This document shows positions 1 to 64,000 of a DNA stretch of 64,000 nucleotides, one piece after another (the first letter of the stretch is position 1; each line of letters begins with the position of its first letter). This DNA is from Pseudobutyrivibrio sp. ACV-2. Its GTDB lineage: Bacteria; Bacillota; Clostridia; Lachnospirales; Lachnospiraceae. Under the pieces are notes generated by a model, which had not been told where the DNA came from, did no database searches, and worked only from the letters and a program-made list of their open reading frames with translations. Both the position numbers and the translations under genes were made by a program. The DNA is taken from positions 62,001 through 126,000 of the forward strand of contig NZ_FNQZ01000005.1 of the NCBI RefSeq assembly GCF_900107545.1, written 5' to 3'.

Positions 1-409
1 CCAAGATTCCGACTTTATCAAGACACTGAAGTGCCTGTAACTTTTCTTCTTTTGTGTAAATTCCAAATACTGATCTGTACCATGGCATATCTGGCACAAG
101 TGCAGTAAGTACATTTTTAATAACTGTAGTTCTAGTAATCAAATTGAATGATTGGAATATCATTCCGATTTTTCTTCTGAAGCGTCTGAGCTGCTTTCCT
201 GAAAGTGACATAACATCAACGTCATCTACTGTAAGCTTTCCACTTGTTACATCATGCATTCTGTTGATTGTACGGATAAGTGTTGACTTACCTGCACCTG
301 AAAGACCAATAATAGCAACAAATTCGCCCTGCTCAATTTCGAGATTGACGTGCTTTAACCCCTCAAAACCATTAGGATATTTTTTTCCAACATCTTCAAA
401 TTTAATCAT
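1..409 (-). CDS. phnC: Phosphonate-type ABC transporter ATP-binding protein, cut by window edge
   Basis: ATPase that would power import of phosphonate, phosphite or a related anion at the membrane. The reading frame starts at the ATG ending at 409, after the ribosome binding site AGGAG, and runs off the left edge, so only about 136 N-terminal residues are visible. They show the Walker A motif GLSGAGKST near residue 38 and the Q-loop segment IGMIFQSFNLI, both typical of PhnC. The signature and Walker B motifs lie outside the window. It follows the phnD-like gene on the same strand across a terminator hairpin, so it is probably expressed at a lower level than phnD. The family is clear; the exact substrate is not. 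Confidence 0.85.
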   Translation of the reverse strand, partial: MIKFEDVGKKYPNGFEGLKHVNLEIEQGEFVAIIGLSGAGKSTLIRTINRMHDVTSGKLTVDDVDVMSLSGKQLRRFRRKIGMIFQSFNLITRTTVIKNVLTALVPDMPWYRSVFGIYTKEEKLQALQCLDKVGIL

Positions 410-431
410 TTAATAACTCCTGTTCTTTTTC

Positions 432-464
432 AAAAAAAAGGAAGATACCGAAATATCTTCCTTT
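432..464 (-). terminator. Terminator between phnD and phnC
   Basis: Inverted repeat with arms around GGAAGATA and TATCTTCC, followed on the minus strand by a run of eight T. It lies after the phnD-like stop and about 20 bases before the phnC ribosome binding site, so it should reduce read-through into phnC. Confidence 0.75.
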
Positions 465-494
465 AATAGTTCGATTATTCGAATAAATAAAACA

Positions 495-1562
495 TTATTG
501 TAATGACATAATAAGCTCTTGAGCTTTTCTCTCTGAGTCGTAATCCTCTGACTTAGCTTCAACGTAACCATTGTGGCTGTAGATAGAGATTACTTCCTTA
601 CCAGCATCTGTGTTACCGATGTTGATGAATGCCTTTGAAAGGGCTGCCTTGAAAGCATCGTCCATGATAGGAGATGACTTGCTTACGCTGATTGTATCGT
701 TGTAGATACCATCTGTTACACCAATAACATTTGTCTCATCCCAGATGCTTGCGCTTCTGCCGTACTCTGATGTCCATTTATCCTCGTTGTCGCGTCTAGC
801 GTCAGCGTATGTAACAAGTACATCTACCTGACCTGATGCAAGTCTTGAGAATGCAGTACCATAGTTGTCTGATAATGCTGTATGTGAAAGATCTGTAATG
901 TGCTTTCTATACTTGTCCTGAAGCCAAAGTGAAGGATAAATGTATCCTGCTGGAGATGAAGAATTCATTACGCTCCAGTTAAGTCCGTCTAAATCTTCCC
1001 ATGTAAGCTCTTCACCGCTGTTTACCTTTTCAGCAACAGCCTGACCAGCCTTTGAAGGGCCAGCAATGATAAGTGCTCTGTAGTATGTTACCTGATCTGA
1101 AGTAGCCTCTGTAGGCTTGTTGTCGTTCCAATCCTTTGCGCTATCGCTGTCAATTGAAAGACCATCTCTAGTTGCTGTAAGAAGTACGTCACAACCATCA
1201 TCATATAATACGTATGTACCACCTGGAATAAGTCCAACGTCGATAGTTCCAGCTGCAAGGCCTTCACCTACTGCCTCAAAGCTAGTTCCAACAGTGATAT
1301 CTACCTGACCAACCTCGTAACCAAGGCCTGCAAGCTCATCTGTGAGCATGTCCTTAAGTGGCTCTGTAGCTGTTACGATTTCGTCTGGCTCACGTGATGG
1401 TACGAAACCAATTGTTAATTTGTCAATTTTAACATTTTCTGAACCTGTTGTTCCTTCTGTTGTCTGTGTTGCTGTCTCTGTCTTTGAAGCATCGCTTCCG
1501 CAGCCAACGAACATTGACATTGCAACTGCACCGACAAGCATAGTAGAAATAAACTTCTTCAT
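495..1562 (-). CDS. phnD: Phosphate/phosphite/phosphonate ABC transporter substrate-binding lipoprotein
   Basis: Extracellular binding protein of a PhnCDE-type importer. The 355-residue product starts with a lipoprotein signal peptide; the lipobox FVGC places the lipidated cysteine near residue 21, and a Thr/Glu/Ser-rich linker follows. The mature domain opens with LTIGFVPSREPDE, the usual start of PhnD-family domains, and contains the DVGLIPGGTYVLY segment of this fold. The start is supported by a GGAGGGG site a few bases upstream. phnC follows downstream; a permease gene would be expected beyond the left edge. The ligand (phosphonate, phosphite or other) cannot be told from the sequence. 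Confidence 0.85.
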   Translation of the reverse strand: MKKFISTMLVGAVAMSMFVGCGSDASKTETATQTTEGTTGSENVKIDKLTIGFVPSREPDEIVTATEPLKDMLTDELAGLGYEVGQVDITVGTSFEAVGEGLAAGTIDVGLIPGGTYVLYDDGCDVLLTATRDGLSIDSDSAKDWNDNKPTEATSDQVTYYRALIIAGPSKAGQAVAEKVNSGEELTWEDLDGLNWSVMNSSSPAGYIYPSLWLQDKYRKHITDLSHTALSDNYGTAFSRLASGQVDVLVTYADARRDNEDKWTSEYGRSASIWDETNVIGVTDGIYNDTISVSKSSPIMDDAFKAALSKAFINIGNTDAGKEVISIYSHNGYVEAKSEDYDSERKAQELIMSLQ

Positions 1563-1736
1563 CTTTCCCCTCCTATAGGATATGATTATCGTTGTTATGC
1601 TACATTATAACACAGTTTTATGCAAGCACGATTTAATAACTGTTTTCATTTATATACAAAATCACAACATATATAAGAGCAACAATAGGATTTTTGTTGA
1701 TAAATCCTACATCATTTACCTCAAAATTCTTTCCAT

Positions 1737-1783
1737 AAAAAAACTTCTATATCTTAAATTACATTAAGATATAGAAGTCTTTT
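1737..1783 (-). terminator. Terminator after the Gfo/Idh/MocA oxidoreductase
   Basis: Long AT-rich stem (CTTCTATATCTTA paired with TAAGATATAGAAG) followed on the minus strand by seven T. It closes the glycoside operon on its 3' side. The rest of the 1563-1784 gap is AT-rich and should contain the phnD promoter; I see no further gene in it. Confidence 0.8.
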
Positions 1784-1784
1784 A

Positions 1785-2855
1785 TTACTCAAAATCTACA
1801 CTCTTACCAGTACGAGCTGACTCTCTTGCTGCTTCCATAAGTCGGAGGACACGACGTGTCTCAGGAATCTTTACAAGGAATTCTTCCTGTCCATCATATG
1901 CTCTTGCATAGTTTTCGAAATAGTTTTCATGTGTTGTATCAGCTATTGGAAGTGGCTCAGTGATAAGCTTTCCTTCTGGTGGTGGACCGAATGAACGTGT
2001 AGGGCCCGCTGCTGTCATAGTACGCTGACCTCCAACATTCTGAAGAAGGCCGTTTGTACGAACGATTGCACCCTGTGGATCAAATCCATCAAGGTAAGCT
2101 GTACCCTTGTTACCACCCATAATCCAGTGACGCTCGAACCACTTGTTGTCCATCTTATCTGTAAGGAAGTATGTACCAAGCTCAACCTCAGCCATAATTC
2201 CATTGTCAAACTTCATAAGAATCTTGAAGTAGTCATCAACCTCAAAGTTGATTACGTTTCTAACATCAGCAAATACTGACTTAATCTTTGCGCCTGGCAT
2301 CATCCAGAGCATCTGGTCAAGAAGGTGAACACCCCAGTCAAAGAGCATTCCGCCGCCTTCTGCAATATATACATGCCAATCGTGCATGTTTCCGTTAAAG
2401 CCATATAAGCTACTCTTGATGCTATATACATCACCAAGTGTCTCGCTGTCGTAAACGTTCTTCATTGTGCGGAAGTCCTTATCATAACGTCTCTGATGAT
2501 GAACTGTGAAGTTTACTCCGCACTCATCAACAACCTTTACCATGTCGTCAAGTTCCTCAAGGTTCATAGCAACAGGCTTTTCACAGATAATATCCTTGCC
2601 AGCACGTGCTGCCTGGATAACCAAATCATGATGCTGATTGTTGTTTGCTGCGATAAGTACAACATCCACCTCAGGATCGTTAAACATTTCTTCATTTGAA
2701 GCGTATCTCTTAATACCTTCCTTTACATCCTCAAGCTGCTTTGGGTCTTTATCTGAAATACCAACAACCTTATAGCCGTCGAGGCGTGTGAGCATTGACT
2801 CATGCTCGTGGCCCATGAAACCATGGCCGATAATACCAATCTTAATAGTTTCCAT
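1785..2855 (-). CDS. Gfo/Idh/MocA family sugar oxidoreductase (DgpA-like candidate)
   Basis: NAD(P)-dependent dehydrogenase of 356 residues. The N-terminal Rossmann fold shows IGIIGHGFMG at residues 6-15 and the CEKPVAMNLEE motif near residue 90. The C-terminal domain contains the GGGMLFDWGVHLLDQ stretch with the family's active-site His. Family members oxidise a sugar or cyclitol hydroxyl, often at C3. In characterised C-deglycosylation clusters a member of this family (DgpA in strain PUE) makes the 3-oxo-glycoside on which the deglycosidase acts. It is the last gene of the minus-strand run that includes such a deglycosidase, so that role is inferred from context. Ribosome binding site GAAAGG. 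Confidence 0.85.
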   Translation of the reverse strand: METIKIGIIGHGFMGHEHESMLTRLDGYKVVGISDKDPKQLEDVKEGIKRYASNEEMFNDPEVDVVLIAANNNQHHDLVIQAARAGKDIICEKPVAMNLEELDDMVKVVDECGVNFTVHHQRRYDKDFRTMKNVYDSETLGDVYSIKSSLYGFNGNMHDWHVYIAEGGGMLFDWGVHLLDQMLWMMPGAKIKSVFADVRNVINFEVDDYFKILMKFDNGIMAEVELGTYFLTDKMDNKWFERHWIMGGNKGTAYLDGFDPQGAIVRTNGLLQNVGGQRTMTAAGPTRSFGPPPEGKLITEPLPIADTTHENYFENYARAYDGQEEFLVKIPETRRVLRLMEAARESARTGKSVDFE

Positions 2856-2883
2856 AGTGTTTTCCTTTCTCTATATATTTGTA

Positions 2884-2935
2884 AAAAATAAAGTCGATAT
2901 CATTTATCTTGAATAAATAATACCGACTTTTTGGG
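2884..2935. terminator. Bidirectional hairpin terminator downstream of the AraC/GH39 gene
   Basis: Stem of about 18 pairs (AAGTCGATATCATTTATC against GAATAAATAATACCGACTT) with T runs on both sides. The same gap has a second GC-richer hairpin at 3030-3062 directly after the regulator's stop. It also has several TGCAA-type boxes between 2970 and 3035. Confidence 0.7.
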
Positions 2936-3064
2936 TTTTGTTCTCTTATAAACTTTTCAATATCTTGTATATTGTTGCAAGTGAATTTCGCGCCCATAGT
3001 TAAGATGCAATCAAGTTGATGTATTTATTGCAGAGGGGCAACTCCCTAAAGATTCCCTCTGCTC

Positions 3065-5473
3065 TTAATATTCAGGGAATACGTGAAGTACACAGAATTC
3101 CTCTGCCTCTAAATCCACCTCTATTGTAAGAAGCTCACCTCGTGATCTGATGTGGGAACGAGAAAGCTCTGGCAGACATATCTCCTGAATGTATTTGATT
3201 TCACTTCTTTCAAGCTTGCTATCATTGTTAAATTTAGACCATTCATCAATGATAGAACCATGATTAGCATTTACACTTCGACGCTTTACAACGTAGCCTG
3301 CATTTTCACTGACTCCTGCAAGCTTTATAACAAGCTTTTTGTGATCCTTTGTGTCAAAGTATGACTTTGCCTCCTCAACAGTGGCCTGATTCTCAGCATC
3401 GATGAAATAGCTGGAATTGTACCAAACCAGATTGAAGCATATAATCTGATATTCGTCATCTGCCACTCTGGTAACCATATAGTTATCACCTCTGGCTATA
3501 ACCTTGGTGCCCAAATGATTGAGCATCTTTATGGCATAGAAGATAGGCTTTCTGATAGTATCCTTTGATACAAGACCGCCACCGCCATTGATGATATTTC
3601 TTGCAGCGTAGGAATTGCACTGCCAATCGGTGGCAATCCATAAGCCCCAAACATCAATATCCTTGGCATACTTAACAATATTTCTTATTAACAGACAGCC
3701 TCTAAATGCACTGTCGTTAAGGTAATTGCGATTAGAGCAGGTAAGATTCCATTCGGCTACTACAAGCTTGCTTCTGTCAATATTAAGCTTGTCAAATGAA
3801 CGATAAATCAAATCGATTTCTGAGCCTTCGAATTCCTTGTCCTGTGAACGAACAAATGCTGCCTTTCCACCATCTAATCCCGTAATTGGTTTTGGAACAT
3901 ATGGAAAAACAATGGTTGAAATAAAATCTGGTGCATATTTTTGCTGAGTAAGCTTGGTAAGTACAGCTTCAAACTCTTTTGAAGCCTCTACACTTGCGCC
4001 TGCACTATATCCCACCTTTGCATTAGGAGCCAAAGTCTTGACGGTTTCTGCTATGAAAGAATACACATCTACAAAATCATATCCACCATCTATATAAAAA
4101 TCATCATAATTGCTGTGGAAGCCTTCCAAACCAATTTCAAAGCGCCAGTATGAGATTTCTTTTTCACCATATCTGCGTATAAGCGCTTTGAAGAACTGCT
4201 TGTACAGATTCTCCCAAACGCGCTCATCCTTGTACTTAATTCGAATATCCTCAAACCATGCTGATTCCTCTGGGTTTGTTACATTGGCATATGGTCTATT
4301 GGTGAAATCAAGCCATGGAGTAATTCTGTTTTCAACAAGGAAATCAAGTGCTTCGAAAATCATATCGAAGTTGTAATCGCCTACTGTAACACCGTCAGAT
4401 ACCATTGTTTTGGTATTGAATATCATCCATATTCTGGCATAGGTGAATCCAATTTCTTTAGCCAGGTACTGAATGTGGTACTGGTTATTGGCACGTAAAA
4501 TATCATGGATAAAGCCTACATTTACTAGGCGATTCCAGTTACGCTTTAAATCCTCAGATTTTTTAACATCAATAAAGGCATCTACAAGTGCTTCTGGCTT
4601 GCTGTCGTCATCTGCTCGCTTATACTCAGTTTCGATTTTTTCCCTAATATCCTCATCAACGATGGTTTCCTTTGCAACCTGGCCCTTCATTTTCTGACGA
4701 TATTCTGTAGGTGCCATGTTGTAGATTTCACGGAATACCTTTGTAAATGCTGATGCATTAGAGAAACCACAGTCCATGGCTATTTTAGTCATGTTCTTCT
4801 CAGTGTATAAAAGCTCATCGATGGCGTAGCGGGTACGCACCTGATTTACATATTCTGCGAAATAAGTACCGGTCTGCTTTTTAAATAGTCGGGAAAGGGT
4901 AGATGTAGAGGTGTACATCTGCTTGGCTAAATCTGAAAGGCTGATACCGTCCTGATAATTGGTATGTACATAGTGGATAATAATCTGAAGTTTTTCATCT
5001 GCATCGTAGTTTTCAGATATCTCAGTATTGGTATCATCTATCATGTAATGCTCTACCAGCTCATCTAAAAGCTTGTAAAGCATACTATAAATAAGACTTT
5101 GAGTCTTTTTTAAGGATGTAACATGCTGATAAACAATATCACGACATAAACCTATAACCCCGTCATAGGATTTTGTTTTGTCTGTGGCACTATTACAAAG
5201 GAAAAAGCTGTTTGGCTTTTTTAATATATGAACCAAAATCTGGTAATCATATTTGATAGAGCAAACAATACTTTTTTCAACAGTCTCAATACTGTGCTGG
5301 ATACTGGAATTGATAACGAGAACATCGTCTCTTTCTAGCACAAAAACTGTATCCTTAAGCTTTACTTTTATACTTCCCTCGATAACATATAAAAGCTCAA
5401 CATCTGTGTGCAGATGCTGAGTTTTGGCCATGTCTCTATATATGTCTACTTGAAATTGGTTATAGCTATTCAT
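3065..5473 (-). CDS. AraC-family regulator fused to a GH39-like glycosidase domain
   Basis: Cytoplasmic transcription factor of 802 residues. An N-terminal cupin-like sensor (about 1-70) is followed by an AraC double helix-turn-helix at about 157-264, with ISLSDLAKQMYTSTSTLSRLF and IAMDCGFSNASAFTKVFRE visible. A TIM-barrel region like GH39 beta-xylosidases fills about 310-700. The two expected catalytic glutamates can be placed: E450 in WRFEIGLEGF, and E574 in VVAEWN. However, the usual Asn-Glu-Pro around the acid/base Glu is Leu-Glu-Gly. The barrel may therefore bind a sugar ligand rather than cut it. The ATG at 5473 is chosen because GAGGAG lies just upstream. It sits between the deglycosidase genes and the oxidoreductase, so it probably controls this cluster. 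Confidence 0.85.
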   Translation of the reverse strand: MNSYNQFQVDIYRDMAKTQHLHTDVELLYVIEGSIKVKLKDTVFVLERDDVLVINSSIQHSIETVEKSIVCSIKYDYQILVHILKKPNSFFLCNSATDKTKSYDGVIGLCRDIVYQHVTSLKKTQSLIYSMLYKLLDELVEHYMIDDTNTEISENYDADEKLQIIIHYVHTNYQDGISLSDLAKQMYTSTSTLSRLFKKQTGTYFAEYVNQVRTRYAIDELLYTEKNMTKIAMDCGFSNASAFTKVFREIYNMAPTEYRQKMKGQVAKETIVDEDIREKIETEYKRADDDSKPEALVDAFIDVKKSEDLKRNWNRLVNVGFIHDILRANNQYHIQYLAKEIGFTYARIWMIFNTKTMVSDGVTVGDYNFDMIFEALDFLVENRITPWLDFTNRPYANVTNPEESAWFEDIRIKYKDERVWENLYKQFFKALIRRYGEKEISYWRFEIGLEGFHSNYDDFYIDGGYDFVDVYSFIAETVKTLAPNAKVGYSAGASVEASKEFEAVLTKLTQQKYAPDFISTIVFPYVPKPITGLDGGKAAFVRSQDKEFEGSEIDLIYRSFDKLNIDRSKLVVAEWNLTCSNRNYLNDSAFRGCLLIRNIVKYAKDIDVWGLWIATDWQCNSYAARNIINGGGGLVSKDTIRKPIFYAIKMLNHLGTKVIARGDNYMVTRVADDEYQIICFNLVWYNSSYFIDAENQATVEEAKSYFDTKDHKKLVIKLAGVSENAGYVVKRRSVNANHGSIIDEWSKFNNDSKLERSEIKYIQEICLPELSRSHIRSRGELLTIEVDLEAEEFCVLHVFPEY

Positions 5474-5512
5474 AAAACTCCTCAAAATCTAAATTACAAA
5501 AACACTTTACAC

Positions 5513-5523
5513 AGTATAGCACA
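5513..5523 (-). promoter_or_regulatory. Extended -10 promoter of the AraC/GH39 gene
   Basis: On the minus strand TGTGCTATACT gives an extended -10 (TG, one base, TATACT) about 40 bases before the regulator's start. It lies just after the terminator hairpin at 5523-5554, so the regulator probably has its own transcript. Confidence 0.45.
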
Positions 5524-5554
5524 AAAGAGGAAGAAGCAAAATGCCCCTTCCTCT
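5523..5554 (-). terminator. Terminator between the deglycosidase large subunit and the AraC/GH39 gene
   Basis: Arms AGAGGAAG and CTTCCTCT enclose a 13-base loop and are followed by TTTTG on the minus strand. The tail is short, so it may be only a partial terminator. Confidence 0.55.
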
Positions 5555-5634
5555 GAAGTATATGTTATGTATGCTTTGGCTATTCGCCGATACACTTTGC
5601 TTAGCACCAGCAAGCTGGTGTAGTATTGGCTCGC

Positions 5635-6690
5635 TTACTCACCAATACACTTTGCCATAGCAGCCTGGTGGCGGCGAACCTGTTCGATTGAATCTACATC
5701 GAGATCCATTCTAAGGTGCTCTCCACCTTCGTACTCTGAGCTTAAGAAGCCCTTGTAACCTGCCTTCTTAAATGCTTCGATAACTTCTGGAAGTGCTACC
5801 GCTGTCTCCTGAAGATCTTCGTGAACATTGTAGAACTTAGCATGTGTATGGAAGATATAATCGATATTGTCGATGATATCCTGTGGATCAGACCATGAGT
5901 ATGTGAATGATGTACCAGCATACTCTAAGTCTGCTGGGCCGCCGCCTGCAGCCTTTACAGCATCCATCATTTCAGCCATGCCGTTTGCCATACGATATTC
6001 CATGTTGGCCTTGCCTAAATTAAGGTCATACTTAATCTTTGTGAAGCCCTTTGCTACGCGGCTTGCGTATGCGTCATCAACAATCTTTATGCACTCTTCC
6101 TTTGCGCCGTGACGACGAGCCTTGTCACGAACAACATCAGGAATGTTCTTGCAGAAGATACCCATATCTGGAATAAATCCAAAGTGCTTTGTACCTGTTC
6201 TGTTAATCATTTCCATGTAACCATCTGCCCAACCAGAGTTGAGTGAGAATGGAGCATGTACTTCAAGACCAATCTTAACACCAACCTTTTCAGCGTACTC
6301 AAGGCTGCCCTCGATTACATCCATTGGTGTTGATACAAGTGTACGGATTACAGGGAATCCAAGTAATGATGCAAGACGTAAATCACGCTCCATCATCTTA
6401 ACCTGCTCTTTTAATGTAAGAGTACGGTTATCAAAAATGTGGTTCTCCAAGAATGCATCATAGCATGATGGAGTAAGATTGTACTTCTTCATCCAATCAA
6501 ACCACCGGTCTCTGAAGCTCTGTGTTTCAATTGGAAGTGGAAACTGTCTAATCATCTGCTCAGCAAGAAGCTCTACACCTGTAGCTCCTGTTGCTGCTGT
6601 TTCTCTTAAGCATCCCTCTAAATCAAGCTTTCCAAGATAGAACTCGTCTTGATAGCTATAGAGAGACACACTTCTTTTAATATCGCTCAT
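5635..6690 (-). CDS. Sugar phosphate isomerase/epimerase-fold protein; C-glycoside deglycosidase large-subunit candidate
   Basis: A 351-residue TIM barrel. The metal-site residues expected for this fold are visible: E143 and H145 in GLEVHAP, D175 in IPDMG, H281/H283 in HTHAKFY and E319 in LSSEYEGG. Alone it could be read as a generic xylose-isomerase-like epimerase. The neighbouring gene encodes the small DUF6379-type subunit that pairs with such a barrel in known deglycosidases (DfgA/DfgB of Eubacterium cellulosolvens, CarB/CarC of soil bacteria, the Dgp pair of strain PUE). Those enzymes eliminate the aglycone from a 3-oxo-C-glycoside. Only 17 bases separate the two genes. The function is inferred from the pairing and the conserved residues. 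Confidence 0.8.
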   Translation of the reverse strand: MSDIKRSVSLYSYQDEFYLGKLDLEGCLRETAATGATGVELLAEQMIRQFPLPIETQSFRDRWFDWMKKYNLTPSCYDAFLENHIFDNRTLTLKEQVKMMERDLRLASLLGFPVIRTLVSTPMDVIEGSLEYAEKVGVKIGLEVHAPFSLNSGWADGYMEMINRTGTKHFGFIPDMGIFCKNIPDVVRDKARRHGAKEECIKIVDDAYASRVAKGFTKIKYDLNLGKANMEYRMANGMAEMMDAVKAAGGGPADLEYAGTSFTYSWSDPQDIIDNIDYIFHTHAKFYNVHEDLQETAVALPEVIEAFKKAGYKGFLSSEYEGGEHLRMDLDVDSIEQVRRHQAAMAKCIGE

Positions 6691-6707
6691 TTTTCTGTCC
6701 TCCTAAA

Positions 6708-7100
6708 CTAAATCTCGAATTCTATATTGCAAGGTGCCTCGATAACGAATGGCATGTATGATGGAGCAATCTTCTGGATAGCTTCAATACTGTGCTTGCC
6801 ATTTGAAAGGCCACCTTCCTTTAATACTGTTACTGTTGCATACTCGCCAAACTCCCAACGATATTCTGGGTCAATGACTGTTCTGCACTCTTCGAGTGTA
6901 AATGTATCTCCGTTTACTGTAAGTCTAATATCTTCTCTTTTGATGTCCTCGCCATCAACCTTAAGAATGATGTCGCGTAGAATTGAAAGAGTAAATGAAC
7001 GATAGTACTGTGCCTTCCAAGCAAATGAAAAGCCTACGACTTTGCCATTTTCTTCAACATTCTTAAAGCTGGCTGGATCATATATTGGTCTTCCTGCCAT
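6708..7100 (-). CDS. DUF6379 / C-glycoside deglycosidase small-subunit protein
   Basis: A 130-residue beta-rich protein with no signal peptide. The core YYRSFTLSILRDIILKVDGE followed by an NGDTFTLEE turn, WEFGEYATVTV and a GGLSNGKHSIE segment matches my memory of the DUF6379 family, the beta subunit of C-glycoside deglycosidases. In those complexes it packs against the TIM-barrel subunit and helps form the active site. It lies directly upstream of the barrel gene in the same transcript. The start has a clear AGGAGG site. Its presence is the strongest reason to call the locus a deglycosylation system rather than general sugar isomerisation. Confidence 0.8.
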   Translation of the reverse strand: MAGRPIYDPASFKNVEENGKVVGFSFAWKAQYYRSFTLSILRDIILKVDGEDIKREDIRLTVNGDTFTLEECRTVIDPEYRWEFGEYATVTVLKEGGLSNGKHSIEAIQKIAPSYMPFVIEAPCNIEFEI

Positions 7101-7140
7101 TTTATATTTCCTCCTAATTTCTTTGGCTTCCCTTTAGTCC

Positions 7141-7232
7141 GCCGGTTACGCTATCAAGTCAGGGTATCGATTTTTGAGATCGCTTGCGCTATACTCCTCA
7201 AAAACCGACACCCAGCCTTGACAGCTACCGGC
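7141..7232. repeat. Long inverted repeat, 18-base-loop class
   Basis: Arms of 38 and 36 bases (7141-7178 and 7197-7232) surround an 18-base loop containing ATCGCTTGCG and CTATACTC. The outer part starts GCCGGTTACG and ends AGCTACCGGC, the same edge signature as the 26-base-loop elements at 7301, 36341 and 41237. There is no T run, so it is not a simple terminator. It lies between the flavoprotein gene and the deglycosidase small subunit. Confidence 0.8.
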
Positions 7233-7300
7233 TCATCTAGGGATAAGATCTTTCTTTTAACTTTAGTTTTGTTTGTTATATAAAATCTTAGTTCTACGAG

Positions 7301-7386
7301 GGCTGGTAGGCTGCAATCTATATATGTCTTAAGCGAGGCATTCCTAGCCGAGTGTAGACATATATAGATTGTAGACGTAACCAGCC
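7301..7386 (-). repeat. Long inverted repeat, 26-base-loop class
   Basis: Arms 7301-7329 and 7356-7386 form a near-perfect stem. Read on the minus strand the loop contains ACACTCGGCTAGGAATG followed by CCTCGCTTA. It matches the loops at 36398-36423 and 41267-41292 in length and sequence, while the stem differs. Together with the element at 7141 it fills most of the 7101-7415 gap; no gene is seen there. Confidence 0.85.
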
Positions 7387-7415
7387 ACACAGCCTACGTG
7401 TTAGCTAAACGCACG

Positions 7416-8864
7416 TTAGTCTTCGATGTACTCTGCGGCTTCCATACCTGCAATACGGCCTGTGTTAACGGCGTATCCCATTGAGTTTCCTGGAAGTAAG
7501 AACATGTATGAATCATCATAGATGTTACATGAATCAGCACCTGCTGCGTAAAGTCCTGGGATAGGCATAAAGTCTTTATCGCATACTTCGCAGTTTTCGT
7601 TGATGCGGATTCCACCTACGGTACCGTATCCGCCTGGATGGAATGTTCCAGCGTAGAATGGACCCTTCTTTAACTTACGAAGGTATCTGTAGTTCTTGAA
7701 GAATTCCTCATCTCTGCCTTCACAGTAATCGTTGTAATCGTCTACTGTCTCCTCAAGTACTTCTGGATCTACACCAATCATCTCAGCGAGCTCCTCGATA
7801 GTATCTGCCTTGAAGAACTGCTTAGAGCCCTTTGCAATAAGCTCATCCATCTCATCATAGAATGAAGATACGTCTGGATCTGGAGTAACAAGTGATGTTA
7901 CATCAACGCCATTCTTAACGTATGACTTAACGATTGTTGAATCAACAATTGAGAATAACTTCTTATCCTTCTGGTGATTAGCAACATTTGAAAGATATGT
8001 TGTGTTCTGCATGAACTCTTCGTTCATTACACGCTTGCCAAATGCATTTACAAGAAGGTTTGGCTGTCTAAGAACGTTCTTTACAGAAGCGCCAGCTTCC
8101 TCGCCACCACCTACATCACAAGCAGACTCAATTCTAACTGGAAGGTGATCAGCACCTGCCTCCCAAGCCATCTTAAGACCATCGCCTACAAGACCTGGAA
8201 TAGCAAAATTGAATACATCCTTACCAAACTCTACTCCGATTTCTTCTTTGATGAGCTCTGGGTTACATCCTGCACCACCTGTAGCGATAACAGCTGCTTT
8301 ACACTCGATAGTGAATTCCTCACCATCCTTGTTTACTGCAAGAACACCACAAACCTTGCCTTCATCATCTTTAAGAATCTTCTTACCTGCTGTCTCAAGA
8401 AGTACCTTTACGCCAAGCTCCTGAGCCTTGTTAAGAAGAGCCTTATTCATGTGACCAGCTGCACGAGGTCCAATCTTGTTACCAGTCTTTACGATGTGCC
8501 ATGTAGCCTCTGACTGTGGGAAGTATTTGAAAGCGCCTTCGAACTCAACGCCCATATCCTCAAGCCACTCAATAGTTTCTGCAGACTGTTCGAAATATCT
8601 CTTAACAAGTCTTGCATCTACATTGTAGTGTGTGTAATCCATGAACATGTTAAATGCTTTTTCAACAGTAACATCAATCATTTGCTCCTGCTGATATTTT
8701 GTACCAATACCAAGTGGTCCCATACCCATGTTGGCAGCACCACCAGTGATAGCTGCTTTTTCAATAACGATAACCTCTGCGCCATCCATAGCTGCCTGAA
8801 CAGCTGCTGACATACCAGATGGTCCACCTGCAATAACAACCAACTGTGTCTTTAAGTTTTCCAT
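7416..8864 (-). CDS. FAD-dependent oxidoreductase, fumarate reductase/urocanate reductase-like
   Basis: Cytoplasmic flavoprotein of 482 residues. The dinucleotide-binding start is VVIAGGPSGMSAAVQAAMDG (about 9-28) with the downstream IEKAAITGGAANMG. The C-terminal FAD segment is GGYGTVGGIRINENCEV followed by PIPGLYAAG. The family mostly reduces activated carbon-carbon double bonds (fumarate, urocanate, steroid enones) or runs the reverse dehydrogenation. No heme domain, covalent-FMN domain or export signal is present, so electrons must come from a soluble partner. The two iron-sulfur genes upstream are the obvious source. In this context a sugar enone is a plausible substrate. The start has AAGGAG. 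Confidence 0.85.
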   Translation of the reverse strand: MENLKTQLVVIAGGPSGMSAAVQAAMDGAEVIVIEKAAITGGAANMGMGPLGIGTKYQQEQMIDVTVEKAFNMFMDYTHYNVDARLVKRYFEQSAETIEWLEDMGVEFEGAFKYFPQSEATWHIVKTGNKIGPRAAGHMNKALLNKAQELGVKVLLETAGKKILKDDEGKVCGVLAVNKDGEEFTIECKAAVIATGGAGCNPELIKEEIGVEFGKDVFNFAIPGLVGDGLKMAWEAGADHLPVRIESACDVGGGEEAGASVKNVLRQPNLLVNAFGKRVMNEEFMQNTTYLSNVANHQKDKKLFSIVDSTIVKSYVKNGVDVTSLVTPDPDVSSFYDEMDELIAKGSKQFFKADTIEELAEMIGVDPEVLEETVDDYNDYCEGRDEEFFKNYRYLRKLKKGPFYAGTFHPGGYGTVGGIRINENCEVCDKDFMPIPGLYAAGADSCNIYDDSYMFLLPGNSMGYAVNTGRIAGMEAAEYIED

Positions 8865-8973
8865 TTCGTTGTTCTCCTTCTCTAAATAAAACCTTTCGGT
8901 CTGTTCACAATTTCTGATATTAATTTACCATCTGATGGGGATAACAACTATTTTCAGTTTCCTTAAACCTTAT

Positions 8974-9001
8974 TCTATATTGCATTCAAATTTTCTCTCA
9001 A
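8974..9001 (-). promoter_or_regulatory. Promoter for the fumarate-reductase-like gene
   Basis: TTGAGA and TATAGA separated by 16 bases on the minus strand, about 110 bases before the start. An inverted repeat with TGCA ends (TGCAATAAAAG / CTTTTGTTGCA, near 9011-9037) lies just upstream of the -35 and could be an operator. Confidence 0.45.
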
Positions 9002-9057
9002 AAATCAGATTGCAATAAAAGATAAGCTTTTGTTGCATTGTATTTTTAACATATAGC

Positions 9058-9089
9058 AAAAGGCACGCCCCCGTAGTGACGCGCCTTTG
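9058..9089 (-). terminator. Hairpin after the NuoF-like gene
   Basis: Short GC-rich stem (GGCGCG with CGTGCC, one G-T pair) followed by TTTT on the minus strand, directly after the NuoF-like stop. Probably a partial terminator, since the next gene has its own promoter. Confidence 0.55.
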
Positions 9090-9110
9090 TGTAATCTTTT
9101 ATTTATGTAA

Positions 9111-10217
9111 TTACCATTTTCCAACCTTAGTCTTCTTCTTTGGAAGCTTAGGAAGCTTTGTAGCTGTTTTGATACAGCCTTCGTCGCAGGCAGATACGCA
9201 CTTGCCACACTGCTCGCAAAGGTCCTGATCGATAATGTGGATGAAACCATCCTTTCCTTCGATAGCATCCTCTGGGCAAGCGTCGATACAGTCACCACAG
9301 CCCTGGCATTCATCTGGATCGATGTAGTAAAGCTCTGCAGCCTTGTAGCACTTGCCACACTTGCAGGTCTTTCTCTTGATATGATCATCGAACTCATCAG
9401 GGAAAAGTGCAATAGCAGATGTAAGAGGCTTTGTCATGTTCTGGCCAAATGGACAGTATGCTCCAATACTGATAAGCTCTGAAACCTCTTTGATAAGGTC
9501 AAGGTCACCTGACTTTGCCTTGCCCGTTGTCATTTCCGTTACAATCTGTCTGAACTGGGATGTACCCTCACGACAAAGAACACACTTACCGCATGATGCG
9601 TTGTAGGCCTGGTTCATAAGCTGAACGCAAGCATCAACCATACACTCGCTGCTGTCATATACTGTGATTGAGCTGAATTTTTCTGTTGCCTCAAGCTTAA
9701 GCTCAGCTGCCTCTGCAGGAGCCATAAATGTACCCTTTAAGCCGCCAAGCAATACTGCCTTTGTTCCCTCAAGAGCGACTACCTCTCCAACTATCTGTCC
9801 AACAGTTGCCTTTTTGATTTCAGTTTTCTCGCCAACATTTACAGCAACAAATTTATCATTAAAACCGTTCTTAATTCCATAAGCAGCCTCTGGAGTTACA
9901 ACTGAAACTGCCTTATCCTCATACACTGCCACGTATTCATCTTGAATCATAGGACGTGGAATGTTTCCGCCAAGTACCTGAGCCACAGAATATGGGTTGG
10001 TCAGAGTAGGTGAGCATGCGCTTGTATAGCGCACATCACCATTTAATCCCTCAACCTTTTCTCCCTCAGGAAGAAGATACATTATATCTGCATCAAGCTC
10101 TGAGGCATACTTTTCAACACCTGCAACCACCTCTGAAAGATAGTTTTTCATTAAATACATTGAAAGAGGTGCTTTTATATCATCACTAACACAACTAACA
10201 ACTAATAAGTTTTTCAT
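9111..10217 (-). CDS. NuoF-like iron-sulfur protein lacking the FMN/NADH domain
   Basis: A 368-residue electron-transfer protein. Its middle matches the C-terminal part of NuoF/HydB: SCGKCVLCREG gives cysteines 209, 212 and 215, and GAYCPFG adds the fourth near 255, for one 4Fe-4S cluster. A CKCGKC motif near 285 and two ferredoxin-type 4Fe-4S motifs (CQGCGDCIDACP, CEQCGKCVSACDEGC) complete the tail. The glycine-rich FMN/NADH-binding segment of true NuoF is not visible, so it cannot take electrons from NADH alone. It overlaps the stop of the upstream gene (TAATG), which points to translational coupling with the FAD/NAD(P)-binding partner. It is not part of a complex I operon. Confidence 0.8.
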   Translation of the reverse strand: MKNLLVVSCVSDDIKAPLSMYLMKNYLSEVVAGVEKYASELDADIMYLLPEGEKVEGLNGDVRYTSACSPTLTNPYSVAQVLGGNIPRPMIQDEYVAVYEDKAVSVVTPEAAYGIKNGFNDKFVAVNVGEKTEIKKATVGQIVGEVVALEGTKAVLLGGLKGTFMAPAEAAELKLEATEKFSSITVYDSSECMVDACVQLMNQAYNASCGKCVLCREGTSQFRQIVTEMTTGKAKSGDLDLIKEVSELISIGAYCPFGQNMTKPLTSAIALFPDEFDDHIKRKTCKCGKCYKAAELYYIDPDECQGCGDCIDACPEDAIEGKDGFIHIIDQDLCEQCGKCVSACDEGCIKTATKLPKLPKKKTKVGKW

Positions 10218-12340
10218 TACTGCTGACCTCCTTCCTCTGATATATAATCGCTCCAGAACTTCTGTGGAGAGATTTGAACACGAAGGTCACACTGTAAGCA
10301 ACGACTAGCCTCACAGCCTGCCTTGCTGCAATCGAAGCCTAAATCCATAGGCTCGAAGTTTGTCTTTCTAGACTCTGAGTCTGTAACTGTTGGCTCTGTT
10401 CTGTGAGTCTTTGTAAGCTCTGGGTTCTTGCCAATGCATGGATTTGCAATCTGCTCTGGGGCAAGATTTTCCTCGATATTACCATCACCGCCAAGGAATA
10501 TATCAATCTCGCTAACTGCAGCTCTTGCCTCTGCAATTGCAGCTATAACTGAACGTGTACCTGTTACTGCATCACCCGCTGCATAGACACCCTCTACAGA
10601 TGTCTTATGACCATCTGCTGTGACAATGCGTCCTCTGTTGAGCTCAAGACCAAACTCCTCTGTAATATCTGGATGCTGTCCAACTGCAAAAATAACGGTA
10701 TCAGCTGGGAATGTAACTGTAGAATCTGGAATACGTGTAAACTCTGGTCCCTTAGGTCCAAATTTAAGTCCCTCGATTCCTGTTACAGTAAGGCCTGTCA
10801 CCTTGCCATTTTCTGATTCGATGGCATCAAATGTACGTGAGTTCTCTACGATGATTCCATCTTCCTTAGCCCAGGTAACTTCTTCTTCAGAAGCAGTCAT
10901 CTTGTCAGGGGCCTCAAGACATGTCATAACTACATGCTTTGCTCCAAGACGAAGTGCAGACTCTGCACAGTCGATAGCAACGTTACCACCACCGAGAACT
11001 ACTACATTTTCTCCAACTGGAAGTGGCTCATCAAGGTTGATAGAGCGTAAGAAATCAGCGTTAAGGTACACGTTTGGTAAATCATTTCCTTCTAGTGGAA
11101 GTCGGTTACCAGCGTGTGTTCCAACTGATACAAATACTGCATCATACCCCTCAGCCTTAAGCTCTGCTGCTGACTTAACATCTACACCACACTTGATTTC
11201 AACACCAATTGACTCAATCTCTGCGATTTCCTTATCAAGAACCTCGCGAGGCAATCTATATGAAGGAATACCGTATCTCATCTGGCCGCCTGCCTTTGGA
11301 AGCTTCTCGAAAATAGTAACCTCATGGCCAAGCTTCTTGAGATAATAGCCTGCTGTAAGACCTGCTGGGCCTGCACCAATGATTGCAACCTTTTTACCTG
11401 TTGCATCCTTCTGGAATGCATTTGCTTTCCAGCTTCCGTCATCCTGGCTTGCTGCAAATCTCTTAAGGTTTCTGATTGAAAGTGGTCCGTCCAAGTGCTG
11501 TCTCTTACACTGAAGCTCACAAGAGTGAACACAGATGTAGCCCAAGCATTCTGGAATAGGAGCCTTCTCGCGCACTGTTGCTGCAGCGGCTGGATAATTT
11601 CCTTCTTTAATAAATCTGATGTATTTTGGAACGTTGATATGAGCTGGGCACCCCTCGCTACATGGGACAAGTGTCATCTCACGACTTAAGCTTGGATCAT
11701 CCTTGAATACTCCAACCTTGTCACGGATTGAACCAGTAGGACAAACCTCAACACAAGCGCCACAGAACTGACAGCCAGCCTCCTCAAGGCTATTACCATT
11801 GATGACAACCTTCATTCTGCCATCAACCTTTTCAAACTTAAGTGCTCCAACACCACGAAGCTCTGAACAAGCACGTACGCAGCGTCCGCAAAGGATGCAA
11901 CGATACATTTCGTGAAGCATAAGTGGATTTTCTTCATTTTCAATAAGAGGTAATTTCTGCTGACGGAATTCTCTACCAGCATCACCTACGTACTGTGAAA
12001 TAGAAGCAAGGTGGCACTTACCATATTTTGGACAGCCTACACACTCACTTGGGTGAGTCTTGAACATAAGCTCAACCGAAAGCTTACGAACCTTTTCAGC
12101 TGTTTCTTCTTTAGTGCTGATTACCATTCCTTCTTTAACCTTTGTTGAACAAGAAGTTATAACACCATCAACACCTTCCTGCTTTACAACGCAAAGACGA
12201 CATCCACCATTTGGATGTAAATCACTATGATGGCAAAGATGTGGGATATAGATTCCGTTATCAAGAGCAGCCTCAAGGACTGTCTTTGACTCATCACATG
12301 TAATAGCCTTGCCATCGATTATCAAATTGACTGTTGCCAT
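10217..12340 (-). CDS. NuoG-like iron-sulfur / glutamate-synthase-small-subunit fusion
   Basis: A 707-residue redox protein. N-terminal 2Fe-2S domain (C36, C47, C50, C64), then a NuoG-type His-Cys3 cluster (H96, C100, C103, C109). Two 4Fe-4S motifs follow around 148-158 and 190-200. A GltD/NfnB-like region comes next, with its own cysteine motif (CSEGCPAHINVPKY near 227-240), an FAD site VAIIGAGPAGLTAG near 318-331 and an NAD(P) site VVVLGGGNVAIDCAES near 445. A final CEASRCLQC lies near the C terminus. It would oxidise NAD(P)H and pass electrons to the NuoF-like partner and then to the flavoprotein. Start supported by AAGGAG. Confidence 0.85.
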   Translation of the reverse strand: MATVNLIIDGKAITCDESKTVLEAALDNGIYIPHLCHHSDLHPNGGCRLCVVKQEGVDGVITSCSTKVKEGMVISTKEETAEKVRKLSVELMFKTHPSECVGCPKYGKCHLASISQYVGDAGREFRQQKLPLIENEENPLMLHEMYRCILCGRCVRACSELRGVGALKFEKVDGRMKVVINGNSLEEAGCQFCGACVEVCPTGSIRDKVGVFKDDPSLSREMTLVPCSEGCPAHINVPKYIRFIKEGNYPAAAATVREKAPIPECLGYICVHSCELQCKRQHLDGPLSIRNLKRFAASQDDGSWKANAFQKDATGKKVAIIGAGPAGLTAGYYLKKLGHEVTIFEKLPKAGGQMRYGIPSYRLPREVLDKEIAEIESIGVEIKCGVDVKSAAELKAEGYDAVFVSVGTHAGNRLPLEGNDLPNVYLNADFLRSINLDEPLPVGENVVVLGGGNVAIDCAESALRLGAKHVVMTCLEAPDKMTASEEEVTWAKEDGIIVENSRTFDAIESENGKVTGLTVTGIEGLKFGPKGPEFTRIPDSTVTFPADTVIFAVGQHPDITEEFGLELNRGRIVTADGHKTSVEGVYAAGDAVTGTRSVIAAIAEARAAVSEIDIFLGGDGNIEENLAPEQIANPCIGKNPELTKTHRTEPTVTDSESRKTNFEPMDLGFDCSKAGCEASRCLQCDLRVQISPQKFWSDYISEEGGQQ

Positions 12341-12648
12341 ACTTTTAGACTCCTTCTAAATATTTGAAAACTTAAACCGAATTTTTTTTAAATCTATTTT
12401 TGACATTACTATTGTATGGCACAGGCTGATTTCACTCTTGCCATTAATTTTATTTTTTATAGAAATAAATTGCACAAGAAGATTTTACTAAAATCTCAGG
12501 TGCAACATTTCGCTTTATTTTATTGCACCTTTACAAATCACTTTTCCAGGGGATTACTCAGAACCATCCGAATTATAGAAATTGTTTTCTGAATATAGTA
12601 AAATAATCATATCAAATAACTTTCAATTACTTGCATCGGGGAACAGTT
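12341..12648. promoter_or_regulatory. Divergent intergenic region with nested TTGCAC palindromes
   Basis: This 308-base gap separates the minus-strand redox operon from the plus-strand dgkA-like gene. Between about 12468 and 12531 a perfect palindrome, AGATTTTA-C-TAAAATCT, is nested inside TTGCAC/GTGCAA ends. The right-hand GGTGCAA is in turn the left arm of a second inverted repeat ending TTGCACC. This looks like an operator array for the redox operon. No gene is seen here. Confidence 0.5.
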
Positions 12649-13026
12649 ATGGAAAAGAAACAACCTCTCTTCAAAAGCTTCGGCTTTGCTTTTGAAGGAA
12701 TCTTCAACACTATAAAGACAGAACGCAATATTAAAATCCATCTCTTCGCCACAATAATGGTAATTATATTTGGATTTATTCTAAATATCTCATACCTGGA
12801 ATGGCTGATTTGCCTTCTTCTGTTCGGACTTATCACCTCTCTTGAGCTTGTTAATACATCCCTTGAGGCTGTAGTAGATTTGGCTACTCAGGAGCGAAAG
12901 CCTCTTGCAAAGAAAGCAAAGGACGCCGCTGCAGGAGCAGTTCTTTATTCATCGATTATTGCCGCCATCATAGGCGGAATAATATTTTTTCCAAAACTAT
13001 ATAACTTCATTATTAATTTAACTTAG
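12649..13026 (+). CDS. dgkA: Undecaprenol kinase / diacylglycerol kinase family protein
   Basis: Small integral membrane lipid kinase of 125 residues with three hydrophobic segments, the usual size for Gram-positive DgkA. The family's conserved features are present: FAFEGIFNTIKTERNIKIH at the N terminus, SLELVNTSLEAVVDL in the second helix region, and KDAAAGAVLY near the last helix. In Gram-positives the enzyme phosphorylates undecaprenol to recycle the cell-wall lipid carrier. The ATG at 12649 follows GGGGA. It heads a plus-strand trio with a phasin-like protein and a UbiB kinase. Confidence 0.9.
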   Translation: MEKKQPLFKSFGFAFEGIFNTIKTERNIKIHLFATIMVIIFGFILNISYLEWLICLLLFGLITSLELVNTSLEAVVDLATQERKPLAKKAKDAAAGAVLYSSIIAAIIGGIIFFPKLYNFIINLT

Positions 13027-13044
13027 TTACAGGAGGACTTACTT

Positions 13045-13326
13045 ATGGCAGAAAACTTAAATCCAATCACAGATGGTGTAAAGAAATTATTATTGGCAGG
13101 CGTAGGTGCTGTTGCCCTTACTGCTGAGAAGGCTGACGAAATCGTCAATACACTTGTTGATAAAGGTGAAATCACTGTAGAACAGGGTAAGGAATTAAAT
13201 CAGGAGCTGAAGCACCCCTTTAATGAAAGAAAGAACAAGTCTGGCGAAAAGGATATCGACGGCTTTGTAAATGGACTTAGTGCAGATGAATTGGCAAAAC
13301 TTAAAGAGGCTTTAAAAGACAAATAA
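13045..13326 (+). CDS. Phasin-like small helical protein
   Basis: A 93-residue protein rich in Lys and Glu. It resembles the phasin-like proteins often found beside UbiB kinases. The N-terminal amphipathic stretch PITDGVKKLLLAGVGAVALTAEKADEIVNTL is followed by KGEITVEQGKELNQEL, and the tail is charged. The helix may bind a membrane or lipid surface. The start has AGGAGG, and the next gene begins two bases after its stop, so co-translation with the UbiB kinase is likely. Its molecular function is unknown. Confidence 0.65.
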   Translation: MAENLNPITDGVKKLLLAGVGAVALTAEKADEIVNTLVDKGEITVEQGKELNQELKHPFNERKNKSGEKDIDGFVNGLSADELAKLKEALKDK

Positions 13327-13328
13327 TA

Positions 13329-14948
13329 ATGCAAAATACTACTGACAATACTCAATCAGATGATTCTCTGAGATTTAACGAAATAAAAGCGGTCTTAAAA
13401 AAGCACCAGCTTGGACGTGGAATTAATCCTGTCAAGCTCCGTGAAATTCTTGAAGACCTTGGCCCCACCTATGTGAAGCTTGGCCAGATTATGTCCCTGC
13501 ATTCAGATGTATTGCCAAGGTCTTATTGTGATGAGCTTCTAAATCTTACATCTGATGTTGCACCAATGCCTTTTGAAGTGGTTATATCTGTAATTGAGGA
13601 ATCTCTTGGTGAGGATTACACAACCATTTTCAAAAACATTGATGAAACACCAATCGGTTCTGCTTCCATCGCACAGGTACATCGTGCCAGACTTTTGAAT
13701 GGGGAGCCTGTTGTTATCAAGGTGCAACGTCCCGGTGTATATGAGACTATGTCCAGAGACATTACTCTTTTACATAAGGTAGTAAGGAGAATGCCTTCTG
13801 TAGCCGGAATCAAAAGCATGGTAGACCTTGATATGATTTTGGATGAAATGTGGGCCGTGGCTCAGCAGGAATTGGATTTCATCACGGAATCATCCAACAT
13901 TCTGGAATTTACCGAGTACAACAAGGATATTGTCTATATTTATATACCTAAGTTTTACAAGGAATATACCACCGACAAGGTTCTTGTGATGGAGTATATC
14001 GATGGGCAGGCCATTAACGATAGAAAACTCTTAGAATCCCGTGGCTACGATACTGAAGAAATCGGTAAAAAGCTGGTTAACAATTTCATTAAACAGGTTA
14101 TGGAAGATGGTTTCTTCCATGCGGACCCCCACCCTGGCAATCTACGAATTCGTGGCGGTAAAATTGTGTGGTTTGACATGGGTATGATGGGAAGGCTCAC
14201 CGAACGCCAGCGAAAAATAATGATTCGTGGTGTAGAAGGTATTGCCTTAAAAGACATTAACATGTTAGAGGGTGCAGTTTATGATTTATGTGACACCAAG
14301 GGTAAGGTTAACCGCAAACAGCTCTATAACGATCTGCGAGACTTTCTAAACAAATATGGTTCCATGTCAATGGGCAATGTGAAGATACCAGAAACCCTTA
14401 TGGATCTGGTTGAAATCATGAAGAAAAATAATCTGGTCATGCCCCAAGGTGTAAGTATGCTTGCCAGAGCCTTCGCCCATATAGAAGGATTGCTAGCTGG
14501 CATTTCTCCTGACATAAACATGATTGATATCGCCATTGATCGAATGCAGGAAGCATTCATCCACGAGTTTAATATTAAGAAGGAATTTGGTAGCTTTGCC
14601 CGCAAGATGTATCGTTCCACTAATAAAGGGGTAGAAATACCTTCACTGCTTGCCGATGCTTTAAGAGATTATTTAAATGGAGAAGCAAAGACCAGCCTGA
14701 CTCTGCAGATTTCTGGTCCTTTTGCTGAGCTTATTAACGCATCCATAAGAAACTTAGTCATCGGAATGTGTCTAGCAGGCTTATTAGTAGGTTCCGCCAT
14801 TATTTGTGTAACAGACATGGAACCCAGAATAATGGGCATTCCATTCTTAGGATTTATTGGCTTTTCGATTGCGTCTTTTATGACAACATTTCTAATAATG
14901 CGCTTTTTTATCCGGTGGGTTCTTAAAAAAATTCACGAGCGCAGATAA
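13329..14948 (+). CDS. UbiB/ABC1/AarF atypical kinase family protein
   Basis: A 539-residue atypical protein-kinase-like ATPase. The family's KxGQ motif appears as YVKLGQIMS near residue 50, the alanine-rich loop as GSASIAQVHRARL, and the catalytic and metal sites as FFHADPHPGN and WFDMGMMG. Two hydrophobic helices at the C terminus (about 478-525) anchor it in the membrane. UbiB proteins support ubiquinone synthesis in aerobes. This organism appears to be a fermenting anaerobe, so a role in isoprenoid lipid handling, suggested by the neighbouring undecaprenol kinase, is more likely. That role is an inference. Confidence 0.85.
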   Translation: MQNTTDNTQSDDSLRFNEIKAVLKKHQLGRGINPVKLREILEDLGPTYVKLGQIMSLHSDVLPRSYCDELLNLTSDVAPMPFEVVISVIEESLGEDYTTIFKNIDETPIGSASIAQVHRARLLNGEPVVIKVQRPGVYETMSRDITLLHKVVRRMPSVAGIKSMVDLDMILDEMWAVAQQELDFITESSNILEFTEYNKDIVYIYIPKFYKEYTTDKVLVMEYIDGQAINDRKLLESRGYDTEEIGKKLVNNFIKQVMEDGFFHADPHPGNLRIRGGKIVWFDMGMMGRLTERQRKIMIRGVEGIALKDINMLEGAVYDLCDTKGKVNRKQLYNDLRDFLNKYGSMSMGNVKIPETLMDLVEIMKKNNLVMPQGVSMLARAFAHIEGLLAGISPDINMIDIAIDRMQEAFIHEFNIKKEFGSFARKMYRSTNKGVEIPSLLADALRDYLNGEAKTSLTLQISGPFAELINASIRNLVIGMCLAGLLVGSAIICVTDMEPRIMGIPFLGFIGFSIASFMTTFLIMRFFIRWVLKKIHERR

Positions 14949-14956
14949 CGGTCAAA

Positions 14957-14998
14957 CACGAAAAGTCCCCTGACTTTCAGTCAGAGGACTTTTTTTAA
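14957..14998. terminator. Bidirectional terminator between ubiB-like and flavodoxin genes
   Basis: Stem AAAAGTCC-CTGACT with AGTCAG-AGGACTTTT and a small loop, flanked by T on the plus strand and A on the other side. It serves the two convergent genes. Confidence 0.85.
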
Positions 14999-15982
14999 TT
15001 AACCATTAATTGTAGTTTCAAAATTTTTGATGTGTTCATTCATAAGTTCATCAAGCTTCTCTTTATTTGCCATGATTTTAGGACCACAGATACTACCGAA
15101 GCTCTGTATTTCAACTGTGTGCTCACGAAGTCCCTTAAAGGTTCCACGGGCTCTCTCCTGCTCTTCCTTTGTAAATTCAACAGAAATACCATTGTTCACA
15201 ATACTTAGCTGACCATGAATTCCACAGATTGGGCAGGTCACTGTGGTAGAACCTGGGTTTACCATAAGAAGTCTCTGGTGGCACACTGGGCAAACCTCTT
15301 CTGGTTTACCCTCTGGACGGAAAAACTCTACTGAATCATCATTTAATCCAAGAGCTGTTCTTTTTCCCATTTCATGCATATCATCAATTAGCTTTTCATC
15401 AAGATATGGATTTCCAGTTGTACCCATGCAGTTTGCATTGTAATTTCCCATTACTTTCATCATTGGTGGAAAACCAAAGATGTGAAGGGAAGCTGTTCCC
15501 ATTGATGTCCAATCATCTGTAGTTGCACCACCAACTGAAATATAAGAAACTGTTCTTTTCTTTAGTCTCTCCATTGGAAAATCATCTGCATTTCCTGGAA
15601 GTTCACCGGCTCTTCTTTTATCCAGTACATAAGTGATTGCCGAATAATCATGACGACATGAAAATCTATCAACGAAATCCTTGAACTGACCTACAGGCTG
15701 AAGAGCATATACAGGTGCTCCCAAAATAATCGAATCAGCCTCGCGGATCTTGTCCTCAAGAACCTGAAAATCATCCTTAAAAATACATACATTATCCTTG
15801 CCCTTTTCAAGTGCACCTGAGCATGCACCACAGCCACGGCAACGGCCAATCTTCATGTTTATTGTATTTACAAATTCAATCTCAGCATCTGGGCAAGCTT
15901 CCTTTGCTCCGAATAATGCTTCCTTTACTAAAATATCTGTGTTTGCATTCTTTTTTCCAAAAGAAATACCTAAAATCTTCAT
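14999..15982 (-). CDS. Flavodoxin-family NAD(P)H-dependent oxidoreductase with zinc-ribbon-like tail
   Basis: A 327-residue protein. The first ~190 residues are the flavodoxin-like fold of multimeric FMN reductases, with ILGISFGKKNANTD at the phosphate-binding loop and the CRGCGACSG cysteine motif near residues 48-56. The tail has two CxxC pairs (CPVCH and CPICG) that look like a metal-binding ribbon. It may reduce a small substrate or pass electrons within the redox system nearby. It shares its strand with the GPH transporter upstream, with about 60 bases between. Substrate unknown. Confidence 0.8.
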   Translation of the reverse strand: MKILGISFGKKNANTDILVKEALFGAKEACPDAEIEFVNTINMKIGRCRGCGACSGALEKGKDNVCIFKDDFQVLEDKIREADSIILGAPVYALQPVGQFKDFVDRFSCRHDYSAITYVLDKRRAGELPGNADDFPMERLKKRTVSYISVGGATTDDWTSMGTASLHIFGFPPMMKVMGNYNANCMGTTGNPYLDEKLIDDMHEMGKRTALGLNDDSVEFFRPEGKPEEVCPVCHQRLLMVNPGSTTVTCPICGIHGQLSIVNNGISVEFTKEEQERARGTFKGLREHTVEIQSFGSICGPKIMANKEKLDELMNEHIKNFETTING

Positions 15983-16044
15983 TTATTTTACACTCCTAAT
16001 ACATTTATTACTTTTGGGGGGGCTGTTTAAGGCCGCCCTACAGC

Positions 16045-17484
16045 CTATTTATTTTCGTTAAGTATAGCCAAAACCTTTGCTTCGTTTTCAATGCCAATTG
16101 CATTTGTCATCTTAATCATGGCAAATGGTATGATGGCAAGAAGAAACATAAGTGCTGGGCCAAAATTGATTACTGCGTTCATTTTTGTTACAACGTCTGC
16201 ACTAAGCTGTGCGTTGGCTACAAATCCAACAGCACCAAGAATAATTATTCCTATTGCTCCGCCAATTGCATTTCCAAGCTTTGTAGAAAATGAAATTACA
16301 GAATAGATCATTCCATCTGCTCTGTTTCCAGTCTTAAGCCAGATATCATCAATAACTTCACCAATAAGACTAAAGGTTGCAATACCTGCAAAATTCACAG
16401 CACCATAAAGGAATGAAACAATCACCATTGGAACAACTGCTTTTGCTTCTCCTGCGAAGAAAAATCCAACACAGCATAATGCTTCAAGCATGCAGGAAAT
16501 GCAGCATAGAACCTTTTTATCTATTTTTTGAGCAAGATATGGAATGTAAAAGTTTGGAACCAGCATTCCAATCTGTAAGGCTGTACCACCTGCTGCAATT
16601 AATGCAGGATTCTCAAAAACATTAAAGAAATAATAGGCCATAATGCCAAGTCTTCCAAATACACCTGTTAAAAACAGAAGCATTCCAAGAAGAAGCATGG
16701 CTGTATTTTTATCCTTGATAACTGTGCGGAATGAAATCCAAAGATTCTTTACCACATTTTGTTTTTCACTGCTTCCTTTAACACCACCACTGACAACTTC
16801 CTTTGTAGAGAACACACATGTAAACAAACAAGGAATCGCAATTAAAGAAAATACGATAGTTGCCCCTAAATAACCTCTTTCACTGTTTGCATCTCCATTG
16901 CCAAAGAATAGAATCATTGGCATTGTAATAGCACCCATCAGAATGCCTGCAACAGAACCCATTGCACCTTTAAATGAATTTAAGGCAACACGCTCTTTAT
17001 TTACAGTTGTAATAGAATTTGCAAGTGAACCTACAGAAATACTTACTGCTGTGTATGCCATACCGCAAAGAATATAGCTGATGGCACACCACAATATCTT
17101 CCATACACCTGGCAGATTAAGATTTAAAAATGTAAGGCAGGTGCAAAGAGAAAGTACCGGTGCACCAAACAAAATATAAGGACGAAATCTTCCCCATTTT
17201 GATCTTGTATTTTCAGCTATTGAACCAAACATCGGATCATTAATGGCATCCCAAATTCTTGCAATAAGCATAATAGCTGATATTACTAAAGGGGTAAGCC
17301 CTACAATATTTGTATAGTAAATTGTCAAATAAGAGCTAATCATTGTCCAGCTGAACTGAGTTCCAGCCTCGCCCATTCCATAGCCCAACTTTCTCCAAAA
17401 GGAAAGACCTACTCTTTCATTACTTTTAGTATCTTTATTCTCCATAGTAGCTTTTCCAGACACTACCTCCACTGTTGCATCCAT
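16045..17484 (-). CDS. GPH-family (MFS) glycoside/sugar transporter
   Basis: Integral membrane symporter of 479 residues with about 12 hydrophobic segments. Typical glycoside-pentoside-hexuronide motifs include KLGYGMGEAGTQFSW at the start, ARIWDAINDPMFGSIAENTRSKWGRFRPY after the second helix, and a GDxxD-like EVIDDIWLKTGNRADGM late in the protein. It probably imports a glycoside or sugar with a cation. Its position between a LysR regulator and a reductase, next to the deglycosylation cluster, suggests that it brings in that pathway's substrate. GGAGG precedes the start. Confidence 0.85.
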   Translation of the reverse strand: MDATVEVVSGKATMENKDTKSNERVGLSFWRKLGYGMGEAGTQFSWTMISSYLTIYYTNIVGLTPLVISAIMLIARIWDAINDPMFGSIAENTRSKWGRFRPYILFGAPVLSLCTCLTFLNLNLPGVWKILWCAISYILCGMAYTAVSISVGSLANSITTVNKERVALNSFKGAMGSVAGILMGAITMPMILFFGNGDANSERGYLGATIVFSLIAIPCLFTCVFSTKEVVSGGVKGSSEKQNVVKNLWISFRTVIKDKNTAMLLLGMLLFLTGVFGRLGIMAYYFFNVFENPALIAAGGTALQIGMLVPNFYIPYLAQKIDKKVLCCISCMLEALCCVGFFFAGEAKAVVPMVIVSFLYGAVNFAGIATFSLIGEVIDDIWLKTGNRADGMIYSVISFSTKLGNAIGGAIGIIILGAVGFVANAQLSADVVTKMNAVINFGPALMFLLAIIPFAMIKMTNAIGIENEAKVLAILNENK

Positions 17485-17519
17485 TAAACAATACCTCCAA
17501 TTACATTATTATCTGATTA

Positions 17520-17541
17520 CCGAGGTTTAATAAAACCTCAG
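17520..17541. promoter_or_regulatory. Palindrome upstream of the GPH transporter
   Basis: Perfect inverted repeat GAGGTTTTA-TTAAACCTC region between the LysR stop and the transporter start. It lacks a T tail, so it may be a regulator-binding site rather than a terminator. Confidence 0.35.
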
Positions 17542-17561
17542 CTACCCAATCCCTTCCCCTA

Positions 17562-18461
17562 TTATTTATTTAACCGCTTTGCCGCTACATTCATAAGCAC
17601 ATTGTTAAGCTTATCCAAATAGGTTGACTTGCTATTACATGATATAATCGCAACCACATATATAGGCTCCTCCGATACTGGAAGATTTATTCCAGTAACG
17701 TCATATCTCTGAGAAATGTCATCCATTTCCGCCATCAGCGTATATCCCTTACCAATTTCAACCTCATCTAAAACACTGCCCATGTTTGGACGATAGATGT
17801 TCCCCTTCCCCGATGAATTGTAGGAAGAATATAGTGTTCCATCAGGAGTCCACAAAGGCTCGGTCATACTTATCAGAGGCTCGGTTCTCAGCTCGGGAAA
17901 TTCTACTTTACCTTTTTTTGCCCAAGGATGACTACTTGATACATATATTTTCATTCTGGTCTCATCAACTATAACTACCCTGTCACCGCTTTTTTTTATT
18001 GATTCGATGACGGCCTTATCTGCAAAAGTAAAAAAGCAATCTATTTCCTTTTTTTCTTCATCGATTACCATAAAATCAGAATTTACATTCCAGGAAATTC
18101 TTTCCCTATCGATAACCTCTAGCAGCTGTTCCTTAAAAGTGGTACGAATCCAGGTTCTCAAGCCTGTGAAATAGGATATTGAAATATGCTCATCAGTGCT
18201 TTGAGCATATTCTCTCAGCTCGTTGATACATTGATTCGATAATTCCACTACATTTTGAATCAGGGAATAGGCTTTTCGTCCCACTGCAGTAATCTCCACC
18301 TTTTTTGTAGTTCTAACAAAAAGCGGTGAGCCAATCTCCTCCTCCAAGGCTGCGATAGTCTTTGATACCATCTGCTGTGTTATAAACAACTTATTGGCTG
18401 CTTTGGAAAAATTTTTCTCCTCTGCAACCGTAAGAAAAATGCGCATTTGTTTAATATCCAT
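17562..18461 (-). CDS. LysR-family transcriptional regulator
   Basis: A 299-residue DNA-binding regulator. The winged helix is at residues 1-60: MRIFLTVAEEKNFSKAANKL with recognition helix TQQMVSKTIAALEEEIGSPLF. It is followed by a periplasmic-binding-protein-like effector domain. The start ATG at 18461 follows AAGGGG at an acceptable distance. It lies directly upstream of the GPH transporter on the same strand, so it probably controls the transporter and the reductase. The effector is unknown. Confidence 0.9.
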   Translation of the reverse strand: MDIKQMRIFLTVAEEKNFSKAANKLFITQQMVSKTIAALEEEIGSPLFVRTTKKVEITAVGRKAYSLIQNVVELSNQCINELREYAQSTDEHISISYFTGLRTWIRTTFKEQLLEVIDRERISWNVNSDFMVIDEEKKEIDCFFTFADKAVIESIKKSGDRVVIVDETRMKIYVSSSHPWAKKGKVEFPELRTEPLISMTEPLWTPDGTLYSSYNSSGKGNIYRPNMGSVLDEVEIGKGYTLMAEMDDISQRYDVTGINLPVSEEPIYVVAIISCNSKSTYLDKLNNVLMNVAAKRLNK

Positions 18462-18602
18462 TGTTTGTAGCACCCCTTTGCTTATACATAATTATATATG
18501 GATATATACTACTACAAAAACAATAAAGGTGTGTTATTAACAATTTATAGTTGTTATTAATTCTTGTACTAATTAAAATACAACCATTATTTGCATAGAT
18601 TG

Positions 18603-18845
18603 TTATTTTTTAGACACTCTTATGTTATAGTATTTGTCAGTTTGGTGTTAGTGTAGTCTAACTGTCCATGGATTCACTTTCACAACCCCACCAACTGGTA
18701 GTTATTAATAGTTTCTTACTAACGAAAGGGAAAAGTAATGGCAAATCACGATTTCGAACAATGGAACGGTTTTGTAGGTCGCGTATGGAAGGACAATATT
18801 GATGTCCGCGACTTCATCCAGAACAACTACACTCCTTCGATGTAG
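18603..18845 (+). pseudogene. Duplicated pflB promoter, leader and first ~33 codons (truncated copy)
   Basis: Bases 18610-18835 repeat 22781-23002, the promoter, leader and 5' end of pflB. A promoter-like TTATTT and TATAGT pair with 17-base spacing lies at 18603-18631, matching the pflB promoter. The copy has a ribosome site (AAAGGG) and an ATG at 18738. It encodes 33 residues of the PflB N terminus, with Asn-Ile in place of Asp-Val, then diverges and stops at 18845, giving a 35-residue peptide. The coding part is almost identical to pflB, while the promoter and early leader differ more. It may be a remnant of a duplication or recombination, or a short peptide under the pflB promoter. Confidence 0.85.
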
Positions 18846-20039
18846 AAAGACTAATAGCAACATCCCACCTAAAATAGTCATCAAAATAAACGGAAATACG
18901 ATAATGTTTATTCCTGTTGGAACCGTCAAAGCTGACCTTAGAAGTATTACCTCCTGGGCAAATGCATAATTCACTGCCAGGTCCTCCTGCGCTGTAGAAA
19001 TATAAATCTTCATACCAGTTTCTGAATTTTTAATTATATCTATATATATGAACCCCGCTGGTAGCCCCACTTCTTCCAACCACTGTGAACCGCCATCAAG
19101 ATTTATATACAGATTGTCTGATACAGAAATAGCTGATAGTAAATCATCCTGGCTTAATGCCACATTTCCTATGGCAAGCTGATATCTATACCATCCATCC
19201 TCATATGCATCTTCATTTACCTGCATCAAGATATTTTGCAAAGCCAGTCCACTGTCTCCAAACACCGCATCCGCATTTTCACTTTTATATCCAGTGACTG
19301 TATAGTCTGAAACTCCAATGAGATATTTAGTATTCTCATATTTTGTCATTTCTGAGGTTGTAGGATAGGCCTCGATGTTTGCTGTAGACATTTCACCATA
19401 GGTAGCCTCCACTGGAATGGCATATAGATATATCTTTACATCCGGTACTCTTATACTCGAAACATCTTCTTCGTTTTCACTTGTTGCATGTAAAGTCATA
19501 GGAATCGATATACATCCATTTTCATCTAGTTCCAAAGTATCTCCGCCCTCAGGATCTACCTGTGATTCTGTTTTCAGATCAGCCTCTGATTCTTCTTTTA
19601 GTTCATCAGCAAGTTCTCCAGTACCCTTGATATCTTCATTTAAAACCTCCCCTGAAGGGTCATTTGTCTTAATCTCTATACCTTTAGGTTCCTCACTATT
19701 TTCTTCACCCAGTTCTCTTTTAGTCTCATCTTCTGCGACTTTTATAATTTCTTCATCCGTATTATTATCCGTTTTTTCCTCTACCGATTCTTCCTCTATT
19801 ACTGTCTCTACTGTCGATTCTATTTTTTCTATGTCAACTTCAGGCTCTATTATTTCCGCTTCAATACTAGCTTCAATTTCTGTTTCAGTTGTCTCTATTT
19901 TTTCTACAACTAATTCATTATCTGAAACAAGACCCCCATCTACTATTTCCAGGTCTGGCTCAACCCCTTCAGCATAGGACGATATGGGATTTATACCTAT
20001 TGCAAACGCAATAACGAAAATTAGTATTTTCCTCCTCAT
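18705..20039 (-). CDS. Acidic surface-anchored protein of unknown function with chimeric tail
   Basis: Not recognised beyond its layout. The 444-residue product has a signal peptide (KILIFVIAFAIGINPISSYA) and a long Glu/Thr/Ser/Asp-rich low-complexity stalk (about 25-165). A folded region of about 170 residues follows, containing LDENGCISIPMTLHA and DGWYRYQLAIGNVALS, then a transmembrane helix (INIIVFPFILMTILGGMLLLVFL) ending in HRRS. This suggests a wall- or membrane-anchored surface protein. The last ~43 residues are encoded by the antisense strand of the duplicated pflB fragment, so the original C terminus was probably just after HRRS. The ATG at 20039 follows AGAGGGG. Confidence 0.6.
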   Translation of the reverse strand: MRRKILIFVIAFAIGINPISSYAEGVEPDLEIVDGGLVSDNELVVEKIETTETEIEASIEAEIIEPEVDIEKIESTVETVIEEESVEEKTDNNTDEEIIKVAEDETKRELGEENSEEPKGIEIKTNDPSGEVLNEDIKGTGELADELKEESEADLKTESQVDPEGGDTLELDENGCISIPMTLHATSENEEDVSSIRVPDVKIYLYAIPVEATYGEMSTANIEAYPTTSEMTKYENTKYLIGVSDYTVTGYKSENADAVFGDSGLALQNILMQVNEDAYEDGWYRYQLAIGNVALSQDDLLSAISVSDNLYINLDGGSQWLEEVGLPAGFIYIDIIKNSETGMKIYISTAQEDLAVNYAFAQEVILLRSALTVPTGINIIVFPFILMTILGGMLLLVFLHRRSVVVLDEVADINIVLPYATYKTVPLFEIVICHYFSLSLVRNY

Positions 20040-20060
20040 ATTGCCCCTCTTTCCTGTAAA

Positions 20061-20106
20061 AAACAAAAAAGCTCACAGAGCGGACCTAAATGTCTGCCCT
20101 ATGAGC
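20061..20106 (-). terminator. Leader terminator before the surface-protein gene
   Basis: Stem GCTCATAGGGCAGAC with GTCCGCTCTGTGAGC (two G-T pairs) followed by TTTTTTG on the minus strand, ending about 20 bases before the ribosome binding site. The gene upstream is divergent, so the hairpin belongs to this gene's own leader and suggests attenuation. Confidence 0.7.
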
Positions 20107-20475
20107 CTAGATACTCACTTTATCATTCTTACATTTTTATTAAATCACCCATAAACAATCACCACACAATCCCATTCTCCAAGGATTTATCTCATTTTAT
20201 TGGCTATCAGTTAAAAATGTGTGAAATAATAGAATATTCACAATATTTTACGACATAATACATAGAAATTTCGCATAATTCCGCAATTTAAGGCCTTTCT
20301 TTACTATTAAGTCAGATATATTTTCTATCTATTTTGTAAATGTTTTATGAATTTTCTGTTATTTTCCGATTAGTTAATTTAAATTATCATATAATAATCT
20401 TTGACATGGAATGCCAAGTGATATTTTTTTCACTAAATACTATGTCCATTAAGTAACATTCCAAGGAGGTTTTTT
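20107..20475. promoter_or_regulatory. Divergent promoter region of surface protein and chemoreceptor
   Basis: AT-rich region without a gene. It contains an inverted repeat with TGTGAA and TTCACA ends near 20219-20243, a TATAAT-like box near 20391, and TTGACA near 20401. The exact start sites cannot be fixed by eye. Confidence 0.35.
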
Positions 20476-22530
20476 ATGGCTGAAGTAACCAAAAAAATAA
20501 CAAAAATAAAGACAAAAGTGAAAAAAAGCATTAGCAAAACTCTTCTAAAAACGCTAATGCCTATTATCAGTATTGGTATTGTAGCTATCATTCTGTTTCT
20601 AACATTGAATGCAAGAGCAACCATTACAGAGATAGCGCTTATGGATCTACAGGCAGAAACAAAAGCAAATGCCATGGAACTAGGTACTCCTTTTAGAATG
20701 CTTACGGCTAAATTTGGTGAATACTGCGATACTCTTGAGCAGGTGCCATTTGAAGACCATGAAGCGATGCTCCGATATATTGAACCATCAGCTAACTATG
20801 ATGCCATAGCAAATACTGGTCTTTACATTGGATTCTCTGATGACACCTACATTTTTGCTAATGGTACTATTCAGGCAGCAGACTGGAGGCCTACACAACG
20901 CGGTTGGTATCAGGAAGCTCAGGGCCATGAAACATTCATAGAAACAGAACCATATATTGATGCATCTACTAATGAACTTTGCGTAACCTTTGTACGCCAA
21001 AACGATTTTTACAACGGAGAGAAAGGTGTATGTGCTGCTGACGTATTTCTTTCAGACCTCCAGGAAAAAGTAAATGGCTTAACTCCAATGGGATCTGGTT
21101 CCTCTATTGTCATTGCCGGTGACTACCTTGTTACTTTCTTTGATCAAAGTCTAAATGGTTCAAAGATTTCTGATATAAATGATAGCTATTTAAATACAGT
21201 AAAAGCACATATAGACAGTGGCTCTGAAGATGTAATACTTGTGGAACAGCCTGGCACAGGTGATCAGCTATATGTCACCACTTCCCCTATTCAGGGAACC
21301 TCGTGGACACTGGTATCATCTATAGCTAAAAAGGATGTTGAGAGATCATCTAATTTATTTATGAACTACGCTGTCATAGCTATGATAATTTTGATTGCTC
21401 TTATTACCTTCGTTATCATAAATACTATTACAAGGGTAATTACAAAACCGGTCAACAACCTGTCAGAAAGTATTACTGCTATTTCAAGTGGTGATTTTAC
21501 CACCACAATGCCTCAGGACAAAGGCGATGAAATTGGTCTTATCAGCAGAGAAATGGGCGATTACGTTCACATTATGAACGACACTATCACCTCCATCCAA
21601 GCAAAGGCCGAACAGCTGAAAGCTGATTCCTCCTCATCGAAAGAAGCCTCTGTAAAAATGACTTCGGGAGCAAATGAACAATCTTCTTCTATGGAACAGA
21701 TTCGTTCTACTATGGATGATATAACCAACGCAGTTGGAGAACTTGCGAACAATGCAACACAGCTGGCGCAGGCCGTAGCCGACCTGACTGACAACGGAAA
21801 TCGAACAAATGAAGTCATGCTTGAATTGGTTGAGCAAGCCAATATTGGACAGCATGATATGAATGAAGTGCAGAACAATATGGATAATATCACTACATCA
21901 ATGAATGAAATGAATGATGTAGTAACCACAGTCGGTGAATCCGCAAGCAAGATTACAGAGATTGTGGCCATGATTGATTCTATTTCTCAGCAGACCAACC
22001 TTTTATCTCTGAATGCAAGCATCGAGGCTGCCAGAGCTGGTGAAGCTGGAAAAGGCTTCGCTGTAGTAGCAGATGAAATCGGAAAGCTTGCACAGAACAG
22101 CCAGGATGCCACTAAGGAAATCAGTACTATTATCAATGAAATTACTCAGCTCATTCACAACCTGGCAGATAAATCACAGGCCAATATGGATGCTATTAAC
22201 GATAATAGCGAATCCGTTGCAAAGGCTGGCGTAAGCTTCAATAAGATTTATGAAGACCTGAACACTGCTGCCGAAACCATGAAGGACATGATTAGTATGA
22301 TGGGTGATGTAAACGATATCGCATCGAGTGTTGCTGCTATCTCAGAGCAGCAATCAGCAAGCTCGCAAGAGGTATCAGCTACAGTTACTACCCTTGCTGA
22401 AAGTGCTCAGAATATTGCAGATGAATCTCGCGGCGTGGAAAATGCAGCTAATTCAGTTTCAGATTCAGCAATATCAATCAATTCCGAACTCAGTAAATTT
22501 AAAATTGCTGAAAAGAATACTCTGGAATAA
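20476..22530 (+). CDS. Methyl-accepting chemotaxis protein with dCache-like sensor
   Basis: Membrane chemoreceptor of 684 residues. TM1 is at about 28-47, an extracellular dCache-type ligand domain at 50-290 (with [21 protein letters not shown]), TM2 at about 296-316 and HAMP at about 318-370. The cytoplasmic signalling hairpin tip [20 protein letters not shown] lies near residue 505. It would report a small ligand to CheA and the flagellar motor. Start supported by AAGGAGG. It lies between the two copies of the pflB 5' region. Confidence 0.93.
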
Positions 22531-22602
22531 ACAGTAATGCTACAGAGACTGATAAGATAATCCATTGTTTTTTTTAGGTTTTAATCTTCATACCTCTATA
22601 CT

Positions 22603-22650
22603 AAGGATTCAGGGCTATCTGAGGATAGCCACTGGGTCCTTTTAGTTTTT
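22603..22650 (+). terminator. Terminator after the chemoreceptor
   Basis: Stem around GGGCTATC-TGAG-GATAGCC extended by AAGGA and TCCTTTT arms, ending in a T-rich run. The 22531-22904 gap then holds the pflB promoter and leader; no other gene is seen. Confidence 0.7.
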
Positions 22651-22773
22651 AGCGCATTTTTAACAACCCCTTTAATCCATTGTAGGAATTGTATAAATCT
22701 TCTCTACAATTTATGTCATGCGGCTTTGTATTTATAAAAAACAAGATATTGATGTACTTATTAAAATACATTG

Positions 22774-22802
22774 TTAAATTTTAGACATTTTTATGGTATA
22801 GT
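22774..22802 (+). promoter_or_regulatory. pflB promoter
   Basis: TTAAAT and TATAGT with a 17-base spacer. About 100 bases of leader follow before the start, including a small GTTAG/CTAAC hairpin that is conserved in the upstream duplicate at 18603. Confidence 0.55.
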
Positions 22803-22904
22803 ATTTGACAGTTGGGTGTTAGTGATGTCTAACTGTCCATGGATTCACTTTCACAACCCCACCAACTAGTAGTTATTAATTTCTATTTAGGAAAGGGAAA
22901 AATA

Positions 22905-25163
22905 ATGGCAAATCACGATTTCGAACAATGGAACGGTTTTGTAGGTCGCGTATGGAAGGACGACGTTGATGTCCGCGACTTCATCCAGAACAACTACACT
23001 CCATATGATGGAGATGAGTCCTTCTTAGCAGATGCTACAGAGGCAACCAATACTCTTTGGGGTAAGCTCCAGGAGCTTCAAGCGCAGGAACGTGCAAAGG
23101 GCGGCGTTCTCGATATGGATACAGATATTGTATCTTCACTTACTTCTCATGGTGCCGGCTACATTTCAGATGAGACAAAGGACCTTGAGCAGATTGTTGG
23201 TCTTCAGACAGACAAGCCTCTTAAGAGAGCATTCATGCCATTCGGTGGTATCACAATGGCAGAACAGTCTTGCAGAATGTACGGCTATGAGCCAAGCGAA
23301 AAGCTTCACGAAATCTTTACCAAATATCATAAAACTCACAATCAGGGCGTATTCGACATCTACACTCCAGAGATGAAGAAAGCTCGTCACAACAAAATCC
23401 TCACAGGTCTTCCAGATACATATGGACGTGGTCGTATCGTAGGCGATTATCGTCGTGTTGCTCTTTACGGTATTGATTACCTTATCGAAAAGAAGCAGGC
23501 TGATTTTGCAGCTACAGAGCGTCAGGGTATGAGACGTTATGACTTCCAGCTTCGCGAGGAAATCACAGATCAGATTAATGCACTTAAGGGCATGAAGGAA
23601 ATGGCTGCTATCTATGGCATCGACATTTCAAAGCCAGCTGGTACAGCAAAGGAAGCTGTTCAGTGGTTATACTTCGGATATCTTGCAGCTATCAAGACAC
23701 AGAACGGTGCTGCTATGTCAGTAGGTCGTGTTTCTACATTCCTTGATATCTACTTCTCTCGTGACCTTGCAAATGGTGTTATCACAGAGTCTGAGGCTCA
23801 GGAAATCATCGACCACTTCACAATGAAGTGCCGTATGGTTAAATTTGCCCGTATCGAGTCTTACAACCAGCTCTTCTCTGGTGATCCAGTTTGGGCTACT
23901 CTTGAGGTTGGTGGTATCGGTCTTGACGGACGTCACCAGGTTACAAGAACCTGCTACAGATTCCTTCACACACTTGAGAACATGGGACCTTCACCAGAGC
24001 CAAACCTTACAGTTATGTACTCAAGCCGTCTTCCAGAAAACTTTAAGAAGTACGCTTCAAAGATTTCTGTTACTACATCTTCTATCCAGTACGAAAATGA
24101 TGATGTAATGCGTGTAACATGGGGCGATGATTACTCAATCTGCTGCTGCGTATCTGCAACAGAGACAGGTAAGGAGCTTCAGTTCTTCGGTGCTCGTGCA
24201 AACCTTGCTAAATGTCTTCTTTACGCTATCAACGGTGGTGTTGATGAGAAGTCTGGCGACCAGGTTGGACCAGAGTACACACCTATCACATCAGAGTACC
24301 TTGACTATGATGAGGTTATGCACAAGTTCGACCAGATGATGGATTGGCTTGCACACCTTTATGTTGGAACTCTTAACATGATTCACTACATGCACGACAA
24401 GTACTACTATGAGGCTTGTCAGATGGCCCTCATCGATACACATGTACGTCGTTCATTTGCAACAGGTATCGCTGGTTTCTCTCACTGTGTAGACTCACTT
24501 TCAGCTATCAAGTATGCAAAGGTTAAGGCTATCCGTGATGAGAATGGTGTAACAAAAGATTTCGAAATCGAAGGTGACTTCCCACGTTACGGTAACGATG
24601 ATGACAGAGCTGATGAAATCGCTATCTGGCTTCTTCGTACATTCATGGGCAAGCTTCGTCACATTCATACATACAGAGATTCAGAGCCTACAACATCTAT
24701 CCTTACTATCACATCAAACGTTGTTTATGGTAAGGCTACAGGTGCTCTTCCTGATGGTCGTCCAGCTGGCGAGCCACTTTCACCAGGTGCTAACCCAGCA
24801 TACGGTGCAGAGGTAAACGGACTTATCGCTTCCCTCAACTCTGTTGCAAAGCTTCCTTATGAAGAGGCTCTTGATGGTATTTCAAATACACAGACAATCA
24901 ACCCAGGTGCTCTTGGTCACACAGATGAAGAGCGTACTGCAAACCTTGTAAATGTACTTGACGGTTACTTCGATCAGGGTGCACATCACCTTAACGTCAA
25001 CGTATTCGGCAAGGAGAAGCTCATCGATGCTATGGAGCATCCAGAGAAGCCAGAGTATGCTAACTTCACAATCCGTGTATCTGGATACGCTGTTAAGTTC
25101 ATCGACTTAACAAAGGAGCAGCAGCTTGATGTAATTTCTCGTACATGCCACGAGGCACTTTAA
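22905..25163 (+). CDS. pflB: Pyruvate formate-lyase (formate C-acetyltransferase)
   Basis: Glycyl-radical enzyme of 752 residues that splits pyruvate with CoA into acetyl-CoA and formate, the central step of mixed-acid fermentation. The active-site cysteine cluster is at residues 413-415 (SICCCVS) and the radical glycine is G727 in RVSGYAV. The start is set at MANHDFEQ because GAAAGGG lies just upstream and the leader before it is conserved in the duplicate; an in-frame ATG at 22839 is not needed. Codon use is strongly biased, as in a highly expressed gene. pflA follows, separated by a long hairpin. Confidence 0.98.
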
Positions 25164-25170
25164 ATACTAC

Positions 25171-25295
25171 GGTTGCCCTTGAAGGTTTTAAGCCTCCCGT
25201 AAGCCATCTCCCAGCTCAGAACATTTTGCAAAAGATGTCAAATAACCTGAGCTGGGGCCCTCTTACTCGCGGCTTTTTACACAGTGAGGGCAACC
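25171..25295 (+). repeat. Long hairpin between pflB and pflA
   Basis: A 125-base imperfect inverted repeat: outer GGTTGCCCT with AGGGCAACC, middle AAGCC...CGTAAG with CTTAC...GGCTT, inner CCCAGCTCAG with CTGAGCTGGG, and a 27-base loop. It ends 62 bases before pflA and has no T run. It may set the pflB to pflA transcript ratio by stabilising or processing the RNA, or it may be a small mobile repeat. Confidence 0.75.
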
Positions 25296-25357
25296 TTACT
25301 TTTTCTGTACGCAATAGAGAAATAGCTACAGAATATTTTGTAAACGAGGTTATATGA

Positions 25358-26092
25358 ATGAGTGAAATAAAAGGATACGTTAATAAACTAGAAAGCTTCG
25401 GCGCAGTTGATGGGCCAGGTGTTCGCTACCTTATATTTTTGAATGGATGCAAGATGCGCTGCGCCTTTTGTCATAATCCTGAAACCTGGGCGGAGCATCA
25501 GGGACAGGAATTTACTGCTGATGAGCTTTTGAAAAAGGCTCTGCGCTTTAAGCCTTATTGGAAAAATGGTGGTGGCATTACAGTAAGTGGTGGCGAGCCA
25601 CTATTGCAGATAGATTTCATGCTTGATTTATTCAAGAAGGCAAAAGCCATGGGCATCAATACCTGCATAGACACAGCCGGCCAGCCTTTCACTCATGAAG
25701 AGCCTTTCTACAGCAAATGGAAAGAATTAATGAGCCTGACAGACACTGTACTTCTTGATATTAAAAATATCGACCCTGTAGCCCACAAGGAGCTTACAGG
25801 TGTGGATAATGCTAATATCCTTGAGATGGCTCGGGAAATATCTGATATGGGCATTCCAATCTGGATACGCCATGTGCTTGTGCCAGGTGGCAGCGATGAT
25901 GATGAATTGCTCACACGCACACGTGAATTTATAGACACCTTACAATCCGTTCAAAGAGTTGAGGTTCTTCCTTACCACTCCCTGGGTGTTCCAAAATATC
26001 ACGAGCTTGGCATTCCATATCGCCTTGAAGGTGTGGAATCCCCAACAGCAGAAAGAATAGAAAATGCCAAGAATATATTAGGTGTAAAGTAA
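25358..26092 (+). CDS. pflA: Pyruvate formate-lyase activating enzyme
   Basis: Radical SAM protein of 244 residues that installs the glycyl radical in PflB. The 4Fe-4S motif is C31, C35 and C38 in NGCKMRCAFCHNP. The SAM-binding GGGITVSGGEPLLQ segment is also clear. It follows pflB in the usual order. The ribosome binding site is weak (GAGG), which fits the low amount of activase needed relative to PFL. Confidence 0.97.
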   Translation: MSEIKGYVNKLESFGAVDGPGVRYLIFLNGCKMRCAFCHNPETWAEHQGQEFTADELLKKALRFKPYWKNGGGITVSGGEPLLQIDFMLDLFKKAKAMGINTCIDTAGQPFTHEEPFYSKWKELMSLTDTVLLDIKNIDPVAHKELTGVDNANILEMAREISDMGIPIWIRHVLVPGGSDDDELLTRTREFIDTLQSVQRVEVLPYHSLGVPKYHELGIPYRLEGVESPTAERIENAKNILGVK

Positions 26093-26140
26093 AAACTGCG
26101 TCAGGATAATTGATTATCCTGGCGCAGTTTAATTTTTTAA
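26093..26140 (+). terminator. Terminator after pflA
   Basis: Stem AAACTGCG-TCAGGATAAT with ATTATCCTG-GCGCAGTTT followed by AATTTTTT. Confidence 0.88.
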
Positions 26141-26168
26141 TCAAACAATTCTGAGCAACTTCCTTAAA

Positions 26169-26447
26169 TTAACAAAAATATGTAGCTTCCCCAAAATATC
26201 TAATCCATAAATCTATTACATCAGAACTCCTGGCCTCTATCATACGCATAATATTCCTCAGTGTATGATTTGGTATCTTGGAATTATTATTACACAATAA
26301 ACATTTTCCCGAACTAGTAATCCATATCTTAGTTGCATTGGCTGTTGGTGAACCTTTTGCGACATGAACATGCACAGGCTCTGTTGGCTTATTCTCATTA
26401 GTCCAAAAATATATCCAATACTCTCCAATTCTAAAAACCTGAGGCAT
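26169..26447 (-). CDS. DUF4160 domain protein
   Basis: A 92-residue protein. The sequence MPQVFRIGEYWIYFWTNENKPTEPVHVHVAKG is the standard DUF4160 opening, and the remainder includes ITSSGKCLLCNNN. The family commonly sits beside a small DUF2442-type gene in pairs of unknown role that are sometimes compared with toxin-antitoxin modules. The ATG at 26447 is chosen because AGGAGG is eight bases upstream. It overlaps the preceding gene by 17 bases, so the two are translationally coupled. Confidence 0.8.
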   Translation of the reverse strand: MPQVFRIGEYWIYFWTNENKPTEPVHVHVAKGSPTANATKIWITSSGKCLLCNNNSKIPNHTLRNIMRMIEARSSDVIDLWIRYFGEATYFC

Positions 26448-26703
26448 TATCAAATCCTCCTTCTTGAGAGAACTCCATTATCAAATGAGCTGTAGACCTG
26501 ATAAAATCTTCAAACTTCGCTATTTCTTCGTCTGTATATTCATAAACATCTTCCCATTTATACTCAGGCAACCAACAATCTGCATGCTTAAAACATACCT
26601 TCTCATCAGGAGTTTCAATATGAACTAATACAGTACCGTCATCATGCATTTCAGAATGAACAATCTCAGTATTATCGTTTAATGTCATAAAAGGATATAT
26701 CAT
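26431..26703 (-). CDS. Small partner protein of the DUF4160 gene
   Basis: A 90-residue acidic protein, not confidently assigned; it resembles DUF2442-like partners of DUF4160. Visible features are a beta-rich N-terminal half (VHSEMHDDGTVLVHIETPDEK) and a helical acidic C-terminal half (EDVYEYTDEEIAKFEDFIRS). GGAGGAAGGAATT precedes the start. It is the first gene of the two-gene unit. Confidence 0.65.
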   Translation of the reverse strand: MIYPFMTLNDNTEIVHSEMHDDGTVLVHIETPDEKVCFKHADCWLPEYKWEDVYEYTDEEIAKFEDFIRSTAHLIMEFSQEGGFDNASGF

Positions 26704-26872
26704 AATTCCTTCCTCCTTACAGACATTGTATCATATCAGCCACAGTAATAATAAGCGAAAATAAAAATCATCTACCATTTTACTGTTGAAATTGCATTGT
26801 AAGGATTATCCATTTTTCCCCCTCATCCAATAAATATTCAACTAGTTAAAAACATACAATAAACTTACATTA

Positions 26873-27598
26873 TTACTTTTCCATAGCAGAATTCATTATC
26901 TCAAACTTCTGCTGGGCAGCATAGATAAGCTCTGCTGCCTGTAGTAGTTCTTCATCCATGTCAAGTTCCATAGCATCTAAAGATTCTTCCTTATTAGATA
27001 GGGACTTGTACTTAATATCGTGCTCAAGTGAAGCCCACAAATCCATAGCTAAAGTCCTAATCTGAATTTCAACTGGAACCAGTTGTTTCTTACTCATGAA
27101 GTAAACAGGTACCCTGATAATCATGTGCAAGCTGCGGTAACCATTCGGCTTCGGGCTGGCGATGTAGTCCTTTATCTCCAAAATCTGGATATCATCCTGT
27201 GCCAATATCCTATCCCTGATTAGATACACATCCTTAATATATGGGCACACACATCTGATACCTGCTATGTCATAAATGTTATTAAACGCCTCTGTGAGCG
27301 ACAATCTCATTCCCTTCTTTTCCAGTTTTCCAAGTATGCTCTTGGATGATTTCAGCCTGGTATCAATATGGTGGATAGGTACACGTTGTCCTCTAAATTC
27401 AAACTCATCCCTAATAATATTTAATCTGGCTGTAGCGAGATTCATTGCAGCATTGTACATCTTAAGGATTGGTTCCATAGTGTGTGAGAACTCATCCTCC
27501 ATTGCAGCAATACGAGCCATATTATTTTCATAGGGATTCCCCAATGCAACCAATTCAGTTACCGATAATTCTTCTTCAATTATTATTTCCTTTTCCAT
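26873..27598 (-). CDS. relQ: Small alarmone synthetase (RelQ/YjbM-type GTP pyrophosphokinase)
   Basis: A 241-residue RelA/SpoT-domain protein without hydrolase or TGS/ACT regions, the size of Gram-positive small alarmone synthetases. Conserved synthetase motifs are HIDTRLKSSKSILGKLEKKG, NIYDIAGIRCVCPY, YIASPKPNGYRSLHMII and VEIQIRTLAMDLWASLEHDIKYK. It transfers pyrophosphate from ATP to GTP or GDP to make (p)ppGpp. It stands alone on the minus strand and may be monocistronic. Confidence 0.92.
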   Translation of the reverse strand: MEKEIIIEEELSVTELVALGNPYENNMARIAAMEDEFSHTMEPILKMYNAAMNLATARLNIIRDEFEFRGQRVPIHHIDTRLKSSKSILGKLEKKGMRLSLTEAFNNIYDIAGIRCVCPYIKDVYLIRDRILAQDDIQILEIKDYIASPKPNGYRSLHMIIRVPVYFMSKKQLVPVEIQIRTLAMDLWASLEHDIKYKSLSNKEESLDAMELDMDEELLQAAELIYAAQQKFEIMNSAMEK

Positions 27599-27684
27599 AC
27601 TTTTATGTTAACGATTAAGCTTTGCGAATGCCATAAAATAAGTCTTAACATTTTCTTAACTTTTGCTGAAGAATATGTGAACAC

Positions 27685-27724
27685 AAAAAATCCTGAGCAT
27701 CAGGCACTAGCCCACACTCAGGAT
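27685..27724 (-). terminator. Terminator after dapL
   Basis: Stem TCCTGAG...CTCAGGA followed by TTTTTTG on the minus strand. Confidence 0.82.
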
Positions 27725-27753
27725 AATTTATCATCCTATTTTTATATAAACTA

Positions 27754-28977
27754 TTAAAGTGTCTTTATTCTTTCAATGGCTCTAACTGTATTTTCAGCAG
27801 AACCAAATGCTGTCAGTCTGAAGTAACCTTCACCTGATGGGCCGAAGCCTGCGCCAGGGGTACCTACTATCTGAACCTTTTCAAGGAGATAATCAAAGAA
27901 ATCCCATGATGTCATGTTCTGTGGAGTCTTGAGCCAGATATATGGAGCATTAACGCCACCATATACCTCGAAGCCTGCGTCCTTAAGACCTGTGTAGATA
28001 GTCTTTGCATTGTTCATGTAGTAGCCAACCTGCTCACGTATCTGAGCCTGTCCTTCTGGGGAATAAACAGCCTCACCGGCGCGCTGAATGATGTAAGGTG
28101 CACCGTTGAATTTGGTGCCGTGACGACGAGCCCACATTCCGTGTAATGAAACTCCGTCGAATACCAAATCCTTTGGAACTACTGTGTAACCAAGGCGTAC
28201 TCCTGTGAAGCCAGCATTCTTTGAGAATGAGTGAATCTCGATGGCACATGTCTTGGAGCCAGTACATTCGTAAATACTGTGTGGAACATCTGCCTCGGAA
28301 ATATATGCCTCGTATGCAGCATCAAAAATAATAAGGCTGCCATTTTTGTTAGCGTAATCAACCCACTGCTGAAGCTGACTCTTTGTGAGAGTAGTTCCTG
28401 TAGGGTTGTTTGGAAGACAAAGATAGATTACATCTGGTGTCTCCTTTGGAAATTCTGGAACAAATTTATTATCTGCTGTGGTAGGCATGTAGATTAAATC
28501 TGACCATTTACCAAGGGTCTCATCATAAGTACCAAGACGGCCTGCCATAACATTTGAATCCACATATACAGGATATACAGGGTCACATACGGCGATTTTA
28601 ACGTCTTGTGCAAAAAGCTCCTGAATGTCTGCTGAGTCTGACTTTGCTCCATCAGAAACAAAAATCTCATCTGCGGAAATATCACAACCTCTAGTCCGAT
28701 AATCATTTTTAGCGATTGTCTCACGAAGGAATGGATATCCCAAATCTGGAGCGTATCCGTGGAAGCTATCAGCTGCGCCCATCTCGTCAACTGCGCTGTG
28801 AAGTGCGTTAATCATAGCTGGTGCTATAGGCTGAGTAACATCACCGATACCAAGTCTGATTATATCTGCATTAGGATTGGCCTCGCTGTATGCGGCCACC
28901 TTTTTAGCTATAGTTGAAAAAAGATAGCTTCCTGGAAGCTTTTGAAAATTAGTATTAACCTTGAACATGTCTGCCAC
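27754..28977 (-). CDS. dapL: LL-diaminopimelate aminotransferase
   Basis: PLP enzyme of 407 residues that converts tetrahydrodipicolinate and glutamate directly to LL-diaminopimelate, for lysine and peptidoglycan synthesis. The DapL-type opening SYLFSTIAKKVAAY with ADIIRLGIGDVTQPI is clear. The cofactor lysine is in SFSKNAGFTGVRLGYT, and CLPNNPTGT is the usual fold I marker. It lies 14 bases after the hisA-type gene on the same strand, so the two probably share a transcript. Confidence 0.95.
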   Translation of the reverse strand: MADMFKVNTNFQKLPGSYLFSTIAKKVAAYSEANPNADIIRLGIGDVTQPIAPAMINALHSAVDEMGAADSFHGYAPDLGYPFLRETIAKNDYRTRGCDISADEIFVSDGAKSDSADIQELFAQDVKIAVCDPVYPVYVDSNVMAGRLGTYDETLGKWSDLIYMPTTADNKFVPEFPKETPDVIYLCLPNNPTGTTLTKSQLQQWVDYANKNGSLIIFDAAYEAYISEADVPHSIYECTGSKTCAIEIHSFSKNAGFTGVRLGYTVVPKDLVFDGVSLHGMWARRHGTKFNGAPYIIQRAGEAVYSPEGQAQIREQVGYYMNNAKTIYTGLKDAGFEVYGGVNAPYIWLKTPQNMTSWDFFDYLLEKVQIVGTPGAGFGPSGEGYFRLTAFGSAENTVRAIERIKTL

Positions 28978-28991
28978 CTAAATCCTTTCAA

Positions 28992-29780
28992 TTACCTGTG
29001 TACGATTCTCTTTACTATCCTGTCATAGGACAAGTCACCACCAAACAAATCAAGGCAAGAGCCTACTGTAAAGTCCATAACATTATCCGAAAGATAACTG
29101 ATAAGCTCGATGTCGCTATAATCGTGAACACCACCTGCATAGGTAATAGGGACTCTCTTATAAGGGGCAAGTAAACCAACCAAATCTCTGTCGATTCCCC
29201 CCTGTCTGCCTTCAACATCTGCTGCATGAATCAAGAACTCATCACAGAAATAAGCCAATCTATCCAGGAAATTATATGTAATTACCTCTTTAGAAATCTT
29301 CTGCCATCTGTCTGTAACAATAACAAATCTGTCATCCACTCTGGTGCAGGATAAATCAAGTACCAGGTGCTCTCGGCCAATCAACTTTGATAAATGTGCC
29401 AAAGCATCATAATCAACTCTTCCATCGTTAAACACGTAGGATGTAACAATAACATGACTCGCACCAGCATCTATATATTCCTGGGCTGTCTTGTCATCAA
29501 CACCGCCACCATATTGTAATCCACCAGGATATGCCCTAAGTGCCTCCAGGGCCATCTCTTTTGATGCCTCGTACTCTTTGGTGCCCTTCATGTTGAGATT
29601 GATAATATGGCCTCCCTTGAGACCATCCCTTTTGTAAAGATTAGCAAAATATGTCGCATCCTTATCTGCAACAAAATTCTCTTTTGGTTGACCATTTTCC
29701 TTTCCTAAATCTGAAAGTGTAGATCCGACAATCTGCTTCACCTTGCCATTGTGAATGTCAATACATGGCCTAAACTGCAT
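28992..29780 (-). CDS. hisA: HisA-type isomerase, eukaryote-like form
   Basis: A 262-residue TIM-barrel phosphoribosylformimino-AICAR ribotide isomerase, the fourth step of histidine synthesis. The opening FRPCIDIHNGKVKQIVGSTLSD, together with GGLQYGGGVDDKTAQEYIDAGASHVIV, is the version found in fungi and plants (HIS6-like) rather than the usual bacterial HisA. It has the longer insertions of that group. No other his gene lies nearby, so the gene is separated from any his operon. It is followed closely by dapL. Confidence 0.88.
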   Translation of the reverse strand: MQFRPCIDIHNGKVKQIVGSTLSDLGKENGQPKENFVADKDATYFANLYKRDGLKGGHIINLNMKGTKEYEASKEMALEALRAYPGGLQYGGGVDDKTAQEYIDAGASHVIVTSYVFNDGRVDYDALAHLSKLIGREHLVLDLSCTRVDDRFVIVTDRWQKISKEVITYNFLDRLAYFCDEFLIHAADVEGRQGGIDRDLVGLLAPYKRVPITYAGGVHDYSDIELISYLSDNVMDFTVGSCLDLFGGDLSYDRIVKRIVHR

Positions 29781-29842
29781 AATTCATAATCCTCCCGGCC
29801 GTTATACTTTTCGTTTATTTCTTTATCACGCTAAAGTGTGAC

Positions 29843-31150
29843 TTACAACAAAGTATAACTGCTAAGACCGTTACTTTCAATAACAGTTTCGTAAAATTTA
29901 GTTGCGATTTTAAGTAAATATTCGGTATCTTTCACACCTGCTGTCTCGAAAGGAGAATGCATGGCAAGCTGAGGTAATCCAATGTCCACTCCGTTGATGG
30001 AAACATGAGCATTTGAGATGTTTCCAAGAGTGGAACCACCTGCCACATCAGAGCGGTTTACAAAGGTCTGATAAGGCACGTCTGACATTTTACAAAGCTC
30101 TGTGAAAATGCCATATGCCAGTCCATCTGTCATGTACTTTTGATTGGCGTTGAATTTTACGACTACACCCTCGTTCATGTAGACCTTGTTTGTTGGGTCA
30201 CTCTTTTCAGAATAGTTTGGATGAAGTGCATGGGCATTGTCCGCAGATACCATAAATGAATTGGCAATAGCTTCTAGAAGCTTCGATTGGCTCTTATTCA
30301 TAGCCTCATTTATACGCACCATTGCGTCATATAAAAATGTTGAATCAGCTCCCTGCTTTGTTCCGCTACCCACCTCTTCGTTGTCAAAGGTTACATGTAT
30401 GGAAACTGATGAATCAGTATTGTTGGCTTCAAGTAATCCTCTCATTGAACTGTAGGAGCACTGCAAATCATCCAGTCTTCCGATGGATATAAATTCGTCC
30501 TTGGCGCCCCATACACGGCCTGCATCTCTGTTGTATAAGAATAGGTCTGAACCGATTATATCATCAGCCTTAACCTGCAGAGATTCAGCTACAAGCTCCT
30601 TTAGATTAAAGTTTTCATCCATTGAAATAAGTGGAAGCAAATCCTTTTGAGCATTGTATTTATATCCATCATTGGCCTCACGGTTCATGTGAATCGCAAG
30701 GGATGGAAGCATGCATAGGTCACGGTCTAAATTCACAAGTCTAGTTTCGATGGTGCCCTCTCCAGCTCTTACGATGGCGCGACCTGCTATAGATAAAGGT
30801 CTGTCAAACCAAGGTGCCATAAGCATACCGCCGTATCGCTCTGTATTTAGCTTTACATAGTGACCTTCCTTCATCTCTGGCATTTCCTTAATTCTAAAGG
30901 TTGGTGAATCTGTGTGGGATGCCATAATCATGAAGCTCTTGTATTCCTTTTTAGGCATTCTAAAGGCCAAAATAGAAGAACCATTTCTGGTGACAAAATA
31001 ATTGCCGCCAAGCTTGAGATTCCATTCAGTTGCTTCTGATAGCTCCTCAAAACCTGCGGCTAAAAATTCTTTTCTTTGATTAGCCACCACATGAAACTGT
31101 GATGGACTGCTTTCTATAAAATCAAATAATCCTCTTACTGTCTTATTCAT
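29843..31150 (-). CDS. apeB: M18-family aminopeptidase
   Basis: Metallo-aminopeptidase of 435 residues (aspartyl aminopeptidase type). Metal and catalytic motifs visible are MASHTDSPTFRIKE, FDNEEVGSGTKQGADS and the C-terminal GLPQLAMHSPFETAG with the last metal-binding His. It is cytoplasmic and acts in peptide turnover. Its start overlaps the stop of the flavin reductase gene by four bases (ATGA), so it is part of an exonuclease / flavin reductase / aminopeptidase operon. Confidence 0.93.
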   Translation of the reverse strand: MNKTVRGLFDFIESSPSQFHVVANQRKEFLAAGFEELSEATEWNLKLGGNYFVTRNGSSILAFRMPKKEYKSFMIMASHTDSPTFRIKEMPEMKEGHYVKLNTERYGGMLMAPWFDRPLSIAGRAIVRAGEGTIETRLVNLDRDLCMLPSLAIHMNREANDGYKYNAQKDLLPLISMDENFNLKELVAESLQVKADDIIGSDLFLYNRDAGRVWGAKDEFISIGRLDDLQCSYSSMRGLLEANNTDSSVSIHVTFDNEEVGSGTKQGADSTFLYDAMVRINEAMNKSQSKLLEAIANSFMVSADNAHALHPNYSEKSDPTNKVYMNEGVVVKFNANQKYMTDGLAYGIFTELCKMSDVPYQTFVNRSDVAGGSTLGNISNAHVSINGVDIGLPQLAMHSPFETAGVKDTEYLLKIATKFYETVIESNGLSSYTLL

Positions 31151-31725
31151 TTCTTTTTCTTGCCTTTCTTTTTTACTGAATATCCAAAAGTCCCCTGTGG
31201 GCTGGTAAGTCCAAAATAAGTGCCATGGCTATATGCCAAAGGCTTTGATTTTTCAAGCTCAAAGCGCCCTGTTTCATTCATGTATTTTTCGTCTGCGTGG
31301 ACGCATAATACATCTGCCACAAACATAGTGTGGCTGCCATATTCATGAACCTCGCGAACTCTGCATTCAATGTTTACAGGAGATTCCTCAATGAGTGGTA
31401 CATCTACCTCATCTGCCTGAACCTTGTGAAGGTTGCAGCGCTGAAATTTGTCTACGTCTCTGCCTGATGTAACACCACAATAATCTGTGGCAAAGGCTAG
31501 TTCTTCTGTGGTTAGGTTGATAGCGAATTCCCCGGTTTCCATAATCATAGAATAGGAATATCTGCTAGGCCTTACTGAAATATAGGCCATAGGCGGATTA
31601 GTGCAGACTGTTCCTGTCCATGCAACAGTCAGGATATTATCCTTGCCATCCTTTCCTCTGCAGGTAACCATAACTGCCGGCAGTGGATATACCATATTCC
31701 CTGGCTTCCATTTTTGCTTTGCCAT
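31147..31725 (-). CDS. Flavin reductase family protein
   Basis: A 192-residue FMN-binding split-barrel protein. The motif TVAWTGTVCTNPPMAYISVRPSRYSY is characteristic of flavin reductase-like domains. Such proteins reduce FMN with NAD(P)H or act as stand-alone flavoproteins. The basic tail (KKKGKKKK) is unremarkable. It overlaps both neighbours (TAATG upstream, ATGA downstream). Confidence 0.88.
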   Translation of the reverse strand: MAKQKWKPGNMVYPLPAVMVTCRGKDGKDNILTVAWTGTVCTNPPMAYISVRPSRYSYSMIMETGEFAINLTTEELAFATDYCGVTSGRDVDKFQRCNLHKVQADEVDVPLIEESPVNIECRVREVHEYGSHTMFVADVLCVHADEKYMNETGRFELEKSKPLAYSHGTYFGLTSPQGTFGYSVKKKGKKKK

Positions 31726-32621
31726 TAGCTTTCTTCCTTTCCTAGCATCATCTCGGAGAAGGTGCCCATATAGGCGTTGCCCTTTCCAAGTAAAAATTCT
31801 AAATCGTCCATAAAGGCTTTGGTTTTAGGATCATCAGCAAATCCCTTTTCTTTAAGCTCTTCAAGGAACTGCTCTCCTAACTTCGAATCGATGATATAGT
31901 TCTCATCTGACTCCGGGTCATCAAAGCTGCGGTTTTTAACGTATTCGCCACGGAATTTTTTGTATTCGGCAGCCTTTACGCCGTCAAACTTCATTCCGTC
32001 TGTTTCGATAATGCGAATGCACTGAAGCATATCCTCAGCGTCGTTTAAAGCGTTGTGAGCTACATAGCCACCAAGACCGCATATGGTCTTCATATCTGCA
32101 AGAGAAAGATTGGCATCAAGGCCACCTGTAATGTCCAAGCTTACTTCCTTTTGGATGTTCTCAAAGGTGCTGATAAATTTAGCAACGCTTCTCTTGAGAG
32201 GCTTGTCTAAATTGCGGGATTCGAAATCTCTTTGGAAATTGTTTTTATCTCCGCCCCAAACGCAAATCTTGCCAACCTGCCATTTTTTGATGAGAGTGAT
32301 GAGCTCTGTCATAACATCCTCGTAGGCCGGTGCGTTTTCAAGCTCCTCATTTGTGAGGCCTGTGAGCTCTGTGATGAGTGGCGGCAGCTTGTGTCCCCTG
32401 GTGAGCTGAACTGTGGAATAGAATCTGTCCAGCTCCTCATGGGCTGGATTTGTGATAACAATACCTACAGAAATAACGTCCTCAATGGAGCTTTTCTTGA
32501 AGCGGGCGCTCAAATATTCAGCGTCCAAAAAAGCCTGATTCTTGCCTTTATATCCAAGGGGTGCAGTCTGACTTGGTCCCTTAACTTTTTTAGTTGTTTT
32601 AGATGAATTTGATGTTGCCAA
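31725..32621 (-). CDS. DEDD-family 3'-5' exonuclease domain protein
   Basis: A 298-residue protein with an exonuclease fold. The first acidic motif is FLDAEYLS near residue 32, and the later AHNALNDAEDM provides the His and Asp of a DEDDh site. The central PPLITELTGLTNEELENAPAYEDV helix is typical of the family. The substrate (DNA or small RNA) cannot be told. It is the first gene of the three-gene overlapping unit. Confidence 0.82.
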   Translation of the reverse strand: MATSNSSKTTKKVKGPSQTAPLGYKGKNQAFLDAEYLSARFKKSSIEDVISVGIVITNPAHEELDRFYSTVQLTRGHKLPPLITELTGLTNEELENAPAYEDVMTELITLIKKWQVGKICVWGGDKNNFQRDFESRNLDKPLKRSVAKFISTFENIQKEVSLDITGGLDANLSLADMKTICGLGGYVAHNALNDAEDMLQCIRIIETDGMKFDGVKAAEYKKFRGEYVKNRSFDDPESDENYIIDSKLGEQFLEELKEKGFADDPKTKAFMDDLEFLLGKGNAYMGTFSEMMLGKEES

Positions 32622-32674
32622 TTAGTTTTTCTCCATTTAAAAATCTCTAGTCATTGTATCACATAATTGTGATG

Positions 32675-32706
32675 AAAAAAACGGGCAGCACTCTCGCTGC
32701 CCGTGA
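32675..32706 (-). terminator. Terminator after mecA
   Basis: Perfect stem ACGGGCAGC-GAGAGT-GCTGCCCGT followed by TTTTTTT on the minus strand. Confidence 0.92.
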
Positions 32707-32719
32707 TAAATCTATTTAA

Positions 32720-33424
32720 TTAAATCTGTGATAGAACGTTTATACAGTCCTCACAAATGACATCTCCGTGCTCTAACAAAAATGCTCCGTCGAAGCTTTC
32801 CGTGAACATCTGAGAAGCATACTCAGCAATCACAAGAATAACTGCTGAAATCTGACGACGTGTAAGCTCGAAATTAAGCTTTACATAGTAATCATCACCA
32901 TAACGGTAAAGCACACTTTGAATACCTTCAAATTTTGGAATGTGCTTGCACAATTCAATAGCTGAATCCAAATCCTGCAAGATGGCCCACAGAGGAGTGT
33001 TAAGGTACTGACTTGTTACCTCATCCTTGTTGTCAGCAATGACTTCTGCTGACTGAACAGGCACATCTGCTGTGCTGCCTTTAATCGCTGTAACTGGATC
33101 TTTTTTGGTGGTAGAAAGTGTTTCCTGTAAACCTGTTAAATGCTTTTTTAATTCCTCGATAGCTGTAGCCAGACCTGAACTTGAATCTGGGGATATAAGT
33201 AGAGCTACATCACCCTGCGGCATAACTGTCATCTGTACGCTGTAGGCTTTTGCATGAGTCTGTATTCCTAAAGTCTCACACGCCTCAGCTAGTATATCCC
33301 TGATAAAGCTTTGGGTTTTTTCCTGGTCACTGACGAAATCTCCAAGCTCCATGCCGTTCTGTTCCATTTCTTCTTTGGTGATTACGCATCTGATTTTGTC
33401 CTCACCTATCTTCTTGAACTTCAT
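32720..33424 (-). CDS. mecA: Adaptor protein MecA-like
   Basis: A 234-residue adaptor that delivers substrates to the ClpC-ClpP protease. The N-terminal region MKFKKIGEDKIRCVITKEEMEQNGMELGDF is typical, and the acidic C-terminal domain carries YVKLNFELTRRQIS and FLLEHGDVIC. A polar linker (about 110-150) separates the domains. The ATG at 33424 follows GGAGGG; an upstream in-frame extension is not used. The role in competence or stress in this organism is unknown. Confidence 0.85.
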   Translation of the reverse strand: MKFKKIGEDKIRCVITKEEMEQNGMELGDFVSDQEKTQSFIRDILAEACETLGIQTHAKAYSVQMTVMPQGDVALLISPDSSSGLATAIEELKKHLTGLQETLSTTKKDPVTAIKGSTADVPVQSAEVIADNKDEVTSQYLNTPLWAILQDLDSAIELCKHIPKFEGIQSVLYRYGDDYYVKLNFELTRRQISAVILVIAEYASQMFTESFDGAFLLEHGDVICEDCINVLSQI

Positions 33425-33645
33425 CAGTTCCCTCCTTTCAAAAAAATTATAGGCTTTTCTAGTAACCCACATGTAGTCATATAAATCGTTATATATGGGA
33501 ATTATTTTCGTAGATTGTATCTAAAGTGTAGCAAATGATTTTATATGTGTCACGCATATTTCTGAGTTCTTTCTCTGAATAATTAGTGAACTGAGACACA
33601 AATCCCCATATACTGTCTAATACCCGATTTTTTTCACAAAACCCT

Positions 33646-34554
33646 TTACTTTACAATACCCACTATTGAATTAATGTCATTTATTTTCTTGCGCTCTAGA
33701 TAGTCAATCATGCCTGCAAGAATGTCGGTAGTAGCTGTTGGATTATAGAAATTTGCTGTTCCAACTGATACAGCAGTTGCCCCTGCCAGCATCATTTCAA
33801 TGGCATCCTCCCAGGTAGAAATTCCCCCCATTCCGATTATAGGGATTTTCACTGAGTTAGCACACTCGTATACCATTCTAACTGCGATAGGATGAACAGC
33901 AGGACCTGACATACCTCCGGTCTTGTTTGCTAGAACAAAACTCTGACGTTCTACATCGATTTTCATTCCTGTGAGAGTATTGATTAATGAAATAGCATCA
34001 GCACCCCCAGCCTCTGCGGCCTTGGCCATAACCTTTATATCCGTGACGTTAGGCGAAAGCTTCATTACAATAGGCTGCTTGGCGTGAGATTTAACAAGAC
34101 GAGTTATTTCCTCTACTGCTTTAGGATCCTGACCAAAGGCAATACCGCCTTCCTTAACATTTGGACAGGAGATGTTGATTTCAAGCATATCCACTCTTGG
34201 CTCGTTTGCCAATCTCTCAACCACTTCAATATATTCTTCGGCTGAATGACCGCAAACATTAACCAAAACTTTAGTATTTTCAAACTGTTCCAAAAATTTC
34301 AAATCTCGTTCACAAAATACCTCTACTCCAGGGTTCTGCAACCCGATGGCATTGAGCATTCCTGAGCGAACTTCTGCGATTCTTGGTGTAGGATTTCCAG
34401 GCCATGGCACATTTGCCACACCCTTTGTGACAACAGCTCCAAGGCTATTTAAATCTACGAATTCAGAGTATTCCATTCCTGAACCAAAGGTTCCTGAAGC
34501 CTCCATGATTGGATTTTGAAACTCCACTCCAGCAATAGTAACTTTTGTATTCAT
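33646..34554 (-). CDS. pyrD: Dihydroorotate dehydrogenase, class 1B catalytic subunit
   Basis: FMN-containing subunit of 302 residues that oxidises dihydroorotate to orotate using NAD+ through PyrK. Visible are GVEFQNPIMEASGTFG at the start, NISCPNVKEGG with the Cys of class 1 enzymes, and the FMN-binding IIGMGGISTWEDAIEMMLAGA. The start overlaps the pyrK stop (TAATG), consistent with a heterotetramer made in fixed ratio. Confidence 0.96.
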   Translation of the reverse strand: MNTKVTIAGVEFQNPIMEASGTFGSGMEYSEFVDLNSLGAVVTKGVANVPWPGNPTPRIAEVRSGMLNAIGLQNPGVEVFCERDLKFLEQFENTKVLVNVCGHSAEEYIEVVERLANEPRVDMLEINISCPNVKEGGIAFGQDPKAVEEITRLVKSHAKQPIVMKLSPNVTDIKVMAKAAEAGGADAISLINTLTGMKIDVERQSFVLANKTGGMSGPAVHPIAVRMVYECANSVKIPIIGMGGISTWEDAIEMMLAGATAVSVGTANFYNPTATTDILAGMIDYLERKKINDINSIVGIVK

Positions 34555-35318
34555 TATAGAACCACCTCCGTAGATAAAAATACTGGGCCATCCTTGCAGA
34601 CACGCTTGTTATTTACGTGGCTGTGATCATCCTTTTCTGTAGACTGGCATACACAGCCTAAGCATGCTCCAACACCACATGCCATGCGCTCCTCCATTGA
34701 AACATAGCATTTGATGTCCTTTTCTTTAGCGTATTCAGCAACTGCCTTAAGCATTGGCTTAGGGCCGCAAGCGTAAATCACATCTGCTGTGAGGTGGTTT
34801 TCTCTCATTGCATCCACAACTGTGCCATGAGTTCCTACAGAGCCGTCATCTGTGGCAATAATTAAATCTGAGGCAACATCTGTAAATTCCTCAACAAGGA
34901 ATAAATCGTCGTTACGATAACCCATTACAGCTATAACATCGCCAGGAAGCTGTCTTGCAAGCTCGTACATTGGTGGCACACCAATTCCACCACCTACTAC
35001 GATGGCTTTTTGTCCTTCAAGTGGAAATCCATTGCCAAGTGGTCCCATAACCTCTACACGGTCACCAAGCTTAAGCTCTGAAAACTCTTTGGTTCCTGCA
35101 CCTGCTACTCTGTACACTACCACCATCAAACCATATTCTTTATTGATTTCGCATATACTGATTGGACGAGGTAAAAGCTTGCTGCCATCGTTTGGAAAGA
35201 TATTTATAAACTGACCTGGAACAGCATAATCACATATTTTTGTTTCTAAGACCAATCTGAAAATACCTGAGGCTAACTCCTCCTGATGTATGACAGTGGC
35301 TGTTTCTTTTATTTTCAT
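34554..35318 (-). CDS. pyrK: Dihydroorotate dehydrogenase electron transfer subunit
   Basis: A 254-residue FAD and 2Fe-2S protein that passes electrons from PyrD to NAD+. The FAD-binding RPISICEINKEYG, the GGGIGVPPMYELA nucleotide site and the cysteine motif CGVGACLGCVC with a later VCKDGPVF Cys are all present. It precedes pyrD in the usual order. Confidence 0.96.
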   Translation of the reverse strand: MKIKETATVIHQEELASGIFRLVLETKICDYAVPGQFINIFPNDGSKLLPRPISICEINKEYGLMVVVYRVAGAGTKEFSELKLGDRVEVMGPLGNGFPLEGQKAIVVGGGIGVPPMYELARQLPGDVIAVMGYRNDDLFLVEEFTDVASDLIIATDDGSVGTHGTVVDAMRENHLTADVIYACGPKPMLKAVAEYAKEKDIKCYVSMEERMACGVGACLGCVCQSTEKDDHSHVNNKRVCKDGPVFLSTEVVL

Positions 35319-35390
35319 TATTACTATATCTCCTTAAGTTGTAAAAACTATCAGTGGACTTTTGTCCGCTCCCCTTAAGGGGATAATAAA

Positions 35391-36308
35391 TTAGAAAGCG
35401 CTTCTGATATCTTCAAGCATATCCTCTACTGCTGCACGGCTGGCACCTGCAAAATTCTCTTCGCCAAACTTAGCATATTTTTCCTGCTGATATGCTGCAA
35501 TGATTCCACGGCTTGAGTTTACGATTGCTCCAAGCCCATCCTCGTTGAAGAAGTTTACAAGATCAGCACCCTTACCGCCCTGAGCACCATAGCCTGGCAC
35601 AAGGATATAGGTGTGTGGCATAAGCTTTCTAAGCTTTGCACCCATCTCAGGATATGTAGCGCCTACAACAGCACCTACATTTGAATAGTCACCATCCATT
35701 GACTCTGAGCCCCACTCCTCAATCTTTTCAGCCATATGCTCATAAAGTGGACGGCCATCGATAAGTCTGTCCTGGAACTCACCAGAGGATGGGTTAGAGG
35801 TCTTGCAAAGTACGAAAATACCCTTGTCTTCCTCGTTACAAACATCTACGAAAGGCTTAACACCATCTGTACCAAGATAAGGATTTACTGTAGCCATATC
35901 TGCATCGAAGCCCTGATATTTGTAATCCCCTACCTGAACGCTACCAAGATGTCCTAAAGCATAAGCTGTTGATGTAGAACCGATGTCGCCTCTTTTGATA
36001 TCAGCTATTACGATAAGGCCAAGCTCCTTTGCGTAATCTACTGTTTTCTTGTATGCAATCATACCAGGGATACCGAAGCTTTCATACATAGCAATCTGTG
36101 GCTTTACTGCAGGGATTAAATCTGCGCAGGCATCCATAATCTGGCGGTTGTAGTCAAACATTGCCTCTCCTACAGCCTCTAAAGTCTGGCCGCATTCCGC
36201 TGTCCACTTATCTACAAGTGACTTGGGCATAAGCTTTAAGGTTGGGTCTAAGCCTACTACTATAGGGGCATCTTTCTCTTTAATCTGGGTAATGAGTTTT
36301 TGAATCAT
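35391..36308 (-). CDS. pyrF: Orotidine 5'-phosphate decarboxylase, long type
   Basis: A 305-residue enzyme for the last step of UMP synthesis. The catalytic Lys/Asp signature is VIADIKRGDIGSTS, and IVVGLDPTLKLMP marks the start of the barrel. It belongs to the longer (type 2) group of OMP decarboxylases. It follows pyrC across an unusual 200-base gap with a long inverted repeat. A small CCCCTTAAGGGG hairpin follows its stop. Confidence 0.95.
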   Translation of the reverse strand: MIQKLITQIKEKDAPIVVGLDPTLKLMPKSLVDKWTAECGQTLEAVGEAMFDYNRQIMDACADLIPAVKPQIAMYESFGIPGMIAYKKTVDYAKELGLIVIADIKRGDIGSTSTAYALGHLGSVQVGDYKYQGFDADMATVNPYLGTDGVKPFVDVCNEEDKGIFVLCKTSNPSSGEFQDRLIDGRPLYEHMAEKIEEWGSESMDGDYSNVGAVVGATYPEMGAKLRKLMPHTYILVPGYGAQGGKGADLVNFFNEDGLGAIVNSSRGIIAAYQQEKYAKFGEENFAGASRAAVEDMLEDIRSAF

Positions 36309-36340
36309 GACATTTTCCTTTCTATAAAAACATGTAGTCC

Positions 36341-36477
36341 GCTTGTTTTGGTAACAAATAGTTAATTTCTTGTTACGCTCACAAACTTGGTATTGCTACA
36401 CTCAACTAGAAATGTTTCGCTTTAGCAATACCAAATTTGAGAGCTACAAGGCTTAATTATTTGTTCCCAAAACAAGC
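36341..36477 (+). repeat. Long inverted repeat between pyrC and pyrF, 26-base-loop class
   Basis: Arms 36341-36397 and 36424-36477, the longest member of the family. The loop 36398-36423 contains ACACTCAACTAGAAATG and ends TTTCGCTTT; it has the same length as, and a similar sequence to, the loops at 7301 and 41237. Stem sequences differ between copies. The inner stem edge again has GTTACG on the left and GCTACAAG on the right. Confidence 0.85.
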
Positions 36478-36510
36478 TCATCTATGAATTTTAGATTAAA
36501 TCATTGTCTT

Positions 36511-37788
36511 TTACGCTTCATATACGACGTTGCCACCGAAAATGGTCTTTACGACGCGGCCGGTTACGTGGCGGTTTTCGTATGGCATGTTTTTGGATTT
36601 GCCTACGAAGTCGGCAGCGTGGATTTCGTATTCTGCTTTTGGATCAAATATTGTGATGTCTGCGGCTTTGCCTACTGACAAATCACCTAAGTCCTTACGA
36701 CCAAGTATTCTGGCTGGATTACTACTCATGTATGCAGCCATTGTAAGAGGTGTGATAAGACCTGTTAGAACAAGCTCGCTGTATGTAAGACTTGCACTGG
36801 TTTCAAGACCTACAATGCCAAATGGTGATGCAAAGCCCTTTGATTTTTCTTCTGCTGTGTGAGGTGCGTGGTCGGTGGAGATTACTTCAAAAATGCCCTC
36901 TGCCAAACCCTGGCGCAGCTTATCTCTGTCAGCCTTTGTGCGCACTGGTGGGTTCATTTTATAATTACCATCTCCTGGCACTATATCGTCTTCTGTAAGT
37001 GTAAAGTGATGTGGGCAAACCTCTCCAGATACTTTTACACCTGCAGCCTTCGCTTCTTTAATAATATCGTAACTTTCCTTTGTAGAGCAATGACAAAGAT
37101 GAAGTGTGGCACCTGTTTCTTCAGCAAGCATTATGTCTCTGGCTTCGATGATATTTTCCACGGCATTGCTGATTCCTTTTTCGCCCATAGCATCTGACTT
37201 TGAGCCCATGTTCATTACACCGCCCTGCACCAGATTGATGTCCTCACAGTGAGCCAGCACTGGAATATTTTCCTTTGCTACTATTTTCATAGCTTCTCTA
37301 TAAAGGCCTGAATCCATTACTGATTTGCCATCCTCGGAAATAGCTGGAATACCGGCTTCAATCATTCCCTGTAGATCAGAAAGCTCCTTGCCCTCCATGC
37401 CCTTTGTGACAGAGCCTACCTGAAGAACTCTGGTGAGGCCAACGCTCTTTGCCTTGTCATGAACATAGTTTACAAGCTCAGGATTATCTACTACTGGCTT
37501 TGTGTTTGGCATGGCAAGCACTGTGGTAAAACCGCCTCTGGCTGCTGCCTTTGAACCAGTCTCAATGTCTTCTTTTGCTGTTTGTCCAGGATCTCTGAAA
37601 TGTACGTGCATATCGATAAGGCCAGGCATTACATAACAGCCTGCCGCATCGATTACCGTATCAAAAGAAACGGGAACAATACCAGCCTCTACAGCTGAGA
37701 TAATGTTCCCGTCAATTTTAATATCCAATATTTCGTCTGTGTTTGTAGGTGGGTTTAGGACCCTGCCGTTTTTGATTATAAGACTCAT
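36511..37788 (-). CDS. pyrC: Dihydroorotase
   Basis: Zinc amidohydrolase of 425 residues that cyclises carbamoyl-aspartate. Metal ligands are in MHVHFRDPG, VLAHCED, HLCHCST and STDHAPH. It is the first of four minus-strand pyr genes (pyrC, pyrF, pyrK, pyrD). No PyrR-type attenuator was recognised upstream; a short hairpin repeat lies there instead. Confidence 0.96.
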   Translation of the reverse strand: MSLIIKNGRVLNPPTNTDEILDIKIDGNIISAVEAGIVPVSFDTVIDAAGCYVMPGLIDMHVHFRDPGQTAKEDIETGSKAAARGGFTTVLAMPNTKPVVDNPELVNYVHDKAKSVGLTRVLQVGSVTKGMEGKELSDLQGMIEAGIPAISEDGKSVMDSGLYREAMKIVAKENIPVLAHCEDINLVQGGVMNMGSKSDAMGEKGISNAVENIIEARDIMLAEETGATLHLCHCSTKESYDIIKEAKAAGVKVSGEVCPHHFTLTEDDIVPGDGNYKMNPPVRTKADRDKLRQGLAEGIFEVISTDHAPHTAEEKSKGFASPFGIVGLETSASLTYSELVLTGLITPLTMAAYMSSNPARILGRKDLGDLSVGKAADITIFDPKAEYEIHAADFVGKSKNMPYENRHVTGRVVKTIFGGNVVYEA

Positions 37789-37796
37789 AATTTTCC

Positions 37797-37853
37797 CTCA
37801 TCTACCGCTTACACGGTCACCCCTCCCCACTTTTTGGGGAGGGCAAATTTAAT
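37797..37853. repeat. Short variant of the dispersed CCTCATC/GGGGAGG repeat
   Basis: CCTCATCTACCGCTTACACGGT followed by a CCCTCCCC/GGGGAGGG hairpin. Its layout matches the first half of the elements at 42895, 45154 and 46898, but it lacks their second half. Confidence 0.55.
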
Positions 37854-37858
37854 ATCTA

Positions 37859-38305
37859 TCAAATATTATCAGAATCTAACACAATAGTAAATGGTCCATC
37901 GTTTAAAAGTGAAACCTTCATGTCGGCACCGAAGGAACCTGTCTCTACGTGATAACCCTCTGACTTACATTTTTCAATGATGTATTCATACATTTCGTTT
38001 GCCATGTCTGGGGCACCAGCTTCAATAAAGGATGGGCGATATCCCTTTTTACAGTTGGCATAAAGTGTAAACTGGGAAATGAGAAGAAGCTCTCCTCCCA
38101 CATCTGTGAGAGAAAGATTTATCTTGTCATTTTCATCATCAAAAATTCTTAGACCTAAAAGTTTTTTCACCATCTTATCTGCAATTTCTTTGGTGTCATC
38201 GCCTGACACACCTATAAGTACAAGAAAGCCCTTTTTTATCTGGCCAATGACCTGACCTTCTACTGCAACAGAAGCTTCGTTTACTCGTTGAATAACAAAT
38301 CTCAT
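37859..38305 (-). CDS. dtd: D-aminoacyl-tRNA deacylase
   Basis: A 148-residue homodimeric enzyme that hydrolyses D-amino acids from tRNA. Diagnostic motifs are [20 protein letters not shown] and the [13 protein letters not shown] opening. Its start abuts the stop of the SGNH/DltD-like gene, so it is the last gene of the dlt-like transcript. This is a sensible place for an enzyme that protects tRNA from D-alanine. Confidence 0.95.
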
Positions 38306-39364
38306 TTATTCCTCCTCTGGCTCATGTACACTGCCATATTTTTCCAGGTTGTCAGTTTGACGCTTGATTTCTGCATTATATCTTTCGGTAACATCTGACC
38401 AGTAGGCTTCAAGTCCTGCTTCACCTCGTCTATCAGGTACCTTGAAATCCTCTGAAAGAATTTTGCCAAAATACTGGGACAGCTTTTCAGCTCCTGCAAG
38501 ATTTAAATGAAGTCCTCCGTCGTAGGTATCCTTTGTCCAGTCAAGTCCAATCTCATCCTGATAGTTCAGGAAATTTATGTAGGTGAGATTGTTTTCTGCG
38601 GCAAAATCTGTAATCTGTTTGTCCCACTCATCGTACCAATATGGATAAAGTGTTGGTGCCTTTACCAAAATAAGCTCCACATCATTATCCTTGCAAAGCT
38701 TTGTAAGCCTGTTTAAATAATCATATGCGTTATCGCCAAATGTGTAATCTGAAAGCGGTCTGCCCTCAGGAACATCTGCGGCTTCCTTTACATCCACTCT
38801 CATGTAATAGCCATTGAAGGCTACCTTGTCTCTGTGGAAAAGATACTCTACATCGTCAGAGTTTAAATCACTCCAGCGGCTGTGATATCTGAGTAACGGA
38901 AATACGTATTCGATGAAATTTTCATCCTCTGTCATGGAAGCATTGATATTGTCTATCTTGCTTTTTGACCAACGCATTCCATCGATGGACATTCTGTTGT
39001 AGGCCTCGTTTTGTGGCTCATTATATTTCATGGAAAGTACATTGAAAACAATGACATCAGGATGCTCTAGTTTTATAGTCTCCTCTGCCAGATAGTAGGA
39101 CTGCCAGATAAGCTGTTGTGCGCTTCCTCGGATGTATGAATTGATACCAAAATTTTCCCAAAGATAAACCGGCGAGATATTTTCGTAGAGCTCGCAGTCT
39201 CCTATGAACACCACGTTGTGGTCTGTAGGATCATCATAGTATTCTTCTATCATGGCACCCTCCAGGATGCCTGACATGTATTTGGGTTCTAATAGTTTTG
39301 TGGCTAAGTATAGGCCTGAAATGGATAATGCTAAAATCAGGACTATGGATAATATTTTTCTCAT
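38306..39364 (-). CDS. DltD/SGNH-hydrolase-like membrane-anchored protein
   Basis: A 352-residue protein with one N-terminal membrane helix (ILSIVLILALSISGLYLATKLL) and an extracellular SGNH-type domain. The block I motif reads VVFIGDCELYENISP, with Cys where the nucleophile Ser is expected. The C-terminal DGGLHLNLAGAEKLSQYF supplies the usual Asp and His. Position after the MBOAT, carrier and adenylation genes makes it the DltD counterpart, which transfers D-alanine (or another group) to a cell-wall polymer. The ATG at 39364 follows GGAG. The Cys substitution makes the chemistry uncertain. Confidence 0.75.
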   Translation of the reverse strand: MRKILSIVLILALSISGLYLATKLLEPKYMSGILEGAMIEEYYDDPTDHNVVFIGDCELYENISPVYLWENFGINSYIRGSAQQLIWQSYYLAEETIKLEHPDVIVFNVLSMKYNEPQNEAYNRMSIDGMRWSKSKIDNINASMTEDENFIEYVFPLLRYHSRWSDLNSDDVEYLFHRDKVAFNGYYMRVDVKEAADVPEGRPLSDYTFGDNAYDYLNRLTKLCKDNDVELILVKAPTLYPYWYDEWDKQITDFAAENNLTYINFLNYQDEIGLDWTKDTYDGGLHLNLAGAEKLSQYFGKILSEDFKVPDRRGEAGLEAYWSDVTERYNAEIKRQTDNLEKYGSVHEPEEE

Positions 39365-39378
39365 TTGATGCTCCGTAA

Positions 39379-40971
39379 TCAAAATTGATTATATATAAAC
39401 TGGCTGGCTGAATATCCGATTCCGTAGGCTCCAAAAATGATGGTGGCCATAAGAAGTCCGTACCAGCACAGGAAACGAACAGCTGCAGGCTTACATGCGA
39501 TTTTCTCTCTGACTGAGCCTGAGCGTCCTGACAAGCTGACTGCTATAAGAATCAACATTCCGATAAATACTACTAAATAATCACTTGCTGTGATTCCCAT
39601 TCCTATGAATGCATCAGCATTGAGCTGGGAAAGATGCGACTGTGTAAATATGCTACCAAACATTTTAAAGGTAAGTGGCACATCTCTATAACAGTCAAAC
39701 ATACGAAGGCTTGACATAATAAGCACAGTACGGATAACTCTAAACAGCTTCCAGCCAAAGGTGCCCTCCACCTTTACCTTGCTATGGAACCATCTGTAAA
39801 ATGGCTCAAGCTCCTGTGAAATCATGATGACTACAAAGTTGCCAAGTCCCCATACGATAAAGTTCCAGCTGGCCCCATGCCAGATACCTGTGGTAAACCA
39901 TACGATAAAGCTGGATAAATATACTGGAACTCTCTTTCCAAGGTTATTGCCCAGACGAGCTCTTGATTTTTTAGAGAGCTTCATCATAAACTGGCTGGCA
40001 CTGATAGGATAAAAAATATAGTCTGTGAACCATGTTCCCATAGTGATATGCCATCTGTTCCAGTATTCCTTAATGTTCTTAGAAAAATATGGGCGCATAA
40101 AGTTTTCGGTTACCTTGATGCCCATGGTCTCGGCTACACCGATGGTAATATCAATTCCACCTGTGAAATCTGCATAAAGCTCTAAGGCATAAAACATTGC
40201 ACCGGCAAATGCGTACAACCCTGTGTAAGTGTCAGTGTCTGCGATAATTGCCTTTACAGGTACTAGGATTCTGTCTGCTATAACAAGCTTTTTGAAGAAA
40301 CCCCAAAGGATACGCTCTAATCCGAAAGATACTGTCTTCCAGTTAAATCTGTGTTCCTCATAAAGTGTCTGACTCAAATCCCCGTAGCGGCTGATAGGTC
40401 CCTGCACCAGCTGAGGGAAAAATGAAACAAAAAGTGCAAACTTGAATAGATTCTTTTGGGCTTCAAATTTACCATTGTACACATCAATGAGATACCCCAT
40501 TGACTGGAAGGTATAAAATGAAATACCCATTGGAATAATCAAATCAACAAATGATATCTGGCCTTTGTTTCCAAAGGTGCCAATGATGTTATTGATATTT
40601 GCGATAGTGAAGTTTGTGTATTTTGTAACTGCAAGAATGCCCAGGTTGAACAGCAGGCATACTAGAAAAATCCTTTTTTCTGTTGCATGCTCCTTGGCTT
40701 TTAGAGCCTTGCGTTCTTCCTTTTCATATTCTTTTTTATGCTCTTTAAACCATGCCTCAAAGGATAGCTTTTTATCAGATATCTGCTTTGCGGCATAATA
40801 AGTGGATGCAGTGGTAATGGCTATAAAGATAAGATATCTTGGGTCTGCTATAAAATAGAATGCATAGCTGGCAAGAAGCAGGAAGGGCCACTGAGCCCTT
40901 CCTGGTAATAGGTAATAAACAATGAATACTACTAGCAGAAATCCTAGAAATTCATAACTGGTAAATAACAT
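39379..40971 (-). CDS. dltB: MBOAT-family O-acyltransferase (DltB/AlgI-like)
   Basis: Polytopic membrane protein of 530 residues. The conserved core includes EYWNRWHITMGTWFTDYIFYPIS and, with the invariant His, TGIWHGASWNFIVWG. In D-alanylation it takes the aminoacyl group from the carrier protein across the membrane. The sequence is of the AlgI-like branch, also used for sugar O-acetylation, so the acyl group is inferred from the neighbouring adenylation and carrier genes. Starts five bases after the carrier gene. Confidence 0.88.
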   Translation of the reverse strand: MLFTSYEFLGFLLVVFIVYYLLPGRAQWPFLLLASYAFYFIADPRYLIFIAITTASTYYAAKQISDKKLSFEAWFKEHKKEYEKEERKALKAKEHATEKRIFLVCLLFNLGILAVTKYTNFTIANINNIIGTFGNKGQISFVDLIIPMGISFYTFQSMGYLIDVYNGKFEAQKNLFKFALFVSFFPQLVQGPISRYGDLSQTLYEEHRFNWKTVSFGLERILWGFFKKLVIADRILVPVKAIIADTDTYTGLYAFAGAMFYALELYADFTGGIDITIGVAETMGIKVTENFMRPYFSKNIKEYWNRWHITMGTWFTDYIFYPISASQFMMKLSKKSRARLGNNLGKRVPVYLSSFIVWFTTGIWHGASWNFIVWGLGNFVVIMISQELEPFYRWFHSKVKVEGTFGWKLFRVIRTVLIMSSLRMFDCYRDVPLTFKMFGSIFTQSHLSQLNADAFIGMGITASDYLVVFIGMLILIAVSLSGRSGSVREKIACKPAAVRFLCWYGLLMATIIFGAYGIGYSASQFIYNQF

Positions 40972-40975
40972 TTAA

Positions 40976-41209
40976 TTAGTCCTCGTCGTCAAGCTTTGAC
41001 TGAATAAGTGCGTAGATTGTTTCGGCTGAAGCAAAATTCTCTGGTGTGAGCTCTGCAGCTCCGATGGTTACGTCAAATTCCTCGTTGATTTCTGAAATCA
41101 GCGAAACGATGTCGAAGGAATCTAAAATTCCCCCGGTTACCAAATCTTTGGCTGTGGTAAAGTCCACCTCAGGATGTAAGTCATTTAAAATTTCAATAAG
41201 TTCATTCAT
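40976..41209 (-). CDS. dltC: Acyl/D-alanyl carrier protein
   Basis: A 77-residue carrier with the phosphopantetheine Ser in GGILDSFDIVSLISEINEEF. Size and position between the adenylation enzyme and the MBOAT protein fit DltC. GGAGG precedes the start. A long inverted repeat separates it from dltA. Confidence 0.88.
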   Translation of the reverse strand: MNELIEILNDLHPEVDFTTAKDLVTGGILDSFDIVSLISEINEEFDVTIGAAELTPENFASAETIYALIQSKLDDED

Positions 41210-41236
41210 TTTGTTTTCCTCCTAAAAATCAAGTCC

Positions 41237-41320
41237 GGTGGTTACGCCTACAAACTATAGGTCTCTACGGTCGACTAGGAATGTCTCCCTTAAGAGACCT
41301 ATAGTTTGCAGACTACCACC
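41237..41320 (+). repeat. Long inverted repeat between dltA and dltC, 26-base-loop class
   Basis: Arms 41237-41266 and 41293-41320 with a 26-base loop at 41267-41292 that contains GACTAGGAATGTCTC. Against the 7301 element 21 of 26 loop bases agree. The stem core is changed on both sides in a compensating way (CTATAGGTCTCT with AGAGACCTATAG here, CTATATATGTCT with AGACATATATAG there). Confidence 0.88.
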
Positions 41321-41381
41321 TCATCTAAAGTTTTTATTTTCTTTAATAATTTACTGTTAAATTTATAAATTCGTTTACACG

Positions 41382-42890
41382 TTATTTGGTGTACATCTTA
41401 TTTAACGTTACGCGGTCGATTTTGCCATTGGCGGTGAAAGGCATTTCTTCCAGGCGGATGACTTTGTTTGGAAGCATGTAGCGTGGAAGCTTTGACTTTA
41501 ATGCCTTGATAAGGTCGCCTTCTGTGATGTCTCCTACGTAGTATAAAACGATTTTGCTTTGCTCTTTAGCGTAGATACAGCCGCTTAATTTTATTTCAGG
41601 TACAAGGTTTACATTGGCTTCGATTTCTCCAAGCTCGATACGATGTCCCATGTGTTTAATCTGAAAATCTTTGCGGGAATGGAATATCAACTCTCCATAT
41701 TCGTTAATATGTCCTATGTCACCTGTGCGATAAATAATCTCTGGATAAGCGGTGTTTAGAGGATTTTGAACGTATGCCTCATTTGTCTTTTCAGGATTAT
41801 TATAGTAGCCAAGTGTAACTGAGGTACCACGGATGCAGATTTCACCCTGCTCTCCATCTGCAGCCAAGGTGTTATCTTCCTTTAATAATAGGATTTCTGT
41901 ATTTTTAAATGGAAAACCTACCGGGATAACCTCATCGTCCTTAAACTCACGCTCTACAGGATAATAGCAACACATGCCTGTACCCTCTGTAGGGCCGTAA
42001 AGATTAAAGAATTTTGCTTCAGGAACTGCCGCTCTCCAGAGTCTAAACTGTTTAATAGGAAATACCTCACTACCGAATGCGATAGTCCTTAAAGTGTGTG
42101 GTACCACGGTATCGAAGGTGGCAAAGGCACTAATCATGGTAAGGGCTGAAACAACCCAGCATACTGTGTTGATGTTGTGCTCGTTTATGTATTCCACAAG
42201 CTTGATTGGGAACATGAAATATGAATGTGGAATCAAATATGTGGTGGCACCAAATTTTAACGTAGGATAAAGCTCCTTGAGGCAGGCATCAAAATACAGT
42301 GGTGTCTGATTACCAAAGATTGTATCCTCGTTGAAACCAAGTGTTTCTGAAAGCTGCTCGATATAATCAATTACAGAACGATGGCATGCACACACTCCCT
42401 TTGGCACTCCTGTGGAGCCTGATGTGAATACGATGTAAATAGGATCTGTATCGATTGCTTTTTTCCTTACGAGAGCAAGGGCGTCCTTATCAGGATTCGT
42501 ATTTACGATATCTGAGAATAGCACGATATCTGCCTTATAATCGAAGCCTTCCGCTATCTTTGCAGTTGTATCATCGCAGATAATAACCCTTGGCTTACAG
42601 TTATCTAATATTAAATTGATACGGGTTGCAGGCATTTCGCTATCGATTGGCACATAATAGCAGCCTGCATTTATTACTCCAAAAAATGTAGCAATGGTAT
42701 TTGGACTCTTTTTCATAAATACTATGACTGGCTCTTTCTTGCAGCCTCTGTTTAAAAGTCCTGTACCTACGCTGTCCATTATTCTTTTTACATCTGAAAA
42801 CGAAAGCTGAACCTCATCATCAGCGTAGGCTATTTTATCTGGTACTCGAACCAGACTTTCGTTTATATAATCTAGTACGTTATTTTGCAT
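41382..42890 (-). CDS. dltA: Adenylation enzyme, D-alanine--carrier-protein ligase-like
   Basis: AMP-forming enzyme of 502 residues. Core motifs are IVFTSGSTGVPKGV, YGPTEGTG, YRTGDIGHIN and NGKIDRVTL with the catalytic Lys. It would activate D-alanine, or another amino acid, and load it on the downstream carrier protein. The ATG at 42890 has GAGG upstream at good distance. It heads the dlt-like operon: dltA, dltC, dltB, dltD-like, dtd. The amino acid cannot be proven from the sequence. Confidence 0.87.
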   Translation of the reverse strand: MQNNVLDYINESLVRVPDKIAYADDEVQLSFSDVKRIMDSVGTGLLNRGCKKEPVIVFMKKSPNTIATFFGVINAGCYYVPIDSEMPATRINLILDNCKPRVIICDDTTAKIAEGFDYKADIVLFSDIVNTNPDKDALALVRKKAIDTDPIYIVFTSGSTGVPKGVCACHRSVIDYIEQLSETLGFNEDTIFGNQTPLYFDACLKELYPTLKFGATTYLIPHSYFMFPIKLVEYINEHNINTVCWVVSALTMISAFATFDTVVPHTLRTIAFGSEVFPIKQFRLWRAAVPEAKFFNLYGPTEGTGMCCYYPVEREFKDDEVIPVGFPFKNTEILLLKEDNTLAADGEQGEICIRGTSVTLGYYNNPEKTNEAYVQNPLNTAYPEIIYRTGDIGHINEYGELIFHSRKDFQIKHMGHRIELGEIEANVNLVPEIKLSGCIYAKEQSKIVLYYVGDITEGDLIKALKSKLPRYMLPNKVIRLEEMPFTANGKIDRVTLNKMYTK

Positions 42891-42894
42891 AAAA

Positions 42895-42982
42895 CACCTC
42901 ATCAGTCAGCAAGCTGACAGCTTCCCCTTCGCCAGGGTGGCAGATAATGCTAAAGCATTATCTCATCCCTCAAGGGGAAGCC
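42895..42982. repeat. Dispersed hairpin repeat, copy 1
   Basis: Begins CACCTCATCAG and ends CCTCAAGGGGAAGCC. It contains nested stems (GCTTCCCCTT/AAGGGGAAGC; ATAATGC/GCATTAT). It is the most diverged of three full copies and lies between the racemase and dltA genes. Confidence 0.8.
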
Positions 42983-43698
42983 TAATTAGTTATTAAATTA
43001 TCGCATTCAGGCCTTGGATTGGCGCATTTTCGCACGCAGTCTGCCGCCAGAACATCAACTATATCAAGGACCTTTGGTCCCACATTGTTGTCTCTTTTTA
43101 AAATGGAAAGCTCAGTACAGCCCAATATTATGACCTCACAGCCTTCACCTAACAGTTCAACTTTTATCAGCTCAAACTCATCCATGTTGACCTTGCGGCC
43201 TGCCTTTACATCATCATATATGATGCTCATCACAAGCTTTTGAGCCTCAGGCTCAGGGTAGACACACTCTATGTCGTAATCCTTAAACACTGAATCAAAC
43301 AGATGCATCTGGGCAGTACCATCTGTGGCCATGATGCCTACCTTTTTGATACTACGAGCTTTCAAATATTCCGCTGTCTCTTTGATACCGTTACTTACGG
43401 GAATCATGATGCTATCCGCCAGTTGGTCGTGGAAATAATGAGCCGTGATGCAAGGCATGGCTATGTAGTCCACATTTTGACGCTCCAGCTCATGGGCTAT
43501 CTCTTCTATTTTAGGAAGAGGACTCTCGGTGGTGTGTCCCAGGATAAAGCCTGTTCTATCAGGAATAGATGGGCAATTATATACAACCATTTCGATGTTT
43601 TCCTGGTCACAGCTGGCGTCCGTAAGTTCGATGATGCGGCGCATAAAATATGTAGTTGCCATAGGGCCTAAGCCCCCGATTATACCCAATTTTTTCAT
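42982..43698 (-). CDS. Aspartate/glutamate racemase family protein
   Basis: A 238-residue cofactor-free racemase. The two catalytic cysteines are in AMPCITAHYFHD and VIILGCTELSIL, and KLGIIGGLGPMATTYF is the usual start. It sits just upstream of the dlt-like operon on the same strand. It could supply a D-amino acid to the adenylation enzyme or the cell wall, although the family is broad. Chosen start: the second in-frame Met, immediately before KKLG. Confidence 0.87.
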   Translation of the reverse strand: MKKLGIIGGLGPMATTYFMRRIIELTDASCDQENIEMVVYNCPSIPDRTGFILGHTTESPLPKIEEIAHELERQNVDYIAMPCITAHYFHDQLADSIMIPVSNGIKETAEYLKARSIKKVGIMATDGTAQMHLFDSVFKDYDIECVYPEPEAQKLVMSIIYDDVKAGRKVNMDEFELIKVELLGEGCEVIILGCTELSILKRDNNVGPKVLDIVDVLAADCVRKCANPRPECDNLITN

Positions 43699-43720
43699 AA
43701 TCATCTCATAATCCTAATCC

Positions 43721-43802
43721 GCTGGGCACTACTGCATACATACTATTTCAATATCGTTGTCACTATATTCATTGAAATAGCATGTATGCAGTAGCACCCA
43801 GC
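43721..43802. repeat. Long inverted repeat, 18-base-loop class
   Basis: Arms of 32 bases (43721-43752 and 43771-43802, GCTGGGCACTACTGCATACA outermost on the left) form a near-perfect stem. The 18-base loop ATCGTTGTCACTATATTC matches 13 of 18 positions of the loop at 7179-7196. No T run follows. Confidence 0.8.
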
Positions 43803-43809
43803 TCATTGG

Positions 43810-45054
43810 CTAATTAAAATACGTATACTTTTCCCTATCGTAGTTATGTGAACGATAATGCGCGGAAGAATACGCCATAAGGTCTTCATCGGTGATGTAG
43901 AAGCCCTTGAACGTTTTGTCGTGGCGTGGGGTACTGTCGAAGTGACGCCAGCCTTCTCCACAGTCAATGACGCTCCAATAGTGGTGACGTGTGGCTGTAG
44001 GGATGATTTCTATATCATCGTTTTTAATGCCTGCTCTGGTGAGGAGAGCTTTGCCCACTGAAAAATAGTTGTAGCAATCACCGTGGCGTTTGGTGAGACC
44101 ATCGTAAGCGCCCTTAAGCCAGTCATCTCTGTCTGTGCTTTCTGAATAGCCTATGTTGCCCTGAATCCATACGTAGATGGCATGAGCCTTATCATAATCT
44201 GACATGTCAGGCTTTATAATCTGCGATAAAATTTCATCGCAAAGAGCAAATACCTCATCCTCGCTGTAAAGCTGCTCAATGACAGTGATAGTTCCCTCAG
44301 CCAAATCCTTGTTACCCATTGAATCTTCGGCAGTGTAGATAACGGTATACTCCCCTGGGGTGTCCAAATCCACATTGCTGCTGTCCACCTGAAGCTGGAT
44401 ATCAGTATCAACATTATCCTTTACCGTAATTCCGGTTTTGAAGCTTGCACTCTGACCTACATAGACAGTTTTATCTAACTGGCCTTCTATTACAGGAGGC
44501 TCAATATCATATTCCTCTACCAGATTAAGAATAGTACCAGCCTCAGTCCGGTTTCCTGATGAATCCTCTGCGACTATAGTGACAGGTATTTTGCCGTAAT
44601 TATCAAAGCTGATACCCTCGCCAAAATACACCCTCACTTCACCTGATGCATCACTGGCCGACTCCACAAAATCCTTAGGAGTAGGGATTTCATTTTTGGT
44701 GCGGGTAAGACTTTTTACTGTAAGCTCCGGTGGAGTAGTATCCTCCACCTCAAGTGTACATTCATAGGTGTAAGGGTCAGATTGAACACCCACTCTATAA
44801 ACACCTGCATGTTCAGTTGTAATAACAGTATCATCTGTAAAGGCCGCCTGCTTTGCTGTGTTTTTCAAGAAATCCTCAGCACTGACCTGACCTCCAAGCT
44901 CCACTACACATTTGTCGTATACGCGGCTTGTGTAATCATGATAAAAATAGGCCCCAACCCCTGCGCTGGCTAAAAAAACAGCCACTGCACCCAGGAGTAA
45001 AGGCCTATTGTTACGTCGTCTTTTATGATGTTTTCTGCTATGTTTGTTTCCCAT
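43810..45054 (-). CDS. Membrane-anchored transglutaminase-like protein with Ig-like repeats
   Basis: A 414-residue protein with a basic N terminus (KHSRKHHKRRRNNR), a membrane helix (LLLGAVAVFLASAGVGAYF) and an extracellular part. Two or three Ig-like (DUF5011-like) beta domains fill about 50-265. They are followed by a transglutaminase/cysteine-protease fold with Cys in HGDCYNYFS, His in HHYWSVI and Asp in HFDSTP. It may cross-link or cut cell-surface proteins. The ATG at 45054 is chosen because it begins the basic segment; the upstream extension is not needed. Confidence 0.85.
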   Translation of the reverse strand: MGNKHSRKHHKRRRNNRPLLLGAVAVFLASAGVGAYFYHDYTSRVYDKCVVELGGQVSAEDFLKNTAKQAAFTDDTVITTEHAGVYRVGVQSDPYTYECTLEVEDTTPPELTVKSLTRTKNEIPTPKDFVESASDASGEVRVYFGEGISFDNYGKIPVTIVAEDSSGNRTEAGTILNLVEEYDIEPPVIEGQLDKTVYVGQSASFKTGITVKDNVDTDIQLQVDSSNVDLDTPGEYTVIYTAEDSMGNKDLAEGTITVIEQLYSEDEVFALCDEILSQIIKPDMSDYDKAHAIYVWIQGNIGYSESTDRDDWLKGAYDGLTKRHGDCYNYFSVGKALLTRAGIKNDDIEIIPTATRHHYWSVIDCGEGWRHFDSTPRHDKTFKGFYITDEDLMAYSSAHYRSHNYDREKYTYFN

Positions 45055-45153
45055 TATTATTCTCTCCCGAGTGTATGGATACACTCAAGGATAATTGTAG
45101 CAATCATGGGAATTAGAGTCAAATTTAATTCTAAATAAGTTTTTTAGATACAA

Positions 45154-45238
45154 CACCTCATCCGGCCTTCGGCCACCTTCCCCCTCGCCGGGGTGGCAGA
45201 TAACGCTAAAGCATTATCTCATCCCTCAAGGGGAAGGC
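45154..45238. repeat. Dispersed hairpin repeat, copy 2
   Basis: Starts CACCTCATCCGGCC and ends CAAGGGGAAGGC. It is nearly identical to copy 3 at 46898-46982, with nested GC-rich stems, and ends exactly at the stop codon of the HerA-like gene. Confidence 0.9.
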
Positions 45239-46815
45239 TATTTAAGTAGAGTATTCAACAATCCTCTAAACAACTGAGCACCTGTGTTGCCACCTAAGGT
45301 TTGTCCGAATTTTCCACCTAGCTGCTTTCCAACTTTTTTGCCTACTTCTCGTCCTACTGTTCCAGCTACTGTGGTGCCTACTGATTTGGCAGCACGTTTT
45401 CTCCTGTTAAATTCCTTTTCTGCCTCTTTTTGCGCAGCTTTTTTAGCTGCCGCTTCATCCTTGGCCTGCTGTTTTGCTGCTGCCTCATCGGCTTTTGCCC
45501 TTTCCTCTGCAGCCTCTTCCTCCTGATTTTTCCTATCAAGCATCTCGTAGGCTGAATCAGGGTCCACTGCCACAGCATATTTGCTATAAAGGTTGCTTGA
45601 TTTAATGGCATTTTGTCTTACAGCATCATCAATGCCGCCCATCTTTGACTGCGGTGGAAGGATAAATACCTTTTCAACAATGCTTGGTGTTCCATCCTCC
45701 TGTAGGAAGGATGCCACTGCTTCGCCTGTACCCAGTGCCTCAATCACATCTGCTGTCTTAAAGGCAGGATTTTCACGGAAGGAATCTGCTGCAGCCTTTA
45801 CAGCCTTTTGATCAGATGGTGTGTAGGCATGAAGTGCATGCTGAATTTTATTGCCAAGCTGTGCCAGCACTCCATCTGGGATGTCTCTAGGATTTTGAGT
45901 GATGAAATAGATTCCAATTCCCTTTGAACGGATAAGCTTTACAACCTGTTCGATTTTATCCAGCAAAGCCTTAGGCGTGTCCTTGAAAAGGAGATGTGCC
46001 TCATCAAAGAAGAACACCATCTTTGGCTTTTCCAAATCACCTACTTCTGGCATAGTCTCAAACAATTCTGAAAGTAACCAAAGCAAGAAGGTAGAATAAA
46101 GTGTTCCATTATTAATCAGGCTTTGGCTATCAAGAATGTGAATCATTCCTCTTCCATCGGTATCGGTAGTGAGCCAATCCCTTATATCAAGTTCCGGCAT
46201 TCCAAAGAACTGTTCACCACCCTCTAATTCCAAAGCAACTACTGCACGAAGAATTGCTCCGACACTTTGCTTTGCAATATTTCCATATTCTGCTGCATAA
46301 TCCTTGTTATTCTCAGATATCTCATTTAATAGAGCTTTTAAATCCTTGGTGTCATACAGAAACCAGCCATTTTCATCGGCTATCTTAAAAGCGATTGTAA
46401 GGATTGAGCTTTGAGTGTCATTAAGTCCAAGGATTCTGCTTAAAAGAAGTGGCCCCATATCAGAAATAGAGGTGCGAACCTGGATGCCATTTTTACCATA
46501 CAAATCCCAGAGAGTTGTAGGATAATTGCGATATTCAAAGCCATGCTCTGAAAGGCCAAAACGTTTGATTCTCTCCTGCATGTTTTCGCTATCTACGCCA
46601 GCTTCAAGCATTCCAGCAATATCGCCCTTTACATCTGCCAAAAACACAGGCACTCCCATGTCAGAAAATGACTCTGCAAGTACTTTGAGAGTTACTGTTT
46701 TTCCAGTACCTGTGGCACCAGCTATAAGACCGTGACGATTTGACATTTTAGGCAGCATATAGACTGGTGTGCCACCTTCTGTGTTTGCAATCCAAATTTT
46801 TCCTTCTCTTAGCAT
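45238..46815 (-). CDS. HerA-like / DUF853 ATPase
   Basis: A 525-residue P-loop ATPase of the HerA-FtsK group. Walker A is GATGTGKTVTLK near residue 35 and Walker B is MVFFFDEAHLLF near 270. A DUF853-type core (YFITQNPRDIPDGVLAQLGNKIQHAL) follows. The tail has an Ala/Glu/Lys-rich coiled coil (about 425-480) and a Gly-rich end. The family is thought to be a DNA-translocating helicase, but its role is unknown. It stands alone between two copies of the hairpin repeat. Confidence 0.85.
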   Translation of the reverse strand: MLREGKIWIANTEGGTPVYMLPKMSNRHGLIAGATGTGKTVTLKVLAESFSDMGVPVFLADVKGDIAGMLEAGVDSENMQERIKRFGLSEHGFEYRNYPTTLWDLYGKNGIQVRTSISDMGPLLLSRILGLNDTQSSILTIAFKIADENGWFLYDTKDLKALLNEISENNKDYAAEYGNIAKQSVGAILRAVVALELEGGEQFFGMPELDIRDWLTTDTDGRGMIHILDSQSLINNGTLYSTFLLWLLSELFETMPEVGDLEKPKMVFFFDEAHLLFKDTPKALLDKIEQVVKLIRSKGIGIYFITQNPRDIPDGVLAQLGNKIQHALHAYTPSDQKAVKAAADSFRENPAFKTADVIEALGTGEAVASFLQEDGTPSIVEKVFILPPQSKMGGIDDAVRQNAIKSSNLYSKYAVAVDPDSAYEMLDRKNQEEEAAEERAKADEAAAKQQAKDEAAAKKAAQKEAEKEFNRRKRAAKSVGTTVAGTVGREVGKKVGKQLGGKFGQTLGGNTGAQLFRGLLNTLLK

Positions 46816-46897
46816 GATTACCTCCCTGTGAATACTGACTACATATTTTTTATACTTAAAAATAAATACTTAAGGTTATATAATTCCTCTAGGTACA

Positions 46898-46982
46898 CAC
46901 CTCATCCGGCCTTCGGCCACCTTCCCCCTCGCCGGGGTGGCAGATAAAGCTAAAGCATTATCTCATCCCTCAAGGGGAAGGC
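46898..46982. repeat. Dispersed hairpin repeat, copy 3
   Basis: Almost identical to copy 2 (a few base changes, such as AAAGC for AACGC in the central stem). It ends at the stop codon of the MgtC-like gene. Confidence 0.9.
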
Positions 46983-46983
46983 A

Positions 46984-47679
46984 CTATACTTCTTCCACAT
47001 AGCTAACAAATTCTAAATTATTCAGCTCTTCCATGAGTTTTTGATGTGGGTGGCTTTTGCCGTAATCCAGTTCCACCATCAGCGCTGAGTCTGTTCCGGA
47101 AAGAGTTTTATCCTTCGTCTTGTTCATGCTGACGATACTGTATCCCATTTCAGAAAATCTTTTTCTAAGCTTTTTAATTCCGTTGGTTTCTTCCACCTCA
47201 ATATATATGCTGACATAACGACTGTATTCCTCAATTTTGACAGTCAGGCGCATGAGTATGAGGTTTGCCACCATTACAAGTACAAAGCAGGATAGACCAA
47301 CAGCCAGATAGCCTGCTCCAAAGGCCATGCCCATACATGATGCTACCCATAGTGAGGCCGCTGTGGTAAGTCCTTTAATCTGATTTCGTCCAGTTACGAT
47401 AATGGTTCCAGCTCCAAGGAAGCCTATACCACTAACAACTCCTGCCGGGATTCGGCTCACGTCTGCAGACAACCCATCCAAATTTGCCAGATACAGATTC
47501 AATACTGTAGCCACTGCAGACCCCAGACTCACAAGTGAAAAGGTTCTAATTCCGGCACTATGCCTTCTAACCACTCGCTCCCATCCAATCAGACTGCCAC
47601 AAATCGTAGCAATCACAAGACGCAGCACAACTGCCAAATCGTCCATGCCCTGTAAATAATCAATAACCCCTGTAACCAT
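46984..47679 (-). CDS. MgtC/SapB-family membrane protein
   Basis: A 231-residue protein. The N-terminal membrane half has LVIATICGSLIGWERVVRRHSAGIRTFSLVSLGSA, the diagnostic MgtC segment, and GFLGAGTIIV. The C-terminal half is an ACT-like soluble domain. Family members have been linked to magnesium limitation and to ATP synthase control. The start at 47679 has AGGAG at eight bases. Confidence 0.88.
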   Translation of the reverse strand: MVTGVIDYLQGMDDLAVVLRLVIATICGSLIGWERVVRRHSAGIRTFSLVSLGSAVATVLNLYLANLDGLSADVSRIPAGVVSGIGFLGAGTIIVTGRNQIKGLTTAASLWVASCMGMAFGAGYLAVGLSCFVLVMVANLILMRLTVKIEEYSRYVSIYIEVEETNGIKKLRKRFSEMGYSIVSMNKTKDKTLSGTDSALMVELDYGKSHPHQKLMEELNNLEFVSYVEEV

Positions 47680-47741
47680 AAGCATTTCTCCTATTATTCT
47701 TTTACACCATTTTATCACAAGTGTGTATATGAATGAAATAA

Positions 47742-47776
47742 AATAGGCGCTCCCACTGTCTGCGGAAGCGCCTGTT
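47742..47776 (-). terminator. Terminator after the MFS transporter
   Basis: AGGCGCTTCC and GGGAGCGCCT arms followed by ATTTTATTT on the minus strand. Confidence 0.8.
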
Positions 47777-47785
47777 ACTTAGCTA

Positions 47786-49153
47786 TTAAATTTCATCACT
47801 GCCTTTAAGTTCTTTTATCTGGCCTAAAATCTTTTTCTCATTAAATGTAAAGAATATGCATGCGCCTATGAAGCATGTGATAAATGCTATAAGAGCTGTA
47901 GTTCTGTAGCTCTGCTTGGTGCCTGCCACTGTAACTGAAGTAAATACTACAAGAGCAATGGCCTGACCCATCTTAAATGCAAAAGTTCTGGCTGCGAAAA
48001 ACATTCCACTTCTATCCTCTCCTGTCTGAAGGCGAGTAAGCTCTGCAACGTCTGCAACGCAGGCCTGTGGAAGAATGCCCAGGATAGCCATAGGGATTGC
48101 AGCTGTAACAGCCACTATAAATCCCCAGTGAAGACCTACACCGCAAAGTGTTGTGATGAGGAAAACACAGCTATATCCAAAGAAGCCAATAATAATGAGC
48201 TGCTTCTTACCTATCTTTTTTGCAAGAATATTTACAGCTGGATAAAGGCAAACACTAATGAATGTCATTGTAGCTGTAAGAAGGAATGTGTATGTATCCT
48301 CGATTTCCATAAGCTGTGTCTCGTAAAATGCAAGTCCAGTCTGGAAAAGTGTAAGTGCAAAGAAATAAATAACATCACTGGCTACGAAGCGTCTAAACTG
48401 ACCATTTGAGAATGTCTTGACCAATGATGAAAATGGCTTGGTGTCGCTTGGCTTGCTGTCGATGTAGTCCCGCTCGTTGATGTAAAATGCTGGGAACAGC
48501 ATAGCAAGACAGGCAACTGTAGCCATGAATGCAACTGCCATTCTGATTCCGCCCATCTGACCAAAAGAGCCTGTAAGAGCTCCAGCAAGGTTTGGAAGCA
48601 AAAATGAAATACTCTGACCTACAATAAATGTAAATGAAATGTAGGTAGATACATTTATTCGATGCTGTTGTGTATCACCAAGCTCTGCGATAAGAGCATT
48701 GTAAGGTGTGCAGAACATTGTCATGAAAAGGTAGAACACCATCAGCAAAATAAAAAGTGTTGTGTCATTTAACGAAATGCTGGATGTCTGCGGAATTGTG
48801 AAAAGTCCGATTGTAACCAAGGCAAATGGAATAGCCATAACTCTCATAAATGGGATTCGGCGACCACCCTTATAACTGCTTCTGTCTGACCAGCCTGCGA
48901 TAAGTGGATCTGTAATAGCATCAAATATACGTCCAACAGCAAGGACTAATCCAAAAAGTGTTAATTTGAAAAAGATAGGATTTTGTGTGATACCTGATGC
49001 GAAAATACCTGTATTAGGATTTTGCTCTGATGGAGCGCCTGTGTAGTAGTAAACCATCCAATTTGAAACCACACCAGAAAGCAGGCTCCAGCCAAACTGA
49101 CCCAAGGCGAATATCCAAAGAAGCTTATTAGTAATTGGTTTAAGTTGTTTCAT
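47786..49153 (-). CDS. MFS (GPH-like) transporter
   Basis: Integral membrane protein of 455 residues with about 12 helices. GPH-type motifs are FALGQFGWSLLSGVVSNWMVYYYTG at the start, GRIFDAITDPLIAGWSDRSSYKGGRRIPF after helix 2, and GMFFAARTFAFKMGQAIA later. It is a different subfamily from the transporter at 16.0 kb. Substrate unknown. It is flanked by terminators, so it is probably transcribed alone. Confidence 0.82.
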   Translation of the reverse strand: MKQLKPITNKLLWIFALGQFGWSLLSGVVSNWMVYYYTGAPSEQNPNTGIFASGITQNPIFFKLTLFGLVLAVGRIFDAITDPLIAGWSDRSSYKGGRRIPFMRVMAIPFALVTIGLFTIPQTSSISLNDTTLFILLMVFYLFMTMFCTPYNALIAELGDTQQHRINVSTYISFTFIVGQSISFLLPNLAGALTGSFGQMGGIRMAVAFMATVACLAMLFPAFYINERDYIDSKPSDTKPFSSLVKTFSNGQFRRFVASDVIYFFALTLFQTGLAFYETQLMEIEDTYTFLLTATMTFISVCLYPAVNILAKKIGKKQLIIIGFFGYSCVFLITTLCGVGLHWGFIVAVTAAIPMAILGILPQACVADVAELTRLQTGEDRSGMFFAARTFAFKMGQAIALVVFTSVTVAGTKQSYRTTALIAFITCFIGACIFFTFNEKKILGQIKELKGSDEI

Positions 49154-49177
49154 TAATTATTTCCCCCTAAATTAAAA

Positions 49178-49215
49178 AAACTAGCTCTACTACCCTCGTA
49201 ATAGAACTAGTTTAA
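49178..49215 (-). terminator. Terminator at the end of the 49.3-52.9 kb unit
   Basis: A 15-pair stem (AACTAGTTCTATTAC with GTAGTAGAGCTAGTT, several G-T pairs) followed by TTTTT on the minus strand. Confidence 0.8.
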
Positions 49216-49293
49216 TTATACATGATAAGAAACTCAAAGTTCAATGCTCAGTTTCTACCAATGTTTAGTATTTATTTTCTACAATATAAACAA

Positions 49294-49881
49294 TTAACAC
49301 TTAGCAGCTTCAATTATCAGTTCTGCACATTTATCATAACCAAGAGTAGACGTCTTTAATGCCAAATCATAATAGGCTGCATTTCCAAATTCTGTATCTG
49401 TATAGTATTTGCAATATTTCTTACGCATCTTGTCTACCGCATGTATGCGCTCAACCACCTTTTCTTCTGACAAATCTGGCATTTTTTCCATCATACGTTT
49501 TGTTCTGAAATATTCAGTAGCAGATAAAAATACATGAAGTGTTCTATCGTACTCCTTTAAAATAATGTTTGCATTTCTGCCTACGATAACACAATTTCCT
49601 TTTTCAGCAAGTTTTTTTATGGCTTCCGACTGAGCCTTAAAAAGTCGTTCATCAAGTGGTTTGTTATAGAAATCAAAAAGGCTCTGCCCAAAGCCAAATT
49701 CCTTTGGAACCTTTTCGTCGTAGTAGCGAACCTCGTTTGGTGTGAGATTGCCGCTTTCGATAGCAGCACGCAAAATCATGTCTTTATCACAGTAATAATA
49801 GCCAAGCTCGTCTGCTACCTTCTGGCCAATTGTGCTTCCACCAGCTCCAAACTGGCGGCTAATTGTAATAATATTTTTCAT
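49294..49881 (-). CDS. Cytidylate-kinase-like protein, paralog 1
   Basis: A 195-residue protein of the cytidylate-kinase-like family. It opens IITISRQFGAGGSTIGQKVADELG, where the P-loop lacks the usual Gly-Lys pair. The body includes CVIVGRNANIIL and AVDKMRKKYCKYYTD. True Cmk has a different, complete P-loop, so the substrate is uncertain. It is the last gene of the amino-acid ABC transporter unit. A second paralog lies at 57.8 kb in the same cluster. Confidence 0.8.
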   Translation of the reverse strand: MKNIITISRQFGAGGSTIGQKVADELGYYYCDKDMILRAAIESGNLTPNEVRYYDEKVPKEFGFGQSLFDFYNKPLDERLFKAQSEAIKKLAEKGNCVIVGRNANIILKEYDRTLHVFLSATEYFRTKRMMEKMPDLSEEKVVERIHAVDKMRKKYCKYYTDTEFGNAAYYDLALKTSTLGYDKCAELIIEAAKC

Positions 49882-49896
49882 CCCCTAAACCCCTTA

Positions 49897-50640
49897 TTAT
49901 AAAACTTTATTTAAAAAGTCGATGGTTCTGGATTCCTTTGGATTGCCAAGAACTTCGGCTGGTGTGCCTTCCTCAATGATGTATCCGCCATCCATAAATA
50001 TAATGCGATCAGAAACCTCTCTGGCAAAGCCCATTTCGTGAGTAACCACCACCATAGTCATACCTTCAGCTGCCAAATCCTTCATAACCTGAAGAACCTC
50101 TCCTACCATTTCTGGATCAAGGGCAGATGTAGGCTCATCAAAAAGCATGATATCTGGCTCCATACAAAGAGCTCTGGCTATAGCCACACGCTGCTTTTGT
50201 CCACCAGACAACTGGCTTGGATAGCTTGCTGCTTTATCCCCAAGACCAACTCTATCAAGCATCTTTTTAGCACGAGCAACTGCCTCTTCCTTTGAACACT
50301 TTTTCAACTGGATAGGAGCAAGTGTAAGATTGTCTAAAATGTTCAGGTTGTTGAATAGATTGAAATGCTGGAATACCATTCCAATATCTTCTCTAACCTT
50401 GTTGATGTTAGTCTTCTTTTCTAAGATATCCTGCCCATTTATGATGATGCTGCCTGCTGAAGCTTTTTCAAGCTTGTTGAGACATCTGAGGAAGGTGGAC
50501 TTTCCTGAACCGGAAGGACCGATGATGCAAAGCACCTCTCCCTTATGAACATCGGTACTGATGTCCTTTAAAACCTGTAAATCACCATAGGATTTTTTGA
50601 GATTTTTAACACTGATTTTAACTTCTTTATTATCTACCAA
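49897..50640 (-). CDS. Polar amino acid ABC transporter ATP-binding protein
   Basis: A 247-residue GlnQ-type ATPase. Walker A is [12 protein letters not shown], the signature is [15 protein letters not shown], Walker B is [15 protein letters not shown], and the [14 protein letters not shown]-loop segment of amino-acid importers is present. It begins at a TTG codon at 50640 with AGGAGG seven bases upstream, overlapping the permease end by 11 bases. Confidence 0.92.
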
Positions 50641-51301
50641 CGCTTAGCCTCCTCTCAACCACCTTTGCACTACGAGAAAGGATGGTGATAACAATCAAAT
50701 ACATAATTCCAACGATTGCCCATGTTTGGAAGGACATAAATGTGTTGGCCTGAACATTTTTCGCTGTGTTTACAAGCTCTGGGAAACCGATAACTGAAAG
50801 AATCGAAGTGTCCTTGAGCGTAATAATAAACTGATTGATAAATGTAGGAATCATAGTTCTGATAGCCTGTGGAAGAACTACTCTTCTCATAGCCTGTCCA
50901 TAGGTAAGACCAAGTGAACGAGCTGCTTCCATCTGTCCTGGGTCAACCGACTGAATACCAGCTCTGATGATTTCTGCCATGTAGGCACCGCAGTTTAAAG
51001 CAAGACAAGCTGTACCCGCCTGCAATGCTGTAAGGTTCATTGCAAAACCACCAATAATGGTGTTAAACAGGTATGGAATGCCAAAGTAAATAAAAAATGC
51101 AAGTACAATCAAAGGCACACCTCGAATCACATCAACAAAAATCTGTGAAATGACATTACATGCTCTATTTTTAACCACTCCCATTATTCCGAAAATCATG
51201 CCAATGATGCAGGCGAAGAATAAACCTAAAAGTGCCAGCAGCAGTGTGCGTCCCAATGCAATAAGCAGCATAGGACCGTATACTGTAATAATCCTAATCA
51301 T
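50630..51301 (-). CDS. Amino acid ABC transporter permease
   Basis: A 223-residue HisM/GlnP-type inner membrane protein with about five helices. The EAA loop is [24 protein letters not shown], and [20 protein letters not shown] precedes it. The ATG at 51301 follows AGAAAGG; an upstream in-frame extension is discarded. A hairpin separates it from the binding-protein gene. Confidence 0.92.
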
Positions 51302-51324
51302 AAAAATTACCTTTCTATAAAAAA

Positions 51325-51360
51325 ATATGGGCAGTGATATATTATAACCCCTGCCCACAA
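51325..51360 (-). terminator. Attenuator-like hairpin between binding protein and permease genes
   Basis: Stem TGGGCAG...CTGCCCA followed by ATATTTTTTTA on the minus strand, directly before the permease ribosome binding site. This is a common way to keep binding-protein levels above permease levels. Confidence 0.7.
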
Positions 51361-51372
51361 ATTATTCAAAGC

Positions 51373-52185
51373 CTATTCACCGAGGTACTTTGCAATAATC
51401 TCATCGTATTTACCGTTTGACTTGATGTTCTTAAGACCTGCATTGAACATATCAACGAGCTCTTGGTTGTCAGCGTTAAAAATAGCAAAACCATATGATG
51501 CTGGATCATTTCCGGTGCCATCTAATATCTTCATTGCAATACCTGTATCCTTGATGTTAGAAGCCATAATAGGGGTATCATCGAAGCAAGCTGCAACCTG
51601 ACCACCTACTACTGCCTGATACATGGTTGGAGAATCTTCAAAATATGTAACTGTAAAGCCGTAGTCACCTGAAAGGCTTTCAGCATAAGAAGCACTCATT
51701 GTACCTGTCTTTACTGCAACAGACTTTCCTGATAAATCATCGAAGCCTGTGATAGTTGAAGATGCCTCAACAGCCATGCTCTGGTTTGCATCGTAATATC
51801 CATCAGAGAAAATCCAACCTGAGTCCTTTCTCTCATCTGTGATAGAAGCACCTGCGATAAGTGCATCTGCCTGACCTGCCTGGCAAGCTGCGATAGAAGC
51901 ATCCCAGCCAAGCACCTGAACCTCATACTTGAAGCCCTGATCCTCTGCAACAGCTGCAAGAATATCCATATCGATACCAACAAAATCTCCCTTGTCATCT
52001 GTGTACTCAAATGGCTTGAATGAAGTATCTGTTGCAATCTTCCATACCTTGTTTGATGAATCTGCCGAACCAGATTTTTCTGCTGATTGGCTATCTGTAG
52101 CACCTGTTCCTGATGCGCCACCACAGGCAACTAAAGACAATGCCATAATACCTGTTAATAATCCACTAATAAGTCTTTTTCTCAT
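51373..52185 (-). CDS. Amino acid ABC transporter substrate-binding lipoprotein
   Basis: A 270-residue family 3 binding protein. The signal peptide ends in the lipobox LVAC (cysteine near residue 22), followed by a Gly/Ser/Ala linker. The ligand domain opens VWKIATDTSFKPFEYTDDKGDFVGIDMDILAAVA, a classic polar amino acid binding start. The ATG at 52185 begins the signal peptide; upstream in-frame codons are not used. The ligand cannot be predicted by eye. Confidence 0.92.
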   Translation of the reverse strand: MRKRLISGLLTGIMALSLVACGGASGTGATDSQSAEKSGSADSSNKVWKIATDTSFKPFEYTDDKGDFVGIDMDILAAVAEDQGFKYEVQVLGWDASIAACQAGQADALIAGASITDERKDSGWIFSDGYYDANQSMAVEASSTITGFDDLSGKSVAVKTGTMSASYAESLSGDYGFTVTYFEDSPTMYQAVVGGQVAACFDDTPIMASNIKDTGIAMKILDGTGNDPASYGFAIFNADNQELVDMFNAGLKNIKSNGKYDEIIAKYLGE

Positions 52186-52214
52186 AAGATTTGATTTCTC
52201 CTTTTCTAAATTTT

Positions 52215-52916
52215 CTATTTGCAAGCATCTATAAATGCCTGAACTACTTTTTTACTGTCCTCATTATTGTGATATGAAAACTCCGGATGCCACTGGACTG
52301 CCAGACCGAAACTTTGGCCGATAATCTCGATTGCTTCAGTAAGGCCATCCTCTGAAACTGCCGACTGGGTCAGCATTGGTGCCAATCTTTTGACAGCCTG
52401 GTGATGATAACTGTTTACACCGTGTGTACCTGCACCGATTATTTCTGCAAGCTTGGAGCCCTCAGTCACATCAACCTTATGTACTATTCTATCATAAGGT
52501 GGAGCCATATGGTGTTCTATTTTTTCACCATATTCACTTGGCAAATCCTGATAAAGACTTCCACCCAGGTGTGCATTGATAAATTGGATACCGCGGCATA
52601 TACCAAGAAGAGGTTTATCCTCCTCTATACAGCGGTCAAGAAGATAACCTTCCATAAAATCTCTGGTCTCACAAGACACGCCGCATTTATCAGATTTGAT
52701 AGCACCATACTCTGCTGGTGACACATCGTGTCCTCCAGTGAAAAGTATGCCCTGACAAATATTGAAGGCAGTCTCCAGCCCCTGCTCATCTGTTGTGAGA
52801 GGCAGCATAATTGGAACACCACCACAGGCTTCAACAGCCTTCATATAACCAGGAAGCATCCACAAACTTTCTTTTTCGTCATCATACAAAGGAATCAATC
52901 CTATAATTGGTTTCAT
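52215..52916 (-). CDS. Class I glutamine-amidotransferase-like gamma-glutamyl hydrolase (PuuD family)
   Basis: A 233-residue peptidase C26-type enzyme. The nucleophile Cys is in LLGICRGIQFINAHLGGSLYQDL and the catalytic His/Glu in AVQWHPEFS, with VNSYHHQAVKRLAP between. PuuD of E. coli frees GABA from gamma-glutamyl-GABA in putrescine breakdown, which fits an amine-catabolic cluster. The actual substrate is inferred from context. A terminator hairpin ends about 15 bases before its ribosome binding site (GGAG). Confidence 0.87.
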   Translation of the reverse strand: MKPIIGLIPLYDDEKESLWMLPGYMKAVEACGGVPIMLPLTTDEQGLETAFNICQGILFTGGHDVSPAEYGAIKSDKCGVSCETRDFMEGYLLDRCIEEDKPLLGICRGIQFINAHLGGSLYQDLPSEYGEKIEHHMAPPYDRIVHKVDVTEGSKLAEIIGAGTHGVNSYHHQAVKRLAPMLTQSAVSEDGLTEAIEIIGQSFGLAVQWHPEFSYHNNEDSKKVVQAFIDACK

Positions 52917-52932
52917 TTATTTCTCCATATTT

Positions 52933-52970
52933 GCAAAAAGGTGCCTGCCATGTATAGCAGACACCTTTGT
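52933..52970 (-). terminator. Terminator after the Rid gene, just upstream of the PuuD-like gene
   Basis: ACAAAGGTGTCTGC with GCAGGCACCTTTTT on the minus strand and a short loop, ending in T. It abuts the next gene's ribosome binding site. Confidence 0.8.
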
Positions 52971-53027
52971 CTTTATTATTTGTATAATAAAGGTTCCTAT
53001 GTAATTATGCAAGAGGAAAAATTTATA

Positions 53028-53417
53028 CTAGCAACATATTGCTTCCATCTCTATCTCTACAAACTGAGTAGGTCTGTTAAGTGCACTAGTTCCTACCACT
53101 GTACAAAGGGGTTTTACATCATGGAAATATTCCGAATAGGCCTTGCAAATGTTTCCGCACTCAGCCATGTCAGTTGCGTATACCTTAACCGAAACTACAT
53201 CGCTCGCTTTTGCACCGGCCTGCTCTAATAATTTAATCTGCTTTTCCAAAACATATTTAGTCTGATCATATGCATTTTCCCCAAACACTGTTCCATCTGG
53301 CTGAACTGATGTAGTTCCACCAATCTTTACAAATGGTCCTACCTTTACCATTCTTGAGTAACCCACCTTTTCTTCCAATGGAGCACCTGAGCTATAATTT
53401 GTTCTCACCATTTCCAT
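53028..53417 (-). CDS. Rid (YjgF/YER057c/UK114) family protein
   Basis: A 129-residue trimeric Rid protein. Characteristic segments are VKIGGTTSVQPDGT, KVYATDMAECGNICKAYSEYF and the C-terminal ALNRPTQFVEIEMEAI. RidA-type members hydrolyse reactive enamine/imine intermediates from amino acid oxidation. The exact Rid subgroup, and whether the imine-deaminase Arg is present, is not clear by eye. It lies directly downstream of an amine-oxidase-like flavoprotein, the expected source of imines. Confidence 0.9.
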   Translation of the reverse strand: MEMVRTNYSSGAPLEEKVGYSRMVKVGPFVKIGGTTSVQPDGTVFGENAYDQTKYVLEKQIKLLEQAGAKASDVVSVKVYATDMAECGNICKAYSEYFHDVKPLCTVVGTSALNRPTQFVEIEMEAICC

Positions 53418-53440
53418 ATCAGTTATCCTCCTAGATTACA

Positions 53441-54577
53441 TTATATTTTCGCTTTGAATCGATCGTAACGTAACTCGCTTAAATCAATCGCTGTACTTCC
53501 TTCTGTAATAAGCATAGAAAGCTGTTCGCCAACTGCTGGTGCAATTCCAAAGCCATGACCTGTAAAAGCACATGCAATTATAAGACCTGGCACCTCTTCA
53601 ACCTCTCCTAAAACAGGTACACCATCCTGGCTGGTATCAACATATCCTGCCCATGTTCTGACAATCTTAGCATTTTCCAAATCTGGAAAATACTTCATGA
53701 TGCCTCGGCAAATACATGGTGCAGTAATAGCAGAATTGGAAGGAGAATTATCCATTCCAATATCCTTATTATTCAACTCAATTCCTGATGAACCACCAAA
53801 TACAAATGAGCCATGATCTGACTGGTGGCCATAAAAATCTGCCTCTGCTGTACCAAGCATCTGATTAAACATATGGGGCTCAGCCTCTGTCACAAGACAT
53901 TCAAGTAACTCTCTATGCATTGGAACGTCAATTCCAACTGTTGCTAAAATTTCACGGGATTCATAGCCTGCTGCAACTACAACATAATCACCTTCGTAAA
54001 CACTGTTTTCTGTTACAACCTCCCTTACTCTTCCTCGAATCTTTTTCAGGCCAAGCACCTTCTCACCAGTTATGAAACGCACACCGTTTTCTCTTGCTTT
54101 GCTGTAAAATGCAAGGGTTGTCACCATAGGATTTGCATGGCCATCTGTTGGACACCAACTAGCTCCAATCACTTCATCTGAAAGATAAGGATTAATCTCC
54201 TTAACTTCATTAGCATCCACCATTCTTACATCAAGGCCACAGGCAACCGCTCTATCTGTAAGCCCCTGAAGAATTTCCAAATGCTTCTTTGTTTTTCCTA
54301 AACGAAGATTTCCTTCCTTATGATATTCACAATCAACACCAAGTTCTTCTGAAAGACCTGGCCATAACTTTTCGATTCCATACATAGCCAGCGGAAGTTC
54401 TCTTGGATCTCTACCTGACTGGCGTACACCACCACCATTTCTTGTAGAACCTCCATTGCCAATATTATCGCTAGCTTCAAGGACTATTACGCTCTTTCCT
54501 CGTTTTGATAAATAATAGGCGGTAGCGCATCCAATAATTCCACCACCAACAATAATTACGTCTGCTACATTACTCAT
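53441..54577 (-). CDS. DAO-family FAD oxidoreductase, catalytic beta subunit of a four-part dehydrogenase
   Basis: A 378-residue flavoprotein of the D-amino acid / sarcosine oxidase group. The FAD site is ADVIIVGGGIIGCATAYYLSKRG, followed by STRNGGGVRQSGRDPRE, and the C-terminal AFTGHGFGIAPAVGEQLS is typical. It resembles HcnC and the catalytic subunits of opine oxidases and D-hydroxyproline dehydrogenase, which oxidise secondary amines or imino acids and pass electrons to partner subunits. Its start overlaps the stop of the 2Fe-2S protein gene (TAATG). Substrate unknown. Confidence 0.88.
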   Translation of the reverse strand: MSNVADVIIVGGGIIGCATAYYLSKRGKSVIVLEASDNIGNGGSTRNGGGVRQSGRDPRELPLAMYGIEKLWPGLSEELGVDCEYHKEGNLRLGKTKKHLEILQGLTDRAVACGLDVRMVDANEVKEINPYLSDEVIGASWCPTDGHANPMVTTLAFYSKARENGVRFITGEKVLGLKKIRGRVREVVTENSVYEGDYVVVAAGYESREILATVGIDVPMHRELLECLVTEAEPHMFNQMLGTAEADFYGHQSDHGSFVFGGSSGIELNNKDIGMDNSPSNSAITAPCICRGIMKYFPDLENAKIVRTWAGYVDTSQDGVPVLGEVEEVPGLIIACAFTGHGFGIAPAVGEQLSMLITEGSTAIDLSELRYDRFKAKI

Positions 54578-54903
54578 TAGGCACTCACCTCCTCATTACC
54601 AAAAACCTTCATCTCAGTTGGTCTCATAGGAGATCTGGCTGTTGCAGGTTCAAGCTCTGCTGGAGAAACCCCAAGCTCTCTTGCAACAATACCTTTTACA
54701 AGTCTTGAACAGGTCTGCCCCTGACACAATCCCATTCCACTTCGTAAGTATCTTCGTATTTCCGTTATGGTCCACATACCAGCATGAACCGCTTTTCTAA
54801 TTTCTCCTTTTGTAACCTCTTCACATCTACAAATTATCATGTCATCATCAGGTGCTGGAATAAAAGGCCCGATGTCTTTTGATCTATCTACAACTGTATT
54901 CAT
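54577..54903 (-). CDS. BFD-like 2Fe-2S protein of the dehydrogenase complex
   Basis: A 108-residue protein with the cysteine arrangement IICRCEEV...LCQGQTCSRLV typical of BFD-like 2Fe-2S domains. In related opine and hydroxyproline dehydrogenases this domain is either a separate subunit or fused to the larger flavoprotein; here it is separate. It would relay electrons between the two flavin subunits. Confidence 0.88.
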   Translation of the reverse strand: MNTVVDRSKDIGPFIPAPDDDMIICRCEEVTKGEIRKAVHAGMWTITEIRRYLRSGMGLCQGQTCSRLVKGIVARELGVSPAELEPATARSPMRPTEMKVFGNEEVSA

Positions 54904-54928
54904 AAGTACTCATCCTTTCTTTATCGAA

Positions 54929-56506
54929 TCAACCTACCTTGAAGAATCTTGCTCTCATGGCATATTCCTTAGGGACACTTATTGTTAGAAGGTTTGTATG
55001 ATCAAAGGCTGGCACACTTTTTACTGATAATACCTCTGCATCACAAACAATTTTTCCTTCTCTGCTAAGACCGAAACCTCTTGTTCCAACAGCAGGCAAT
55101 GGTAAAAACTCATATGGAAGAGTAACTGTTGCTTTTCCTTCTCCAGCATCCTCATCCACCAAGAAGATAGCTTGACCTGAACAGCTTGCAACGCACATTC
55201 CACAATTGATACACTCTGAATCATTTTTAACAAAAGGAAGATTTGTAATATTCTCCCCTATAGAAATACATCCTTTTTTACATGCATCCTGGCAAGGGTT
55301 ACAAGGAATGTTCTGGGTACATTCCATAACAGGATGTACTCCTACTTTGTGGGTTACCCCTGGGAATCTTTCAATTTCTTCATCAGTTACATATCCCTTC
55401 TTAAGTAGGTTTGTAGAAATATCGATTCCCTCTTCAGTCTTCTCTATCTGCTTTCCTCTGTTCTTTGGAGCGAACATTCCCTGACGAAGACTTTCCAAAT
55501 CATTTTCTAATTCCTTTAATGTTTCCTCTAATTCTTTCTCTGTACAATAACCTAAGTATTCAGCTGCACAAACTCCTGCCATTTTACCTTCAATCATGGC
55601 TGAGCTTGCCTCCTCAATTCCTGATACGTCGCCAGCTGCAATAATACCAGGGACACTAGTTCTACCATAATCATCGATAATTGGGACCTGACCACCTCGT
55701 TTTGGATTATCTTCCATTTCACAGCCAGCCATTTTAAGGAGCTGCGACATAGGAGATAAACCAACGGCCATGCAAATTGTATCTACATCAAAGTGTTTCT
55801 CTGTCCCAGGAATTGGAGTGAAAGTGCTGTCCACCTCATGAATAGTGACCCCTGTAATAAACTCATCGCCCTCAGCCTCCTTAATTGTGTGTGATAAATA
55901 AAATGGTACTCCTGTCCTAGCCACCTTTGCTGCATGAACGCCATAGCCTCCAACTCTTGGTGCTGCATCCACCAGAGCCACCACCTCACAACCTGCCTGA
56001 ATCAACTGGAATGAAACAACTAGTCCAACGTTTCCTGTACCAAGCATCAACACTCTGTTACCTGGTTTGATTCCATGAAGATTCATCATTGTTTGAGCTG
56101 CTCCTGCCCCGATTACACCTGGCAATGTCCAGCCTGGGAATGTAACCATGTTCTCAGCTGCTCCAGTAGCAACAATAATGGTATCCCCCTTGTAGTGATT
56201 GATTCCATCACCTATTCTTACAGTCACCTCCTTATCTATATACAAGCCCATGACTGTTGCATTTAAAACAACCTCTACTCCAAGTTCATCTGCCTCTTTT
56301 AGGAGCTCTTCTCCAATTTTGAAACCTCTTATTTTTGCATGATGCTCCTTTGATCCAAAAAACTTGTGGATTTGCTTAAACAGCTGGCCACCAGGCTTCT
56401 CATTTTCATCAAAAACAATTACTTTCATGCCTCGTTTTGCGGCCTCAATGGATGCACTTAATCCGGAAGGACCAGCTCCAACTACAATCAAATCATATCT
56501 TTCCAT
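54929..56506 (-). CDS. NAD(P)/FAD oxidoreductase alpha subunit with 4Fe-4S domain
   Basis: A 525-residue HcnB/OoxA-like subunit. FAD motif YDLIVVGAGPSGLSASIEAAKRG at the start, VLMLGTGNVGLVVSFQL as the second nucleotide site, and IIAAGDVSGIEEASSAM at the FAD end. A ferredoxin-like insertion carries CTQNIPCNPCQDACKKGC and CINCGMCVASC, giving two 4Fe-4S clusters. These are more than the Pseudomonas enzymes carry and suit a low-potential anaerobic acceptor. The ATG at 56506 follows GGAGG at eight bases. Confidence 0.88.
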   Translation of the reverse strand: MERYDLIVVGAGPSGLSASIEAAKRGMKVIVFDENEKPGGQLFKQIHKFFGSKEHHAKIRGFKIGEELLKEADELGVEVVLNATVMGLYIDKEVTVRIGDGINHYKGDTIIVATGAAENMVTFPGWTLPGVIGAGAAQTMMNLHGIKPGNRVLMLGTGNVGLVVSFQLIQAGCEVVALVDAAPRVGGYGVHAAKVARTGVPFYLSHTIKEAEGDEFITGVTIHEVDSTFTPIPGTEKHFDVDTICMAVGLSPMSQLLKMAGCEMEDNPKRGGQVPIIDDYGRTSVPGIIAAGDVSGIEEASSAMIEGKMAGVCAAEYLGYCTEKELEETLKELENDLESLRQGMFAPKNRGKQIEKTEEGIDISTNLLKKGYVTDEEIERFPGVTHKVGVHPVMECTQNIPCNPCQDACKKGCISIGENITNLPFVKNDSECINCGMCVASCSGQAIFLVDEDAGEGKATVTLPYEFLPLPAVGTRGFGLSREGKIVCDAEVLSVKSVPAFDHTNLLTISVPKEYAMRARFFKVG

Positions 56507-56519
56507 ACATCCTTCCTCC

Positions 56520-56846
56520 TTACTGTTCTTCAAATGGCTTATCGCTTACGCCATATTGTGTATTGATTACCATACCCTCTTTTAATGGGGTAATACAGGT
56601 CCTTATATTAGGGACTCCATCCACAACCATTACACAATCTGTGCATCTTCCTATAGCACAAAATATACCTCTTGGTTTGTGTTCCTTTTTTGTATATCTA
56701 TGAATCAATAGTCCGTGAGCCTTTAAAGCAGCAGCTATAGGCTCCCCTTCAAAACCATCAATTGTTTTTCCGTCGTATGTAAATGTAACTTTTCTTCCTT
56801 TCTCCTGAACTCCAAGAATTGGATGCTCTGCTATTCTATTTTCCAT
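56520..56846 (-). CDS. HcnA-like 2Fe-2S ferredoxin subunit
   Basis: A 108-residue protein with a plant-type 2Fe-2S fold as in the gamma subunits of opine and hydroxyproline dehydrogenases. Cysteines lie in IFCAIGRCTDCVMVVDG and IRTCITPL. First gene of the four-subunit set; its stop is 13 bases before the next start. Confidence 0.87.
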   Translation of the reverse strand: MENRIAEHPILGVQEKGRKVTFTYDGKTIDGFEGEPIAAALKAHGLLIHRYTKKEHKPRGIFCAIGRCTDCVMVVDGVPNIRTCITPLKEGMVINTQYGVSDKPFEEQ

Positions 56847-56867
56847 AATATATTCTCCTTCTTCTCA

Positions 56868-56896
56868 TTGTTTTTTTTATTCAATAATGGTAAAAT
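56868..56896 (+). promoter_or_regulatory. Promoter of the LysR gene at 57 kb
   Basis: TTGTTT and TAAAAT with an exact 17-base spacer. The predicted start near 56903 gives a leader of about 75 bases that contains the terminator hairpin at 56918. Confidence 0.6.
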
Positions 56897-56917
56897 TCTC
56901 TCAATTTATTGCGAACC

Positions 56918-56960
56918 GAGACAATGAGGTCTAAATCCAGCCCTTATTGTCTCTTTTTTT
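56918..56960 (+). terminator. Leader terminator (attenuator candidate) of the LysR gene
   Basis: Stem GAGACAATGAGG with CCTTATTGTCTC, 11-base loop, followed by seven T, eight bases before GGAGG. The gene to the left is divergent, so this hairpin lies in the LysR transcript itself. Confidence 0.75.
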
Positions 56961-56977
56961 ATTTAATGGAGGCTATT

Positions 56978-57859
56978 ATGAATCAGAAGCAATTGTTTTA
57001 CTTTTCAAAGGTATATGAGACACACTGTATTTCCGATGCTGCAAAGCTTTTGTATGTATCCCATCAGGTAGTAAGTAAAACAATTCTATCCTTAGAGGAT
57101 GAACTGGGGTTACAGCTATTTGTCAGGAAAAATAAGGAAATGGTACCAACAAAAGCTGCTGTCAATCTTTATCCCCACACCTTAAATATTTTGCAGGAGT
57201 TTTCTTTAGTTGAAAGCAAAGACTTTATCCTTGCTGAGAATCGAAAACCTTTAAATATTATGTGCTCCTATGATTCCATTGGTCTGATTTCTACCGATTT
57301 TTTTGATTATTTTTCTGACAGATATAAGGACATTCTTGTTCATATTGAAGAAATGCCTGATCGTGTCATTCTTGATAAGCTTAATAAGCATGAGATTGAA
57401 CTAGCTATGCTTCCTGGTCCCCTTGACTATTACAAATATGAAACTAATCATCTAATTTCATCTTCATATCGAGTTCTAGTTTCAAAAAATAATCCTCTTG
57501 CTCAGTTGGAAACAATTCCTTTTAAAGCCCTTAAAGATTATCAAGTAATTTTTAAAGGAAGCCGTAGCCCTTTAGATATTGTCCAGCTTGATAGTTTTAA
57601 AAAAGGTAGTTGGAACCCAAATATCATGGTAGAACTCTCAGACACTCACTATGCCTTTAAGCTTGTGTACGAGAACAAAGCAGTGGCAATGGTTTTAGAT
57701 TATATGGCTGATGAAGCAGATTCTGATTTGACAGTAGCCCGACCATTCAAACCAAATCTTACAAAATCCATGTATCTGGTAAACAATGCCAATGTACTGC
57801 TTTGTCCCGAAGCACTTACCTTCAAGAACGAACTTTTAAAATGGTTCTCATCCCACTGA
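56978..57859 (+). CDS. LysR-family transcriptional regulator
   Basis: A 293-residue regulator. Winged helix MNQKQLFYFSKVYETHCISDAAKLLYVSHQVVSKTI and an effector-binding domain that begins near residue 90 (LNIMCSYDSIGL). The ATG at 56978 follows GGAGG. It is the only plus-strand gene in the amine cluster and is divergent from the dehydrogenase genes, the usual arrangement for the local regulator. It converges with the kinase-like gene, overlapping it by 12 bases. Confidence 0.92.
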   Translation: MNQKQLFYFSKVYETHCISDAAKLLYVSHQVVSKTILSLEDELGLQLFVRKNKEMVPTKAAVNLYPHTLNILQEFSLVESKDFILAENRKPLNIMCSYDSIGLISTDFFDYFSDRYKDILVHIEEMPDRVILDKLNKHEIELAMLPGPLDYYKYETNHLISSSYRVLVSKNNPLAQLETIPFKALKDYQVIFKGSRSPLDIVQLDSFKKGSWNPNIMVELSDTHYAFKLVYENKAVAMVLDYMADEADSDLTVARPFKPNLTKSMYLVNNANVLLCPEALTFKNELLKWFSSH

Positions 57860-58471
57860 GAATCGTTTTGTTGCTAAGCCACAGATTAAATCTGCAGCAT
57901 CATCAAAATCGATATACTCCATGTTCAAAATAACATCTCGATATAATGGTGAATTAAAATCTTCACCAGTAACGTTTTTGTAAAATCCGGCTCTGGCTTT
58001 ATCAATAATATGAATATGTTCTGTAGCTTCCACTCTTGTAAGTTCAAGGGTTGAAATACTCTGCTCATATCTAAATTCATATGGAGCAGTAACATGTACT
58101 CGAAATACATTCTTCTTGCCTGCTTTACTGAATAAATAATCTGCAGCTCTACCTACTATAACGCAATCTCCCTTTTCTGCTTCCTCATACATGATTTCAG
58201 TTTCGATTTTATATAGCTTGGCCTGCTTGGCAGCATCACCAAATCCAAGGGGTGAAGCCATTGAAATATATTTTGAGCCATCCAAATGATTCTTTATTAC
58301 CATTTGGTTATCATAAGCAAGAAGTTCCTCCACATCCTTGCCCATCCTCTTAGCGGCTTGCTCAATAATCTCAGGATCTAAGAACTTATATCCCATTTTT
58401 TCAGCAACCTTCTGGGCTAAAGGGCGACCTAGTGAACCAAATTGTCTACTAAAAGTTATAACGTTTCCCAT
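57848..58471 (-). CDS. Cytidylate-kinase-like protein, paralog 2
   Basis: A 207-residue protein of the same family as the gene at 49.3 kb. It opens VITFSRQFGSLGRPLAQKVAEKMGYKFLDPEII, where again the P-loop lacks Gly-Lys. The middle has GDCVIVGRAADYLF and HIIDKARAGFYKNVTG. It overlaps the end of the APC permease gene by 16 bases, so it is translationally coupled to it. Role unknown. Confidence 0.8.
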   Translation of the reverse strand: MGNVITFSRQFGSLGRPLAQKVAEKMGYKFLDPEIIEQAAKRMGKDVEELLAYDNQMVIKNHLDGSKYISMASPLGFGDAAKQAKLYKIETEIMYEEAEKGDCVIVGRAADYLFSKAGKKNVFRVHVTAPYEFRYEQSISTLELTRVEATEHIHIIDKARAGFYKNVTGEDFNSPLYRDVILNMEYIDFDDAADLICGLATKRFSVG

Positions 58472-59865
58472 AATATATCCTCCCTAGAAATTGTATCCTG
58501 CTCCTCTTCAGCATTTATTAGCTCCAATGGCATTGGCTTAAATAGCGGTTTTTTCACCACAAACTTGCACCAAATAATTGCGTAGGCAATAATTACTGCC
58601 AAAATTGCAGCTGAAATCTCATAGATTAAAATTCTTGACTCTCCAACATCAATGGCATAAACCATATAAATATTTCCGATTATGCCAACTATTTGAGGGA
58701 TACCACCTAATACCAGATATTTATTACGCTCTGCCTTAGGGTATCTTCTTCTAAGAACAAGCACTGCCGCATGAATCATAATGTAATCAATGAGCCATAA
58801 GCATGAAGCGGCAAGAACTACAAAGGCAATGCCATTTGATACAGCAAGGTTAGAAATAATAAAACCAGAAGTTACGACTGCCATAAGAGTAAGTCCTGCA
58901 AAGGCTACATGATTTTTGTTTTCCTTATAAAAAATCTTTGGAAGATTTCCATCCTCTGCCATACCTTGCATAATTCTAGGAGGCGCTGCAAACATACTGT
59001 TAACTGTTGATATAGCAGCAAGCATTGTAATAATTCCCATCCAACCTTTGCCTACATTTCCCAACATATTTGTTGCAAATGTCATATGAGGTGTTCCTGT
59101 TGGATCATCTGCTAAAACTGCATAGTCAACATAATTTGCCATAGCATTTCCCAGCAGTGACTGTACAGAAAATAAAAGTGCCAAGCCTATGGCAATTGCA
59201 AGAATTACGTCTCGCTTAGGATTTTTCATATCTTTAGCAACAGGTATTACAAACTCAACACCAATAAACAACCAAAAGGCTACCGATGCCATTTGAAAGC
59301 AACCACTGACTCCACTTACTGCAGGTACTGATTGTTGTGTTATAACCTGACCACTTCCAAGCTTCAAAGTTCCAATCACACCCAAAAGAAACATGGAGCC
59401 AATCAAGAGAATTACAACTAAATCCTGTACCTTGGAGAACAAATCCAAGCCTCTCCAGTTAACATAAAACAAAACCAAAAGAATAATCATTGAAATGATT
59501 CTTGCATCAATGGACGGGAAAAATAGATTCCTAAGAACAATTCCGCACATTGAGAGCTCAGCTGTCATTGTCAGTGCCATAGTGACCACATATGCTGCCA
59601 GATTTGCGGTAATTGATGTAAATGAACCAAAACCTGCCATCAGATACTGGCTTGTTCCACCATTTGCTTTGGGCATCAAGCGATTCAACTCTGCAAATGA
59701 GATTCCAACAAACATATTAAGAATCATTACTACAAACATTGGAATGATAAATGATCTTCCAAGAGAACCAATTCCACTACCAAGAGAAGATAAACAACTT
59801 GTTGCAACTATCAATCCAACACAAATAGCTACACTACTAAATAAACTCAATTTCTTAGTATTCAT
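58456..59865 (-). CDS. APC-superfamily amino acid/amine permease
   Basis: A 469-residue transporter with about 12 helices. The helix 1 motif is SVAICVGLIVATSCLSSLGSGIG, and FWLFIGVEFVIPVAKDMKNPKRDV follows helix 6. It probably imports the amino acid or amine oxidised by this cluster. GGGAG lies 12 bases before the chosen ATG; an in-frame ATG at 59877 is too close to that site. A strong hairpin terminator precedes the gene. Confidence 0.87.
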   Translation of the reverse strand: MNTKKLSLFSSVAICVGLIVATSCLSSLGSGIGSLGRSFIIPMFVVMILNMFVGISFAELNRLMPKANGGTSQYLMAGFGSFTSITANLAAYVVTMALTMTAELSMCGIVLRNLFFPSIDARIISMIILLVLFYVNWRGLDLFSKVQDLVVILLIGSMFLLGVIGTLKLGSGQVITQQSVPAVSGVSGCFQMASVAFWLFIGVEFVIPVAKDMKNPKRDVILAIAIGLALLFSVQSLLGNAMANYVDYAVLADDPTGTPHMTFATNMLGNVGKGWMGIITMLAAISTVNSMFAAPPRIMQGMAEDGNLPKIFYKENKNHVAFAGLTLMAVVTSGFIISNLAVSNGIAFVVLAASCLWLIDYIMIHAAVLVLRRRYPKAERNKYLVLGGIPQIVGIIGNIYMVYAIDVGESRILIYEISAAILAVIIAYAIIWCKFVVKKPLFKPMPLELINAEEEQDTISREDILWETL

Positions 59866-59885
59866 ATATATCACCATCTCCCTTT

Positions 59886-59940
59886 TCTAAAAAAAGCCGA
59901 CAAAAAACGTCTTTATAAACTGACGTCTTTGTCGGCTTCA
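59886..59940 (-). terminator. Terminator between the ornithine-cyclodeaminase-family gene and the APC permease
   Basis: AAGCCGACAAAGACGTC with GACGTTTTTTGTCGGCTT and a T run on the minus strand, abutting the permease ribosome binding site. Confidence 0.85.
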
Positions 59941-59953
59941 TATATACAAGTAA

Positions 59954-61084
59954 TTAATAAAGATAAGGTGTGTCCCAAAGATTTAGTGGTGTACCAATTC
60001 CAAGCCTTACAGCATTGTCATAAACTGTCTTGCCCCATGCCACATCCTCAACTGGCATGCCACCGATAGAATAGAGAATAATTTCATCATCATCTTTTCT
60101 TCCTGGAATTGCTCCGCTAACAATTCCACCTAAATCTTCAATTCTTGATTTATCCAGCTTTCCTTCGTGAACCATATCAAGATACTTGCAACCAAGAAGG
60201 AACATTGTATCAAAGGTTGGATATGGATACTCCTCTGCCCATGCCTCATAAAGCTTTGAGTTATCTACAACAAGCTTTGAGCTGTTAATCAATTCATCTG
60301 ATACATTTACTGCTCCAGGTCCACAAATCAGGCAGCCTTTCTTAACCCATTCGTCTTTAATTGTTGGATAGTTTGCCTGACCACCAGTTGGTGTTGATGT
60401 TGCAAAGGAAAGAATATCTGAATCTCTTACGCACTCTTCAAGAGTTTCACATACAACAAAGTCTTTAACCTGTGGGCATTTTTCCTTAACGTAACTGATA
60501 AATCTATCAATTGATGCCTGTCCACGTCCTTTAATTTTGATAGTTTCAATTGGACGAAGGTTGCAGAAGGTTTCAGCTGTGATAGCGTTAATCATTCCTG
60601 GTCCTACAATACCAAGAACCTTAGAATCCTCTTTTGCCAAGTATCTTACGCCTACTCCTGGGATTGCAGCTGTTCTAAATGCACTGATAAGATTTGCTGA
60701 CATAAGGGCTTTTGGTGCTCCTGTATCCTTATCATTCAGCATGACTGTGAGGATTGATCTTGGAACCTTTTTATCTCTGTTTGCAACGTTAGAACCATAC
60801 CATTTCATACCTGCGATATCGAACTTGCCGCCAAGATATGCTGGCATTGCCATGAATCTTCTGTCTGGGCCATCCTTTGGCATATTAGGAAATTCGGGTT
60901 CTACTGGGAAGGTAACCATACATCCATGTGAGTTTCCATTCTCACCACCCATTCTGTAATCTCCCTCATATAGAATCTTTAATAAATCTTCCATACAATC
61001 AGTACACTTTACAGGATCATTTACACCTGCTTTAACCATATCTGGCTCGCTTAAGTATAAGAAATCAATTTTTGGGTAACTCAT
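59954..61084 (-). CDS. Ornithine cyclodeaminase/mu-crystallin family protein (tyramine oxidase subunit B-like)
   Basis: A 376-residue NAD(P)-binding protein. The Rossmann site is VLGIVGPGMINAITAETFCNLRP, preceded by MSANLISAFRTAAIPGVGVRYLA, the family's typical order. It resembles proteins annotated as tyramine oxidase subunit B. Relatives include ornithine cyclodeaminase, ketimine reductase and opine-forming enzymes, all acting on imines. It may reduce or form the imine product of the four-subunit dehydrogenase. Start 61084 is preferred for its distance from AGGAGG. Confidence 0.85.
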   Translation of the reverse strand: MSYPKIDFLYLSEPDMVKAGVNDPVKCTDCMEDLLKILYEGDYRMGGENGNSHGCMVTFPVEPEFPNMPKDGPDRRFMAMPAYLGGKFDIAGMKWYGSNVANRDKKVPRSILTVMLNDKDTGAPKALMSANLISAFRTAAIPGVGVRYLAKEDSKVLGIVGPGMINAITAETFCNLRPIETIKIKGRGQASIDRFISYVKEKCPQVKDFVVCETLEECVRDSDILSFATSTPTGGQANYPTIKDEWVKKGCLICGPGAVNVSDELINSSKLVVDNSKLYEAWAEEYPYPTFDTMFLLGCKYLDMVHEGKLDKSRIEDLGGIVSGAIPGRKDDDEIILYSIGGMPVEDVAWGKTVYDNAVRLGIGTPLNLWDTPYLY

Positions 61085-61104
61085 AGTCATTATCCTCCTT
61101 TTGC

Positions 61105-61152
61105 AAAAAAATTAGGCGCTACCGACTTCCGATTGGAAATCGATAACGCCTT
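61105..61152 (-). terminator. Terminator after the EamA gene, just upstream of the cyclodeaminase-family gene
   Basis: A 16-pair stem (GGCGTTATCGATTTCC with GGAAGTCGGTAGCGCC, G-T pairs) then TAATTTTTTT on the minus strand, a few bases before the next ribosome binding site. Confidence 0.85.
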
Positions 61153-61242
61153 TGTTATCTTGTTTATGGGTAAGAGTTTAACTATTTAAACTATTAAAGT
61201 AAAGCATCTTTATTTTGTATACCTGCAACCAAACTGTTGCAA

Positions 61243-62130
61243 TTATATAACTAGAATAACTAAGCCATTTAAAATCAGCATAATACCTACCCAGCCCTTC
61301 TTCGTAAGACTCTCATGTAGGAATATTCCAGCTAAAACTACGGTAAACAATACACTACTTTTAACTATTGCAGTGACAACAGATACCATTCCCATTTCTA
61401 TGGCAATATACATTAGCACATTAAATATACCTGTAAGAACTCCGCTTATTACATTGTTTCTCATATTAATACCAGGCATTTTCAAATCAACAAATTCGAT
61501 TTTTTCCTTTTTCATTCTAAATATAAAAAAGCCCCATAAAACTACTGTCACAATTAGGATGCGCAGTGAAGTAGTTGCTATGGGACTAATCGAACTATTA
61601 TCCATTTTTGCCACAACATTTGATAGAGCCATTAAAATTGGGGAAACAATTCCCCAAAATATTCCTTTGTTTCTAGCCTGTTTTTTCTCCGCAGAAATAT
61701 CCTGGGTTTCTTTTTTCAAATCCACTACAAGAAGTGTTCCAAATATGAGAAACATTGTTCCAATTAACATGGAACGTGATATTTTTTCATCAATTATTAC
61801 ATAGGCAAATAGCATGGTCGCAACAATATTAAACTTATCTAATGCTGCGACCTTGCTCACATCGATATAATAAATTGCAAACATATATGTAAGCCAGGAT
61901 AGTCCCTGAATAATCCCTGATACAAGAGTTATATCAACGACCCTTTCTGGCATCGAAAACAAGTCTCCATTATTACCTGTCATAATTCCAATTAGAAATA
62001 TCGTAATTGTAGTAACTGTCAGAGATATTGCTCCATACCAAAATGGGTCTTGTCCTTCTATTCCGGATTTACGATATACTGCTGCTACAGCAGAAAGAAA
62101 ACACGCTACAAAAGAAAGTACTATCCACAT
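61243..62130 (-). CDS. EamA/DMT-family transporter
   Basis: A 295-residue membrane protein with ten predicted helices in two EamA repeats. The first half contains VSGIIQGLSWLTYMFAIYYIDVSKVAALDKFNIVATMLFAYVI, and the second ends VLAGIFLHESLTKKGWVGIMLILNGLVILV. Family members export amino acids or metabolites. It is the first gene of the amine cluster on this strand. Substrate unknown. Confidence 0.85.
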   Translation of the reverse strand: MWIVLSFVACFLSAVAAVYRKSGIEGQDPFWYGAISLTVTTITIFLIGIMTGNNGDLFSMPERVVDITLVSGIIQGLSWLTYMFAIYYIDVSKVAALDKFNIVATMLFAYVIIDEKISRSMLIGTMFLIFGTLLVVDLKKETQDISAEKKQARNKGIFWGIVSPILMALSNVVAKMDNSSISPIATTSLRILIVTVVLWGFFIFRMKKEKIEFVDLKMPGINMRNNVISGVLTGIFNVLMYIAIEMGMVSVVTAIVKSSVLFTVVLAGIFLHESLTKKGWVGIMLILNGLVILVI

Positions 62131-62157
62131 AATTTTGCCCTCAATTTCTGATAAACG

Positions 62158-63090
62158 CTACACCCAGGCCTCAAACTCCTCATCGGTGCACTTTACATAG
62201 TGACTACCGCTTACAAGGTGCTCTGTGCCCTTGTTGTAATCTATTCCAGATGTCTTGTAGTCGTAGGTCTCTGAGACTCTGTTTTTCTCCAGGATAGGGT
62301 TTGGCTCAGGGATTGCTGAGAGCAAACTCTTGGTGTATGGATGAATAGGATTTGAGAAAATCTCGTCCGTTGTTCCTGTCTCCAAAAGGTGACCTAAATG
62401 AAGTACACCGATTCTGTCTGAGATGTACTTAACCATTGAAAGGTCATGGGCAATAAATAAGTAAGCTGCACCTGTCTCCTGCTGGATGTCCTTCATAAGG
62501 TTTACAACCTGAGCCTGAATTGAAACATCAAGAGCTGAGATACACTCATCAGCGATGATAAGCTTTGGATTCATAATCAGAGCCCGGGCTATTCCTACAC
62601 GCTGTCTCTGTCCACCTGAGAACTGGTGAGGATAGCGGGAAATGTGCTCTGGTGCAAGACCAACTTTCGCAAGGATTGCCTTAATCTGACGGTCACGGTC
62701 GGCTCTGTCCTTGTAGGTGTGATGAATATCAAGGCCCTCACCGATGATATCTCCAACCTTCTTTCGAGGGTTCAGTGATGACATAGGATCCTGGAAAATC
62801 ATCTGCATCTGAGTTCTTAACATCTTCTTGTCTGATTTTCCAAGTTTTCCACTGATGTCCACATCGTTGAAAGTCACCTTGCCCTCTGTAGGATTGTAAA
62901 GGCGAATGATACTTCTTCCGATGGTAGATTTTCCAGAGCCAGACTCTCCAACAAGACCGTAGGTCTCCCCTGGATAAATCTCGAAGGATACTCCCTCAAC
63001 TGCCTTTACAGTGTAGTTCTTGCTGATAGGGAAATGCTGCTTTAATCCCTCCACCTTTAAAAGAGGCTTGTCATTATAATTCACTGCCAT
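62158..63090 (-). CDS. oppF: Oligopeptide ABC transporter ATP-binding protein, OppF-type
   Basis: A 310-residue ATPase. Walker A is GESGSGKSTIGRSIIRL, the signature FSGGQRQRVGIARAL, and Walker B LIIADECISALDVSIQAQ, with Cys in place of the usual Pro. The C-terminal HPYTKSLLSAIPEPNP segment is typical of OppF/DppF. It overlaps the oppD-type gene by 17 bases. Confidence 0.93.
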   Translation of the reverse strand: MAVNYNDKPLLKVEGLKQHFPISKNYTVKAVEGVSFEIYPGETYGLVGESGSGKSTIGRSIIRLYNPTEGKVTFNDVDISGKLGKSDKKMLRTQMQMIFQDPMSSLNPRKKVGDIIGEGLDIHHTYKDRADRDRQIKAILAKVGLAPEHISRYPHQFSGGQRQRVGIARALIMNPKLIIADECISALDVSIQAQVVNLMKDIQQETGAAYLFIAHDLSMVKYISDRIGVLHLGHLLETGTTDEIFSNPIHPYTKSLLSAIPEPNPILEKNRVSETYDYKTSGIDYNKGTEHLVSGSHYVKCTDEEFEAWV

Positions 63091-64000
63091 ATTCTGCTGC
63101 CTCCTTCTTCATTCTCTCTAATCTTTCCTTCAACTCCTTAGGCATCTCAACCTTTGGAGCGCGCTCATCCAACAGCCAGGTTGCTGCATAATGAGTCTCT
63201 GTTACCTTAAACATTGGTGGATCAAGCTTGTCATCAATGTTAAGGGCATACTGATTTCTAGGTGCAAAAGCATCTCCAGGCTTCTCATTCAAAAGATTTG
63301 GTGGTGAACCAGGAATTGTGTAAAGTCTTGGATCATCAGTATTCAAATCTGGCATTGCAGAAAGAAGTCCCCAGGTATATGGATGACGTGGGTCATAGAA
63401 AATCTCGTTAATCTTGCCCTTCTCCACAATCTTGCCAGCGTACATAACGTTAACGTAATCAGCCACCTTTGCAACAACGCCCAGGTCATGTGTGATGTAG
63501 ATAACTGAAATTCCACGCTCGTTCTGAACCTTCTTGATAAGTTCAATAATCTTTGCCTGAATTGTAACATCAAGGGCTGTGGTTGGCTCATCGCAGATAA
63601 GCAAATCAGGGTCACAGGAAAGTGCGATGGCGATAACCACACGCTGTCTCATACCACCTGAAAGTTGATGTGGATACTGCTTCATTCTCTTTTCAGCATC
63701 CTGAATTCCAACCTCTTTCAATAGAGAAATAGACTTCTGTCTAGCCTCCTCCTTTGACATTTTAAAATGCCATAAGAGACCTTCCATCAGCTGCTTGCCG
63801 ATGGTCATAGTAGGGTCTAAGGATGTCATTGGATCCTGGAAAACCATGGCAATTCTTTTACCATTGATATGCTTTCTAATCCATCTCTTATCCTTTTTAA
63901 GGATATCTACAATCTGCTTACCCTCAGCATTTTCATATTTAAACTCGATAGTTCCAGAGTTTACTGTTGCATTTTTTGCGAGAATTCCCATAGCAGCTTT
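63074..64000 (-). CDS. oppD: Oligopeptide ABC transporter ATP-binding protein, OppD-type, cut by window edge
   Basis: About 309 residues are visible; the N terminus with Walker A lies beyond the right edge, since the frame stays open to base 64000. Visible are the Q-loop region IAMVFQDPMTSLDPTMTIGKQLMEG, signature LSGGMRQRVVIAIALSCDP, Walker B LLICDEPTTALD and the HPYTWGLLSAMPDL tail that marks OppD/DppD proteins. Permease and binding-protein genes are expected to the right. Confidence 0.93.
   Translation of the reverse strand, partial: KAAMGILAKNATVNSGTIEFKYENAEGKQIVDILKKDKRWIRKHINGKRIAMVFQDPMTSLDPTMTIGKQLMEGLLWHFKMSKEEARQKSISLLKEVGIQDAEKRMKQYPHQLSGGMRQRVVIAIALSCDPDLLICDEPTTALDVTIQAKIIELIKKVQNERGISVIYITHDLGVVAKVADYVNVMYAGKIVEKGKINEIFYDPRHPYTWGLLSAMPDLNTDDPRLYTIPGSPPNLLNEKPGDAFAPRNQYALNIDDKLDPPMFKVTETHYAATWLLDERAPKVEMPKELKERLERMKKEAAEYGSEL

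Follow-up and report, generated by a model that had tools for sequence, protein, structure and literature searches.

The closest described systems to the locus studied here are DfgAB with DfgE of Eubacterium cellulosolvens and DgpBC with DgpA of strain PUE, in which a PF19906 subunit and an AP_endonuc_2 subunit are combined with a separate Gfo/Idh-type C3-oxidase. Grasses and herbs commonly contain C-glycosyl flavones, which resist ordinary glycosidases, and the bacterial fate of the products after C-C cleavage is poorly known. In the available sections of PMC10628242, an Agrobacterium O-glycoside eliminase operon (AtOGE, AtHYD, Gfo) processes sugar by an oxidation-elimination-hydration-reduction route. 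We analysed a 64,000 nucleotide stretch of Pseudobutyrivibrio sp. ACV-2 (hereafter the window), which has the same deglycosidase and oxidase composition as the Dfg and Dgp systems, down to the metal and catalytic residues, but its alpha subunit (CGDA) belongs to a different clade whose closest solved chain is 8qvc_A, and it carries a redox set with no counterpart in the available portions of the literature on Dfg and Dgp. Predicted oxidation followed by beta-elimination is common to the window and the Agrobacterium operon; however, the latter, as far as the available text describes it, handles the sugar by hydration and Gfo reduction without an Fe-S or fumarate-reductase-like module. The redox set also resembles the bifurcating transhydrogenases NfnABC and StnABC in having a homologous GltD-like/NuoG-like subunit with Fe-S domains and a NuoF-like subunit, but differs from them in its relay motif, in having no NuoE-like gene in the ORF list of the locus, and in the addition of a fumarate-reductase-fold flavoprotein (FRD-1) that is fused to the relay in some genomes. 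Searches of the open-licence literature listed no fitting account that links C-glycoside cleavage to a flavoprotein of the fumarate-reductase or a similar type.

A deglycosidase pair and its genomic setting

All seven genes named for the core of the locus by an earlier sequence-only reading are open reading frames on the minus strand, running from 12340 to 1785 in the ORF list, and their coordinates were confirmed (Table 1).

Table 1. Features of the locus, in window coordinates
Feature	Position	Strand	Basis and remarks
NuoG-N-terminus + GltD-like subunit, 707 aa	10217..12340	-	Pfam domains (2Fe-2S and 4Fe-4S among them) and solved relatives; electrons probably enter here by oxidation of NADPH
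NuoF-like relay subunit, 368 aa	9111..10217	-	Pfam, AF2 model; Fe-S cysteines invariant, GRGGxGF absent
FRD-1, fumarate-reductase-fold flavoprotein, 482 aa	7416..8864	-	PF00890; putative ene-reductase catalytic subunit
Dispersed palindromic repeats filling FRD-1/CGDB gap	7101..7415	-	Genome matches, fold z-score
CGDB, C-glycoside deglycosidase beta subunit, 130 aa	6708..7100	-	PF19906, DfgB match
CGDA, C-glycoside deglycosidase alpha subunit, TIM barrel, 351 aa	5635..6690	-	CGD alpha-chain matches, residues
Terminator-like hairpin 3' of CGDA, 13 pairs then T-rich tail	5526..5554	-	Consensus scan only
AraC-type regulator fused to GH39-like domain, 806 aa	3065..5485	-	PF12833, PF01229
Gfo/Idh/MocA oxidoreductase, 356 aa, putative glycoside C3-oxidase	1785..2855	-	PDB best match 9m37_A
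FLR-like flavodoxin-fold protein, 327 aa, probable functional neighbour	14999..15982	-	Sole solved match FLR
Presumed GPH-type transporter, 479 aa, possible glycoside importer	16045..17484	-	ORF; similarity among loci

The small subunit and the metal-site-keeping barrel, which lie 17 bases apart, had been proposed to form a deglycosidase pair, and database searches bear this out. CGDB belongs to the Pfam family PF19906, named 'C-glycoside deglycosidase beta subunit' (E 1.1e-35; 122.3 bits against a cut-off of 27.6), and its best solved relatives are DfgB (E 5e-15), DgpB1 and DgpB. CGDA matches the CGD alpha chains, most closely 8qvc_A (E 1.1e-76), with DfgA (7bvs_A) at E 2.4e-45. Alignment to DfgA together with motif spacing against AgCGD2 numbering (PMC8563793) places the predicted CGDA metal ligands at E143, D175, H283, K285 and E319 and the catalytic residues at H145 and E321, corresponding to the Mn ligands E147, D179, H269, K271 and E305 and the catalytic H149 and E307 of AgCGD2 in the available sections of that source. 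CGDA thus carries the full Glu/Asp/His/Lys/Glu Mn site and both the catalytic His and Glu, and all seven residues are invariant in 5/5 aligned sequences including that of the window. These comparisons support CGDB/CGDA as a C-glycoside deglycosidase pair, with predicted C-C cleavage of a 3-oxo-C-glycoside. The same genome has a second, DfgA/DfgB-like pair on contig C23, and no counterpart of the redox set was found within the 20 kb fetched around it.

The oxidoreductase and the sugar-linked regulator on the same strand likewise have Pfam and PDB matches that agree with the sequence-only reading. The best PDB match of the former is 9m37_A ('P581a DgpA2 and isoorientin complex', E 2.4e-128) and it also aligns to DgpA of strain PUE (7xr9_A, E 2.2e-23), placing a Gfo/Idh/MocA fold near characterised DgpA and suggesting a putative glycoside C3-oxidase; the regulator combines AraC and GH39 domains. 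The proteins behind 8QVC, 8UN2, 8UMC, 9M3B and 9M37 are known here by their PDB titles, a search for these codes and the name P581a having returned nothing relevant by title among open-licence papers. The GPH label of the transporter in Table 1 is presumed from general knowledge and from likeness among loci.

The hairpin just 3' of CGDA is terminator-like, so the regulator and the Gfo gene may be on transcripts separate from CGDA. The 315 bases between FRD-1 and CGDB have a fold z-score of -7.5 and are filled by dispersed palindromic repeats, with 29 matches in the same genome, two of them inside this gap. As there is no Rfam match in window positions 1-18600, gap included, a known RNA element was rejected in favour of dispersed repeats. 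The repeats are absent from the three nearest siblings (L025, L026 and L099), where the same gap is ~20 bases; it is ~120 bases in a fourth (L027).

The redox genes and FRD-1

Pfam domains of the three redox genes are as previously described from the sequence, namely a NuoG N-terminus with a GltD-like part, a NuoF-like C-terminus with 4Fe-4S domains, and FAD_binding_2. Among solved structures, the GltD-like part is closest to subunits of NfnABC/StnABC by PDB title (9bov_A, E 1e-118; 8oh5_C, E 1.7e-104), and NADPH is the probable electron donor at this subunit. The AF2 model of the NuoF-like relay (mean pLDDT 81.4) matches HydB/StnB chains structurally, and its Fe-S cysteines are invariant in 16/16 aligned rows. 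GRGGxGF, which we take to be the FMN/NADH motif of NuoF-type subunits, is absent from all 16 relay sequences.

FRD-1 has the fumarate reductase fold, but in an alignment with flavocytochrome c3 its E246, Q286, Y413 and L456 replace His365, Arg402, His504 and Arg544, presumably the residues that handle fumarate, and hydrophobic M454/L456 occupy the former carboxylate site. Because these substrate residues are replaced, a fumarate reductase function was rejected; the match to TIGR01813 (185.5 bits) is also under the cut-off of 285.45. The best NCBIfam match is the vinyl phenol reductase VprA (NF053717), which extends over the full length yet, at 306.7 bits, stays far below the 600 bits set as its curated cut-off. 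With a mean pLDDT of 67, falling below 50 over much of the active-site region, the AF2 model of FRD-1 is too poor for judging the pocket. Relay-FRD-1 fusions occur near CGDA at four loci (L075, L078, L082 and L098).

Co-occurrence of FRD-1 with one CGDA clade

The sequence-only reading had linked the redox genes to the deglycosidase pair, a link that holds up across genomes. Of the two outcomes that would have spoken against that reading, a small subunit outside the deglycosidase beta family and redox genes that do not accompany the pair, neither was observed. Among 299 genomes of the family, FRD-1 (at least 67% identity to the window protein) is found in 9/10 genomes with the CGDA clade of the window, as read beside CGDB matches only, and in 0/289 others, in searches for FRD, relay and FLR-like genes that scored part of the candidates per genome. 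In named genomes of the clade (at least 64% identity) it is found in 41/45, the exceptions being L036 (G224 of the family sample, with FRD-2 only), L092, L046 and L073. The two sets share at least five genomes (G148/L032, G287/L081, G075/L082, G292/L076 and G224/L036) and are thus not independent. The relatives were the best 80 of 103, and 45/75 CGDA-clade loci were taken to genome level (27 with an FRD nearby and 18 without one but with flanks no shorter than 6 kb). An FRD lies within 10 kb of CGDA in 27/75 loci, many of them incomplete, and in 15/32 of those with 8 kb on both sides; FRD-1 near CGDA is on the same strand in 27/27. Fifteen fetched genomes with deglycosidases of other clades only all lack FRD-1; the CGDB genome G012 (below cut-off) was outside the fetched set, and G015 has no CGDA-like gene beside its CGDB match. 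The relay search at a strict threshold returned 8/299 genomes while missing relay genes visible in L007 and L010.

From the consistent co-travel of reductase and cleavage genes in relatives, the reductase very probably acts on something used or made by the cleavage reaction. Taken jointly, the identity of the locus and a functional tie of the redox genes to the pair appear highly likely. A reductase tracking one deglycosidase clade almost one-to-one offers a concrete handle on the post-cleavage step.

The sister clade FRD-2 (at most 50% identity; two copies at 54 and 58% lie in between, both in FRD-1-holding genomes) adjoins phloretin hydrolase in G126, G265 and G314. In the family sample, phloretin hydrolase is above cut-off in 1/9 FRD-1 genomes, 12/15 FRD-2-only genomes and 6/275 others, on which grounds FRD-1 was rejected as a mere phloretin-hydrolase-feeding step like FRD-2. 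G314 holds both FRD kinds, and its phloretin-hydrolase-linked step has its own FRD-2. The hydrolase is absent from the genome of the window, from 8/9 FRD-1 genomes of the family sample and from 37/45 named CGDA-clade genomes, leaving no downstream use of a dihydrochalcone visible.

The flavone reductase FLR of gut bacteria (PMC7862272) has a homologue near the redox set, as a neighbour rather than a member. FLR (7d38_A) is its only solved match, at moderate similarity (E 4.6e-36, 127.6 bits). Three of the four FLR activity-critical residues (G106, W149, H271 and I275; PMC7862272) have equivalents in this protein, G106 being replaced by Ser, and all four are apparently kept, by eye, in a paralogue (L004, 3145-4101). 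FLR-like genes occur in 17/26 CGDB genomes against 8/273 others of the family sample, and in 9/9 FRD-1 genomes.

Candidate substrates of the reductase

We infer that the locus serves to break down C-glycosides, flavone C-glucosides being the most likely. The Gfo enzyme would oxidise sugar C3 and CGDB/CGDA would break the C-C bond by metal-assisted beta-elimination. Electrons would pass from NADPH through the NuoG-GltD subunit, then by way of the Fe-S clusters in the NuoF-like relay, and reach the FAD in FRD-1. FRD-1 may then reduce an activated C=C bond, either in the released aglycone or in a flavanone- or chalcone-like derivative formed with the help of an FLR-type enzyme. Such a reduction would dispose of reducing power and pull forward a nearly thermoneutral cleavage, in line with the +0.22 kcal/mol calculated by DFT for 3''-oxo-puerarin in the available sections of PMC11239390. 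We lean towards the broader view that one CGD clade is part of a near-obligate reductive pathway. In it, a dedicated NADPH/Fe-S/flavoprotein ene-reductase, built from transhydrogenase-like components plus a catalytic subunit of fumarate-reductase fold, would reduce a cleavage product (aglycone-side ene or sugar enone), drive the near-reversible cleavage to its end and let gut anaerobes use plant C-glycosides as electron acceptors. If this holds, C-glycosides would count among the compounds to which rumen and gut bacteria pass electrons, and fumarate-reductase-fold flavoproteins would have a wider range of known roles. That the FRD-1 substrate is on the aglycone side has about an even chance, and the full explanation, with the attached reductase acting there rather than on the sugar fragment, falls marginally short of one. 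The aglycone side is suggested by the absence of FRD-1 from the 15 other-clade genomes, the link between FRD-2 and phloretin hydrolase, the hydrophobic M454/L456 and the FLR-like genes in every FRD-1 genome.

The same observations in part led us away from the sequence-only reading that the redox set reduces the sugar enone, 1,5-anhydro-hex-1-en-3-ulose, making the sugar usable and serving as an electron sink, which we now regard as unlikely. Judging by DgpBC/DfgAB chemistry, other CGD clades should release the same sugar, yet the 15 genomes holding them lack FRD-1, and the FRD-2 sister clade sits beside phloretin hydrolase. TIM18, which we guess from its AP_endonuc_2 family and operon position to be a hydratase of the sugar enone, occurs in 15 of the 27 genomes whose FRD-1 lies near CGDA, and PMC10628242 (available sections) describes a route of hydration and Gfo reduction. 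Chemically, the enediolone would be an electron-rich vinylogous ester and hence a poor hydride acceptor, and the FRD-1 site is hydrophobic. Speaking for the sugar, the enone is a direct product of the CGD reaction in the available text of PMC8563793, and TIM18 is absent from the genome of the window and from five Pseudobutyrivibrio relatives. As a general substitute for TIM18, FRD-1 was rejected, since TIM18 accompanies it in those 15/27 genomes, against 14/18 in which no FRD-1 lies near CGDA (Fisher 0.20). Two observations sit poorly with an aglycone substrate: FRD-1 tracks CGDA, a deglycosidase clade, rather than phloretin hydrolase or other aglycone-degradation genes, and the genome of the window lacks a close Gfo28 as well as the candidate hydratase, which would suit a sugar substrate.

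A reductase working ahead of cleavage, with the C-glycoside or the 3-oxo form of it as substrate (for example at the flavone ring) and the CGDA clade accepting the reduced glycoside, would explain why FRD-1 is confined to one CGDA clade, as expected if the substrate of that clade needs preparation, and why it is often in the same gene block. We consider it improbable, however, as CGDA has standard catalytic residues and the substrates of known CGDs, in the available sections of PMC8563793 and PMC11239390, are flavonoid glycosides that have been oxidised but not reduced elsewhere.

Very unlikely is a general electron sink sharing a niche rather than a pathway with the deglycosidase: relay homologues and FRD-2 are also found where this CGDA clade is missing, next to genes of phloroglucinol type or others (L014, L017, L018, L020-L024), and FRD proximity to CGDA is limited to the loci counted above, but in the family sample FRD-1 is confined to CGDA-clade genomes (9/9) and ten different genera hold the clade, and on the CGDA tree the near-CGDA arrangement must have been gained or lost more than once.

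Genes of the locus

The locus is part of contig C26 in a 3.66 Mb genome (table below). The sequence-only reading had proposed that the small subunit and the barrel form a C-glycoside (or 3-oxo-glycoside) cleaving enzyme; their identity as a C-glycoside deglycosidase (CGD) is borne out by the PF19906 match of the beta subunit (CGDB) and by the match of the alpha TIM barrel (CGDA) to solved CGD chains, with the metal site (five ligands) and both catalytic residues kept as named for AgCGD2 in the available text of PMC8563793. DgpA2, crystallised with isoorientin, is the best solved relative of the Gfo protein, and both deglycosidase and oxidase are of kinds already known. The closest CGDA relative among the matches listed is also from Pseudobutyrivibrio (locus L025, 97% identity). 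Contig C23 holds a second deglycosidase pair, which on visual comparison looks almost the same as the solved DfgA/DfgB; in two sibling Pseudobutyrivibrio loci (L026, L099) a DfgA/DfgB-like pair directly follows CGDA, the corresponding pair in the window's genome being on the other contig.

Features of the window in and around the deglycosidase locus
Feature	Position	Strand	Remark
FLR-like protein	15982-14999	minus	flavodoxin fold
NuoG-GltD	12340-10217	minus	first in transcription order
Relay	10217-9111	minus	second
Flavoprotein FRD-1	8864-7416	minus	third
Palindromic repeats	7101-7405		
CGDB	7100-6708	minus	PF19906, C-glycoside deglycosidase beta subunit
CGDA	6690-5635	minus	matches solved CGD alpha chains
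AraC-GH39 regulator	5485-3065	minus	sixth
Gfo/Idh oxidoreductase	2855-1785	minus	last
Palindromic repeats	41239-41318		

The GltD-like part of NuoG-GltD is nearest to NfnABC and StnABC subunits. The relay has a NuoF/HydB-type fold (AF2 model, mean pLDDT 81), and its Fe-S cysteines are invariant in 16 aligned sequences, all of which lack GRGGxGF, the motif of the FMN/NADH site. FRD-1 has a fumarate-reductase fold in which E246, Q286, Y413 and L456 align with the substrate residues His365, Arg402, His504 and Arg544 of flavocytochrome c3. Electrons would pass from NADPH via FAD and Fe-S centres to the relay Fe-S centres, the FAD of FRD-1 and the substrate. A single gene encodes both relay and flavoprotein in L010 (identical with locus L082), in L021 and in L022, and near CGDA in L075 (starting at a contig end), L078, L082 and L098. 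Genes of the acetate kinase family and the phosphate acetyl/butyryl transferase family occur near the redox set in L008 (7871-9972) and L016 (13920-14933).

Co-occurrence of the putative reductase with one deglycosidase clade

The sequence-only reading had proposed to test whether the redox genes co-occur with the deglycosidase pair, and for one CGDA clade they do. In a family sample of 299 genomes from 298 genera (named relatives being Lachnospiraceae), CGDB was found in 26 and FRD-1 in 9. The window's CGDA clade (at least 66% identity, membership read from CGDA beside CGDB hits) comprises 10 genomes of ten genera, of which all except G224 carry FRD-1, as against 0/289 elsewhere (Fisher 2e-16); CGDA of one genome, G170, is interrupted by a contig end. 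FRD-1 is absent from all 15 genomes whose fetched CGDs belong to other clades.

GTDB species genomes (best 80 of 103 relatives) hold at least 75 CGDA-clade loci, 73 with CGDB adjacent. An FRD (at least 55% identity, within 10 kb) lies near CGDA in 27 of the 75, always on the same strand. Of the 32 loci that extend 8 kb to either side, 15 carry the FRD, 11 of these with relay genes also, and the 17 FRD-less loci have no relay genes. When 45 of these CGDA-clade genomes were searched as a whole, 41 carried FRD-1. Gene order differs among loci. FRD-1 stands about 20 bases from CGDB in L025, L026 and L099 and about 120 in L027, and another Gfo gene intervenes in L029 and L037. The corresponding 315-base gap in the window consists of palindromic repeats with 29 genome matches, two of them inside the query stretch itself; the repeats in the gap show strong predicted RNA folding (z -7.5).

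On a quick CGDA tree with truncated loci scored as FRD-less, the near-FRD label requires 16 changes, 7 of them forced by strongly supported branches; shuffled labels averaged 22.5 changes, with 0/500 as low as 16, and omitting truncated loci gives 11 changes. The label is thus clustered yet repeatedly gained or lost, which argues for a working tie between FRD-1 and CGDA rather than one arrangement passed down. Streptococcus varani (L092), which is outside the Lachnospiraceae and gave no FRD match, has two deglycosidase pairs; one belongs to the CGDA clade of the window (70%), possibly through lateral transfer.

Possible substrates of the putative reductase

We put the chance that FRD-1 acts on an aglycone-side ene at roughly even, and the chance of the sugar enone at about half of that. 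In favour of the aglycone side, the sister clade FRD-2 (no more than 50% identity) is carried with, and beside, phloretin hydrolase. The hydrolase occurs in 12/15 FRD-2-only genomes of the family sample versus 1/9 FRD-1 genomes and 6/275 others, and adjoins FRD-2 in G126, G265 and G314. Nine FRD-1 and eight FRD-2 sequences have 119 invariant positions in common; around the former carboxylate site, FRD-1 has M454 where FRD-2 has N or P, and L456 where FRD-2 has T or I. Against this reading, FRD-1 genomes are mostly without phloretin hydrolase (absent from 8/9 in the family sample and from 37/45 CGDA-clade genomes), and the phloretin-hydrolase step in G314 has its own FRD-2.

Reduction of the CGD-derived sugar enone by the redox set, as proposed from sequence only, now appears doubtful: the enone is expected from all CGDs, yet FRD-1 tracks one clade, and sugar disposal by hydration and Gfo reduction is already described in the available part of PMC10628242. 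A candidate for enone hydration is TIM18, a second AP_endonuc_2 barrel present in 15/27 genomes with FRD near CGDA and in 14/18 without. In favour of the sugar enone, TIM18 is absent from the window's genome and five Pseudobutyrivibrio relatives, and the window's genome has nothing closely related to the second Gfo gene. TIM18 (L005 5599-6519 and relatives) is found repeatedly in C-glycoside loci, among them Enterococcaceae loci (L100-L104) with no FRD nearby.

Cleavage of 3''-oxo-puerarin is put at +0.22 kcal/mol by DFT (PMC11239390, available portion), so reduction of either product would pull the reaction. The sequence-only reading knew of no description of the combination of deglycosidase and redox module, and we found no description of C-glycoside cleavage tied to such a reductase in the open-licence literature. 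For Catenibacillus, the published genome account covers dgpBC clusters, flavone reductase (FLR), Fcr and phloretin hydrolase; its accessible sections mention no such module. PMC7862272, on FLR, and PMC11170127 were among the papers used.

Flavonoid-related genes in the surroundings

A transporter and a LysR-type gene lie upstream of the FLR-like gene, and left of the window come one more FLR-like gene and one more AraC-GH39 regulator, together with two further transporters. FLR-like genes occur in 17/26 CGDB genomes versus 8/273 others in the family sample, and are largely limited to genomes with CGDB or FRD-2 (1/264 others); they adjoin deglycosidase pairs of several clades (L109, L111, L114, L120, L122, L125, L132). 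In L021 (7834-11937), L022 (8483-12049) and G314:C30:23320-26085, phloretin hydrolase has as its neighbour a gene in which relay and FRD-2 are fused, possibly a system that reduces flavanones or chalcones in addition to the known Fcr type. Contigs with relay/FRD genes in L009, L014, L017 and L020 also hold phloroglucinol-pathway-like genes, namely SDR, 3-hydroxyacyl dehydrogenase, beta-keto acid cleavage enzyme, thiolase and CoA transferase (cf. the available text of PMC10470551).
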